A stretch of 64,000 nt of DNA from Clytia hemisphaerica (lineage: Eukaryota; Cnidaria; Hydrozoa; Leptothecata; Clytiidae). Each line of letters begins with the position of its first letter. The stretch's first letter is position 1. The translations under genes and the position numbers were made by a program. This document shows positions 1 through 64,000 of the stretch, piece by piece. The stretch spans positions 55,315 to 119,314 of the forward strand of contig CACVBU010000886.1 in NCBI GenBank assembly GCA_902728285.1. Reading direction: 5' to 3'. The notes below the pieces were generated by a model. That model ran no database searches and was not told where the DNA came from. It saw nothing but the letters and a program-made list of their open reading frames with translations.

Positions 1-359
1 ACAATTTTTTCCAATTTTATCGAAAAATTTGAAAAATCCCTAGGAAAATGAAAGAAATTTGTCCAAAAAAGGGCAAAACCGCGAAAATTCCAGAATGGAA
101 AAAACCGCGAGAATTAGAACCCGCGAAATGCAATCTTTCGGATATTTTTTTTCGACCGCGAAAATTAGTTATTAATTCCAATAAGGTAGGTAGGGTCAGA
201 GAAAACGAAATTGAACGTATTAAATTAAAACTGTTTTTGACCAATCAAATCGTTAAAAACAGATCAGGTATCGTCAAAAAACAGGCCATTCAATTTGAAC
301 AATCTTTTAAAACCATAATTACTAATTGACTGAAATTTGTTTTCCTTTCTTAAATTTAG
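1..359. other. Intron of the WRAP73-like gene with short dispersed repeat
   Basis: Sequence upstream of the first recognisable WRAP73-like exon. It carries several copies of a short motif resembling CCGCGAAAATT (about 75-170). A 93-codon open frame here is lysine/arginine-rich repeat translation with no recognisable domain, so I treat it as intron plus repeat. It ends in a splice acceptor (TTTAG, 355-359). Confidence 0.5.
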
Positions 360-3300
360 GTTCGTCTCTTGAACAACGTTACGTGGAAATCTATTTGTGA
401 ATTTCAACACCCTCCTAAAATAACCAACCCGCATACAGTAAGCACTTTACTCTTTGAATGCTGTCAATCGAGCTTTTTGATGGCGCTGCCAGTAAAATTT
501 GAACCCCCTTTTTAAATGTTTTAAATTCGCGGGAATCATGCGCATTGAATCTTTTGAAATTATGGAGAATTTTTAACAAAGCCTTCAAAGTTTGATGATC
601 AGGAGAAAAAAACCCGTTTTGTACTGTTAGAGCAAACTCTAAAAATTGAAATTTTTGTTTTCTGAAGTATGTTATGATGAATGGGTTGATTTCTTTTTGA
701 TTTTCATTCGAAATGTTTTATTTCAGACGATCTATTTGGAGATTGAGAAAAAGAATGTCTTGTTACCTTGGGAAACAGAGCCAGGGACTTCACGCTCACA
801 GCCGAGTCATTGTAAGTCTCCTATTGTTTGCTATTTTGTGGTTTTTCGTTATAAAATTCCGTTACATTACTTAGTATACAGTGCTGCGAAATTTCTGCCT
901 TTAAACCTTTCGTGCATCTTGCTCTCCCCCTAAACAAACTCTTTTGAAATATTTATCTTATCAACTTAAAATTTTGCGCATGTGTACCATAATTCACATT
1001 GACATCTTTGCTGTAAATTTTGACATCATTGATGACGTAATAAACCAATGAACTGGAATACACAACATCATTATCATGCCATCATTATTTTAATTTGTCG
1101 AAAATCGCTTCCTTCCACCTCAATTTATTTTCACTTTAATTTTTTGCTCAAAAGATAATAAAAAGGCAAAATAAAATACCAATTCACATTACTAAAGTTA
1201 CCTCGGTTCTAAAATGTTCAATAAACGCCCCTTCTTTAAAACGCCCACTTCGAATAAACGCCCCTCTTAAAAATCAAAAATTTTCGAAGTAAAACTGTAG
1301 AAGGTTGTTGCTGTTTTCAGTTATCCAAAGGGTATGTACTCTAGTTGTCAGTGCAAACCGAATTATAACCAAATAAAAATTACTAAAGAAATCATATTAA
1401 ACAATTTACCTTAGTAAAATTCGCTTGGTAAAAGTGATTTATTTTGAAAATTAACATTCAAACCTTTAAATGAAATAATAGACAAATTACATCAAAGAAC
1501 TGGTGACCACTGATAGCATGCTGTGAAAACAGCAACAACCTTCTACAGAATAAAAACGTAAATTCAGTTTTCTATCCCTGGTAAGGAAAGTCATGTTTCG
1601 TCAGGATCTGATTTGGATAATTTTTCTCTCGATTTGTTATAACTTATAACAAATTGTCGATTTGTTATAACTTACAACAAATTGTCCATTTTGTTTTAAT
1701 TCAATTGATTTACGTCGATGTGAGGAAGCTAGGCTATAAACTGAAGATAACCATTCTCTGCTGTTAAATCTGTCTAATCTGCTCAAGATTATCTTTCCAA
1801 TGATGTATAACTTTGCATTGCATGTTTTCTCATTCAAGAACAATGCATGAAAATGTGTTGATTGTAAATTTTTTTACAGTCTTTATCTCTTTAAGCGTAA
1901 TCTACTCTTACCTTATCGGGGAAAACTTCGTCGGGGAAAAGTGACGAATATTTTCCCCGACGAAAATTTTCCCCGGCGAAGTTTTCCCCGATAAGGTATA
2001 TAAACATTTCTTAACCTCAAACGGCTCATAATAATTCGTTCCATAGATGCTGTTCAAGACAAACCTTATCAATTGCCATCAATACGTCCAGATGCGGAGA
2101 AACCGAACCCGAAACTCGGAGTTGGTTCTGTTTCATTCAGTTATAACTCACATTACATGGCCACCAAGAATGGTAAGGCTATGTTTTCACCTCATTTTAC
2201 ATCATTTAACACTTTCTTAGATGCATTTACACCTTTGATGGACTGTCACCTTTTGTCGACGGTTCAAATTACTAATCTCTAGTCAACAACTCGATTCGAA
2301 CGTTCAAAAATCTAAAGTTAATTATAAAAAACATTATGGACTAGTCGACTTCAAAACTGGAGACACTTCCACGGGAAATCTAAGAGCAGTTAGCTTTCTG
2401 GTGAGTAAAAGAATAAGATATACTGAGATATATGTGATTCAAATCCACCATCATCGCATGCTTCATTTCAAGTCTTGCCATAGAATGATACCGACTGATA
2501 GTAAATTTTTTGAACGATGAGAGTTGTAGAATCAAGGCTTTTCAATTGACCGCCAGACAATATAACTTCAATCTTCATCCTTCCTTACTTACTTCCTTAC
2601 ATCTTAATCAAATAATCAATTTGTGGTGGAGGGGGGGGTTTAGTGTGAACCCGAGTAATGTCTAATAGGAGCATTGAATTTACTTGGAAGGTTGTAATGT
2701 GTATTTTGTACTTTCTAGACAATATGCCAAACGTATTATGGGTATGGGATTTGAGAAGCTTGAAATTGGTCAGTCTTTTGGTACAATGTCACGCCATTAA
2801 AGGTATTTAACTTTTGGTGTTTACATTAGTATTGGATAATTATTGTTGTAAGCAGGTGTAAGTGTCCTCGTACTCTTGTTAAAGTTTCTTGTTACACTAA
2901 GTGAAAGAGAAAATTATCTTGAAGAGATGATTGATTTCTTTAATCTTGACAATGAAAATTTGAAATTCCTAGAGTTTTTTAAAAGGGTTTTTGAATCGAA
3001 ATTCTTTAGGTTTCAGATACTTCTAACAAACCAGTTGTATTTTCATTGTTTCAGCTTTCTCTTGGGATCCAAAAGAAATCCGTTTGGCTTTATGTGCTGG
3101 TACCAACAAACTGTACATGTGGTCATTAGCTGGTTGTTTGGCTGTTGAGGTGCCTGGTGAAGGTCAGTCTCCTTATATTAATTATCCTCCTTGCTTATAG
3201 AGATCCGGTTCCATTACCAAGGTCATCTGCTAATATCATTATAATATATTGAAACATCCTTTGTAACATAATAGTCAACAATTACTGTTAAGATATGAAG

Positions 3301-3545
3301 TTACTCGGTTTAATTCGAGGTTACGTGGGTTTTACGCCGGCCCTTATTACGCTATCGACGAAAAAATACGAATTTCCTCAGGATTTTATCAGGAAATTAG
3401 GGCAATAGATGGATCCATCTTTGTTTTTTTAGGTGATATAGCAGTGACCAGTTTGACTTGGCATGAATCTGGTGATTCCATCTTATTGGCAAGTAAAGAT
3501 CAAATGTGTATGTGTTTCTTGACAAACCCTGAAGACAGCATGTAA
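360..3545 (+). CDS. WRAP73: WRAP73-like WD-repeat protein, C-terminal six exons (partial)
   Basis: Six exons read by splice consensus and phase: 360-437, 727-811, 2047-2172, 2719-2802, 3055-3162 and 3433-3545, stop TAA 3543-3545. Every junction keeps the frame (phases 0,1,1,1,1). They encode the last 197 residues; the N-terminal exons lie before the window. Recognised from WRAP73 (WDR8) landmarks: RLLNNVTWK, then [48 protein letters not shown] and [20 protein letters not shown]. These are WD-repeat blades of the C-terminal beta-propeller. WRAP73 is known as a centrosome/spindle-pole protein acting with SSX2IP-type partners and in ciliogenesis; the role here is inferred by family. Possible poly(A) signal AATAAA at 4228-4233. 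The introns carry an inverted-repeat element (1295-1548) and a hairpin (1910-1997). Confidence 0.9.
1295..1548. mobile_element. MITE-like element with 25-bp perfect terminal inverted repeats
   Basis: 1295-1320 (CTGTAGAAGGTTGTTGCTGT...) is the exact reverse complement, over 25 bases, of 1524-1548. The ~200-bp interior is AT-rich and non-coding. It lies in the WRAP73-like intron 727-811/2047-2172. No target duplication was settled. Confidence 0.7.
1910..1997. repeat. 88-bp near-perfect hairpin in WRAP73-like intron
   Basis: Left arm from 1910 (ACCTTATCGGGGAAAACTTC...) and right arm ending 1997 (...GAAGTTTTCCCCGATAAGGT) pair over about 31 bp with one mismatch. Inner CCCCGACGAAAA-type repeats extend the pairing. 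It ends 49 bp before the acceptor of exon 2047-2172. Confidence 0.75.
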
Positions 3546-5204
3546 GAAAGTCAATCGACAGCTGTGGTGAGAAAAGTATTTACTTTTATTTTGCCTTGGT
3601 TGCCATGGTGTAATTAATACCAAAATTAGGAATACGTCAACGCACCAAAAAAAAATAAACATACGTTGACAATGTGATACACTATCCAATAATCAAGACA
3701 CACTGTTACATGAAAATGGTGATTGAAATTATTGGATATTATGGTGTGTTTTCCTGGTGAATTACGAGGAATCATAATTTGCAACCAAATTTGAACTTTC
3801 AATCAGTGAATGGATGGTTATTTTACCGAAGATTTTCAAGGAAAGAATATCTTTCATGAATCACAAGATAAAACCTTATTTTGCAGAAACCACTTGCAAT
3901 TAAAAATAGCAAGATTACTACTAGACTGTTATTACTATAGCTCCACTGGGAGACATGCAGATTCGATTTTTATTGTTATATTTATTTATATGAAAATACT
4001 TTTGTTAGTTAGCGTTTTGTAAAATATTATTTTTTTCTTATTGTATATAAAATTATGTAAGTAAAATACAGAAGAAGTAAATGGAAAATGAATGAATTTT
4101 AAAGTCAAAGTTCACCGATGTAGATCACCATGTGTCACTACAAAAGTTTGAGAATATCGTTATCGTGATTTCTTCAGCAACCAAATTTCAAACTTGTTAC
4201 ATTTTTCACTTTTTAGTGTTTTTGTGCAATAAAAAAAAGGTTAGCCTGGATATTTAAATTCAAAGTTTTAGAAAAAAAGAAACAAGAGAGACAGATTTTT
4301 TAAGTGATTCCAAGTCTGATGCAAATAAAAAAGTCTGATACAGTCTGTAATTGGGCCTCTGTTGATAAGAAGAATCTCAAATCTTTGAAGACGATCACAA
4401 TGAAAATCCATCTATATACTGTCTAAAGAATAACACAAAAAAACGAGGGTATCGTTCAACTTTATTAAATTAAATCTTTATTTTACAAACTTTTTTCGAC
4501 TTTTTTCTATTTGGTAACATTCCACTCTCGAAAATATTTTCAACAAGCATAAAACCGATGTCTAATTCAAACTCTACAGTTTCAGCCGTTTTTGTCTCCG
4601 CTGTAGATTATATTGAGACAGACTTTGCATATTTTTTTAAAGTAAAACGGCAACTGAAAATTGAGTAATGTCAAAAGTATAGGGAAATATGTTATATAAA
4701 GCGGCTTCCTAAAAGAAACCGCAATTTTTCAATAACTTTCTCGACTATAAAAACTGGTTTAAAATATTTCAAGCGAATTCAAATTAAAGAGTAGAACAAA
4801 GAACACTTTTACTTCAGTATACTTAGTCTGAATCGCAGACCTCTACAAAACCATAGGTAGTAGAGGTCTGCTTAATGATCTACCAACCGCTTTCCGGTTC
4901 GCAAAGGAAATCTTGGCGAGTAATTTGATTGACATTGATGTGCGCGCAAAAACGATCGTTTCGAACGTTTTCAATGGAATGTTTACATTTGAAATTCGAA
5001 TCCCAGACCAGAAAAACAAAACAGAAAAAAGATAAAAAACAATCTGATGCGCGCATTATGTACAGTCTGTAGATTTATTTTTGACTTTTGCTTTTATAAG
5101 ATATCTGGTCTGTAACTTTATCAAAACTTTTCCATCAGCTCTTCGGTCGAAGCTCAAAAAATACAAATATGAACACAAATATGGCGCGCCAAAGCGGAAA
5201 TAAA
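3546..5204. other. 3' UTR and intergenic stretch after WRAP73-like gene
   Basis: No coding exon seen. It holds the likely 3' UTR (AATAAA at 4228-4233) and AT-rich spacer. A small hairpin has 12-bp arms at 4835-4846 and 4860-4871 (GCAGACCTCTAC and its complement). Confidence 0.5.
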
Positions 5205-6258
5205 TACTATCTTTTTAAAACAATACTATCTTCGTTTAAAACATACTATCTTTGTTGTAAACATACTATCTTCGATTAAAACATACTATTTTCGTTCAAA
5301 AAATACTATTTTCGTTGAAAAAATACTATTTCCGTTTGAAAAAATACTATTTCCGTTTGAAAAAATACTATTCTCGTTTAAAACATACTATCTTCGTTTA
5401 AAAACATACTATCTTTTGTAATGATACTATCTTTTTTTAAACAATACTATCTATTTTAAAACAGTCTGGAAACGAGGTTGGCACGTCTTGCCTCGCTCAT
5501 TTTAAAGTTTGCATGACCCGCGCATGGTGGGACGGCGGGACCATGCTTGCTGGATGGAAAGAACAACATGCTTTATATGGAAATGGCGGAACAGAAAGTC
5601 CAAAATGTGGTGAAAACACCACTGTTTTGGTTTTGATCTCAATGTTAAAATTTCTTGAGTAAATTCCTTTCTTCGCGTTCTAAGTGTCCTATCCGAGACT
5701 CCAATAAGATCAGCAATTTCCTTCCATTTGAACCCTATTGTTTTTAGTGCAAGGACTTGGTCTTCGTTGATATCTTTCAATGGTCTGCCACGAGTAGCCA
5801 TTTTACTGTCAGTCAGGTCAGATCTTGTAGGGAGCCGGAAGCCATCTTGTTATGTTGGTCCTGCATGTGGGCGGATGATAAATGATAAACACGAAAAACC
5901 AACGCCCATTACACGCCCCTCAAAATGAAAATTACACAAATTTGAATAATCGAGGCAACCTATATTCGAAAAAAGATAGTATTTTTTAAAAATATAGTAT
6001 TTTTTTAAAAGATAGTATTTTTTAAACGAAGATAGTATGTTTACAACAAAGATAGTATTGTTTTAAAAAGATAGTATGAAAGATAGTAAAAATAGTATTA
6101 TTTTTTAAAGATACTATGTTTTAAACGAAAATAGTATTTTTTAAGCAAAAAATAGTATGTTTTAAAAAAGATAGTATGTTTTAAACGAAGATAGTATGTT
6201 TTTAAAAAAAAAAGATAGTATGTTTTAAACGAAGATAGTATTGTTTTAAAAAGATATA
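5205..6258. mobile_element. Foldback element with satellite-like tandem arms
   Basis: The left arm (about 5205-5464) is a tandem array of a ~20-bp unit like ATACTATCTTCGTTTAAAAC, roughly a dozen copies. The right arm (about 5970-6258) is an array of the reverse complement (GTTTTAAACGAAGATAGTAT), again about a dozen copies with drift (TTCG, TTTG, TTCC variants). The ~500-bp centre (5465-5969) includes an HTH-like coding fragment on the minus strand (5502-5801). The arms could fold into a very long imperfect hairpin. I interpret it as a foldback-type transposon; its superfamily is unknown. Confidence 0.75.
5502..5801 (-). pseudogene. Helix-turn-helix N-terminal fragment inside foldback element
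   Basis: A 99-codon frame starting at ATG 5801 (minus). Its first ~45 residues look like a resolvase/transposase-type helix-turn-helix: MATRGRPLKDINEDQVLALK, then KWKEIADLIGVSDRTLR. Open frames with this kind of start are common in cnidarian transposon proteins that continue into an integrase-like catalytic region. Here the frame runs into unrelated sequence after about residue 50 and no catalytic domain follows, so I read it as a captured or decayed 5' fragment. Whether it is transcribed cannot be seen. Confidence 0.4.
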
Positions 6259-6930
6259 CACATAAGTGAAAGAAAACAACCAGAAATACTCCAATCTCTT
6301 CAAAAAATTGGAGCTAAGTACCTGAAAAGATACAAAGGCCACACAGTATTAAAAAGTGAAATGCCAAAGCTGAAGAAAAGTTCTTTGTTTGTTTTAACAT
6401 TTAAAGGCCCTTGTTGAAGGAACAACAACACTCCCTTTTGTAGAATCATAAAGAACTAATGTCAGAAATATTCAACAATATGACCCCCAAAATGTACTGT
6501 ATATACATAACTAAAATACCTTGAGATAATCTGCAACATATCTGTCGAACTGACAAAACAATTATCTGGAGCCAAAGTGATCAACGAATCCAGTGTGGTA
6601 AAAAATTATACACTCATGCAAGTCCAAATTAAAGCATCAAAATGTAGTTTTATGAAGCAAAATTTTGTTGGTGCACACAGAAGATACATCAAGGCACTTA
6701 AATTCAATAAATCTAATTTCTCATCTTTTACAAAATCTCCACATTAAACAAGAAAGGAGGAAGAAAAACAAGCAAACTTCCTTCCGCCTACTTTTTTTTC
6801 AAAATCCAAATATATTTTCCAATCTATGATTTGGTGCCTCACAGAAAATTTAAACATTACGTAATGTTATATTTGTAGACACTCGCCAGCTAAAAATGTC
6901 TTTAGCCGTATATCGGCTAAAGGCGGCAAA
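6259..6930. other. AT-rich intergenic sequence
   Basis: Nothing coding recognised. It lies between the foldback element and the target-site duplication of the retrotransposon. Confidence 0.4.
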
Positions 6931-6942
6931 TCTCTGGACAAA
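6931..6942 (+). repeat. Target-site duplication, left copy
   Basis: TCTCTGGACAAA. The same 12 bases occur on the minus strand at 17504-17493, immediately after the poly(A) of the 3' half-element, so this pair marks the ends of one retrotransposon insertion. The bases on either side differ (TAAATC here, GGAAAT there). Confidence 0.85.
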
Positions 6943-9025
6943 TAAATCATAAATCTCCGAGCATTGTTTAACAAGATGGCGGACGGAGCTGTGTAGAAGC
7001 AAAACAACAACATTGATATACTTGAAGTTTTCGTTCAGACGTATGTACAACTTCAGAGTTCTTCGTATTGTGTTATACTGTTATCTCCAGCTACAATGAC
7101 AAGCATATCTCGTGAAAATTCAAACAAAAACAATGAACCAAACCAAAACAAATTAGCATTTTCATCACCCCCACCTGCACTGGACGCTGCCTATGGATAT
7201 TCACCCAACGTCCCCCCACCTGAAGTCCATCATCAAGCACCAAGTCAACCTAGACATTTTGTTAAAAAGACTTTACTCAAACCTGGTGAAAGCTTTTTCA
7301 ATATCTTGCCAAACAGAACGACTGAAACCCCAATTCTAAATGAGACATTATCTACAAAGATACTACCAGACTCGCAATCACAAACGCTTCAAGTCAATAC
7401 ACAGCAACATTTTCCTTGTGACCTTTGTGATCGAACGTTCACTACAAAATCAGGGAGAACAAACCACAGAAAAAAATGCAAAAGTTTAAGCAGTGCCAAT
7501 CAACCACCACCGCCACCACCACTACCACCTCCTGCCCCAGCATTGACCGTGTCGCCCCCAGCCAGCACCTCAGATCTAATCGAGCCCTCTCGGAACAACC
7601 AAACCATCAACCAAGGGCCAACCTTACAAACCACATCAATTCAAAACAAACCTGAAAATACCGAACCTAGAAACCAAATTTGGGGACTTCATACAAAAGA
7701 CGATTTACTTCAAGTAATAAACTCTTGCTATGAGGAGATTGTTTTTTTTCGCAAGAATCTTTTTCTCCTCCCATCTGGCAGAACCGGTAAAGAGTACATA
7801 AATGAAATGATAAAACTTATAACCTACTGGAACCAAAACTCAAAAGACTTATCTAACATTTCGGCAAAGATGCTCATGTGTATGCCTGCTCTTCTGCTCC
7901 AGAAGCCACATCAACGCTCAAAAAGCAAAGAGCACACAACAGATTTAGATAGAAGACTGACTGCATGGAAAGATGGTGACTTTGATAAATTAATGAGAGA
8001 AGCCAGAGAAATCCAATCACGTATGAAAAACTCCCAAAAGCAATCTGCCTTTTCAATCACAAAGGAATTCACAAAACACATGCTTCGAGGCAATATTCAA
8101 GCAGCACTTAGACTTTTAGAAAACTCGTGATCCAAAGGAATTCTTGACCTTGATACCAACACTAAAACCATTCTTCGTGACCTTCACCCTTTCAGTTTGG
8201 AGCCAGAGCCAGACGTCTTACGAAATGCAGATATCATTGAAATCGATCCAATTGTTTATGAACAAATAGACAGTTGTGCCATACTCTCTGCTGCTTTAAA
8301 AACTAAAGGGGCTGCAGGCCCGTCAGGTATGGATGCTAATGGATGGTGCAGAATATTGGCGTCAAGAAACTATGGCAAAACCGGAGAGGACCTACGGACA
8401 AGCTTAGCTAACATGCTCAAGATACTATGTCGACATTCTATTAACCCTGAATCATCGGAAAGGGATCTTGAAGCTTTCCTCTCATGTCGTTTGATCCCCC
8501 TCGACAAAGATCCTGGGGTTAGACCCATCGGAATTGGGGAGGTGCTGCGTAGAATTTTTGGTAAAACTCTGATTTCAATTGTCAAGAACGATATTATGAA
8601 GGCTGCTGGCTCTCTCCAAGTATGTGCTGGCCAGAAAGCTGGTTGTGAAGCAGCAGTACATGCCATGCATACTATCTTTGAGGAAGAGGCTACGGATGCC
8701 ATACTTTTAGTAGATGCTTCAAATGCGTTCAATTCTTTAAACCGAAAATCTTTTCTACATAATATCAAATCGCTTTGCCCCGCTATTGCCACCTATGTAT
8801 CGAACTGTTACTCTAGAAAATCGAGACTTTTTGTTAGTGGTGGTATGGAAATCAGTTCAGAGGAAGGTACTACCCAAGGAGACCCCCTTGCAATGCCAAC
8901 CTATGCCATCGGTCTCCTTCCCTTACAAGAACTTATCCAGGAACAACTAGGAGAAGATCCCATCAAAAGTGTTGCCTTTGCAGATGATTTAGCTGGAGCT
9001 GGCAAATTGGCGAAGCGAGAAAAAT
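6943..9025 (+). mobile_element. 5' half of non-LTR retrotransposon split by inversion
   Basis: Runs from just after the 12-bp target duplication, through a ~150-bp 5' UTR, to the abrupt end of homology at about 9025 (CGAGAAAAAT). It encodes the zinc finger and most of the reverse transcriptase. The matching 3' half is at 17505-19153 on the opposite strand. Together they total about 3.7 kb. Confidence 0.85.
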
Positions 9026-9027
9026 AA
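7096..9027 (+). pseudogene. Retrotransposon ORF, N-terminal part: zinc finger and reverse transcriptase
   Basis: One reading frame from ATG 7096 interrupted by a single in-frame TGA at 8128-8130 (codon 345); it ends at TAA 9025-9027 where the element is broken. Residues ~105-130 form a C2HC-type finger (CDLCDRTF ... NHRKKC), followed by a proline-rich linker (PPPPPPLPPPAP). After the TGA, reverse transcriptase motifs are in order: GPSGMDANGW, RPIGIGEVLRRI, LLVDASNAFNSLNR, GTTQGDPLAMP and the catalytic FADD (about 8973-8984). Product: RNA-dependent DNA polymerase for target-primed reverse transcription. The TGA could be a CGA-to-TGA change. Missing here are the thumb, CCHC knuckle and endonuclease, which are all in the 17689-19149 piece. 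Confidence 0.85.
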
Positions 9028-9101
9028 CTACCTGCAGAGTCGTTTCACTGGTACAGTAAACGATGCTCTTTCTGATAACTTTTGACCTATAAAAGAAATT
9101 A

Positions 9102-10016
9102 TACAGTATATGGCCCCCAAAACGGAGGTTTTCATTAAAATGAAGATTCTGACTTGTAGATTTATCAGAATTAAACGATTTTTGTTTATTTTGAAAGAAT
9201 GATGGTTATACTTAAAAATGAGCATGTTTTTGCTGGTTTGAGACGGATTCAACATAACATATTTGCGTCTAAAGGAAATATTTGAACAGCAAAATTAGAT
9301 AAAAATTGCATATAACTCACACTAGCTCCTTGGATATTATGGTTATGAAAACGGGGTATAGGAAACTTTCTACACCTAATGCCGTTCAGAAAATGCAAAT
9401 ACATCTGTGACTTTAGAGGCTGGGTAAAAGATATAGCATCATCGATGGATATAGCATCATGAAGGTCAACCAGTATTTTGGAGCCCTAGAATCATCATTG
9501 ACAAAACCGAAAATTCTAAAATAATATGAGAAAAAGCAAAAAATCTTGGAATTCTATTCCTATCACCTTGAGTTATATAATAGTTCATAGTTTTTCCCCC
9601 TATTACCACTGGGCTTAATAATTTGATTTTAGCTACACCTCCGTTTTGGGGGCCCCAAACCTGCATTTTGACAACCAGGGGTATACTGTAAAAATTTTAT
9701 CAAATAAATTTATGCCCAAAACCCTCGAAATCATATTTCAAAACTATGGTCAAAATTTTGTATTCATATCTTAAAGATATCTCGAGAAATCACTAAAATT
9801 TCAAACCTCCGTTTTGGGGGCCATTAGAAAAAAGCTACCTATCTTTAAGCGGTTGAAAAATATTGTTGAAATTGAAAATTTTGAAAAAGAACTTCCAGGA
9901 AATAAAGTAGAGATGTTAAAGGTTCTCATGCAGCAAAAATATTTGTAAAATCTCTTTTCCACTAGATTTGAGAGAAATTTCAAATTTGATCGCCGTTTTG
10001 GGGGCCACATACTGTA
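9102..10016. mobile_element. TA-flanked DNA transposon relative (TACAGTA...TACTGTA)
   Basis: Ends TACAGTATATGGCCCCCAAA (9102) and ...GGGGGCCACATACTGTA (to 10016) are inverted repeats of about 24 bp. Further internal copies of CCGTTTTGGGGGCC lie near 9640 and 9810. Possible TA duplication, as in Tc1/mariner-type elements. No transposase frame. It begins ~77 bp right of the retrotransposon break at 9025. Confidence 0.65.
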
Positions 10017-10884
10017 GAGATTTCTTTTTTTTATTTGATAGCTTTTTTAAGCCAGTTTCAACATCCAAAGGACTTTTAGTGCGTTCAGCTACAGCTTAAC
10101 CGGCGTGCGACGCCGGGTACCGGCTAGTGTTTTGATATTGTGTTCTGTGTGTGGCGTGATTTCATATTTTTGATATGAAACGAATTAAGTCAACGACGAA
10201 TAATTATGCAAATTATGTGAGTTTACGTTATCCCTCGCCGCGAAATTTGAGTTGTCGTTGTTGTCAGTTGATAAGCTACCGAGTTTACTGTCCCTAAGCT
10301 AGTTATTCAGTCACAACTTAACCATCAGATTTATACAATTGACTGAATCAAACTAGCTTAGATTTCTAGGTTAGAGTAAGGCCTAAAAGCCTGGGACTGT
10401 ATATTATGTAGACAAATAAATCATAATTTCAAAAATGTATATTTCACCTTATCTTCTATAATTTCGTTAAGCCCAGACACCAATGTATTTCTATCAAGCA
10501 GCGAGTTATGCACTATTATCGCTCACATTTACCGGGTACTCATTTTGCCTAACAACACACCCCTCCCCGTACTTATGCAAACAGATGCAAACACCCTTAT
10601 ATGTATTACCTACCTTGTTTTTGTAGACCTTTTACGACAGTATAAAGAATACCTTAAGGAAGACATTTTGGCGGAAAGAAAATTCGCCAAATTCGCCAAA
10701 AAAAATTTCTGCCAAATATAAATTTATAGGTCATTCACCAAATTTAATTTTCTTTCAATTTAGTCTCTATTTCTCCTAAAAACCCTTTCTTCCTCTTTTT
10801 TAAAATATTGAACAAAAATCTTAATCGAAAATAGGACTTTATCCAAAAAATAGAACGTCACATTAGACTGTAGTTTATATTAAA
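10017..10884. other. Intergenic with short repeats
   Basis: No coding exon seen. It contains a palindromic GC-rich motif near 10100-10127 (ACCGGCGTGCGACGCCGG, then TACCGGCT). A short dispersed repeat at about 10376-10412 (AAAAGCCTGGGACTGT) is also present near 32640-32680. A TTCGCCAAATTCGCCAAA tract lies near 10680. Confidence 0.45.
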
Positions 10885-11149
10885 TGGGCTCTTCCAGAAA
10901 AAATCCGTTCATGGGGGGTGGAGGATGAATTGTCCAGGGGTATTGAAAAAATACCAAAAAATTGCAATGTCCAGGGGGTAAATTCCAATGTCCAGGGGTA
11001 ATTTTTTGTGTCCATGGGGTTGATTTAATGTTTGTCCAGGGGTATAACCCGTGTCCAGGGGGTTAAAAATCAAAATGTCCAGGGGTAATTCATGAAAAAA
11101 ATAATATATCCTCCACCCCCCATGAACGGATTTTTTCTGGGAGAGCCCA
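10885..11149. mobile_element. MITE with internal TGTCCAGGGG tandem repeats
   Basis: Inverted repeats of ~40 bp: TGGGCTCTTCCAGAAAAAAT at 10885 and ...TTTTTCTGGGAGAGCCCA to 11149, including CCGTTCATGGGGGGTGGAGG and its complement. The core holds about seven or eight copies of TGTCC(A)(G)GGGG(TA), one every 20-30 bp. Confidence 0.75.
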
Positions 11150-11472
11150 ATGAATTGATTTCAGTTTTTCTGTGTTAGGATAAATTAATTAAGTTGTTAA
11201 ATTCAGTTGCCTTTTGGTTAAAGATTATATATATATATACAAGAATCATTTAGTTTCGGGAACTACAATCGGGGACAAAAAAGAATGAAATAACACCTCA
11301 AAATTAACTTTTCCTCTGCCCCTACAGACGTGTCTTAGGCTAATCTACCTACAATGTGTAACCAACTTCCCAGCAACCTGAACCTCTTACCCGACATTGT
11401 ATAGAGTGGAGAGGGCTTTAAAGTCACGTGTTTCTATGATTATGCTCTGGATTGTATGTAGGTTTCAGAACA

Positions 11473-11704
11473 TACCTTACGTGGATAAATTTTGGCGTGG
11501 ATTTAATTTGGCGAATGCTCAATTTTGTAAAATTTGGCGGCGATTTAATTTGGCAAGTGGAAAGGTTTTAATCTCTGGTAAACTAAAAATCACGTGGTAT
11601 TTTAATAAGAAATGCATATTCTCCATAAAATTTATATCTTAAAAAAAATTCGTTAAATTTGTCACCAAATCTAATCCCCGCCACAATTTATCCACTTAAG
11701 GTAT
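11473..11704. mobile_element. Small MITE, TA-flanked (TACCTTA...TAAGGTA)
   Basis: Left TACCTTACGTGGATAAATTT and right ...AAATTTATCCACTTAAGGTA type ends are inverted (about 35 bp: TTGGCG(T)GGATTTAATTTGG against CCAAATCTAATCCCCGCCA). It sits just downstream (3') of the TSR/SUEL gene. Confidence 0.6.
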
Positions 11705-11779
11705 ATAAACTCCTCTTATTTGAATTTTTTAATGATTATATCGAATATTTTCTGAAAAACGAAATTGATATTACATCAT

Positions 11780-14700
11780 TTATCCATAACATCTATATTT
11801 CAAATAAGCGTATGGTTCCGTTCGCCTTGTGTTTTGTCCAGTCGGACATGGATAGCCTCCCATTGCTGTATCTGTTGCAGAAATTGTACACGAGTTTTTA
11901 CCCTCGCAACTGTTACGGATTGGTGTTTGTCCACCCCGACATCTGACATTGTCTTTTAAAGTTCCAATGAACCAACCCCCGCCACTGCTCGATGGACATA
12001 CGGTAGATGATTGCCGACCATAAAAATAATCAGACAATCGAATTACTTGTGTAACCTTTGGGCATTTGATCATTTTGGTATTTCCGTTACACAGATTCAC
12101 TTCATTATAAGAAGACCAACCTGAAAAAATATTTTTCAAAAAAAAAGCCTTTGATTGATTATCGAAAATAGAGAGAAGTAAAGAAAAATTTCAGAACTGA
12201 AGATGAATTCTAAGATTTTGAGTCCAAACCACCGGCAACCTTTGTCGAAACCTCGGGAGAGGGGATAGACAAAATAGGTGCTGGGTATGTGCGGACTATA
12301 AGGGTCGGTATTTTTACCTTCCCGAGTCTCTGGGTTATAAAAAAACAACAAAAAGTCAAAATAATCTCTCTAAGGGACTTTTTGAAAATTGTCTCTCTAT
12401 AAGCATCGAAGGTCAAAGCACTACCGAAGGAAAGGATAGTTGTACTCAGTAATAAAGCATGAATGGCGCCTGGGCGTTTGAGTGTGGGGTGTTTGAATGG
12501 CGTTTACCGGACGGTATTAAAGTGAAGCCAGAGGAGCTTCAAGAAAATTTCTAACATAGAAATTTGGTCTTACAGCTTTGAGCATTACAAGCACGATTTT
12601 CAGTGGCTGCACCGGGACATTTAATTCCACCATACTTTGGTGCTGGATTGTTACATGTTCTTGATCGTTGCTGAGTACCACCTCCACAGTTCTTACTGCA
12701 TAATCCATAGAGTGACCAAGCTCCCCAACCTCCATTCACTGTGGAAAAAAACAGAAGAAACAAATATATAGAAAATAGAAGCAAGGAACTTTAATAAAAC
12801 TTCTATTTAAGTTTCTTTATAGAATAAAGTTTTAAGATTGTTTTTGTTCCCATTTATAATTAATCTAATTAAGAGCGGATTATTTTTTTTCTCGCAAATT
12901 TTGGCCATCTACGCGTAATTTAGTCCTTCCAAAATATCGTTATTTTCCAGAACCTCTGTACGAGGAAAATGGAATGATATTAGGTACAAAAAGAGGCCGC
13001 AAAACTTGATTCCATACGCGAAAATTTCTACACCTGATCTGATCTCATTTCGAATTTCTCGAATTTTAAGGGACCAAAACTTTTCTTTCGAATTACAGAG
13101 AGTAATCTATACCACTCGCTAGCAGCGGAGGCCAATATTTCAGTTCTAATTAAAGAGTTAATAGATTGTACCAATATACCTGGACAATTTTGTGTATTAC
13201 AGGTTCTATTTTCTTTGGACATTCCTTGACAATCTTTGCCTCCATATTTTGGTGGTGGATTATTACAAGCTCTTGATCGAATCTGAAATCCTCCTCCACA
13301 ACTTTTACTGCAAGAACCAAAAGAAGTCCAATTTCCCCATTTACCATCGACTAGAAATAGAAAAGCTCATTTTTATTAAAGGATACCTATTCAAAATCAA
13401 AGGTTTTATTTTTACATAATTTTTCCCGTTTCATGCCAGACATATTATTTCATATCATGACATGATGGTGTATAAGCAAAAATTGTTTTTCTTTTTGTCT
13501 TTCTGACCGATCTTGCTCCACATCCGTTTCAATCCAACGTGAAATAGCTTGTGAATTAAAATTGATGAGTAAAGCGAACGATATCATTCTTACTTAAAAA
13601 CAAAACCTTTAACATGAATGATAGTAAAAATGAAATACAGATTCACTAAAACAAAACTCTGTGTACCTGGACAATTTTGAAGATTGCAGGTCTTATTTTC
13701 AACGGATATCCCTACGCAATCTTTGCCTCCATATTTTGGCGGTGGATTATTACAAGCTCTTGATCGAATCTTAAATCCTCCTTCACAGCTTTTTGTACAT
13801 GGTCCAAAGGAAGTCCAGTTGCCCCATTTGCCGTCAACTTTTAATGAATAATAAAGATAGATATCAAATATACCATAAATAGTGGAATTAGCTTGAGATA
13901 AAATCAAGAAAAGTTTTAACACTTATTTCTCGTAGTAAGATATCTCGACGGTTACGTGCCATTTCGTCAACATATTGTTAGGGCCGAATACTGAAACAGA
14001 AGACTCTTCCTGACTATTTAAAGAAAACATTTCAGGGAAATTCTAGTCTTTTAGAGATATAATTTTACCTGGACAGTTTTGTGCGTTACAGGCTCTGCTG
14101 TCATTTGCCAACCCTACACAACCTTTTCCTCCATCTTTTGGTGGTGGGTTATTGCAAGATCTTGAACGAATCTGAAATCCCCTACCACAACTTTTACTGC
14201 ATTTTGTGAAGGAACTCCAATTTCCCCATTTACCATTGACTAAGGTTGAGATTATTAAAAATATATATCTCGCGATGTTAAAATTTGATACAGGGGTGTG
14301 TTTATGTTAAGTATAAGTTTTCTTAATGTTCTTGCAGGCTGGAAATTAAATTTTCCAACAATCTCCAACGATCTTGTTTGACCTACTTTTTTTTAGTCGG
14401 CAGTCAGAGGCAACCCAAAGGTTTCTTTTTTTAGCCGAAGGTAGGCGAGAGTGTCACTCTTTCCCATAGATTGCTCCACTTACCATTGATCCTTCTAAGT
14501 GCTGAGAATCAAGCAGAGAGGTATCAAGTACCATTTTAGGAATCTTTGGTATGACCCGATTTGGGGTTGAACCCACACCATGCGCACCGTAGCCGGTTAC
14601 TCTACCACTGCGCTACGGTCGCTTAACACTTCAATACTAGTACTTGAAATAGAGTACACGTTTTTTTAATAAGAACAAACTATGAATGCTAAGAACAAGT

Positions 14701-16612
14701 TGAGAACATCTATAGGCTTTGCGGACTCGAAAAACCCCGAATTTTTAAGTAATTGGGTAAAAATGATCACAGAAAGGAGAAAATAAGAATATTCCAAGAA
14801 CATTTTTAGGGTTATAACTCAAAAAGTTAAGAACATCCGAAGGCTTAAAAATTTTTGGATGTTCTTATTAAAAAAACGTGTATCACTCACTCGGACAAGA
14901 GTTGACGTTGCAGACTTGATTCTGTGTGGCTGGTCCTTGACAATCTTTTCCTCCATATTTTGGTGGTGGGTTATTGCAAGATCTTGAACGAATCTGAAAT
15001 CCCCTACCACAACTTTTACTGCATTTTGTGAAGGAATTCCAGCTTCCCCATTCACCATCAACTATGAAGTAAGTTGAACAGAAAATGTCACTATAAATGA
15101 TAAGTAGTATGTAGTGTAAGTAGTATGGACATCTACTGGGTGCACCAAAAAAAGTATACAGGTTTGTCGGGATATTGTGAGCTTCAGGATTTTTATTTTT
15201 TATTCATTATTTTTTATCGTATAGAGGATGTTCTAACTTACAGAACTAACTTTACTGTGATAGAAAATGAAAGAACAATGGTCATTAAATAGACCATGTG
15301 TAGCAAGAGAAGCTATATTTTTTCTTTCGAAATCCTCAAAATTGCAAAAAAAAGGGACGAGATGGAGTTTTTACAAGCTCTTATTTGATTTGGTTGGTCA
15401 TTAACTAGTAATTTTGTTACTTTTTCTAAAGAACACTTCATTTTTATTACTTCAAATGACCAATTATTAAATTATCTTATAAAAACTCCATCTCATCTGA
15501 AAAAACAATCAATAAAGCATACCCGTTTGATCCCCAATGTTATAAACATACTGCGTTCCGATTCCACCAATACAAAGTTTGTGTGTAGAATCGCACTTCT
15601 TGAAATCATGTCCTATGCAACGATCAGATTTTTGCCAAGGATTTGCTAAACTCATATTAAAGTTTTTCTCGTTGGTAGCTATCCAACATTCTGCAAAACT
15701 TCCCAAAGCAAAAGCAACGCCATTTTGTAACGCTCTCTTTGCACATTCACAGGATAACCTAGAATAAATGAAGTCACTTTGTCAGTAGAATAAAATGAAT
15801 ATTTGTTTAGCAATCGTTGACTTTAACTCCTGAAACGGTGTAACATTTTGAAAAACATTCTTGAGTCGACAGGGTTTGACTGTCAAAGATTAGAAAAATG
15901 GAGGCTACACGGGGCTTTGACAATTTGTCTCAAAAAAACACCCTTCGGATGCTCTTAACTTTTTGAGTTTTAAGCCTAAAAATGTTCTGAGCATGTTCTT
16001 ATTTTGACGATTTTGTGAATATTTTTGACTATTTTCCTAAGAAATAGGATGTTTTTGAGTCCACAAAGCCTTAAAATATTCTTAACTTGTTCTTAACATT
16101 TTGGCCAGCGAAGCCTTATGTTCTTATATAGTTTGTACTTATAAAAAAAATGTATATTTTCTTACTCTTGAAGGGAGTCTTTAAAGTTTCCCCAGTTGAC
16201 CTGCTTTCCAGTAAAAATAGCACTGTTCGAATCTCTGTTATTTGCGATTTGTGTGTGATAGACAACTCGGTTTGTCTTGATGCATCTTTTTCTTTCGAAT
16301 CGAACCGGACAATCTGAAAATCATTAAGAATAGGGTGCCTTTATTTTCATCCTATAGGGTTGATAATCTTTTTGATGCATGTACAGGAAGATAATTGGAG
16401 GGGCGAAGATCCTATTTTCCGGATAAGTAATTTTAAGCGTAAAACCTCAGGAATTTCGCTACGAATGTTTAGTAGAAATGACTGGATCTCCCAACATTAC
16501 AATACCTTATTTGCAAAATATAATCAGGGATATAAACACACAAAAATCTATCTTAATTACCTTTCCCGTGCAGCAACCCCAACGATAGGATCAAAATAAA
16601 TGTAACTAACAT
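11780..16612 (-). CDS. Secreted TSR + SUEL lectin protein, rhamnospondin-like
   Basis: Nine exons, all phase-consistent (minus strand, 5' to 3'): 16612-16561, 16313-16166, 15758-15523, 15061-14891, 14239-14069, 13837-13667, 13350-13180, 12738-12574 and 12120-11780 (stop TAA 11782-11780); 541 residues. Exon 1 is a signal peptide (MLVTFILILSLGLLHGK). Residues ~18-145 form a cysteine-containing N-terminal domain with CECAKRALQNG and AECW motifs, a type seen in cnidarian secreted proteins. Then come five thrombospondin type-1 repeats at ~146-202, 203-259, 260-316, 317-373 and 374-428. Each has WGxW, CSKSCG/CTKSCE, RSRxCNNPxPKYGG and a closing NCPG-like end. Residues 429-541 are a SUEL/rhamnose-binding lectin domain (YGR, CEGKNSC, GYPCP, YLKYRC). 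The TSR exons are symmetric phase 1-1, four of them exactly 171 bp, consistent with exon duplication. Family knowledge: such proteins bind glycans extracellularly. The architecture matches that reported for Hydractinia rhamnospondin, with fewer TSRs as I recall it. Confidence 0.9.
14553..14620 (-). repeat. tRNA-like SINE fragment (GACCGTAGCGCA family)
   Basis: The minus strand reads GACCGTAGCGCAGTGGTAGA (box A-like) and GTGGGTTCAACCCC (box B-like), ending CGGGTC. It resembles a tRNA gene, but the anticodon arm does not fold and the acceptor stem is imperfect. It shares its first ~20 bases with the copy at 22446-22510, so it is a tRNA-derived SINE or tRNA pseudogene in intron 4 of the TSR/SUEL gene. 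Confidence 0.55.
14646..14884. mobile_element. MITE of the ACACGTTTTTTATAAGAAC family, copy a
   Basis: Ends: GTACACGTTTTTTTAATAAG (from ~14654) and ...TTCTTATTAAAAAAACGTGTAT (to ~14883). Interior motifs AAGTTGAGAACAT, ACTCAAAAAGTTAAGAACAT and GGCTTAAAAA are shared with copies at ~15940-16155 and ~59645-59896. Its edge is only ~6 bp from the splice donor at 14889-14890 of the first TSR exon. Confidence 0.7.
15940..16156. mobile_element. MITE of the ACACGTTTTTTATAAGAAC family, copy b
   Basis: Shares AACTTTTTGAGTTTTAAGCC, GAGTCCACAAAGCCTTAAAA, TTCTTAACTTGTTCTTAACA and TTATATAGTTTGT with the copy at 59645-59896. It lies in intron 2 of the TSR/SUEL gene. Confidence 0.7.
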
Positions 16613-16979
16613 GTTTCTAGATTTTTTCTTCGTGTGCTCTTCTGACATGTGAGTGCAGATTAAACGAAAAATTAAAAGTAACAACCTTTTTTATATACAT
16701 TTTTAGTTTTCATTTCACCATCAATGTTCTGTACTGAACCAGTAATATATCATACGAGGAGGAGACTGTCAATATCCATATTTGGTATTCATCGCGAGCC
16801 ACAATTGAACTCTTTTCTTATGTTTTTTGGTAATGTGCAATACAAAAATATGTTTACCATCTTCTCGATTTCCCCTTCAAAGCTGTTCAAACTTGATAAT
16901 GTTTACGCTTCTCGTCATTATTTCAGACGTAAATGCATTTCTTCGAATGTGAAGGATCTACAATCTCGATTGAACTACA

Positions 16980-17066
16980 CTGGTTGTTTTATAAGCACAA
17001 CGTTTATAAGCATACTTAGGCTCAAATTTGGGAAAAAATAAACATAATACTAAGCATACCTCAAAG
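16980..17066. mobile_element. Fragment of an ATAAGCATAC repeat, truncated
   Basis: TTTTATAAGCACAACGTTTA, then AAGCATACTTAGGCTCAAAT and CTAAGCATACCTCAAAG. It resembles the ends of the element at 21303-21691 and stops where a G-rich MITE begins (17067). Confidence 0.5.
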
Positions 17067-17340
17067 CCCAGGGGGGATACATAGGCAAATGCAGGTTACG
17101 GTATGTGCCGCCCTCTTAAGGGTACTTTTTTTGGACTTCCAAAGTCCGGTTAAGGGTCGGAAAAATCAGAAATCAAATTTCAGTCCCACTAAGGGTCGGA
17201 GAAAAATTTCAACTTTTTACCCCCGGAAAGATAGAAATTTGGTCAAAATTGGTCAAAGTTGTCCCAATAAGGGTCATAAAATTCACAAAATTTTCCATTG
17301 TTTTCTCTTTTAGTCCCTTTTAGCAAAGATTAAGGCTGAA
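17067..17340 (+). mobile_element. G-run MITE family, copy 1 (3'-truncated)
   Basis: Starts CCCAGGGGGGATACATAGGC and continues with GGTATGTGCCGCCC, GACTTCCAAAGTCC, AAGGGTCGGAAAAAT and GGTCAAAATTGGTCAAA. This is colinear with the full copies at 19640-19971 and 25781-27214, but the C-run right end is missing. Confidence 0.75.
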
Positions 17341-17492
17341 AATGGCTAAAGGCTAAGCATTTTGAACCTCGACCCGATTTTCCCGTGTGCTACTGCTTTT
17401 ATTTACTGAGAGTTCCAAGTATACTGTAGGCTGCTGGCATCCACTAACGGATTCGTGCTCCTTATAGAGGATGCTTAATAAGCTATATTTCC

Positions 17493-17504
17493 TTTGTCCA
17501 GAGA
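17493..17504 (-). repeat. Target-site duplication, right copy (inverted)
   Basis: On the minus strand this reads TCTCTGGACAAA directly after the poly(A) run, identical to 6931-6942 on the plus strand. Confidence 0.85.
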
Positions 17505-19153
17505 TTTTTTTTTTTTTTTTTTTTTTTTTGTATAATAATAAATCAGATATTTCTCTCTTATAAGAACTCCTACAAAATGTTACAAGAACTTGTAAAAAGT
17601 AAATTGATTGAAAAATCAAAGAAAAAACACAAAATTTTAGCCTAACGCTCAAAAAGTATACACATATACATAATCAATTGAGATCACATTACATGTAGCC
17701 TGTAGCCTCTGTAATGTTTATGTCCATGGTATGAGCTACAGTTCTCTTGGGTGTTCTACTCCCCCGAATACATAAAACAGTCGATCTGACCAAAGCAAAA
17801 GATAGTTTAGTCCTCAAGAAATTTAAAGTCAAAGACATCATTTCATTCTTTTTCTCAGACAGGAGCATACTGAGGGTTTTTATAAACATTTGTGCTTCCC
17901 TGCCTGAGCCTCCATTTGTTGTGAAAATTAGAGGCGTAAAGGATCCTCCATCAACCTGTATAATTCTCTGATTATACTTTCTTTTCTTCTCTTTCTCGTT
18001 GACCTCAAAAGCTTTTGAAGGGCTCATTCTAGAGTACCTTTGGGCATAGGCATTGAACACCCTAACATCAAAAAATGCCCGCTGGCCTCTAGTCCAGAAC
18101 CCCCCAGCACTAATGTCAGCCCTTGCTCCATCCTCCTTTATGGCGCCTGATGCAAGAAGTTCACCAGTAATGGGCTCCAGCTGAGGGTCAATTGTCACGT
18201 CGTTTGTGACATCATTCAGTAGGTAAGCAATTGTGTCTCTAATTTCGTTGTGGCGTTGATACACGAAACCTCCCTTTGGGCACGATAATGCATGCTCGAC
18301 TGAGAAACGCTTTCCACACGCACATATACTGGGAAGGTGTTTAAGCTGCCATCTGTAACGAATTGCGATCGAGTCAAAGAATTCCCGTTTCGTCAGGACG
18401 AATTGCTCGCTCTTCAAAGGTTTTGCTGTCAGCCAGTTGGAAGCTCCCTTGACTTGTGCGAAGTCGTTTGCTTTAATTTCCTCTGGTGTCATTTCAGCTC
18501 GGATGTCGTTAAGAGTTTCCTTGTGTCGTGCTTCCTTTTCCTTTTGGATCTTGTATTTTAAGCTGGTTTCAGTTCCTGGGAGCTCTTTCTTTTGTTCAAC
18601 AATATTCTCAGTCAACTCTCTACTTACAGTCAATGAGTTGTTAAATTCAATTTCTGCTATCTCGGACATAATAGGAATACCGAGACCCCCATATCTGACT
18701 GGTAGGGCTATGAGACGACGTTCCAATTGGTTACATATGTGGCCTTCTGTAATGGCAGGGATCAATAGGTTGTCAATGGTATTGTCAAGTGGAATAAGAA
18801 GATCTTCTATGTCGCTCGACACTCTCAGATGGTACGTAAATTTGTGAACAAAACCACCAACGAAGGCACTATATGCACATTGTGGTTGTGATTTAGCTAT
18901 GTCTGCCAGGATTTCGATCTGCTTGCACCAGTCAGTAACACGTTCTTGGAAATAGGTTCGCTTGTATGATTTGTCTCCAATTGTTCCTCCCAGGTACTTT
19001 TTCCCGTCCACAGTAATTTTCACATTTGTCCCTGAGAAAATCTGTTCAGCTTCTGCTAATTTCTCCTTGTCCTTTACAATTAACCAGGATTTCGTCGCTT
19101 TAGGATAATACCCTATGAGTGGGCCAATACGATTTATGATGGTCCACCATTTT
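17505..19153 (-). mobile_element. 3' half of the split non-LTR retrotransposon
   Basis: On the minus strand, homology begins abruptly at about 19149-19153 (AAAATGG), runs through the RT C-terminus, CCHC knuckle and endonuclease, then ~160 bp of 3' UTR, and ends in a 25-base poly(A) (T run 17505-17529 on the plus strand). It begins at exactly the position in the element where the 6943-9025 half stops. Confidence 0.85.
17689..19149 (-). pseudogene. Retrotransposon ORF, C-terminal part: RT thumb, CCHC knuckle, restriction-like endonuclease
   Basis: An uninterrupted frame from 19149 to stop 17689-17691, ~487 codons. It opens with WWTIINRIGPLIGYYP and KSWLIVK, typical of the region just after FADD in this family, then GKKYLGG and a thumb-like region. 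CACGKRF...EHALSC (about 18262-18310) is a CCHC knuckle. EDGARADISAGGFW and RAFFDVRVFNAYAQ further on are the PD-(D/E)XK-like nuclease (REL-endo type, as in R2-like elements). This nuclease nicks target DNA to prime reverse transcription. The first internal ATG is at 19023, but the real frame extends upstream of it to the break, in phase with the frame ending at 9024. Confidence 0.85.
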
Positions 19154-19639
19154 ATCGCGTTAATATGCCGTCCAGTTTAAATGACAATTTTTCAGGAAAA
19201 AGTGGGAAGGTCAGAAAGAACAGTGCGACTCTTTGTTTTTATCAGATCGAAAAAAAAAGACAATTCTAAGTTGCTTTTTTAAACCCTTGGCATAACTTTT
19301 CGAATTTAAACATAAACATAAACACACTTTTAACATAACGACGACTTGAATATTTTTATAAGAAGAAAGAAGTGAAATATTTTTTTCTTATGCTTTATAT
19401 CGCCCTTTGAGTTTGAATGCTGTTGGGATGCTGTTGTTGTCCACAAACTTTTTGATTTTTATGTTTTGATTTACTTTTGAAATATTCTTTTCTATGAAAT
19501 GAAATTGTTTTGTTTTGAAAAGAATTCGAATGTCATTAATAAATACGATCGTTAAATGCATTCGAAAACATTTAAAACAAAAGAAGAGAGAAAAAGGCAA
19601 GTCTGGGCACAAATTAAAATTACTAAATGTATATGGGCC
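19154..19639. other. Intergenic beyond the inferred inversion breakpoint
   Basis: AT-rich, no exon recognised. The last nine bases (19631-19639, ATATGGGCC) are the left target duplication of the next MITE. Confidence 0.4.
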
Positions 19640-19971
19640 CCGGGGGGGGGGTACTTAGGCAAATGGAGGGTACGGTATGTGCCGCCCTTAAGGGTACCTT
19701 TTTTGGACTTCCAAAGTCCCGCTAAGGGTCGGAAAAATCAGAAAATCAAATTTCAGTCCCAGTAAGGGTCGGAAAAATAGGAAAATTTCAACTTTTTACC
19801 CCCTGAAAGATCGAAATTTGGTCAAAATTGGTCAAATTAGTCCCGCTAAGGGTCGTAAAATTCCCAAAATTTTCCTTTGTTTTCTCCTTTTTAGTCCCGG
19901 TAAGGGTCCAAAGTTCGAAAGTCGGGCGGCACCCCCCCGTCAGCTCGCAACCCTAGTACCCCCCCCCCGGG
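19640..19971 (+). mobile_element. G-run MITE family, full copy 2 with target duplication
   Basis: Ends CCGGGGGGGGGGTACTTAGG and ...CCTAGTACCCCCCCCCCGGG are inverted. The interior has repeated AAGGGTCGGAAAAAT blocks and GTGCCGCCC/GGGCGGCAC subterminal repeats. It is flanked by ATATGGGCC at 19631-19639 and 19972-19980. A target duplication of 8-9 bp suggests a Mutator- or hAT-related element. Confidence 0.85.
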
Positions 19972-19980
19972 ATATGGGCC

Positions 19981-21302
19981 TTAAATTTCAAAACAAAGGC
20001 TGAATAAATGTCTAAACCAAGCTCTATCCGATCTTTTGCAAATGGCGCGAATCCAATAGAACAAATTTGTGGAGCAAGGGACTAAAAGTCATAATTTTAA
20101 GAAAAAAACTTTTTTCTTCATCAGTTCAATTCTTCCCAAAAACAAGAGAAGCACTATCAGGTCGGGATCAGGTCTTGAAAAATTTTTCTGATACAGTATT
20201 CCAAATATATCTCTCGGCTCTCTCTTGGTAATAGTCTCACATCATAATATATCGAAGAAAGATCTTGCATTCAATGAGTCCCATCCTCTTCTACTCGTTT
20301 TCTGATAAAATAATTATAAACTTCTATCGCTCACGAAAACTCCCGACTTTTTACCACGTGACCCACTCTGACCAATCAGAAGCTCACCGAATCCTGCGTT
20401 CATATTATGAACGCACCCTTTCCCTAAGCCAGTATTCCAAGGCAAACTTAAAATCCGTAAATATAAAAAATCTTTAAAGCGCCGAAAAACGCTATATTGC
20501 CATAAGCCGTGTGTCCTAGCCTTGTGAATACGGGCTTAGTTAACTAGGCTAGCCTTACTCTTGGTCTATAGAAGAATTGACGTAGCTTATGGTTTATTTG
20601 TTTAAAGTCTCGGGGGCCGGGTTGTTTTATCAGCTGTGTTAATTTTTGAAGATCAATATTGTCAGTAGCTACTTCTAATGTTAAGATTAATTCAGCTTTT
20701 AAGTGTCACTGAAGTAAAGTTAAATAATAGGTTAATTCAGACGGTTTTTATGTAAAAATCGAAAAGTATTTAACATTTCAAGAAAAATAGTAGAGGCCTG
20801 AGAAAAGAAAAGACTGAAGAAAAAGAAGAAAAAACTACTCTAAAAGGTCCAGAATGGTATGGGAAGAAATGAAAGGGGGGTCCGAAATTTTTACAAAATC
20901 TAATAAAAACGGGGGCACCCAAATAAACGGGGGGGGGCTGAACAAGGAAGGCTATAAAGCTTCTGAGGATGGCATCGTAGCTTCACGCATAAGGAAGTTG
21001 GGCAAACATCTCATGATTTTTCGCGCGTTTTTCAGTATTTCAGTTCCGCTTAACGGTAGCATTCTTATCTTACGGTCTCTCTATTGTTTTATCATCATCA
21101 AAAAGACTTTTCCTGAGTTATTTTGATCTGAATACTCATTTTGAAATGTCAGTTTGTCTTTTTCTTATCCCTGGAGAGTTAAATGAATCTAAGGAAATTC
21201 CCTTTTCTGGGAAATTCCCTTTTTATACCACAAGTAGTTACTAAGCGCTCTTCATAGTTTAAAAATATTACTCTACTCAAAGTATTCGAAAAGTTATGTT
21301 GC
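19981..21302. other. Intergenic, no gene recognised
   Basis: Open frames here (for example near 20265-20477 and 20854-21126) lack domains. G-runs occur near 20874-20938. Confidence 0.4.
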
Positions 21303-21691
21303 TACACTCATTTGGTTTTATAAGCATACGGTAAATTTCGGCTGAAGCTCACTATGCTTAAGTAAAACTCAATTTTGAGCCTCGACTATGCTTAACCCTA
21401 TGCTTGGTAAAAAAATTATGAAGGGGGGGGGGAAGATTTTTCGCGCATTTTCCCCTCTCTTTAATCTTGAGAGAAATGAAGACATTCTATTGTTTTCGAA
21501 TGTTTACCATATGATATATGATATAGGATATATGATTCTTTCTTCTGTTATTTTCTGAAGTTTTGGAAATTATGATTCTAAAAATTTCTTTGGCTGAGCC
21601 TCAAGGTATGCTTAGCATATGCTTAATTTTTCTGGAAATTTGAGCTTCAGTATGCTTATAAACGTTATGCTTATAAAACAAAATGAGTGTA
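21303..21691. mobile_element. MITE with ATAAGCATAC terminal repeats
   Basis: TACACTCATTTGGTTTTATA at the left and ...TATAAAACAAAATGAGTGTA at the right are inverted, with subterminal GCTGAAGCTC/GAGCTTCAG. Related fragments occur at 16980-17066. Confidence 0.7.
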
Positions 21692-21849
21692 TACGTGTAC
21701 ATTAGTAAAATAACATATGAAGAGCAGTATCTTCAGATATATACGCTTTTTATAGGAAAGACCAGTAAGTCATATGATTCTGGCTGGGCTGCCCTTAAAT
21801 TTATATGAGTTTTCAGGCTTAAATGCCAATATTAATTAAAAAGGAAACA

Positions 21850-21960
21850 TGTACTTCTCATCTGAGGTTCAGATTCTTCTTAATTTGTTCTTAGGTTTTG
21901 GCCAAATTTCAGCCTCGTATTCTTATGAAATTGTTCTTATAAAAAACGTGGAAGACAAGG
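21850..21960. mobile_element. Fragment of the TTATAAGAAC MITE family
   Basis: TTAATTTGTTCTTAGGTTTTGGCC and TTGTTCTTATAAAAAACGTG match one end of the family at 59645-59896. Only one end is seen. Confidence 0.45.
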
Positions 21961-22445
21961 CACGGATGTCACTCTAAGTAGACTGTAAATCACTCCCTTG
22001 ACACATTTGTTAGCATTTGAAAGAATTTTGTCTCAGATAAGAGGTCACTCTTAACAAAAATTACTGTAGGGCTAAGATCATTCCTTTTGAACGCAAATTC
22101 AACTCTATGTGTTCGGTTTGCTGCGGTGGCACCTTAATGAAAGTTATGGCTAGTATAAGAATATACTTTATAAGAATATTCATAATGAATTTGGCTAAAA
22201 AATTAAATATGCTAAGAATATCATGGAATTTGGCAAGTGAAGCGAAGAGTGCCCTTTTATGCTTGGGAAGTAATGTATTATATGGTGATAAATATAATTC
22301 TTAAAAAATTGCACAAAATACACACAATATGGTAAGGATAATGCCTTGATAAGTTCTTAATAAAAAAGGGGGAGAGTCCGAAAGATTTCAAAAATTATTA
22401 ACTGGGTGGTGATGTTTATTTGGGATCTTAAGAATACGCATATCG

Positions 22446-22510
22446 AGACCGTAGCGCAAAGGTAGAGCATTTATTTTCTGAGCGTAGGTTGTTGGTTCAG
22501 TTCCCGAGTA
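22446..22510 (+). repeat. tRNA-like SINE fragment (GACCGTAGCGCA family), copy 2
   Basis: GACCGTAGCGCAAAGGTAGA (box A-like), then GTTGGTTCAGTTCCCGAG (box B-like). No proper acceptor stem, so not a functional tRNA call. Shares its 5' end with the minus-strand copy at 14553-14620. Confidence 0.5.
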
Positions 22511-22739
22511 TAATTTCCCACTTGGGGACGATATTTAGCCAATTTTTCCAATGATAGGGAGGGAGGGTACAATTGGTTTTTGAAAAGGGGGTATTATTAC
22601 ACTCTCCTTACACTGTCCATTACACTGATATGAAATTATTGTACTGTAGCAACTTCGAATATATTATACGTGCTAACTCGACTTACCCTAAATGGGCCAC
22701 CAAAATGAAAAATACGGTTGTTTTTTAGCTGTAAAACTC

Positions 22740-23460
22740 TGATTCAATGATCAATCTATTGATGGTGACGAAGGCTCTGGTGGTTCTGGTGGTAGTATGA
22801 TTGTTCTGTTGATTAGTTAGTTGCGATGGATCTGGTAAATCTGATGATAGTGATGATGGATCTATTTCTTTTTCTATAAATTAATCCAAAGGGTACATTA
22901 TGTACATTTTCCCGGATGTAATGTGAGATCTGGTGGTGGTGATAATGGAACTGGTGGTTCTAAAAATATAATCAATTTTGTTGATGAATCTGATATTGGA
23001 ACCGATGCTGATAAATTTGATGGTGAATCAATGGTGCTGGTGAATCTAACGATTGAATAAATGGTGCTTATAAATATGAAAGTGATGGTGGAAGCAATGG
23101 TGCTGGATTGTGATGACGAAATTAAGGGTGGTCATCAGATTTATCAACACTGTTGATCCCACCATCCATTGGTTTCAGCATTAGAATCGCTAGCACCATT
23201 GACTTCAGCATTAGATTCATTCAGCACCATTGATTCAAACATTAGGTTCACCATCAGCACCATTAACTCCACCATCAGATTCATCAACACCATTGATTCC
23301 ACGTTCAGAATCATCAGTGACATTATCACAACAATCAAAATCACAAGAACAACCATCAACACCACAATAATCACCAGATCCTTATCACCACCACCAGATT
23401 CAGCAGATTCATCAGCACTAACATCAGGTTCACCAGAGCCTAGATGATCATCAAAAGGCA
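22740..23460. repeat. Degenerate GGTGAAT/ATTCACC triplet-rich tract with strand switch
   Basis: About 22750-23130 is rich in GGTG/GATGGT/GAATC words on the plus strand. From about 23150 to 23450 the complementary words dominate (CACCATTGATTC, ATCATCAGCACC). The open frames across it (for example 23144-23461 minus) are low-complexity Met/Leu/Val or Thr/Ile/Ser strings and are not genes. Confidence 0.6.
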
Positions 23461-23650
23461 AGTTAGTCCGCTAAGTCGAGTTAGTACGCTAGTCGAGTTA
23501 GTACACTAAGTCGAGTTAAGTACACTAAGTCGAGTTAGTACACTAAGTCAAGTTAGTACACTAAAGTTGAGTTAGTACACTAAGTCAAGTTACTATGCTA
23601 AGTCAAGTTAGTGCGCTAAGTCGAGTTAGTACGCTAGGACCCAGTTAGTT
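23461..23650 (+). repeat. Minisatellite, ~19-bp unit GTTAGTACACTAAGTCGA
   Basis: About ten imperfect copies (variants CTAAGTCAA, GTACGCT, GTGCGCT). Confidence 0.85.
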
Positions 23651-24005
23651 AGCTAATTATATCAGTTTTGTACATGGCCCTAACAAACCACAATGTAGAC
23701 ACACTTAATACATTAAAACATTTCAAAATCTTTAAAAAAGACGCCCTAGCGCAATAAAACATTAGCGATGTTTTCGGAAAAATAAGCATTTCGTCAAGGA
23801 TAGGATAGGATAACTTAAGAAAATAGCTGAGCCTGTGTTCTAAAATAAAAGGAAATAACCTTATAGAAAAACATTCCATCGAGATTAAACCTTCATGAAA
23901 TGAATGAATGAATGTTAGAAAATAGTTACAGGTATAAAAAACTTTTAAAAGCTTATACGTTAATTAAACGATCTCTAATTTTTCAGAATCCAAAGTCGGT
24001 AAATG

Positions 24006-24078
24006 TGGTTGGGTAGCTCAATTGGTAGAGAACTCACCTTACAATTTAAGGATGATGGGTGCGATCCCCAGTCATCGC
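24006..24078 (+). repeat. tRNA-like sequence (SINE head or tRNA pseudogene)
   Basis: GGGTAGCTCAATTGGTAGAG fits a Pol III box A and GGGTGCGATCCCC a box B. A 4-bp anticodon stem (CCTT/AAGG) with a 7-base loop can be drawn, but the acceptor stem does not pair. Downstream sequence to ~24440 is full of TTCGGAA words, possibly the SINE body. Confidence 0.45.
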
Positions 24079-24439
24079 CAACTCAGCGAATGAGTAGCTT
24101 AGCTTTCGGAATTGCGGAAATCGACCCTTTTTTCTTCAGAATCTCGGAAATCGGGCAAACTTCCTTCGGTATTTCGGAATTCTGAAACTGAAGTTGTTTT
24201 GTTTTCGGAAATCCGTGAATTCTTGCTTCGGTTCGAATGAAATTTCGGTATTATAAAGTTTTTATCCTTCTTTTTCGGAATTAATACATGAAAAATCAAA
24301 TTAGATAAAAAATTAGTCATAACGAGGAAAAATATTTAAAAAATAGGTATCGGAATTGAAAGTAATTTTTTAATGTAATTTCGGAAATTTTGGCAAAATT
24401 ATCCGGCATTCATTATATTTCTTTCGGAAATCGCAAACC

Positions 24440-25771
24440 CCGCCCGTATGCCCCCCCTTAAAAGGCGTTTATTTTATTCTGCCGCCCTGACTATTTACCA
24501 TCCAGTGAATCGACAAGAAGCAAAAAGTAAATAAAATTTTTCCGACTACATTGAAAACCAAAAACAGACGCCGACAAAAAAGTTATTATAACCTCAAACT
24601 CATGGAAAAAGAATGACAAAGAATCTGTGAAATATTTGCGAAATGATTGGTATACCTCTTTTTGAATATATTTTACACTATCTTTTTTTAACCTGCATGC
24701 ACTCAATCACAAAAAAGAGGTCCCAGTTTCACTTGCACTTGTCCCGGCAGTTACATCAATATGCCTTCTTACCTGTCTTTAAAAATATAAATAAAAGTAA
24801 TCACGGAAAAGGACGCGAAAAAAAAAGACATAAGTGTGAGAACAGAGTAATCAAACTCGTTAGAAAAAGTACCATTAGAAGTCATAAAAAATCAACCTGA
24901 ATAAATGCAATCGAAATCCCAGAGAACTTCATAATTCCCCAAACAACATTACATTACTATGTCAAACTCCCATTACATAAATTTTACAATTACGTCAGAG
25001 TAGACTACGCTCGCCACCGAAGAGGTTTATTTGGAAAGGGTAATTACATTTTATTGTTCGCTTCTTTTTTAAAGATTGGCCAGGTTGGAAAAGTATGAAT
25101 TTCTTTGTACATATTTTACCTACCCCAAATATTTAGGAGGCTGAGTTTTAAACAAATGGTCAAGTTGAAACGAACGATAAATGTAACAAGGTCTGTTTTA
25201 TTTACCCCCTGGTGACTTAACAAAAGAGACTAACTCGATGTTACAATCCAATTATTGAAAGTTTGTCTCGGCCTTTTTATAATGAGCGAGACAAACGTTC
25301 TCTGATTACGCAATTTTCATATTGACATTTTCGAGGCATTTTGATGTAACTGCCCGGTTCCACCTTTCATCTGACATGATGGACCTTGTCTTATGTCTGG
25401 CAGGGTACACAGTCAGATGTCTTTGTTTGTTGTATTTTTTTCTTTTAGCCAAGAGAACAGTAAGCATGTGGACTCTTGTGGCAGGGAAATTTTCACCTGC
25501 TGAAATATCAATTTTTTAGAGAAGCTCATCATTCTATTCACTATTCCAAATGTTATATACTTCGCCGCCAGGTTTCCAATATTTGGAAGCTTTTGGGTTC
25601 TCTTGGTTTGACCGCCCACAAATTTTTGGAGCCAGTTTTTTCTTCTGCTGCTTTATATTAATAATTCTGGCAATATTGAAAAAGTTTAGAAATTATCTCC
25701 ATTGTTATTTTTTAAGTATAAGCAATGGAAGGGTTGAATATCTTGAATTTAAGTTTATTGCCACAGCAAGA
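24440..25771. other. Intergenic, no gene recognised
   Basis: AT-rich. Frames near 24643-24900 and 25322-25661 have no recognisable domain or splice context. Confidence 0.4.
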
Positions 25772-26002
25772 GTTTTTATGCCGGGGGGGGGGTACTTAAG
25801 CAAATGGAGGGTACGGTATGTGCCGCCCTTAAGGGTACTTTTTTGGGATTTCCAAAGTCTCATAAAAAAGGGTCGGAAAAATCAGAAAATCAAATTTCAG
25901 TCTCACTAAGAATAAGGGTCAGAAAATAGAAAATTTCAACTTTCTACCCCCTGAAAGATCAAAATTTGCTCGAAATTGGTCAAAATTAGCCTTCGTATTA
26001 GG

Positions 26003-26698
26003 CCAGACCCGATCAATCGAACTTGTCGAACAAATCGAACAATCGAACTAATCGAACTCCATCGAACGATTAAAGTTCGATTAAAAAAATTAATCGAACC
26101 TAATCGAACACTCACAATTTTTGAAGCAATAGCAGTTCGATTAGTTCGGTCAGTAAAAAGTTCGATTAGTTCGATGATATTAAATCCTCATATCTTCCCT
26201 CGCTTGCAAAAAACTTTGTCCTGGCACGTGATTGCCATTTTGAAAGTTCCCGTACTTAACAGCTTGATGTTTATTGTACCCGGATATTTGTCTATCCGGA
26301 GTAAAGTCCGTAGCCCCTCTGTTGCGATTTCGCGCGCGGCCGAGTGGCGGAATACTACGCCCCAACAAACCGCCTCTGGCGCTAAAAGGAAAGGATACAG
26401 GAAAAGTGTGTAATCCGTTATCGGAAGTAATTTCCCGATTTACATTCCGAATTTGCCAATTTGGCTTTGAAAAGAAGCTAATATACGGTTGCGGAGCAGC
26501 ACAAACTTGTCGAACAAAATTGGTTTATCATCGAACTGATCGAACTGAAACCCATTGATCGAACTTAATCGAACACTCACAATCTTTTAAAAAATCTTAG
26601 AGTTCGATTAATTTTTTTAATCGAACTTTAATCGTTCGATGGAGTTCGATTAGTTCGATTGTTCGATTGGTTCGACAAGTTCGATTGATCGGGTCTGG
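26003..26698. mobile_element. Long-TIR MITE nested in copy 3 (TSD ATTAGG)
   Basis: Starts CCAGACCCGATCAATCGAAC and ends with its complement (...GATTGATCGGGTCTGG). The inverted arms are about 100 bp, built of repeated TCGAAC words. Flanked by ATTAGG at 25997-26002 and 26699-26704. The interior (~26180-26490) is not coding in any convincing way. Confidence 0.85.
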
Positions 26699-26747
26699 AT
26701 TAGGGTCGTAAAATTGTCCTTTGCTTTCTCATTTTTAGTCCCGGTAA

Positions 26748-27148
26748 TATAGCTATCAACTTTGCCATGCAAAAATGCGGGAGAGCTCCAAGTTGGAAAA
26801 ATTTTCCTGATAATCCAATTTTTCCGAATTGGAAAATCAGGAAATCGAGGGAATTTTCCTGTGAAATCCGATTTTATCAGAATTTTTTTTCCAGAAATGG
26901 GGGAAATCAGGAAATTTTACGTCCCAATTTTCCAAATTCGGGAAATTTTGCCATTCCGCTCTTTCAAATTCTGAATTTTTTTCAAGAAATCGGAAACTTT
27001 TTGGAAATGCGGGAGATGCGGGAGAAAATCCTGAAAATACGGGAGATTTGGCTGAATTTTTTTCCCGCGGGAGAAAACGTTGGCATGCAGGAGAAAACGT
27101 TGGCATACAGGAGTCTCCCGCCTAATGCGGGAGAGTTGACAGCTATGC
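26748..27148. mobile_element. MITE nested in copy 3 (TSD GGTAA)
   Basis: Left TATAGCTATCAACTTTGCCA and right ...GAGAGTTGACAGCTATGC share an inverted ATAGCT(A/G)TCAACT. Flanked by GGTAA at 26743-26747 and 27149-27153. The interior is rich in GCGGGAGA and GGAAATTTT words. The intact copy 2 reads straight through this site (CCCGGTAAGGGTCC). Confidence 0.8.
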
Positions 27149-27223
27149 GGTAAGGGTCCAAAGTTCAAAAGTCAGGCGGCATCCCTGTCAGCTGGCAAAC
27201 CTAGTACCCCCCGGGTTTTTATG

Positions 27224-27674
27224 TTCAAATTTCTGAGTCACTTCAGATTTTTCTGGTCTTTTTGGAGTCAATATTCTTTGCAATTCCTATCGTCGAAACT
27301 GCTCTATAACTTGGGACTATCTGACAAAACATGGGACGGCAATTCAGCCACCGCATCTCACCGAACCTCCAAAGTCATTTGATTTGAGTTAATGAACGGC
27401 TTGATGATTTCTTTTTTGCACCAAGTACGCTTTTAAATCGAAATATGAAAAAAATCCATACGTGAATGTCTGGAACGAAGAAGACCAAAATTAGTGGCAA
27501 AATGATGGAGCGCTTGACGTCACTTGCCCGGCAAGTTACACACTCGTTATTTGTTAATCCCATCAGGCGATAGGCGTTTTCTAATTCTCCAATCAGTGTC
27601 CGGTCATTTTGAATGAAAGCAAAAAAGTTAAAAAGGGCGCGCATTCAGTGAAAGTTATCGTGACATGTTATGAC
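27224..27674. other. Intergenic, no gene recognised
   Basis: A minus-strand frame (27644 to 27375, 89 codons) has no recognisable family. The stretch ends with the target duplication TTATGAC (27668-27674) of the next element. Confidence 0.4.
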
Positions 27675-30575
27675 CAGAGATTTGGGAAAAGAGGATAAGA
27701 ATTGCGCTATTCAGCTATAGAAATATAGGCTAGGGAACCTTTTGTTCTATTGAAATATCTGCGCCCGATCGATTGTTTTAGTTCTGAACCAATCGGAGCG
27801 CTTGATTATACTATGCGCACAAGACTAGAAGTACAAACAAAAAATGGCAGCCGTGGTTGATATCGAAAGTGAAATAAAAATATTTTTAATATCGGGTATT
27901 TTGGTATTTTTTTATAAGCATTTTTCATTTTGGACAGGGCGGATACAGTGTTAGTCGAGCCAAAAACTTTCAGTTTTAGCCAAAATACTTTCCTCAAGGA
28001 ATGCTCGAACCAATTTCACGGATTATATTGTAGAAATAGAAATAATTACTAGTGAAAAAGAATTTAAAATTCATTGCATTCAAACACAAAACGAAGCTGG
28101 TAAAACTAATATAGTTTTTCATTATTTCTCGGGCTAAAGTGTTTTGACAATCATATAAAAAGAGCTAGCTAGGTTGAATATTAAAACAATGAAGGAGAAG
28201 GGAAGGAAAGGAAAAAAAACAGGACTAAAACAATAGCAATTCATGATATCAATGACAAGAAATCAAAAATATCATGAATTTTTTTGTAAGAACTTTTTGA
28301 AGTTTACACAACAAAGCGAAAAATAATAGCAATATAATACAAAACAGTAGCATACATTAAAAACAAAAATTATATAAAAATCTTTATTTGGTCGCGTTTG
28401 TTGTAATAACAAAAAATAATAATAAACTGGTTAAATTTCTGGATTAATTTTTTGATTCTTGTTATGTCAATTTTATTTGTCTTATTGCTTCCAAAAAGTT
28501 ACTTAAATAATTGCAAGAAAATTAATTACAATAAAAAAACTTTGACTTGATTTTTCCTCACTAAAAGCACTTTGGAAAATAAACATATATATTGTGAAAC
28601 ACTCTTGGATTTAGGGGGGCTCACTGATTCCAATAGAGGTGTGACTCAAAGATAAAAAGCAATTCACCCTTTCAAATGAAATTTTAGAGAAAAAGAGCAT
28701 AAATATAACCAGACTGAAGATGAATAATTATATAATGTGATGCATGAAAATAGTTCAGTGTCCAAACTGGAATTTCTATTAAAGCATTTTGATATCTCTA
28801 TGGTTGGTTCATATCTTGTAATTGTAGTCTACCCGCATTCTGGTGTCTTGTTTGGGACTATTTGCGTAATCAAGCAGGAAATCCTGGTAAAAAAGGGATA
28901 AAAAGCCCTCAATCCAATTGCAAACAAACCAAAACATCATCAATGTCATCAGAAAAAAGAAATTATTTGTACATAATGCAGCATGTTTTGGTATCGAAAT
29001 TCAGTTGCCATTACAAAATAAATAAAACTACATACATTATATACACAACACATAAGAACTCATTTTCATTGGCAATTACAGTCATTACATATCAAAATCA
29101 AATCAAGATGTACTTTCCAGAGAGGATTTATATGATACAAATTGATATTCAGTTTACAGGGAAAAATTTGAATCCAAAAACATCAAAGATTGTTAGGTAC
29201 ACATAATCAATTTGATAGAATTATTCCATTGTTGTTTCCATTGAGTTAAATATGGTTTCCACTCATCCATCTTATTAGCAGATTTTGTTGGTGTTTACAA
29301 AGATATTGAGCCTTGTACGAGACAAATTCAGACAAATTTTAAGCCAATTCTCATTGTATACCAACCACGTGAAGGTACAAAATAATTCATGGATCTAGGT
29401 TATTGGGCAGTATGATGGTAACTAACCTGAAAGTATATAATAATGAAAATGGGAATTAGGATCTTTGCAGCAAACTATCATGAACAAATACAGAACACAA
29501 ACAACAAATCACCGACCACTGACAAAAACCGGTGAAATAAATCTTATATAACTGGACAATCTATTAACCGGTCAGAGCCAATCTATTAACCGGCCAGAGC
29601 CAATCTATTTACCGGTCAGAGCCAATCTACTAACCGGTCAGAGCAAATCTACTAACCGGTCAGAGCCAAACCGGTCAGAGTCATAGTTTTATAAATTGCA
29701 TAAGTAAAAATATTAGAACTTTGATTGCAATTTTCTGTTACATACAGTACAAAAACTTGAAATTTCAACCCCAAAAAAATGTTTTTCCTCAGTAGAAGCT
29801 AAAAAGTCATCAAGGATAATTTAGCGTACTTACCAAATCTAAAATCCATTGCCAGCAAGCAAGTTTTGCTAGGAAAACATTATTTTTTCATCTAAAACTA
29901 GGAAAAAAATACAACATCTTCAATCAAAATGCTAAGAAAGTTTGAGGATATGTGCCATGTAAACTAAGCTATAGGTTGTCACTTAATCAACCTTACTGCT
30001 ACCCATAAAAATTATGTTTGCAACAGAAAAAAATTAATTTTGTTCAACTTAACAAACAAAAAATACACTTTTCATATATTTTTCAGCTATCTTTGAAGGA
30101 TGTGCCAAAAAGATCTAGAAGGTGCCAATAAAAACCAAAGCTATGCTAGTCACCTACAACCTTTTTCCAACCCAAACCACTTTATTTTGACTCTGAAAGA
30201 CTTTCCAGTAAGGCAAACTAGCTAAAAATAAAAAGGTCCCATTTTACATCAAATTTTAGCATGCCTGCTTCCGCCATCTTTTTCTCAAAAAATAAAGCAT
30301 GCAACAGCAGATTTTTTTTGTCAGTGGAAACCCCAAAAGATCGTTATTTGCTTTTTAGTTGTTTATATAAGTAGGAAACCCCTCCAAAGGAGTAAATTCA
30401 GACAGTTTTTCTTGAACTGTTATAATACTGCACATAACGCCATTTTTTTCGCAGTACCTTCTTGGCCAAGTTGTTCCCTAGCCTAGCGACTTCAGACGAC
30501 GCCGAATTCAATGATCAACAATGAGAAAACAGCGAGCGGCAGCGGCGATTCTTATCCTCTTTTCCCAAATCTCTG
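27675..30575. mobile_element. 2.9-kb non-autonomous hAT-like element with target duplication
   Basis: The left end CAGAGATTTGGGAAAAGAGG (27675) and right end ...CCTCTTTTCCCAAATCTCTG (to 30575) are perfect inverted repeats over 28 bp. Subterminal GGCTAGGGAAC near 27730 is matched by its complement near 30475. TTATGAC flanks both sides (27668-27674, 30576-30582; 7 bp, arguably 8), which with CAG ends suggests hAT. No transposase is seen: the interior is AT-rich with only short frames. It contains the minisatellite at 29558-29680. Confidence 0.8.
29558..29680 (+). repeat. Minisatellite, 23-bp unit AATCTATTAACCGGTCAGAGCC
   Basis: About five full copies plus a shortened one (CTACTAACCGGTCAGAG, ACCGGTCAGAG), inside the hAT-like element. 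Confidence 0.85.
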
Positions 30576-30582
30576 TTATGAC

Positions 30583-32731
30583 AGAAAGTATGAATGATAA
30601 ACTTGGTGGAGTTATCAAAACAAATTTGTTGTCAAAGAGATTTAATAACAGTAAGTGAAAATATAGGCAAGATATCAACAGTCCCATGTTTTGACCAATC
30701 GTCCCAAGTTAGAACAGTTGACGGTAACTATACATCTAGTGATTTAATATTTTGCAAATTTCTCTGTTGACAAAAATATTTTTATTTCATAAAGAATTTG
30801 ATTAAATATTTGAATAGACATAACACTATATATTTGAATAGACAAACATTTTCACTATTTTTTTAACTATTATTTTTATTTTTAAATACTTTTTTGAATA
30901 TCTAGTGATAATGAACATTCATGTTTAATGCTACTTAAATATATATAGCAAGTCCCCTTACCTTGGACCTCAAACAATTGATTAGTTGTACATTAAACAA
31001 GATAAAATGCATATGCTGCTCGCTGAGGCACTATATACTAATAGAATTTCATAATTTTTGTCTGTCAAGCTAATAATTCTCATTGTACCGTGATGTTATC
31101 TTTAAATTGTATTAAACGTATTAAGTATTTGATTGTTAAAATTACTGGGGGCGTTTACATAAAGGTTTGCAGACTTATCAAAGTTGGAAAGCTGGACAGA
31201 ATCAACAAGCCATCAACTTCAATAAACTTTAATCAACGGATTAGAATAGGTGGATTAAGAACTCATAGAAAACACTCCTCGTTAGGTTATCAAACTTTTT
31301 TACGAGTTTGCTAGCAATTAAAACTTGATAAGTTGTAAAAAAGTTGTAAAAAATCATTACTTTCAACATTTTCATTGGTCATTACGTATCACGTGGTACA
31401 TTTTAAATAAGAAAATGCACTTTTTTAGCCCTTTCTATCCAATGCAGAAATTAGCCAAATAATTTGAAATTTATTTTCCTAATTTTAAATACAGTCTTCT
31501 TTCACCAGTATGCAACTCATTCGTGACCCATCGATAGTTTCTTAGTTATAGACCATACGTTAATTTTCACTTATCTGAAGATTGCCATTGACAAAAGATT
31601 AAAAATTTACATTAAAACTGGTCTAGCGTTTGTTGATGCTAAAACTTAAGTGCAGGATTTAAAATATTTGCAAAATCATCAAAATTGATCGAATCATAGG
31701 ACAAATTCGTTTTCGAAACTGTATAAATTGGAAAATTGTTCTTATAAAAACAATGAAAAAACTAAACGAGGAGTGCGCAGAGTCATTTACAGATTTTTCT
31801 TGTAACAATGAGAAGACAATGGATCTCTCTTGGGAGCAACGAGAGAAGTTAATCCACCTATTCTAATCCGTTGCTTTAATCATTTTCTCATCAGAAACTT
31901 CTAAAAATCATTTGCTATCTTTAATCCGTTCTCGAATTAGCCATTCAGTTTTGAATATCAAAGTTCATTTGGTTTTGAGTAACATAGTTAAGATTTTCAG
32001 GATTTAAGATTTAGAAGGATATTAACCTAGGCTTAAAAAATCTTAAAAAAAAGTCATTTAATATAATTAATTTAATTGAAAACCAATGCTCTCGCATATC
32101 AAGGTTGAGGTCATTGCATTGATGTCATCTGACGTCAAAAAAATGATCTTAACTGGACATTTGTAAACCTGATGAAGACCCAAAATATTGTTTAGAATAA
32201 ATTCATATAAAGAATGACTATTTGAACGTACATATAAATACTTTTAAATCAGTTTTACAAATATTAAGCCCAAGAGCCCTTTGAGTGAGATTTCAGCCTC
32301 TATAAGTTATATATTTGATTTCCCTAGAAACCTTTCTGGAATTTGATGAGAAATCTAGGCTACGTCATATCTTCCTTCGTTTTGAGCATAAAACTCTTAC
32401 TCTTTGGGATATGCTCACTGCTCTTGTTTTGAGTATTAAATGGTCCGGATACATCACATGCGCACTGAGGTTTTGATGAAACAATAGAGAGTTTCAAACC
32501 TAAGCCAATCGGCTGTGTTTTTTTTACTGTAAACATTCTTTTATTTTAAATCTCTATTGATATACTTCTTTTGTTTAAAATTTATATTATGTTTAATCCC
32601 ATTAAAAAGCAAATTCCCAGTAGTGCCTATAGACCATGAGTAAGGACTAAAAGCCTGGAGCTGTCTATTGTGTAGACTATAAGAAATCCTGATTTTCAGA
32701 TCAAAAACTGGGTGCAATAAAATTACTTCCT
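30583..32731. other. AT-rich intergenic sequence
   Basis: No exon recognised. The frame 31090-31314 has no domain. CTATTCTAATCCGTTG near 31859-31874 is the complement of CAACGGATTAGAATAG near 31234-31249, both beside AGGTGGATTAA-like words, so 31234-31874 is bounded by a short inverted repeat and may be another degraded element. Confidence 0.45.
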
Positions 32732-33299
32732 CTACAGTAGTAGGGATTTATGTTAGGAACAGATCATGCTGATTACCCTCTTAAAATGTGCCATAGGTTA
32801 TAAAAACTTGAAAAAACATCAATTTTTAGGGTAGGAACCATTTTTGGTTTCCCTACCCGGGTATTTAGGGTCCACCGACTGCTCAAAGGGGCCGCCCTAG
32901 GAGTGATTTTTTTCTTTGTCAAAAGATAGTCATGTGACCCCTCATTGGAAAGAGAATTTCATGCAGATTCCAAACAAGGTCACAAGTAGTGGCTAAAAAT
33001 GAAGTTATAAAAAGTTATGCCTGCTAAAAAATGATGATTTTGTGATTTTCCCTCTAAAAACGCATGTTGAGTATATTAAGCTCTTACTATCATTTCCCTA
33101 TCCAAATCGTTATACTTTGATCAATACTTTCAAAAAAATCATACAGAGTTGAGTAAATCAGACTTTTTGTCATAGGATAGCTCAGCTCAAGAGCTCAGTA
33201 AGCTGCAGTAAGTACATGTATGAAGAACTTGGTACTCAATAAAAAGATGACATTCTTGAGCAAACAAATCCAAATAACTTTAAAAAGTTTATAAAACCC

Positions 33300-33810
33300 T
33301 CCAAAGAAGTCAAGGTAATTAAACTTGAATAGACTGATAAAGTCAAGGAGCAGAAAACTGAAGCCTTTACTGAAAAAGAAAAGGGAAGATCGAGTGAAGG
33401 GTCAAAAAAGTACTCATTATTGGAGACTTATCTCAGGCCCATATAACTCAGAAGAAGAAATTACTTTAGAAGTACGTAGAAACAAACTTGGATGATAAAC
33501 TTAAGAACAAAATGATGTATAATGAAGTGAAATATGCCAAAATTACATGCATGTCTCTCAAGCGAACAGCTGCAGTCTTTCGTTTGAGAAAAGATTATCG
33601 CAACCTCTCCACAGAAGAGTGTGTCGAAAACTTGAGCTCTTACCTCAGTATAGCACGTTGTTGCTCTTAGACAACTATTAAAGATCTTAGAAATGTTATA
33701 CATGGAATTGTGGGTAAGAGGGATGATAGTAAATCACTAACACTGGAACTCAACTCTCCTTTACAAGGTCAAGGGGATGAAACAATACAGTCAAAAAAAC
33801 TTGTTATATT
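33300..33810 (+). pseudogene. Decayed transposon-borne coding remnant
   Basis: Several short frames with stops between them read as protein-like sequence: SSEGSKKYSLLETYL near 33390, KLKNKMMYNEVKYAKITCMS and RTAAVFRLRKDYRNLSTEEC at 33497-33625, then DLRNVIHGIVGKRDDS after a stop near 33670. The composition is that of real protein, but I cannot name the family. Because it lies between the inverted ends at 32732 and 35818, I infer it is the remnant of that element's own gene. Confidence 0.4.
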
Positions 33811-33907
33811 GGGGAGCAGTAAAGTCCAAAGACTTGTGATATTGGGGAGCATGTTATTGCCTTTTGGCATGAGGGTATTGGTAATGAGACAAAATGACAT
33901 TTAGGAG

Positions 33908-34202
33908 TACACGTTTTTTTTTTATAAGGAACACGTTTATAAGGAACTTGAGGCTGAAAATGGTTCAAAAAAGAAGGAATTGTTAAGGAACTGCTCAGGC
34001 TGAGAATAAGTGGATTTGAAAATAATGTACCTTATTGGGACTAATTTGACCAAATTTTGATTTTTCAAGGGGCAAAAAGTTCAAAATTTCCTATGTAGTA
34101 AGGAACTCGATAAGGAACTTATGACTGAAATTTTCTGTAAAAATAAGGAACTCAAGGCTCAGAGCAAAGTTAAGGTTCCTTATAAAAAAAAAAAACGTGT
34201 AG
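33908..34202. mobile_element. MITE of the ACACGTTTTTTTTATAAGGAAC type
   Basis: GTACACGTTTTTTTTTTATA at the left and ...CCTTATAAAAAAAAAAAACGTGTA to 34202 are inverted. The interior has repeated TTAAGGAAC and AGGCTGA words. It resembles the 14646/59645 family but with GGAAC instead of AGAAC. Confidence 0.65.
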
Positions 34203-34570
34203 TAGAAAAGGTTCAACCAGTAATAGTTTCATACATGACACGAACTGATAAAAGCAGACACAACTGGACATTCCCTGAAAAAGTTGAAATAATTAAGACA
34301 TCTGTCGACCAAGTTCAAGTAATTGCAACTAAAATTAAAGTCCAATATCTAGGAACTGTGAGGATAAGATGTTGTCAAAAATACTTCAATTTCAATTTAT
34401 TAGGTTTAAAATCTAATAGCAAAGGAAGTACCCTTCAAACTCTGTAAAATATCTTTTGGATAGTATAAGGTTTGAGAGGTTGGCGGACTTTCTAACTTCG
34501 ACTGTTCTCGATTAGAGCAACGAAATTTCTTATTTGTCAAAGAGCTCCTTTATCCTTGGTTTTATAGTTT

Positions 34571-35346
34571 TTAAAGGGGAACTCAACAAATTTTTCATTT
34601 TTATTTTTTTCCTGATTTTTGGTAATATTAAGTATAAAAATGAGAAAGAAAATATATAGGTTCGATCTCTCAAATAAAAATCATGAAAAATCTCTCTTAA
34701 CTTCAGTTAAAAATATGTTCAAAAAATCACCCCCTTTCTTTTTAAAAAAGATCGACTTCTCTTTGGATTATGCCGTCAAAGTATTCAGAAAACAGAACAA
34801 ATTCAGTTATGACTACAGTATGTTTTCAGAGTTCTGTTTTAAATAAGAAATAAATACATTAGTCCAGGGTCTGGAGCTCAACTATTTTTTGCCTTTGATA
34901 ATCTGATGGTGGATCGCAGCGCCATCATTCAAATCAGAAAGCGAAGATAGTATACGGCAGACTTTCTGACTATAAATACATAGAAAAGTATTCCTGGTAA
35001 ATTGTGGGTGATTTAGCTGAATAACAATAAAAAATCCAACAAGAAACAGAAAAATTTAGTCACAAACCCTCTACTGAAGGGCCTGTCTTCACTGATTTTT
35101 AGCCTGAGAAGATAAGCATCTTCCTCTTTCTGAATGCAGCTACGTCATAAAACAGCTGAAAGTGCATATTTTTTATTTGATAAACAATTTCATTTTAGTA
35201 GAGGGGAGCCTCGTTTTAAAAGCTCATTAAACAAATTTATAGAGTGAAAGGAGAGTTGCAACCTTGAAATTTTGAAATTTATCTTTGAAACAAACCATTT
35301 CAGGATAGAAACAAAAAAATCCAAAATTTGTTGAGTTCCCCTTTAA
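34571..35346. mobile_element. 776-bp MITE (TTAAAGGGGAACTCAACAAA ends)
   Basis: TTAAAGGGGAACTCAACAAA at 34571 and its complement TTTGTTGAGTTCCCCTTTAA ending 35346. The open frame 34619-34846 inside has no domain. It is nested in the 32732-35818 element. Confidence 0.8.
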
Positions 35347-35818
35347 ATTTTTAAAATTATCCTGTAGATTCAAAATGTATGATATCAGTAGAAAATAAGC
35401 ACTTATGTTTATTTCATGTAGGTCTTCCAAAAAATATAATGAAAGTATGAATTAATTGCAAAAGTGTGAATTTTTTAAGACATTACACGATTACACTAAA
35501 AAAGCCTCTTTCAAGAGCAATGTAATGTACTCTACAACCTTATCACTTCATTTTTGATGCATAGTCATGATGTTTTTCTTAATCTACATTAAATTACCTT
35601 TCAAATGAGGGTAACTTGATAGGTTTTTGAGAATAGGCAACCTAGCAGTGAGATTCCGAGGTGGGCGTGGCCTTAAAGGCCCCGGTAGGGAAGTCAAAAA
35701 AGATTTCTACCGAATTTGTTCTACTTTTTCTGAAATTATACATGTTTTGGCACATTTTGAAGGGGTAATCAGTATATGATTCCAAAAATCCATTTTTAAC
35801 ATAGATCCCTAACAGTAG

Positions 35819-37927
35819 TCAAGAAGTCGAAAGAAAGTTTTCTCTGGCCCATTGAAGCACCTGTGAAAACTTTTTACACCTAGTTTCATGGTTTTGACAG
35901 AAATATTTGTATTCATCATAAGAAGAAGAAGGTTGTGAAACTATTAGTTCAAAAAAACAGTTTTTGTTTTTTCTTTTTCATATATAAAAAGCTATACTAT
36001 GAATCGAGCACTCTTGAGAAAAAATATTCTCTATACAAGATATTATATTCATCATATATAAAATCTTTCAATTCCTCATAATGTATACAACAGTGACTAG
36101 ACACCTTTGAAGTTTACCAATGCAAAATATCCCAAATTTTTTCGAGCGATGTTAAAAGAAAATTTTCGAATTGAGATTTTAAAAAGTTGGAGGTCACATT
36201 GGTTAATCTTAAAGGGACCAGGTGGTTGTCTTTTAGGAATGGAAGAGGTAGAGGCTCAGACCATGTTGGGATTTCTTTCAGGAAATTCGGACTAAAGTTC
36301 GGACTACTATTTTAGACTAACTGGCTTCTTGGGCCAGTAGGGCCAAAAAATTTTATTGCAGTCACTTCAAATGGATAGACCAGAACTGAACTATCAGGTA
36401 ACTACCAGGTTAGGTGGCTCTAAAATGGTGTCGGTTAGAATGTGAATGACTGCTAATACAAAACTTTTTTCAATCTGCGGAAACATTTAGACTGGGGGTA
36501 AATGGTGGTTCCGTTCGGATGGGGGTTCTGTTATTATTAGTTACGGTCAGGTTTGGACTCGAGAGTCATGACATAGGGCCAAAGACCCTCTTAGGGGCAC
36601 TCGTACCCTGTGTCTAAACATAGGGCTGCATAGCAGCCCTTTTAGGGGCATAAAGAAATAGAGAAAGTAGGAAAAATAGTGGAGAGTTGTTTACAATCTA
36701 CACAGCACCCTCTAAAATACCTCTAAAATCAAATTGTAGTGTTTTTTATGTTCCCAATTCCCAAATATGCCAAAAAATTCAAATTGGCATAATTCCACCA
36801 TTATTGATTTTACTCAGTTCATTATACTTAAAACTATTTCTGACGATACAAATTAAGTTTCAAGCTATTGGGCCTGCCTCGTTCTTAGAAAAACTTGCTC
36901 TCATTAGAATTTCTGCACTAACTCTTGTTTTCCTTGTCATTCTTCAACCAATGCTTCAATTTTCACCGTTGAAAAGATACAGAGGTCTGATGTTGAAGTG
37001 TTGTTTGTAAAGAGCTTGTGAAGCAATAGAGTCAGGTCGTTTTTATTATTTAAAGAAAACAAAAATTTTTTGGACTTTATGCTATCTTTTTTAAAGCTTT
37101 TCCTAAACTCCATTGGTAATAAAATAAGTGATTGTTATATGAATCTTTTTTAGAATGATTCCTAATTTTTCAAAAAGAAATTTAAGATTTTCTCATAAAA
37201 TAAGTTATGTTATTTTTGCATTCAGTCTAATGTTTGTTCAATTCATAAAGTAGCATCGTTCAAATGTATCAATTTGTATGCGAAATGAATTTTTGTTGCA
37301 AAAATAAGCACTTTTACAACGGTTTAGAGAAGACAAATTTATCTTCAAGACCAAAAGGTTTTCTATGTCAAAATGTCCCAAAAAAAAATTAGAGTACATC
37401 AGTACCAAAATACCAAATGGAATTTTTTTAAAATACCCTTTTAGTACACAGTGTCTTAGAGAGATGTTTGTACCAGCCCCTCTGGTGAAATGGTTGTTTT
37501 AATTGGTTTTATAAAAGCAACTTATTTTAAAATTCTTACTGTGTGACGTCAGCTAATTAGGGTTTTGGCCTTTTTCGGAAAAACTTAGTTTGAGTGGAGT
37601 TTTCTTGATAGTTAAATTTAGAAGCTTGAGCTTTCAATGGCCACGTGAATGCTTTGGTTCTATGGATAATATTTTATCATTTCTGGTATAGTAAATGATA
37701 AATTAAAAACAGCCTATAATTATTGTTGTTGAATTATTGAATTTACTTAATAATAGTCTCGGAAACCTTATTGACAGTCCAAATAAATGACTTTTTAGTC
37801 AATAAATTGCAAATATTGAAAACAGGTGTTTGGAATTATCGAGTGTTAAAATGTTGCAAGTCGAAAATCTTCAAGGCTTTGCAGCCAAAATAACACTTTG
37901 CATTATATTGATCTTTTTTAATTTCAG
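35819..37927. other. Upstream/5' region of the MARCH-like gene
   Basis: AT-rich, no coding exon recognised. Presumably it contains or leads to an untranslated first exon, because the coding exon begins at a splice acceptor (TTTCAG, 37922-37927). A minus-free frame at 36687-37010 is unsupported. Confidence 0.45.
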
Positions 37928-38012
37928 ATAAAAACAAATTAATTTGGAAAAGTTTTTGGAAGCAAAGACAATTAAAGCAGCTTTGATAAAATCATATTTA
38001 GAGCCAGTTATA

Positions 38013-41000
38013 ATGGCCGAGACGGAGCTTCTCTTGGCTTCCTCTTCACCAACTTCGTCCATCCAACAAACAGAGGAATATGTTGTAATATCGTCCAATC
38101 AGAATCGTGATAAGAAAGAAGAAAATAGAATACTTGTACCATTATCGAAAGTCCCTTTACTGAATGCTTGCTCGTTGAGGAAAGACAAAGGGACGAACAA
38201 TATACAGAAATCATTAGAGAACTTTACAGACAGCAATACGAACACTAACAATGATGGTAGTCCCAGTACTATCACTAAAAGTCGTAGTCGTAGTTGTGGT
38301 TTCATTTCTGATGTGAATTTCTATAATGAACCTTTGGAAATTTCAATCAATAATAAAGAGGGTGGTGTTGTACAGGCAACAACAAATGCTCAAGCATCAC
38401 CTTTGGATGCTTCAAACACGAGGATATTCACTGCAAACAGGTATTTTGGATGACTTTTTTATTATTATGTTAACTATGTAAGTTCCACAAAACCCAAATA
38501 ATTGCATTGGGTTGGTGTTATTTAGGGCCCTTTTTTCCTTCTTTTATTTATGTATGGATTGAACTCCAAAAAATCAGTTAAGTTGAAAATACTAAGTGAA
38601 AAAGTCGGTGAGTATAAATAAACAAACGTAAATTTGTTTATGACGTCGTTTATAAATGAGTATTGTTTTGATTAGGGTGCCAATGATCTTGACCTCTAAA
38701 TGATGTCATAGCAGTGACGTTTAAGTACCTTTCAGTACTCATAGATTTGCCTTCCTTACAATATAAACAATTATTAAACTATTCATTTGTTGAATGAATT
38801 ATAAAGATACCTGCTCTCATATGAAATGATATTTATCATACAGGGATTTTTTTAAGCACCTTGAGCTGGGCCGTTTTTGTAAACTTAGATTGAGTTTCTA
38901 ATATGCCTTAAAGGGAATTTTCTCAGCAAAGCTATCATCGATATATTGATGAAGCTGGGGGTTTGGTTGGTGTTCAGAGGGTGCAGCTCCCAAAAATATT
39001 TTGAATATGTAGATGATATTAGAGAATTTGGTTTGTAAACAACAAACAAGTTTAATTTTGCTAGAAAATATCTTTTATATTTTGGATGGAGTTTCAAAAA
39101 CTTACTCTTAGAGAATCTTATGTACGGACATAAAAAAGTGCTTAGAAAAATCCCTGTCATGGTGTTTTAAAACTCTTGGTCCGTGTCAGATATACCGGGG
39201 AAACTTTTCGACGAAAATATGTCTCATCAAAAGCGTCCTAAGTGATTTGAGTTTTGATATTTTGAAAGTAGATATCTTTAACTTAAGATTTGAGTTCATG
39301 ATGTTTTCAAATCAAAATTCACTCTTTCGAAAAAGCTTAAAAAATACGTAAAGCGAGGTATTAGATTATGCATTTTTAAGATAAATTGGAACTGGTCATA
39401 TTTCAAATCATTTTTGTCATAAAACTCATTAAACAAGTCAATTGATAAGCAGTTTTCTAGTTAATTGTACGTTGTACAAATATGATGCCTCTTTTACTTT
39501 TTGAAAAGTTATCTTTGACTTTAAAAGCCCACTAGTCAGGAACTAGTGGGTCAGGTTCAAAAAGTTGCACGTCAAATTGTAGGTGATGATAATTTACCGG
39601 GTGCAGCAGAAAAAACTTTGGACGTTTGGCGAGCCACTGAGGCCGAACAAAGTCTTGTTTAGACTCAAAACCACTTTTATTAGAAAGAGGACATGCTAAC
39701 TTAAATTTTGCGGTATAACTTTTTAAGTTTGGTCAAGTAGTTGTCAAGTTATAAGCTTTTGAAGTCAAAATTCACTTTTCGAAAAGTGTAAAAAACACGT
39801 AAAAAAAGGTGTATTAAATTTATGCAAATAATGAAAAAATAGCTCAGTATTTGACTTATTTAACGACTTTTACGACATAATTAATTGTTAAAATACTTTT
39901 AAAAGCAGTTTTCGTTTACAACATAGTCAGTTTTTAGTAAATAGTCAGTTTTTAGAAATATTTGAAAAAAATTCTTATCGAAAACGCTTAAAAATGCTTA
40001 ATTTAATACCCTTTTATTACGTGTTTTTCACACTTTTCGAAAAGTGAATTTTAACTTCAAAAGCTTATAACTTGACAACTACTTGACCAAACTTAAAAAG
40101 TTATACCGCAAAATTTAAGTTAGCATGTCCTCTTTCTAATAAAAGTGGTTTTGAGTCTAAACAAGACTTTGTTCGGCCTCAGTGGCTCGCCAAATGTCCA
40201 AAGTTTTTTCTGCTGCACCCGGTACTTACAGAACTTCAAGCACTTGAGAAAATTTTTTGGAAGTTTTTTGTATGCCATGTATTATTCGTCAAGAAATTAG
40301 TATAGTTCACGATAAACGTGAATTCTTTTGTTGCCGTATGGTAACCACTCTCAAGAGAATTCCTCTAGCCTCAATGACGTGGTTTCTACATGAAAGCTGA
40401 TCAACACTTATCATGAACTGAATAATAGTATTAACTTTTGGTGTCAGCATTGGATTGTGCTAACCTTTCTGTTATAATTCGCTTCTTTTCAGGATAATGC
40501 ACTGTGATGATTCCAGTTGTTCTGGAGGTCAAGGTTCTCCATTGGGCAATGCACCAAACATTGAACTACGAAATATCAATGGTCAAATTCTCATGATGCC
40601 CAAACGACCAAGCTTAGATGCTGTAAGTTTTATGGTCAAAACCTAAAGATAACCATTATCATCAACACATCGCCGTTGACAAATCAAAAGGGCCAATCAC
40701 AAAATTAGTGTCTGAGAAAGCTAGGAGTTTTTCTGTCTAGTTGGCCTTAAATTTAAGATTGCCCCTTTTGCATAGTGAGGAGGGTCCCATCTACATGAAA
40801 CAGGGTCAATCTCAAAATTTATGCCCAGACAAACAGAAAAATTCTTATTTCTCACAGGCAATAATTTTGAGGTTGGACCTTTTGATTTGTCAACGGCGAC
40901 ATATAATTCAAGTATAACTTTGTTTATTTAAAATGTTTTATGGTACAAACTTGGTACTCTGTAGCATAGTATGTCAATGAAGTTTGAAATTTGCATAGAT

Positions 41001-43177
41001 ATCTGGTCTGTTCGCTGGCAATAAAATTGCTACAATTTCATACCAATAGGTTTGTAGCACTTCAAATGATACAGAAAATAATAATTGATAGCCAATTGAT
41101 GTTCCCATTTAGAATTTTGACCAAAAACTGAACCTAGATTTGATAGATGGAAATATTGATAGTTTTTTTTTCGCTCACAGGGTGATTTGGAAATGCTAAT
41201 CTACAACAGTCAGCCGTCTTTCATGTTTCGTGCAGAAACTTCACAAAGTTCAGAATCAGTATTCTGTAGGATATGCCATTGGTAAGAACTCATCTTAGTT
41301 GCTATTTGGTTAGGTTTTTTTTTTTTCAATGAAGTTCTTTGATACTAACGAAAAGCTCGCTGGTCTACCCTTTTATAACACGGGTAGTTAGTTGGATTTA
41401 TGGAAAAAGGTGTACAGGAAGTAGTTAGGAAATAAAGGCTCTATTGTTTTGACCTGAGAACGCAAGTAAACTTCGCAAGTCGATTTCTAATAAATTTCCT
41501 TTTGTTGCATACTCAGGGGGGGGTGAAGCAGTTAGTACAAGACATCATGCCTACTAACTGCTTTCTCGGAAGAAGTTAGTAACACCACCACCTTGGTACA
41601 CTTAGTACAGTTAGTACTAACTGAATTTAGCCTTGAAAAAGGCTTTTGACCTTCATAAATTCAATAAAATCAAATAAAATAAAATTTAATATCTTAAAAA
41701 TGATTCAATTTTCCATAGCTTTCAATAGGAAAAAACAACATTTTAGAAAATCAAATTTCTATTGCAACCAGCAAATTGTTTTTAAGATTTAAAAAAAAAA
41801 ATTGCGAAAATTTGAAAAAAAAATCTACTTCCCAAAAAATCTTTTTGGTAAAATATGGTCTTTTTTTTAAATTTTCTCACAAAATCCTATTTTTTACACA
41901 GTTAGTACCAAAATTTGGCAAATTTTTAGCAGGGGACCACCCTTTTTTGCAGTTAGTACACCTGAGTACTAAGTGATTTTATCCAATTCATATGGCACAC
42001 CACCACGGTACTAACCGGCATGATGTCTTGTACTAACTGCTTCACCCCCCCCCCCTGGCATACTCCAAAATTTGACAGTATTTAACTTTTATTTTTTTGG
42101 TACTGATTACAGTATTGGTGAAGAGAAACTGATAGCACCATGCAAGTGTGCTGGTTCGACACGTTATGTGCATGCTTCATGTTTGGTCACGTGGTTTAAG
42201 AAAAGTGTCAAACACCAATGTGAACTATGCAAGTCAGACGTTAAAATACGGAAAATCAATCATCGTATACTACTAGTAAGATAATGGTCCCTTAATGTTT
42301 TTCCGTCAAGACAGAAATTACTTTGACTGTGTGTGAACTTGCATCTGGAATTCTTTCATAAATTTCTTGCCTCTATGGGACCTAATATACACATCACTTT
42401 CAGACATTGTTAGCTCTGTGCTTGTGGCACACTCGAGTCGTGGTGTATTTTTGTATTGAACAAATTTATCGGGGCACTTTTCCATGATTTTACATTATAG
42501 GATGGTGGCTTTCCATTCTTTAATATACGTTTATTCTCAACTTTTTGGGGAAGATAATCCTTGAATATTCTTACGGCATTCTTAGTTAATGATCCAAACC
42601 CAATCTAAGTTTAAGCAAAAATATTTATTTTAAAAAATTATTTAAAGTCTTGAGCATTGCTGGGGGATAATTTAATTGACAATTTACAGATAAAGATGCT
42701 CTAAAATTAGCAAGCTTAGTCCAAGTTGCCAAATTTCATGAATGTGATATTCGTATCATATTATCTTTATTGTTTTATGGAACAAACCATTTAAAAAGCG
42801 TAAAAGGAAGCCAAAAGAATTTTTGAATTTATTATTTTAAATCACAAATTTCTTCTTTTCCTTAACAGTGGCGGAAACCGGAAGACAGACCTGTTCCGTT
42901 GATATGGTTCACCGTATTCTTTATTGGTTTATTCTTGAACATTATCTCAATCTACGTGAACGCTAGCGACTATTGTGAATCGACGGCGTGTTTAATATTC
43001 TACGTGGTCAACGGGTTTGGTATCGTTCTTGATGCTGCGTTTTTATGGTTTTGGTTTTTAAAGTGTAAACATTACTGGAAGAAATGGTGTGCGTTGAACC
43101 AGGACTGGTTTATTGATGATGGGGAGGTGGAAGATGATCAACTGCATGTACGATACGTTCAAGGATGTCCGGCTTGA
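38013..43177 (+). CDS. MARCH1/8-like membrane RING-CH E3 ubiquitin ligase
   Basis: Coding exons 38013-38440, 40493-40622, 41181-41281, 42113-42275 and 42869-43177 (stop TGA 43175-43177), all phase-consistent; 376 residues. The start ATG 38013 lies in good context (ATAATGG). A TAA just after the acceptor at 37927 excludes upstream in-frame starts. Residues 1-210 are Ser/Asn-rich and probably disordered and cytosolic. Residues 215-259 are a RING-CH (C4HC3) domain: CRICHC, APCKCAG, YVHASCLVTWF and CELC. The last exon has two membrane segments (~286-304 and ~318-341), then a short acidic tail. RING-CH followed by two TM helices is the MARCH architecture, and CRICHC plus CELCK is most like MARCH1/8. 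Family role: ubiquitination of membrane proteins for endocytosis. Introns 1 and 3 carry inverted-repeat elements. AATAAA at 43206-43211. Confidence 0.92.
39596..40223. mobile_element. Foldback/MITE with ~215-bp arms in MARCH-like intron 1
   Basis: The left arm (39596-~39825, ACCGGGTGCAGCAGAAAAAA...) and right arm (~40005-40223, ...TTTTTTCTGCTGCACCCGGT) are inverted copies with high identity, sharing GGCGAGCCACTGAGGCCGAA and CAAGTAGTTGTCAAGTTATA. TA bases border both ends. No coding capacity. Confidence 0.85.
41514..42057. mobile_element. 544-bp MITE with target duplication GCATACT in MARCH-like intron 3
   Basis: CAGGGGGGGGTGAAGCAGTT ... and its complement AACTGCTTCACCCCCCCCCCCTG bound the element, with ~40-bp inverted repeats through GTACAAGACATCATGC. 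Flanked by GCATACT at 41507-41513 and 42058-42064. The CAGGG end and ~7-bp duplication suggest a hAT relative. The interior has repeated (A)GTTAGTAC words. It ends 55 bp before the exon at 42113 that encodes most of the RING. Confidence 0.85.
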
Positions 43178-43979
43178 TCTAATTGAATATTTTTACCGGA
43201 CAAATAATAAAAATAACGGAATGGTGTTATGATGGATTCCCATGAGTGCGACCATGCTCATGTGTGACTGCCAGCTCGGTATATGACAATGACTGTTTTA
43301 AGTGAAAGCCCGTTTTATCATCCGTATCGAATGATGTGCTCTTTGTGTTTTGTACCAAACGATTTCGTTATCAATTGTTCGATTCCGCTTTAAAATGCTA
43401 TCAAATTCATGTTGGAATTCCGATTCGTCGTTCATTATTTTTCTTGATGTGTATATTGATAGAAATGCTGGGAGATTGGCATGATAATTCTGTTGGAACT
43501 TTATTTAGACTCTTTTGAGTTGCCTCGTTTTCAAGATTTAGTTGCCAAAATACCACATCTTGCAAACAGCTGTGATAATAATTACCGTTTAGTGAACATG
43601 AATGCACTTTTGTTTGCAAAGTGATAACAAATGACAAATTTGGGGATGTATAAAAAAGTCTCAGTGCAGTATTGAAGTGAGTTTCCAAACAAGGCTAAAC
43701 TGCATCTCAAGAAGAGTTAAAGATTGTTTGGTTTGTTTTGGTTTTATGAATTATCCACCTGTTTTAAGGTAATAGTTGAAACGCAATGCATTATGGTCAC
43801 ATACTTGCATTGTGTTATGTTGGATTTGATTTTTATTTGTTGGAAGCAACTGAAGAATATTAAATTATCTTCTTGGTCTTGTAGGATTCTTTATCTTTGG
43901 TGAATTTGTAGTTTAAACTCAAGGCTGGAATTGATTTTTCACTACATAACAGTTCTAACACTTAAAAAATAATTATAGT
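43178..43979. other. 3' UTR/flank of MARCH-like gene
   Basis: Non-coding. Candidate poly(A) signal at 43206-43211 close to the stop. The small frames are unsupported. Confidence 0.5.
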
Positions 43980-43982
43980 TGT

Positions 43983-46779
43983 TATTGAATTTTGAAATTA
44001 AAGTTTTTGTCAAGACGCACGAGGAAAAAACGTTAGCATTTATTTGATCTCTGCTTATGCTCCAATTGGCGCTGCAAAAGACAATGTTTGGAGAGAATTC
44101 CTTGATAATCTTGAACAATGTATATGTAACAAAGCAAAGGAGGATATCTTGTTGATAGGATGTGACTGTAACTCATCTCTCGGTATTAGCTATGAGAGAA
44201 AACCTGAGGAGGAAAAACCATCAATCGGAAAATTTGGCTTACCGCATCGCAATGAAGCCGGTGTTCGCTTTCTCACCTTCCTCGAAACGTTGAACCTTGT
44301 CGCAATAACAACATATTTCCGAAAACGAAATTATGCAACTTGGACTCATCCACGTTCAAAGCTACCACATCAAATCGATCACCTTATATCCGAAAAATCA
44401 GACTTTTGCCGTTTTACCGATGCATCAGTAAGACAACCGTTAGTTGATAGCGATCACCTTGCGATTCGATGTAGATTGAAAATCATGTTGAACTTTAGAA
44501 AATCCCGACAATGTAATCCTCTGAGAAAGCTCGATAGTAATGTTTTACTGAATGACATTGATGCTAGTAAAGATTTCAATCGAATAGTTCATGATGGAAT
44601 ACAACACTCGAATCCGCTTGTTGATAAATACGAAGTTCTCACTACTGCTATGACTTCTGCTGCTTCAACTGTATTGCCACAAAAAGCTCGTGTTAGTCCA
44701 GACTGGTTCACCGAAAATGAAACTGAATTGTCAAATTTGATTGAAAAGAGAAACCTTGCTATACTATGTAAAATGAATCGTGTTACAAGAAGGACCACTG
44801 AAAACCTTCGTGTCGCTCGGAAGCAGTTGAAATCTGCCATCTCAAGGGCAAAGAACAATTGGGTTAAAAGTGTCTGTGATAAAGTAAATCAAAGAGACAC
44901 TACTCGTACCGGTACTCAGGCATATTGGGACAGCATTAAACTTTTAAAAAGGGGAATGGAAAAACCTCCCCCAAGCAAGCAAACGATGATGATGAAACCG
45001 AACGGTGACAGATGTACCAGCCCTGAAGAAAATGCTAATGTGTTCCGTGACCATTTTGAGAATCTCTACGACAGACCAGCTACTTTCGATCCATCTGTGT
45101 TAGACCTATTAGAACAACGACCGATTTTTCCGAATATTGATTATATCCCAGATGACAATGAGATACGTAAAGCCATCGGTCGCCTCAAGAACAAAGCACC
45201 GGGAGATTCGTCTCTTACACCTCAAATGTTCAAAACTCTACTTGAGGACAACGTATGTTTTAATCTACTTAAAGATATTATCGTTGATATATGGGTGAAC
45301 GAAATTTGCCCTACCGATTGGAACACTGGTCTCCTCAGGATATTACCTAAAAAGGGGGATTTAAGAAAGCCCGGGAACTATCGAGGCATTATGCTCTTAG
45401 AATCCTCTTATAAAGTAATTGCTATCCTGATTCACAGTCGACTTCAACCACTTATCGAGAGCCTAGATCATGAAACTCAATGCGGTTTTCGAAAAGATAG
45501 GGGTTGCGTAGATGCGGTGTTTTCTGTCAAGCTGGCAATAAAGAAACGCAGAGAGCATAATCAAGAGACTTGGATACTGTTTCTAGACCTTGTCAAAGCC
45601 TTTGATAGGGTCCCTCGCCAACTTTTATGGATGGTCCTTGAGAAATTCGGTACGCCAAAGAAGCTCGTTTCGCTGCTCAAATCACTTCATTCATCCTTCC
45701 AAGTGAAATTCGTAGTCGACGAAGTGTCCCACACGCTGAAATGCACAATAGGCGTCAAACAAGGAGACATATTAGGACCGGCCCTGTTCACCATCTTCAT
45801 CGCTGCAATCATGATCACCTGGAGAAAGAAAACGAACCGACCACTCTGTCTTTTCCACACAAAAAATGATTTCCAGATGACGGGTCGTCGTTACAATGCC
45901 AAAGGTTCCGAATTCCCAGTCGAAGACTCTGAATATGCAGACGACACTGCAGTACTTTTCGAATCTCGCGAGATTTTGGCTGAGTACTCACCGCTACTTA
46001 TTGAACATTTCGATCTTTTCGGTATGGAAATCCATAAAGGTGACCTAGAACATCCAGACAAACCTGCGAAAACGGAAGTTCTATTCGTATCCGCTCCTGA
46101 GAAATCTTACCGAAACGCTGCCACTTTTGATGATACTGATCTTTCAAATATCAATTTTGGTGGAAGTTATTTCTTCCCTGTAGTTGAAAAGTTCTGTTAC
46201 CTCGGCACCATGATTACCCGCGACTGTAAAGATAGCGAAGATGTATGTTGTCGAATCAAAAAAGCAGGTAATGCCTTTGGTGCATTACGTAGTTCTTTAT
46301 TCTCAAACCCATCGATAACGTATGAAGCCAAAGGTGCTGCCTATTGTATCCTCATCCTTCCCATTCTTCTGTATGGTGCAGAATCTTGGTGTTTAACGGA
46401 AAATCTTTATAATCAATTACGAACATTTCATCATAGATGTGCTCGTTCAATGCACCGAATAAATCGTCGACACGTTTATTTACACCGGATAAGTAGTAAT
46501 GAGTTGCTTGAAAATTTAAATATCCATTCGATTGATGTTTATATTACAAAAAGGCAATTGTCGTGGCTCGGCCACGTCTCTAGAATGTCTTTTGAAAGAA
46601 TGCCGAGGAAATTGTTATCTTCGTGGGTCAAAAATCGTAGACCAAGGGGCGCACCTGAATTTACTTTTGGGCGTGGAATGTATAAAGCACTTCGTCGTGC
46701 TAATATCAGTAAAGATAATTGGTTTGTTTTGGCGCAAGATCGTTGTGAATGGCGTAGAATGATTAATAGTTTTACATAA
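43983..46779 (+). CDS. LINE ORF2-like: endonuclease (partial) and reverse transcriptase
   Basis: More than 911 codons without a stop (stop TAA 46777-46779). There is no true start codon: the frame is cut 5'. C-terminal part of an apurinic-type endonuclease: ISAYAPIG, LLIGCDCNSSLG, ATWTHPRS, QIDHLIS and SDHLAIRC (to about residue 140 counted from 44044). Reverse transcriptase: RILPKKGDLRKPGNYRGI, CGFRKDRGCVDAVF, LFLDLVKAFDRVPR, GVKQGDILGPALF and the catalytic EYADDTAVLF (~46,000 minus 70 bases). The C-terminal region has FCYLGTMIT, LLYGAESWC, RCARSMHRI and LSWLGHVSRM, characteristic of RTE-like and related LINE proteins. The lack of stops suggests recent insertion. Confidence 0.88.
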
Positions 46780-46895
46780 TGTCTATTTTTTAGTGCTATA
46801 TTGTTTTGCTTTATTACGCGTAGTAATTTCCTAGAGATATTTTATTTAATATTTAATTTTTTCTAGGCCAATTCCTAATGATCTAGGATGGTTCA

Positions 46896-46921
46896 CTCTC
46901 TCTCTCTCTCTCTCTCTCTCT
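46896..46921 (+). repeat. (CT)13 microsatellite at LINE 3' end
   Basis: An uninterrupted CT run directly after the short 3' UTR. I infer it is the LINE tail or was seeded by it. Confidence 0.9.
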
Positions 46922-49806
46922 TTGAAATTAGAACTTTAGCCGTGATGGAAACCTATCTTTAATCTCTTAACTTTATCATTTTTTATCTACATCTCTTTGT
47001 TTTTGCAAATTCTAAAAAAATATATAATTTTTTTCAAGATAATTTATTTTGCCATTATACTGTACGATGATTGATGTTTTTGAGTTATCGTGGGTCAATA
47101 TGTATTCAATTTTTTTAATCTTTGTTTTCTTATCTATACTATACTTCATATTGAAGCCTTGAATTTATGTAGTTTTGAAATGGCTGTAGCTAAGGGAACT
47201 CATGATTTATATTCATGCACTCTAATAGCCTCGTAATTAGATTATTAATTTTGCAGACGTCATTAAATCTTTACTAAGTTTCTGTATTTTGAACGTTGGC
47301 GTAACCAGATGTTTACTCACAAATGTTAATGACATATCGTATAATATGTATCGCCCGATTTGAACGGTCCTGTACCAGTAGATCTAAACCTTGGGGAGCA
47401 GTGACTCATGCATCCCTGTTTTCTGAACCCGCCCGAATACCTAAGTAAGTCAAGAGAGGCAATAGTTTTTGCTAGTAGTTTGGACAATAGTTTGGACTCT
47501 AAATCTATTGATTGGTTAACTAAGAAATCTCACTAGCTCTCTCATCCAAAGGTTTTAAAGAAACTACAGTCGTTTTCAACTTCAGTTAATATTTTTTCAA
47601 TTACTTTTTCTATTTCTATTTGTTTCCAAATTTGCTTCCATTTTTCCTAGTATTCTTCCACCAAGAGTAAACATGTATCATTACACATTAAGTCTCGAAT
47701 AAAGATTTCACAAACAGATAAAAAAAAGTTCGAGATATTTAGGTTGGATAATTCTAATCTTCTTTTTCATTGATTCTTGTGAGAAGATGCATCCCAGTGT
47801 ATGAAACCTCTTCCTTAGATATTAATAAACTATTATCAAAGTTATTTTTTACAATCAGATCACAAACAATGTGAATATTTATAAACAATATATAATTAAA
47901 AAGAGGATGAAACAAAAAAATGTACAGAAGAAGTTATAAGTTGTTTTATGTAAAAATCAATTGTATTATTTTTTTTTGCTTTTGTTCTCAATTGTCAAAG
48001 ATTGATACCATTATTTTCAAAGTCATTCTTCTATTGTTCTTTGTTTAATCAAGGTCGTCGTTAAACGGCAATAATTCCCAGACAATTTCAACAATTTCAT
48101 GATTTTCGAAGATAATTTCGACAATTTTGTTTATTAACAAGCATGAAAATAAACAAAGCAAACAAAGACTAGCATGGCACTGATAATGTAAAAACAGAAT
48201 TTTTAATAACCCTTATAATAATAAAGTCTTGACGAACCTATGGAAAATCATATTGGTTGACCCAGGAGTAAGGGATTCAGTAATCGTACAATTTTGAAAT
48301 GTTTTAAATCATAAATTTCGAACATGTTTAGGTCGAACAAAATGTTTTATTAATTCGAAAAGCTCTTTTGTTTTTGTTCTCAATTATGCCGAAAACACAA
48401 AGTCTAAAAAATACTCCACTTCTGCATAAAAGTGTGTAAATTGATCGTTGGAAAAAAACGGACATTCGAATCGCATTAATTTTGATTTTTCTAGATCAAC
48501 GGAAAAAATTGATTTTCTTCTCATAATGGGGGGCAGAACATGATCAGTTGGTTTCTATGGGTTTTGATTAGAATTTTTCACATAAGAATGTCTTTATTTA
48601 GCTGGTAGGTGTGAGAAAAATATTCAATGAAACAACAAAGTGTTGTTTTTTTCGTTGCAGATACTGAATTCGATGTAGTATGAGTACATAGAGTAAAATG
48701 TTAGAAAACGAGTAAATTATATTTTCACTCGAACCATAATTTTATATATTAAGTGCAGATGTAGTGCAGTGGTAGACAAAATAAATGACAATGGATCCTA
48801 AATAAAAAAGAGGCAAGAAAGTTATCGCGGCTAGTTCGAATAACTTTGGATTTAAATTATATTGGGCTATACCATTTTCATAAAATTTTTGAAGAAAGAA
48901 AAATTCGCAAATAGTTTCTTTTTTACACGATTTTTTAAAATTCTTTTACAATTTAAAGAAATCATTGTTTGCTCGAGAAGTGAAGAAACGAAAATTGATT
49001 TATAGACTTTATAGTTTCAGCTGTCCTACATCTTTACAGCATATGCAAATTTCATTTTCGAATGAAAAATTAAAAACGAGTTAATTGGTAGATAGGTGTT
49101 GAGACACTACTTCACCTGCTTTTCGCATCAACTTTCGAATCTGATAAGGTTTTGATTATCATTTTATTGTATACATGCCGTATGAAAAATGGAGTTACGT
49201 TTTTGCTGAGTTTTCCACTGATCTGGTTTCCATGGTGTAGAGTAAGATATTTTGTGTTCACTTGTCCCCACTCGTCCGCACTCGTCGACTGAACACAGGG
49301 AAGTTCAAATATTGAACGAAGTTTTTTAATTAGATTGGAGATTTGAGATTTGAATTGCATTTTTCAATTATGTAAAAGATAATGAGTGATAAATAATGAG
49401 AAATATCCAGACTAAAAAGCAGTAGGTCAGCCTGGTTTGTGTAGCTCAGCCCAGACATTTTAATGGATCAGAATATCTATTTGTATCATATATCTTGTTT
49501 TCATATTAAACTTTTCAGGGGGGATTAATTTTTTAATCTCTCTAAACTTTACAAACCAATGTAAACCTTTGATAAGTTTTCTGGATCCATTTTTGATTAA
49601 ATTTGATTTACTTAAGAAAGTCTGCTTAAGTTTTTGAAAGTCTTAACTGAGCACTGTTGAGAGCTGCTGAGTCAAACCAAAGTAAATTTTCAATTTGTAA
49701 TTTTCCTTAACACATAACGATGAGTTAAAAGCAAGTCAAATTGGTTATGAAATTGAGAAGTTGCAAATATATGGGACATTGATAGTTAATTTCATTTAAT
49801 TTCTTA
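46922..49806. other. Intergenic and 5' region of the SLC7 gene
   Basis: AT-rich, no coding exon recognised. It ends in a polypyrimidine tract and acceptor (TTTCTTAG, to 49807), indicating an intron in the 5' UTR of the transporter gene. Confidence 0.45.
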
Positions 49807-49858
49807 GGTATGAGTTAAAATTAAAAGAATTGTTTCGACGTTTGCCGCATAAACAGTA

Positions 49859-51847
49859 ATGAGCTTCACAGCTCTAACTTCCTTATGGTTCAGTGTTGTC
49901 TTTCGACGCAAGAAGATCAACCCCAAATCAACAACTGCCCAACAAACACTCTCAAAATGTCTGAGTACAAGTCAACTTATACATTTGGGAATTGGAGCCA
50001 CGTTAGGTGCCGGTACGTACGTGGTTACGGGGCAAGTTGCCGCTAACATCGCTGGACCTGCCGTTGTTATATCATTCACCATTGCTGCCCTTACGTCAAT
50101 CCTGTCTGGTTTATGTTACGCAGAGTTTGGATCACGGGTACCGCAGACGACCGGTAGCGCGTATACGTATAGTTACGTAACTGTCGGAGAAATATGGGCG
50201 TTTTTTATTGGATGGAATTTGATTTTGGAGTATATGATCGGGACAGCAGCTGACGCGGCGGCGTTATCGGGATCATTCGATTACGCGATTGGTTTTCACG
50301 TACGAAATTGGACGTTAGAGAATATCGGTGCGTTTAACACGCCGTATCTAGGTGATTACCCAGATATATTATCCTTTGTTTTTACTATTATCGTGACAAT
50401 AGTGTTAGCATTCGGTGTCCGTGAGTCTGCACGCTTTACGGTCATGTTCAATATCTTTAACATCATAGTCGTTATTTTCATTATCGTTGTCGGTTTGTTT
50501 TACATCGAGCCAACGAATTGGACCAAAGGGAAAGGATTCTTCCCGTACGGTGCGTCCGGTGTTTTGTCGGGAGCTGCCACTTGTTTTTATGCGTTTGTCG
50601 GGTTCGATATTATCGCAACAACTGGAGAAGAAGCAACTAATCCTTCTAAATCAATCCCAATCGCTATCGTCGCGTCTCTTGTTATTATCTTCACGTGTTA
50701 CTTTGGTGTGTCTACTGTCATAACTATGATGATACCTTATGATGAGCTGGATAAATTATCCCCCATCCCTGCCGCATTCGCACAACGAGGCTTAGGTTGG
50801 GCACATTACGTCATATCTATTGGTGCTATTTGTGGTTTAAGTTCAAGTTTGTTAGGTAATTTGTTTCCCTTACCACGTATTATATACGCGATGGCGAGAG
50901 ATGGACTCCTCTTTAATATGTTCACTAAGATTCATGAAAAGACTGAAGTCCCGGTCAACGCGACTATCTATCCGGGAATTATGACCGCATTCTTTGCTTT
51001 ACTATTCGATTTGGAAGAACTTGTGGAGATGATGTCCATTGGAACTCTGTTAGCATACACATTAGTATCTTTATGTGTCTTGATCCTCAGGTATCAACCT
51101 GATGAATACTATGGAGATAATTCAATAATGAAACCACTGGTAGCTGATGACGGAAGCACCATTGGTAGCGAAGATGATGATAACGAGGCGCAATATGGGC
51201 GGACGCCCAGTGTTACACCTCGAGTGAGTGGTGACGAGAAAAACATGCTTGAGACATCTTTTAATGAGAATTTCTTACAATTACCCGAACAGAAACAAGG
51301 TGGACATACATATTCACCAACACATAATCCTGACTCAGCAGAAAATGAGGAAGAAGAAAACGAACAAAAATTAAAAGAATTCAAACAAATCAATGATGGT
51401 ACATACACACCAATGCAAAATGACCAATATCCAGGTCGACGTGAGCCAACGTTAGCCACAGGGAGAGCAGTCACGTGTGCTTGTCTCTGTCTTTTCTTAT
51501 GGTTTTTCGGATTCAATAGTATCATTCTATTCGCATTTGATCAACTTGTTCGTAAAGAAATATGGACCATAACTTTACTTATTATATTTGGTACCTTGAT
51601 AATAGCCTCCGTGGCTGTAATTTATTCAATGCCTCAATCAAGTACTAAATATGGCTTCATGGCACCTTGCGTTCCCGCGCTACCAATTCTTGCTATTTAC
51701 GCTAATACCTTTCTCATGTTAAAACTTTCGACAATAACATGGGTTCGGTTTGGTGTTTGGATGGTAATCGGTATTTTATTGTATGCATTTTACGGAACGT
51801 TTAATAGCAAAGTGGATAAAGAAACAAACGATGAAGAAAACCGTTGA
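49859..51847 (+). CDS. CAT-type cationic amino-acid transporter (SLC7 family)
   Basis: A single coding exon, 662 residues, ATG 49859 (51 bp after a splice acceptor), stop 51845-51847. Plasma-membrane or endomembrane transporter of the APC superfamily. Signature motifs: LGIGATLGAGTYVVTGQVA (TM1, ~43-61), CYAEFGSRVP, GSAYTYSYVTVGE, FYAFVGFDIIATTGEE (~250), LSSSLLGNLFPLPRIIYAMA (~340), EMMSIGTLLAYTLVSL (~390) and TWVRFGVWMVIG near the end. About 14 membrane segments, as in CAT1-4 (uptake of Arg/Lys/ornithine in that family). An acidic hydrophilic loop of ~120 residues (about 420-545) separates the last four helices and is longer than usual. The start is short of the usual N-terminal arm but plausible. 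AATAAA at 52660-52665 may be its poly(A) signal. An intronless CDS is unusual beside its many-exon neighbours. Confidence 0.93.
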   Translation: MSFTALTSLWFSVVFRRKKINPKSTTAQQTLSKCLSTSQLIHLGIGATLGAGTYVVTGQVAANIAGPAVVISFTIAALTSILSGLCYAEFGSRVPQTTGSAYTYSYVTVGEIWAFFIGWNLILEYMIGTAADAAALSGSFDYAIGFHVRNWTLENIGAFNTPYLGDYPDILSFVFTIIVTIVLAFGVRESARFTVMFNIFNIIVVIFIIVVGLFYIEPTNWTKGKGFFPYGASGVLSGAATCFYAFVGFDIIATTGEEATNPSKSIPIAIVASLVIIFTCYFGVSTVITMMIPYDELDKLSPIPAAFAQRGLGWAHYVISIGAICGLSSSLLGNLFPLPRIIYAMARDGLLFNMFTKIHEKTEVPVNATIYPGIMTAFFALLFDLEELVEMMSIGTLLAYTLVSLCVLILRYQPDEYYGDNSIMKPLVADDGSTIGSEDDDNEAQYGRTPSVTPRVSGDEKNMLETSFNENFLQLPEQKQGGHTYSPTHNPDSAENEEEENEQKLKEFKQINDGTYTPMQNDQYPGRREPTLATGRAVTCACLCLFLWFFGFNSIILFAFDQLVRKEIWTITLLIIFGTLIIASVAVIYSMPQSSTKYGFMAPCVPALPILAIYANTFLMLKLSTITWVRFGVWMVIGILLYAFYGTFNSKVDKETNDEENR

Positions 51848-52754
51848 AACTTTGTTACATTTTTTTAAATTTATAGATTTAGATTTTTTCAATTATTAGT
51901 TTTAATGTTTTTGTGTTATAGGTTAGGGTTTGAATTCTTCAATTTACTCTAGAAAATTAGAACAGAATTCAAAGGCAAGGAAATCCTACAGTTTGAATCT
52001 CATCAAAATACAAAAAAAAATCTTCACTATCTCATTTCCAGTTCTAAGAAAATTTAAGATTTGTTCCAAAATGTGATATGATTTATATGATTTTCAAGAT
52101 GTGATGCCCAAAATTTGGCACTCACTTGGAAAAAACTCTATAATTTCAGCCCAACTGGGGAACTGATTTTGAATTCATCTCTAAATTTTGAATTTAAATG
52201 AGAAATTACACCCCCAAACCATCCCTGGAATTTCAATAGATATTTTCATCCCCATTGTGGGAGATATTTCCACAGGAGCAGTGACACAGGGGTGTAATGT
52301 GATCTTAATTATATTGCATTTTTTTTGTGTAATGGTGGAGCCTTTTGTGCACTGAATTCAAGATTGGCCATAATTTTCATCGTAAAAGATTTCTTTTTAG
52401 TCATTTTTACTGATATGGAAAATCATCTTATCTTGTCAATGCCTAACAGAACTCTGTTATTTTCCAAAGGTTTTTTGGAAACATTCGTATACTTGCATAC
52501 ACTTTCCATTACAGACTTCGTTTACCTTTTTCTATTTGAAACACAATCGAAGATATCGTTTTTAGCGAAATTCATATAACTAATTATTTATTTGTAATTT
52601 TTAAGACTATTTGTAAATATATACAGCTTCATTAGGAATCAATAATCAATTCAAAAATCAATAAATTACATAAAATTAGACAAAAAAAATTAACACACAT
52701 AAATCATAAGGATTTGACAACGACTCCATATCCGAAACCATATTTCTGTTCCAT
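51848..52754. other. 3' UTR of transporter and convergent gene end
   Basis: No coding exon. The SLC7 gene (+) and ShKT gene (-) end tail to tail across this stretch. Confidence 0.5.
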
Positions 52755-53589
52755 TTAAAAACCATAAGTCTGAAAATTGGAAATACAAGTTAAAAAAAGG
52801 TAGAAGCCAAAAAATACGATGCTTTCCATGTTCTCAACTCAAGTTTGGCGTATAACAATTTCGTTAATTCCGATCTTTATAATTATGAAATTTGAATATT
52901 ATGAATTCAAAATGTCGTATAGTAGTCGACGAAAGATTTCTGAGAAGGTATTTCTAGCAAATTGCCGAAGTCTTAATCTTACCTTGCAAGAGAAGCAACA
53001 ATTTTGAGCCATCCACTTTTTGTTTTTATCCTTTGTACAGAATTTCTCTTTGGCCCACTTTTTGCATTTCTCCGAATCGTGTTTATCCTTGTCACAATCT
53101 ATGAGAAAAATAATTTTATGTCATTTTCACCAAGTATAAATACAACACCCACCTTATTATTGGAAAATTAGCCCGAAATTTTTCACCACTGACGAATATA
53201 TCATCTGATCTCTCTTAACTATTTTAACCGGGTCGCTGAGAAAGGGATGAAATTTGGAAGTTCTATAGTTTAGGCACAGGATTAACGATGTTGATATTTG
53301 AAAATTTCTTTTTCATCATCAAAACTTTTGTCAGCTAAATCTCTTCAATATAACTGACAAAAAGATTTTGTCATATTTTATGATTGAAACACTACATTTC
53401 TAGCTTTAATACTAGCAAGTAACTCTTTCAGATAATACCATTTGTGTTGAAAAAGCAACTCACGTGTTTTGCACGAAACACAACAGTTCTTTGGCATCCA
53501 AGAATTAACAGCGCATTCGGATATTTCTTTTGATGCCCATCCATCACATTTGTCTTTATAAGATGCATTGTCTGTGCATGCTGGTTCTT
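52755..53589 (-). CDS. ShKT-domain protein, C-terminal three exons (partial)
   Basis: Exons on the minus strand: 53589-53464, 53098-52983 and 52769-52755 (TAA 52757-52755). Phases agree (1,1,0). The first two exons each encode one ShKT (SXC) domain of six cysteines, with the usual C-x-D...C..WA...C...W(M)...CC..SC spacing; residues WASKEI and WAKEKF are visible. The tail is four residues. Upstream exons, including any signal peptide or catalytic domain, were not found. ShKT domains occur in potassium-channel-blocking cnidarian peptides, but far more widely as accessory domains of secreted proteases and structural proteins, so a toxin role is not implied. Tandem ShKT domains at a C-terminus are typical of astacin-like or peroxidase-like secreted proteins. 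Not previously framed by a single long open frame, so easily missed. Confidence 0.75.
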
Positions 53590-53691
53590 CTGTTGAAGTA
53601 GATTAGGAATAGAGGTCATAAAAAGTTTTTGTGTGCACAGCTATTGTTAGTAGTTTGTGCAAAACAGTTTCAAAACAGCAATTCCGCTGGA

Positions 53692-54030
53692 TGCCTTATC
53701 AGCCTTTTTATGCCGACCCTTATCACGCCAAAGCTAAATTTTTCTCATCTTTCCCGACTCTAATAGACCTTATCGGAGTTTTTGATTTTTCTAAAAAAGC
53801 GATGCATTGTGGGATTGTTTTGAGTGTATTACAATAGAAATCTCTTAATAATTCCTCGAGGGGATTCTATTGTAATACACTCGAAACAATCCCACAATGC
53901 ATCGCTTTTTTAGAAAAATCAAAAACTCCGATAAGGTCTATTCGATTCCGATAAATTAAGCCGGCCCTTATTACGCCAGCGAGGGAAAAATAACACTAAG
54001 GGCTGACATAAAAAGGCCCGATAAAAGGTA
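53692..54030. mobile_element. Nested hairpin MITE upstream of ShKT exons
   Basis: Perfect or near-perfect 78-bp arms at ~53762-53839 and 53865-53942 (AATAGACCTTATCGGAGTTT... and its complement) with a 25-bp loop. Outside them, weaker inverted repeats continue: CCTTATCAGCCTTTTTATGC near 53695 against CATAAAAAGGCCCGATAAAAGG near 54010. ACGCCGGCCCTTATTACGC also occurs near 3336-3354, so the family is dispersed. Confidence 0.8.
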
Positions 54031-54329
54031 CTTAATATTTCAATTTCAAAGACCTATTCAACCATCTTGGGAATATGATATCTATTGATTCAACAAAGAA
54101 TTCTTAAATCAATTATTCTAAGCCCAGTTTAGATGATAAGTTTTGCGGATGTCCGCTTTTTCGGGACACACTGTACAGACACTGTAAAGATTCTAAATAT
54201 TCCTTTAGACTTCAAATAAACACTCACTCGTCGTACAAACCCTGGTAAAAATTCTTGAAAAGTTCTTGAAAAGATCTTATCAAGAAACTTTGCTTATTCT
54301 TTTTGGACCTACCTAAGGTAGTCCTTTAA

Positions 54330-54375
54330 ATTAACCCTTGTCCGTTCGTTCGTTCGTCCGTTCGTTCGTTCGTCT
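54330..54375 (+). repeat. GTTC/GTCC tetranucleotide tract
   Basis: TTGTCCGTTCGTTCGTTCGTCC-type run ending in GTCTGTTGCC, at the left end of the 478-bp repeat array. Confidence 0.7.
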
Positions 54376-54394
54376 GTTGCCAGCTTTTCTCGGG

Positions 54395-55730
54395 ATCGGC
54401 TCATTAGTTTTTTCTAATTTTTTGCGCAACGATGCAAAATGGCAATGCCCAAAATGTGACGGAGCCCGATTTCCGAAAAAAAAATTTTTCCGGCCGAAAA
54501 TGGCGGAAATATGCTGGAAAAACTGGTTTTTCGGCATTTTCTCGAGATTTCATCATTAGTTTTTTCTGATTTTTTGCTCAAAGATGCGTATTAACAATGC
54601 CCAAAACATGGCCTAGTCCGATTCTTGAGAAAAAATTTTTTCCGGCCGAAAATGCAGGAAATATGCCGGAAATTGCCGTTTTTCTGGATTTTCATTGGAC
54701 TCTTTCCATATAATTGGTTGTTTTTTCATTCAAAAACATTATTAATAGCAATGCCCACCATCAAGCATGTTTCAATTTTCAATAAAATTGATTTTTGAAG
54801 CCGGAACTTTCTAAAAATCGCCGGAACAGCCGATTTTCGCCGGAAAACGGTATTTCTTGAATTTCTTGAGCTGTACTTTATATTTTTTTCATGAAATTTT
54901 GCGCACTGATGCAAAATGTCAATACCTAAATTGTGACGGAGCCCGATTTTCGAAAAAAAATCAATTCTGGCCGAAAATGGCGGAAATATGCCGGAAAAAC
55001 TGTTTTTTTGGTATTTTCTCGAGATTTTATCATTAGTTTTTTCTGATTTTTTGCTCAAAGATGCGTATTAACAATGCCCAAAACATGGCCGAGTCAGATT
55101 TTTGAGAAAATTTTTTTTCCGGCGGAAAATGGCTGAAATATGCCGGAAATCGCCGTTTTTCTAGATTTTCATTGGACTTTTTCCTTACAATTGGTTGTTT
55201 TTTCATTCAAAAACATTATTAATAGCAATGTCCACCATCAAGCATGTTTCAATTTTCAATAAGATTGATTTTTGAAGTCGGAACTATTTTAAAAGTCGCC
55301 GGAACAACCTATTTTCGCCGGAAAGACAGTATTTCTTGAATTTCTCGAGCTGTACTTTATATTTTTTTATGAAATTTTGCTCACTGATGCAATATGACAA
55401 TACCTAAAATGTGACGGAGCCTGATTTTCGAAAAACAATTTTTTTCTATCCGAAAATGCCGGAAATATGCCGGAAAAACCGGTTTTTTGACATTTTCTCG
55501 AATTTTCATCATTAGTTTTTTCTGATTTTTTGCAGAAAGATGCGTATTCGCAATGCTAAAAACATGGCCGAGTTCGATTTTTGAGAACAAATTTTTTCCA
55601 ATTGTAAATGCCGGAAATCGCCGTTTTTGCAGATTTTCATTGGATTTTTTCCTTATATTTCTATGTTTTTCACACAAAAACATTATTGATAACAATGCTC
55701 ACCATCAAGCATGATTCAATTGTCAACAAG
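54395..55730 (+). repeat. Tandem array of a ~478-bp unit, about 2.8 copies
   Basis: Markers recur at constant spacing. GATGCAAAATG(G/T)CAATRCC is near 54432, 54910 and 55386. ATTATTAATAGCAATGCCCA is near 54736, 55213 and 55682. CTCGAGATTT(C/T)ATCATTAG is near 54541, 55018 and 55497. Within the unit, short CCGGAAATATGCCGGAAA and TTTTTTCTGATTTTTTGC words repeat again. No coding capacity; the open frames are repeat translations. Confidence 0.85.
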
Positions 55731-56239
55731 AAGCCCGTTGGGCGTGAAGGCCCAGCGAAAAGTAACGTGTTGAAAACGAGCGTGCAAAACAGCAAATGTA
55801 TGACCATGTTGATCAAAGACAGGAAAAATATTTTCAAAGTCACCGCGGTACTTCTCAATAGTTAGACGCTTGAAACTTTATTGAATGGTCTCCATTCCAA
55901 CCGGGTCTACAGGCGAAGGTTCACGGTTGAATACAAAAATCCCAAAACTTAATAAGCGGCAGGGGGTTGGAATAAAAATGTCCTAGGTGGAAAATTTCCA
56001 TAAATTATGCGCGCCCATAGAAAAATATAAAAAATACCCGCAAATATATAGTGAGTGGGCGCTTTTTAACCAATTAGGTGCACTCACATATGCAGGGAGA
56101 AATATCCATGCAGGCATGTTAGTTGGACCAGACTGTAAACCAGAAAAATAATCTTTAAAAAACTAGACGGTGAAATAGTTTACAGTCTGCATATCCAGGC
56201 CAATAAAATTCATGTGGTTAATGTGAGTTAACAGTTTAA
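55731..56239. other. Intergenic
   Basis: No gene. It contains the inverted pair GACTGTAAACCAG (56129-56141) and TAGTTTACAGTCTGC (56177-56191). Confidence 0.4.
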
Positions 56240-56960
56240 TGTGACAGATCCAGAAATGATCATTTTCACTGTTCATGCGTTGCAACCATGAAAAATGTTT
56301 CAATATATAGTTCAAATTTACCCATGAGCTGCATTTTCGTGTCCATTAACAAATTCCAGAATCAGTTTATACTTTTTAAACAATAAATAATTATGTGAGT
56401 CGAGTTTGAAAAATCAAGCCACCGATCGTTTAATGCGACAGATCCAGAACAGAAATGGCCATTTTATTTCATCATCATCATCATTGCTCGACCGCAGTCG
56501 AGACCATTTTTGAAAAGACCATTGTATTTAATATACGTAGAATCATGAAAAAAGTCCAAATCTTGTTCAAATTTACACATTGAGCTGCATTTTAGTCTCC
56601 AATAACTTAATTCCATAATCAGCTTACTTGAAATAATTCTGTGTCGAGTTTGAAAAATCAAGCCACCAATCGTCAAACGAGACAGAACCAGAAATAACCA
56701 TTTTCACGCGTAACATCATGGAAAAAGTTCCAATCTTGTTCGAATTTACACACGAGCTCCATTTTAGTGTCCATTACCAAATTCCAGAATCAGTTAACTT
56801 GTAATAATTATGTGTTGAGTTTGAAAATCATAGCACGCACGTCCCACCACTGACTGTTGTTTTGGTAAAACAGCGACATATCCAGAAGTGACTGTTTTCT
56901 TGTGTCGCATCAAGAAAAAAGTTCCAATCTTATTCAATTTTACACATCAGCTGCATTTCA
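56240..56960 (+). repeat. Imperfect ~200-240-bp tandem repeats, about four units
   Basis: Each unit has AGATCCAGAAATGA(T/C)CATTTTCACT-like starts (near 56245, 56441, 56683, 56877), then CATGAAAAAAGTTCCAATCTTG, TTTACACATGAGCTGCATTT and AATTCCAGAATCAGTT. Copies diverge noticeably. Confidence 0.7.
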
Positions 56961-59644
56961 GTTTATTTATTTCTATATCGGAAGCCATTATTTCCTAAAA
57001 ATAAAATCTTTTTGAAAACAAGAAGCTAAAAAATGAAGGTGATTTTTAGGTAGAATTTTCACTCATAAAACTTTATTAAAACTTGAGCAAAGACTATAAG
57101 ATATGACAGAATGTTGAAAAAGGTTTATAAAGAAAAATCATTACAAAATTTCTTTGGTTTGAAAGTCTCTTGACCACTAAAGCAAAGAAAATGTTCAAGA
57201 AAGTATGAATCAACCTCCTCGCTTCGACCGCCATCTTGTTTTGTTTTAAAAATTGTTTTGAAGGAGCGCGGAATCAGAAAATATATCTTTTATAGCCAGT
57301 ATCCGACTTTAGCAAGCTTTTCCCTCTCCAGACGGCAAAATTAAAAAGTGTGTTACTGGTTTTAAGCGCTGTTTCTACCAAAACGGACGGACAGACAGCG
57401 GAAGGAAGGCAGGATGAGGACGGAAAGTTGCAAATGAAAGGCCCTATCGCTAGCGCTGGGCCAATAAAACTGATTTTTGCAACCACAACTTCCTATTTAT
57501 AATTTCCCTACAACCCTCCCCTCTCCCCCCCATCAACAATCAATGATGAATTTATTGCGTTGTGTATTTTCGCTAAACGCTATATTTTCTGACTGATTTT
57601 TTTTCATTTTTCTTTTCACATTGCTATCTAACTTTCATCATCAGGTAGGTCCATTCAGCATGTTGCTTGTTCAGTTTCACTGCATGAAATATAAGTCTTT
57701 CCAGTTTCTTGTCTTTAAAAACTTAATATTTTCGAACGTACAATTGCGGAAACATCGAATTTTCTTTACAGTTTTAAGAAAAGATTCTTTTTCTTTAAGT
57801 TCTTGAAAAAAGATTATCTTTAATTATTTCTTGCTTCGAAAAGATAGTTAATTCCTTTTGTCGTTTTTCATTAAAAAGTAAATATTGCATGTTTCTAGAT
57901 TGACTATCTTTTCTTTGTTTGTATTTTAAGAAAATATAAAGTTTTCTTCTTGAAATTTAAACGAAAAGCTTTTTCATGTAAATATCAAATTTTCATGCCG
58001 AATTTATCGAAAATACAATCATCAAGTAAAAAAAAAAAGGGTTATAATTTTTTTGGAGCAAGATGATAATGTCGTTTTTAGGAGTGATTCTTGATTGAAA
58101 AGATTATATTTTAGTTAGAAAATGTCATAATGTCCAATAAAACACCCCTGTGTCTGTTAGCGTATGACAGAAAAAAGAAGAGATGTCCTCTGTTGACCAA
58201 ACTAGGTGCCGCTTTGCTTTTTCGCATCTTAGAATTAGCAGTTTCTAGGCGAAAAGAGAAAAAATGTCCTACACTTTTTACTTTGAAAAATCCAAACTTC
58301 AAATATTTCCTCCCTAGTTTGTCCCATATTTGATTAACCCATCACGGTACTGCCGATATCACAGCCCACTGCAAAATTTGGCTGAAATTTTGTCCCCGCT
58401 GAAAAAATGCCCTGTAAAAACTATCATCCCCACAGTAGGAGAAGCTCCGCCTGGGCTGTAATAGAACCCCAACCCACTGGAAAATTTGGCAAAAACTTCA
58501 TCCCCTGATGGAAAATACCCAATTATTTCAGCCCCACAGGGAAATCGACTTTGAATTCATCCCCATTGAAAAATTATATTTAAGAAACTGCATTCGAAAC
58601 CATCCCACTGAGTTTTTGAACTCAAAAAGTATAAAAATTCTATCCCCATTGGGATTTTATCCAACTGCGGGTCTTGACACAGTGGTGTCTCAATGGAGTT
58701 GAGTAAATAGTTGTGTATGAAGATTACTTCTTCAATTGCTTATTGATTTTAATGCATTTTATACGCATTAAAATAAAATTATTAACTCATTAATTCATTA
58801 TAAAGATTTTAGGTGAGGGCATTGTCAAAAGTTGACCTGAATTTATTCTTGGGAATTTATAATCTTTACAAAAAACCGCTAAAATCTATACATAAAAACG
58901 TTTGCTCGTGTTAGTTTAAAACATTTTCTATACATTTTTTCAATCTACTAACAAAGCTCTACAAATCCTCCCATTTCTGGCTTTGAGGCATTGTGCTTCA
59001 GCACCTTCACCAGATTATCTACAACGAGACTAATTGGAGATGTTTAGAAACGATTTTTGTTTAAGGGTTGGAAACTGGACTCAAATCGATCTTCTTCAAA
59101 TACATAATATATGACTTTCATTTCATTTCATTCCATTTTGAGATAATTTTCAAAATGTTCAAAGTTTTTTTTCGAATGTCTAGCAACAATGGTTAGCCAT
59201 TATGCCTAAACAAAGATATTTTATTTAATTCTCTAAATCTCGATTTACTTCATTATAGTTGAAAAATGTAATGCACGGCAAATTTTACTCCCTACATATT
59301 TGAATCAAGTGAAAAGGCGTTTTGTAGAAGGAATGAAGAACAATTTAATTGAGATTTTCATAAAATGAAAATAGTATAATGCTTTGGCAGCTACCTTTGT
59401 TTCGTTTGAGTATTTTGAATTTATAGCGATTCACTGTTTTGGGCCTCTCAGCGTTTGCGACGATGCGCTTATGGCTAGCAGGCTGCAATTAAGTCTGTAT
59501 TTTACATTATAGATAGCATTAAATTATTGGGAATTTCGCAAATCAGCCGTAAATAATTTTCAAAGTCAGTAAGTGTAACGAGATTTACATACAGAACGAA
59601 TCAGGAATGTATAAAAAAAGAAATCGCTTTGATATTTCATGAAT
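56961..59644. other. Intergenic, no gene recognised
   Basis: AT-rich with small unsupported frames. No splice-supported coding exon found by eye. Confidence 0.4.
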
Positions 59645-59896
59645 ACACGTTTTTTATAAGAATATCCAAAAATTTTGAAGCCTTTGGATATTCTTAACTT
59701 TTTGAGTTTTAAGCCAAAAAAACGTTCTTAACATGTACTTATTTTCCCCCATTTTATGAGTATTTATGTCCATTTTCCCAAGAAATCGGGTGTTTTTGAG
59801 TCCCCAAAGCCTTAAAATGTTCTCAACTTGTTCTTAACATTTTGGCCATTTAAGCCTTATGCTCTTATATAGTTTGTTCTTATAAAAAACATGTAG
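59645..59896. mobile_element. MITE of the ACACGTTTTTTATAAGAA family, copy c (best preserved)
   Basis: Begins ATACACGTTTTTTATAAGAA and ends ...TTGTTCTTATAAAAAACATGTA. Contains AACTTTTTGAGTTTTAAGCC and GAGTCCCCAAAGCCTTAAAA. Colinear with 15940-16156 and, in complement, with 14646-14884. Confidence 0.75.
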
Positions 59897-59970
59897 TATT
59901 AAGTTTTTGCGTTAACTAACCCTCGTAAGCCTGGGGCAATGGTGTGTATGAAGAGCTCATAAAACAGTTC

Positions 59971-60990
59971 AATTAAAGTCTGTCCAGATATAATTGGCAG
60001 TGGAAACAAAAATGCTTGTAACTTTTGATAGTCAAATATAATTATGGAAATTTTTTTTGTTTGTTTTAGAGAATCAAAAGCGCTATATTTGAATGTATTT
60101 TTGGTTGAAAAATTCACGATTTTTAGCGGTTAAATTTGCGATTGTAAAAATTGAGCTTTTTTTCTACTTACGCTATAACGTTCATTTTTACACCAGTGGT
60201 AGTTCAACCTTAGGTTAAGAAGTTTGTTAAATTTCAAGGCGAACAGAAAAGTCCTTCGGAAGATATGGGACCCGAAATACCCCTTGGTAGCACTTTTCTG
60301 TGAAATATCAAATCTCTAACTTATTACTAAAAACGGGGGCTATGTTATCTTTTTTGAACAGTGCAATTAAAAGTTGGAAAGTGTTTTAAGTGTTGGTGCA
60401 TTGGTATTATTGGTATCATTGATTATTTCGAAACGAAGTGAAATCACAGTATAATTGTTTTTATTGAAAAGATAAGCATGAACTTATATTGCCTTTGTTA
60501 TTTTTAAGTCATTAAAAGAACTTTGCTAATTCACAAAACACTAAACACAGTTTGGCTATGAGGTCATTAAAGAGATCGTAAAATGTGTTATGATCGAAAA
60601 ACTGTTTTATCATATCACTACCCCCGTTTTTAGTAATAAGTTGGAGATTTGATATTTCACAGAAAAGTGCTACCAAGGGGTATTTCGGGTCCCATATCTT
60701 CCGAAGGACTTTTCTGTTCGCCTTGAAATTTAACAAACTTCTTAACCTAAGGTTGAACTACCACTGGTGTAAAAATGAACGTTATAGCGTAAGTAGAAAA
60801 AAAGCTCAATTTTTACAATCGCAAATTTAACCGCTAAAAATCGCGAATTTTTCAACCAAAAATACATTCAAATATAGCGCTTTTAATTCTCTAAAACAAG
60901 CAAAAAAAATTTCCATAATTATATTTGACTATCAAAAGTTACAGGCATTCTTGTTTCCACTGCCAATTATATCTGGACAGACTTTTAATT
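59971..60990. mobile_element. 1.0-kb foldback element with ~370-bp arms
   Basis: The left arm 59971-60339 (AATTAAAGTCTGTCCAGATA...) and right arm 60621-60990 (...TATCTGGACAGACTTTTAATT) are inverted copies, about 95% alike by eye, with a 281-bp AT-rich spacer. Shared blocks include GGTAGTTCAACCTTAGGTTA and TGGGACCCGAAATACCCCTT. Open frames inside are not domain-bearing. Confidence 0.85.
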
Positions 60991-61405
60991 AAACTTGTTA
61001 AAATTAAACTCGAATGCTTTAACTTGATGGAAGAAAATAGCGATTCGTAATTTCTCTTTTTTGGCGATATTTCAAAGGCTGAAAAATTAATTTCGGCGGT
61101 TTCATCAAAAACAATTACAATTAACTGTTTGAACTGACCAACACCACTCCCTTTGGGACCCTGTGTTAACACATTTATAATTGTGGAGAAATCATGATAT
61201 TTTCAATCGCAGTCCAATTAAGTCTCTTATAGAAAAATGTTGATAAAGAGATTTTAATTGGCAGAAATTAAAAGAGGGAAAGAAAAGCCCTTGACTTGTC
61301 ACGAAATCTTGTAAAACGCTTTCATACGAACTTTACAGTAAGCCAAAGAGTGAAACAAAAGTAAGAAGTAGAGACTTGGAGATGATTATACGTCAATAAT
61401 GCTAA

Positions 61406-61774
61406 AGTGGCCCTGCAATGATCATGTAAGTACTCATTCGTTCAAGTTATTTTTGAAATAACCTGTCTAAAACACGTTATTTCTTTCTTGCTATTATGTT
61501 TTTTTTTGTAATCTTCAAGTCATTTTGGATTATTTTCAATTTGAAATAAAGATAAATGGGCAATTAATCTGTTTGATAATCCTGTTTGAGAAGTAGAGTA
61601 TATTTCTATCATTTTCTCTCTACAGAAAGTCGAAAAACGTATCGCGAGCTCGGCGGAGGGAGCCGAAATATCAATTCTCTGCAATGTCAAAGACGTGTGG
61701 AGAAAACTTATCACAAAATGAACATCGTCTCGTCAGAAGACAAAGAAATAATTCGTATTAAGAAAAAGAAGTAA
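61406..61774 (+). CDS. Candidate small spliced gene or terminal exon, function unknown
   Basis: A consensus donor (CATGTAAGT, GT at 61426) follows a short ATG frame (61399-61425), and a strong acceptor (TTTTCTCTCTACAG, to 61625) precedes 61626-61774. The second exon is open in more than one phase. One phase ends at TAA 61772-61774 with a basic tail (IIRIKKKK) and would need an upstream exon ending in phase 1. The phase joining to the small first exon ends earlier at a TGA near 61730. AATAAA at 62116-62121 lies downstream. I recognise no family. Base composition (GCGAGCTCGGCGGAGGGAGC) is richer in GC than its surroundings, which supports an exon, but the frame is unresolved. Confidence 0.3.
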
Positions 61775-62699
61775 AGATTGTTGTTTGACAACACCACAAA
61801 AGAAACAGATCAGACGGAGAATAGGAGAGCACTCGGGAAAAGAAGCACGATACGCAACTGAAGAAGTAATTGTTCGACTTCTTTTGTTAGTTAGTTCATC
61901 CATTTTTATACGAATACAATTTCTTGAACCGTAACCTAAATCTTATCTCTTAAATTCGAATAGTGCTTTACGGGTGCTTTACAATGTCAAATTTTGTCAG
62001 AAATATCCCCAACCCTATAAGCTCCTTCTATACCATATCAATTCTTGTCATTTAAAAAAAAATTATATATATTATGAATTATTTATTATCTTATTAATTT
62101 AAGTCAATTTATGTAAATAAAGCATACTTTAGATTTTTAGAATACGAATTATGAGTAAATAGATATAACTATGAATTTATTTAATATTGAATTTAATTTT
62201 AAAGAAGAAAATTATCCAAAAATATTTAATAATTCAATATCTTATCAAATCTGATCTCCCGCCTAATTTTTCAATGTTATGAAATCAAACGGGTCATTTT
62301 TTTTACCCAGATATATATATTATCAACAAGATTCGCACAAATGCGACTAAATATTTCCCCCTTACACTTGCAGATGGACTCATTGAGTTTAAAGCCCGAA
62401 GGGCTAGAGTTCAATCTCTAACCTTTCTCAGGCAAGAAAAAGTGAAGCCTTAAAAATGTAACTTTCGAATTATTTATTATTTAAAGGTCTGATTGTAGCA
62501 GTTTAAGATTTTGAAAAAAATGAAAACTCGACCCCAGGCCCAAAACATCAAAATTTTCAAAAAAGAAATATGGTTTGTCTCTTAGCCAATCAGATTGCTT
62601 ATATTTTTCAAGTTCAGGAAAGGAAAACAAAATTGTAGTTATGGAGCCAAAAAAGGGACATTCGATATATGGAGGTTTTTTTATATGAGTTTATTAGGA

Positions 62700-62783
62700 G
62701 ATTTTCATGCTGCCAACGAATTTGTTCGAGTTAAGGAGACGTTCGAGTAATAGAGGTTCGAGTTATGGAGACTCTACTGTATT
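62700..62783 (-). mobile_element. Tigger/pogo-like transposon end
   Basis: The minus strand reads CAGTAGAGTCTCCATAACTC, then GAACCTCTATTACTCGAAC. This form (CAGTA followed by repeats of ACCTC..TA.CTCGAA) is the usual shape of pogo/Tigger terminal repeats. Only one end was found. Confidence 0.5.
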
Positions 62784-62911
62784 TAAAAAAGTAAGCTCAT
62801 CTCCAGGATAAGATGATAAAAACTTCGGGCATTACGATACGCTTATAAAAAAGTGTAGGCTAAAAAAATAGAAAAAAGGGCTCGGTACTGAAAGGGTTAA
62901 CAGCATACACT

Positions 62912-63032
62912 CTTTTTTTATAAGAACAATCACGCTTAGACTGAAACAATAGGTCTATTATTCTAGACAATCGAAAAAATAAGAACAAGCTTAGGCTTAA
63001 CTCAAATTTCATGGTTCTTATAAAGAAAGAGC
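62912..63032. mobile_element. Short TTATAAGAAC-family element
   Basis: CTCTTTTTTTATAAGAACAA at the left and TGGTTCTTATAAAGAAAGAG at the right are inverted. Interior AAATAAGAACAAGCTTAGGC matches the family style. Confidence 0.55.
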
Positions 63033-63468
63033 GTAACGAGGGTTCATAACAAGAAAATGTCAAAGTGAGGAACGTTGCATATTATTGTACTGTAGTCATG
63101 TGTTTTAAAAATTACACTGAATGTAAACCTCAGATTAAGCACAAAATGTATATTAATATATATATAGTAAGAAAAAATAAAATGTTTTCTCCTGTCAGAA
63201 CTACAAACAACAAAGAGTGGCCGAATTCTTTTTCCTCTTAGAGAGACGATGTTACAATGAATATATGTATATAATGTATATTAAAAAATGTATAACAAAA
63301 GAACAGTAAAGCTAAGTTTATTAAAAAATTAAGGAAACCAGCACAAATGGGATAGGCCAAATCAGCAGTTTTTATTGGAATCATAAAGGCAAAGGTCAAA
63401 CAATTGCATTTTGACCGTTTTGTCATTTTTTTGGCAATGACTTCTTTAAGAAGAGATGCTTTATTCTA

Positions 63469-63757
63469 TCGACCTCTTTGTCAAGAATATATGTCAACCT
63501 GAAATATCGGACAATAGTTTTTCTATCGACTTCTTTTATTTGTGGAGAATGTAAATCAATCTGCTCAAGCAGACAAGGTTTATATTTTTGCCGTGTACGA
63601 AATATCGGACAATAGTTTTTCTATCGACTTCTTTGTCGAGAGTGTAAATAATCAATCTGCTCAACAAGCAGACAAGGTTTGTTTTATCGACCTCTTTGTC
63701 GAGAATGTAAATCAATCTGCTCAAGCAGACAAGGTTTATATTTTTGCCGTGTACCTC
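63469..63757 (+). repeat. Tandem repeat, ~65-100-bp units, about three copies
   Basis: The block TCTATCGACTTCTTTGTCGA, then GTAAATCAATCTGCTCAAGC and AGACAAGGTTTATATTTTTG recurs near 63520, 63620 and 63685. GAAATATCGGACAATAG is present in the first two spacers. The 99- and 116-codon frames on both strands are translations of it. Confidence 0.75.
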
Positions 63758-64000
63758 TTTAGTGATCAAGCACTGTTGTTTACTCACACTGTTGGTGATC
63801 AATGCTTCCTTAATCACCAGCACACTGTATGGCACTTTTAGGAGAAAAAAAAAAAAAGAAAAGAATATCGCATCCAAAAATTTCAAAAATCCTTAGGAAA
63901 AAGATCCCTGAAAGTCACTTTTAAAGCTGTCTGACTGTCTGAAAAATAACCAGAGAGAAAGTTTCCAATTCCGTCGAGTTGACAACCAAAACAGTCCAGA

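Follow-up and report, generated by a model that had tools for sequence, protein, structure and literature searches.

A retrotransposon probably split by a 10.1-kb inversion carrying a TSR/SUEL lectin gene in Clytia hemisphaerica

Described inversions, R2 elements and rhamnospondins

Chromosomal inversion through a retroelement is a kind of event already known from primates and flies, and the mechanism class has been published. Among human-chimpanzee inversions, a retroelement was found at one breakpoint in 63 of 252 cases, with a single exception among the 63 in which two L1s lay in the same direction, and microhomology was offered as a possible explanation for the one-breakpoint cases (Lee et al. 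2008, PMC2603318). In the sections of that study considered here, target duplications gave the ancestry of the 49 loci where both breakpoints have an element, and not that of the 63. In Drosophila, inversions through staggered breaks are predicted to leave a short duplicated sequence, in inverted orientation, at both ends of the segment concerned, and the inversion treated in that work is itself described as complex (PMC7584159).

We have examined a 64-kb stretch of Clytia hemisphaerica DNA (hereafter the window) in which, like in the primate cases, a retrotransposon lies at one breakpoint of a probable inversion and not at the other. Unlike those cases, as far as the same sections of PMC2603318 describe them, both halves of the element and its target duplication can be read here, so that the order of events is visible in a single genome, and the element is R2-like and resides in a cnidarian. 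Compared with the Drosophila prediction (PMC7584159, as set out in the part used here), only 5 nt are involved, and therefore microhomology is indistinguishable from fill-in.

The gene between the two halves resembles Hydractinia rhamnospondin (Rsp) and Hydra Tsrp2, which, in the descriptions drawn upon, combine thrombospondin-type repeats (TSRs), a SUEL/rhamnose- or galactose-binding lectin domain and a signal sequence (PMC3269628, PMC4820225). According to the same descriptions, it differs from them in having five TSRs versus eight in Rsp and eleven in Tsrp2, and in its length of 553 aa versus 726 for Rsp. It also departs from the description of Hydractinia Rsp in its N-terminal part, which has 8 Cys and is not rich in serine.

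Anatomy of the split element and of the gene between its halves

The coordinates of the locus are collected in Table 1. The first-pass annotation had placed the two halves at 6943-9025 and, poly(A) included, at 17505-19153 of the minus strand, and these limits hold on re-inspection.

Table 1. Positions of the features of the locus in the window
Feature	Position	Strand	Remarks
Left target-site duplication TCTCTGGACAAA	6931..6942	+	12 nt; matches 17493-17504 (-) exactly
Retrotransposon 5′ half	6943..9025	+	5′ leader, CxxC-x12-H-x3-C finger (by eye), reverse transcriptase to just past FADD
In-frame TGA within retrotransposon reading frame	8128..8130	+	Splits one frame into two stop-to-stop ORFs
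AAAAT, left junction	9021..9025	+	Common to right junction
Inverted segment (probable)	~9026..19148	.	10,123 bp (~10.1 kb)
Nine-exon TSR/SUEL (rhamnospondin-like) gene	11780..16648	-	Inside inverted segment
Right target-site duplication TCTCTGGACAAA	17493..17504	-	Inverted along with segment
Retrotransposon poly(A) tail	17505..17529	-	25 nt, uninterrupted
Retrotransposon 3′ half without tail	17530..19153	-	Remaining frame 19152-17689, CxC-x7-H-x3-C knuckle (by eye), 3′ untranslated region
AAAAT, right junction	19149..19153	-	Common to left junction

Judged from its sequence, the split element appears to be a non-LTR retrotransposon of ~3.7 kb with a weakly R2-like reverse transcriptase. The Pfam profile RVT_1 matched 8491-9024 with an E value of 4.9e-07 and the longer 8131-9024 with 2.2e-06, just below Pfam's cut-off. 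The 178-aa piece translated from 8491-9024 matched R2 proteins in PDB (9nl3_A, E 6.5e-05; 9dou_A, E 7.7e-05), the alignment covering 159 of its residues. We regard this resemblance as weak because the longer, 298-aa reverse transcriptase piece gave no PDB match at E 1 or E 10. The two halves are complementary, the 3′ half holding what remains of the element after FADD together with the poly(A). The element has, like R2, one long reading frame and a C-terminal knuckle; the latter is a CxC-x7-H-x3-C motif read by eye in the 3′ half, which we take to be of that kind. Unlike R2, it has a poly(A) tail, a 12-nt duplication and a frame interrupted by TGA, and it lacks a surrounding rRNA gene: no Rfam match reached the gathering score in 6500-20000. 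R2 proper inserts in the 28S rRNA gene. As to the C-terminal nuclease, a restriction-like endonuclease was sought in the 3′ half with no hit among Pfam families (E 0.001), NCBIfam (E 1) or PDB chains (E 1). Pieces of this half returned weak and unrelated matches only (DUF7823, E 0.047; Big_15, E 0.097; two PDB chains, E 1.1 and 1.3). AlphaFold run without an alignment gave a mean pLDDT of 33.9 for the 298-aa piece and of 34.1 for the 487-aa 3′ half. Relatives of the element were sought by peptide pattern in viral_contigs, where 3 and 26 stretches matched and none was confirmed; one degenerate motif pattern was found in neither viral_contigs nor genome_contigs, and the reverse transcriptase piece alone had no tblastn match in plasmids.

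The outer ends of both halves carry the same 12-mer (12/12 nt), mutually inverted, and these are its only exact copies in the 64-kb window, where 14 sites, those two included, fall within two mismatches. The first-pass annotation had reported this duplication, the right copy following the poly(A), and this was borne out. In the 996 nt preceding the stop-to-stop frame of the element (6001-6996), the sequence anchored at the poly(A) found a match of 12 nt, and random anchors elsewhere in the window gave a match of at least 12 nt in 9 of 20,000 draws. The duplication possibly extends up to 15 nt, since AAA precedes the 12-mer on both sides. Thus, the element shows both marks of target-primed (LINE-type) insertion, namely a flanking target-site duplication and an adjoining 3′ poly(A).

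At their broken ends, the halves share AAAAT, as had been noted before, whereas neither end has a poly(A) or a target duplication of its own. In simulated random inversion junctions, at least 5 shared bases occurred in 0.7% of 100,000 draws. With AAAAT counted once, the frame passes from K (9022-9024) into TGG TGG; frame continuity, also claimed at first pass, is by itself a 1-in-3 coincidence. The TGA at 8128-8130, absent from that annotation, interrupts the frame of the 5′ half itself, which consists of two stop-to-stop ORFs in the same frame (6997-8130 and 8131-9027). Profile scores did not discriminate between the join and its controls: RVT_1 gave 29.0 bits for the joined protein, against 30.1 when the 5′ piece was scored by itself. 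Three shuffled tails reached 32.0, 28.9 and 30.2, X-insertions 28.8 and 28.6, and deletions 29.2 and 30.2, the highest score of all being that of a shuffled tail. Similarly, the R2 match in PDB gained nothing from the join (25.5 bits with it versus 26.3 without), and the joined fragment matched R2 only over its 5′ part (10-168), along with a maturase (E 1.5). In their element halves and target duplication, the two junctions show the oppositely oriented sides of a single broken sequence, as in a simple two-break inversion.

The TSR/SUEL gene inside the segment is apparently complete. Its nine exons comprise a signal exon, two N-terminal exons, five TSR exons and one SUEL lectin exon, and their predicted splicing yields a single open frame of 1,662 nt with its sole stop at the end; all eight introns are AG/GT at manually chosen exon borders. 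The placement of all nine exons within the inverted segment, as first annotated, stands. Pfam recognised TSP_1 in the four TSR pieces scanned (4/4) as well as SUEL_Lectin, while the fifth TSR comes from tblastn only and the signal exon was read by eye. The predicted protein thus has the secretion signal (by eye), the TSR repeats and the C-terminal SUEL lectin of a rhamnospondin; it has five TSRs and not eight, and the Hydractinia-type serine-rich N terminus is absent, a count by eye on the translation giving 8 Ser in the 128 residues from the signal to the first TSR.

Order of events and rival explanations

We consider it highly probable that the element inserted at full length by target priming and that end joining later inverted a segment, of whose two breaks one fell inside the element and the other outside it. 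The ~3.7-kb element would have inserted at TCTCTGGACAAA by target-primed reverse transcription, to which the duplication and the poly(A) point, ~0.85 kb upstream of the lectin gene and in the same direction. Later, as the anatomy of the locus suggests, a double-strand break in the reverse-transcriptase region, together with a further break at a distance of 10.1 kb, would have released a piece that was rejoined in reverse. AAAAT at both junctions would then come either from inverted microhomology of 5 nt or from the filling-in of a 5-nt staggered end, two possibilities that differ only in the content of the ancestral distal site. What flanked 9026 and 19149 beforehand is inferred only.

The inverted halves of one element seen here are also the usual sign of twin priming, that is, of inversion during target-primed insertion. 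However, twin-primed halves adjoin inside direct target duplications. At this locus the inverted orientation extends to the right duplication and to 8.5 kb of host DNA, and no second end of its own is seen on either half. These features place insertion before inversion and, barring a chance 12-mer, refute twin priming, which we hold to be extremely improbable; both statements agree with the first-pass annotation. Equally hard to credit are two separate insertions of the same family, complementary by chance. Family members could indeed be truncated at different points, but if the 5′-truncated copy were separate, TTTGTCCAGAGA would be expected at 19154, and at 9026 the 5′ half should end in a tail and a duplication of its own; none of these is present, and the outer ends of both halves bear the identical 12-mer. 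This candidate was rejected.

An assembly artefact, in which the flip stems from a chimeric contig or read and the real chromosome retains an unbroken element, seems improbable to us. The window contains no N, both breaks are precise to the base, and the junctions share 5 nt only, while exact inverted matches between their 500-nt surroundings (8525-9525 versus 18653-19653) reach 9 nt at most. Such a short shared sequence is not a usual place for assemblers to flip. Moreover, among the longest 25 of the 101 inverted pairs in 5000-22000, imperfect repeats included, none links the two junctions; because of these two results, neither ectopic recombination between inverted repeats, which we rejected, nor a repeat-driven assembly flip is suggested. 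As to other repeats nearby, inverted minisatellite arrays (5204-5463 and 5969-6256) lie outside both breakpoints, and dispersed repeat copies at 17071-17317 and 19645-19898 are at present in direct orientation. Finally, the 3′ half and the gene might have been copied or moved and re-inserted in reverse, through several breaks or through template switching during replication. Inversions of multi-break or replication-based origin have been published, as the part of PMC7584159 consulted states, and the distal flank is only by inference the old neighbour of 9026. Nevertheless, a two-break inversion accounts for every feature observed, and in-window blastn (E 1e-3) matched none of the stretches beside the left junction (8; 6943-9700 given) to those beside the right one (17505-20000), which makes such a complex rearrangement very improbable.

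Recency and significance

Both insertion and inversion seem to be recent, given a target duplication that agrees at 12/12 positions, a 25-nt poly(A) without interruption and frames that are nearly open, and therefore the inversion may still be polymorphic. The lectin gene was probably flipped whole with its function retained. A single genome thus records that insertion preceded inversion, and the halves of the element act as a tag that fixes one breakpoint to the base. The split element is also an exact marker with which populations could be typed for the inversion by PCR or long reads. From this locus, it seems that end joining is able to flip an intact immune-type gene with no long repeat common to both breakpoints. 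More tentatively, and as a proposal that we regard as rather unlikely, the inversion would be recent and still segregating, and would move an immune gene of rhamnospondin type, promoter region included, to a new setting behind a broken retrotransposon. If this were true, the split element with its matching duplications would offer a test case for selection on small inversions around cnidarian immune lectin genes.

Structure of the split retrotransposon

Two halves of one non-LTR retrotransposon lie on opposite strands of the window (Table), amounting to 3,727 nt when the AAAAT common to their inner, broken ends is counted once. Inspection by eye of the 5′ half revealed a CxxC-x12-H-x3-C finger-like stretch, followed by a reverse transcriptase reaching as far as its FADD motif. 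A 178-aa piece of the latter (8491-9024) matched RVT_1 in Pfam (E 4.9e-07) and the R2 proteins 9nl3_A (E 6.5e-05) and 9dou_A (E 7.7e-05) in PDB. Since a longer piece (8131-9024) scored 28 bits, slightly below the Pfam cut-off of 29.6, and had no match in PDB, the likeness to R2 appears weak. The 3′ half continues the coding part of the element in a single open frame of 487 codons, contains a CxC-x7-H-x3-C knuckle (by eye) and terminates in a 25-nt poly(A). It gave no believable family in Pfam, NCBIfam or PDB (weak matches, best E 0.047); a restriction-like endonuclease would be likely there. Because of an in-frame TGA at 8128-8130, this copy was, or became, defective independently of the inversion. 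No relatives were found in viral contigs, prokaryote contigs (one pattern) or plasmids (RT piece only). The sequence AAGATGGCGGA lies at 6973-6983 (+), 30 nt from the 5′ end, and resembles a YY1-type motif such as occurs in mammalian L1 promoters.

Coordinates of the split element, its target duplications and the carried gene
Feature	Position	Strand
Left target duplication TCTCTGGACAAA, before the element's 5′ end	6931-6942	+
5′ half of the non-LTR retrotransposon, first 2,083 nt	6943-9025	+
Nine-exon lectin gene in the inverted piece	16648 to 11780	-
Right target duplication TCTCTGGACAAA, after the poly(A)	17493-17504	-
3′ half of the same retrotransposon, last 1,649 nt	19153-17505	-

Target duplication, junctions and order of events

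The first-pass annotation had proposed that a 12-bp target duplication bounds both outer ends, inverted on the right. Both copies of TCTCTGGACAAA are indeed exact, and no other exact copy, nearby or elsewhere, occurs within the 64-kb window. The observed match is anchored at the poly(A); 9 of 20,000 random anchors elsewhere in the window reached a match of at least 12 to 6001-6996. The 12-mer is preceded by AAA at both sites, so the true duplication length may be 12 to 15.

At the broken ends, AAAAT is present at 9021-9025 and 19153-19149, as had been claimed; at least five common nt arose in 0.7% of 100,000 random inversion junctions simulated in this window. The frame, also said to be kept, crosses the join from K (9022-9024) to WW when AAAAT is counted once, a continuity that is by itself a 1-in-3 coincidence. 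RVT_1 scores (joined, 29.0 bits; 5′ piece alone, 30.1; shuffled tails, 32.0, 28.9 and 30.2) and R2 scores in PDB (25.5 bits joined vs 26.3 unjoined) do not discriminate for or against the join. The assembled window contains no N.

The duplication at both outer ends requires a finished insertion, complete at both ends, as the first event; the inversion splitting the element would have followed, since the 3′ half is inverted together with the right duplication and 8.5 kb of host DNA. This order agrees with the one first put forward, and the same evidence upholds the exclusion of twin priming, which generates adjacent halves inside direct duplications and thus does not fit. Two separate insertions would have added duplications at 9026 and 19154, and neither is present. 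For rejoining the breaks, end joining is favoured over recombination between repeats, because exact inverted matches within 500 nt of both junctions are no longer than 9 nt. The AAAAT could represent microhomology in inverted orientation or, alternatively, a stagger that was filled in. The perfect duplication, uninterrupted poly(A) and nearly intact frames suggest that both events were recent.

The carried lectin gene and neighbouring features

All nine exons of the TSR/SUEL gene lie within the inverted piece, as initially described, and both breakpoints fall outside its coding exons. With exon borders chosen by the analyst, splicing gives a frame of 1,662 nt, with a single terminal stop and AG/GT at 8/8 introns. 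Besides a signal exon and two N-terminal exons that contain 8 Cys, the gene has five TSR exons (TSP_1 in all four scanned with Pfam, the fifth via tblastn) and a SUEL lectin exon. On one side, the start codon and the target duplication are 844 nt apart, and the element's poly(A) follows past the duplication. A tRNA-like A/B-box sequence in an intron (about 14620-14400, -), SINE-like by eye, matched nothing in Rfam at gathering score. Proteins that combine TSR with galactose-binding lectin domains are reported to be apparently specific to cnidarians (PMC4820225). On this ground, the host is probably a cnidarian. Hydractinia rhamnospondin, which has the same combination, is reported to be 726 aa long, with an N terminus rich in serine and eight TSRs (PMC3269628), whereas the present gene has five.

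Outside the left breakpoint, a 20-nt minisatellite of ATACTATCTTCGTTTAAAAC type forms two arrays (5204-5463 and 5969-6256), which lie about 500 nt apart in opposite orientation and could potentially form a large hairpin. A short repeat around GGCCCCCAAAACGGAGG occurs near this breakpoint in both orientations (9091-9131, 9803-9824 and 9993-10028). Copies of a dispersed repeat of about 250 nt lie at 17071-17317, 19645-19898 and 25786-25987; two in direct orientation, 88.7% identical, flank the element's 3′ half and would have been mutually inverted before the inversion. A second LINE (44002-46779, +; open frame of 925 codons; RVT_1 E 4.9e-31; Exo_endo_phos_2 E 0.0002, below the Pfam cut-off) and the split element have no detectable similarity, the best tblastn match having E 1.5. 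An intronless 664-codon frame of cationic amino acid transporter type (49853-51847, +; Pfam AA_permease_2 E 5.5e-51, AA_permease_C E 8.6e-19) is perhaps a retrogene.

Comparison with known inversions

Among human-chimpanzee inversions, Lee et al. (PMC2603318) report a retroelement at one breakpoint only in 63 of 252, as is also the case here, with one exception among the 63 carrying two same-direction L1s; microhomology is one possible explanation they offer for single-breakpoint cases. Target duplications were among their methods for assigning ancestry at the 49 loci whose two breakpoints both carried elements. Staggered breaks are described as producing short inverted duplications at inversions (PMC7584159). 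The present case is a new instance, unusually legible, of an already described kind of inversion.
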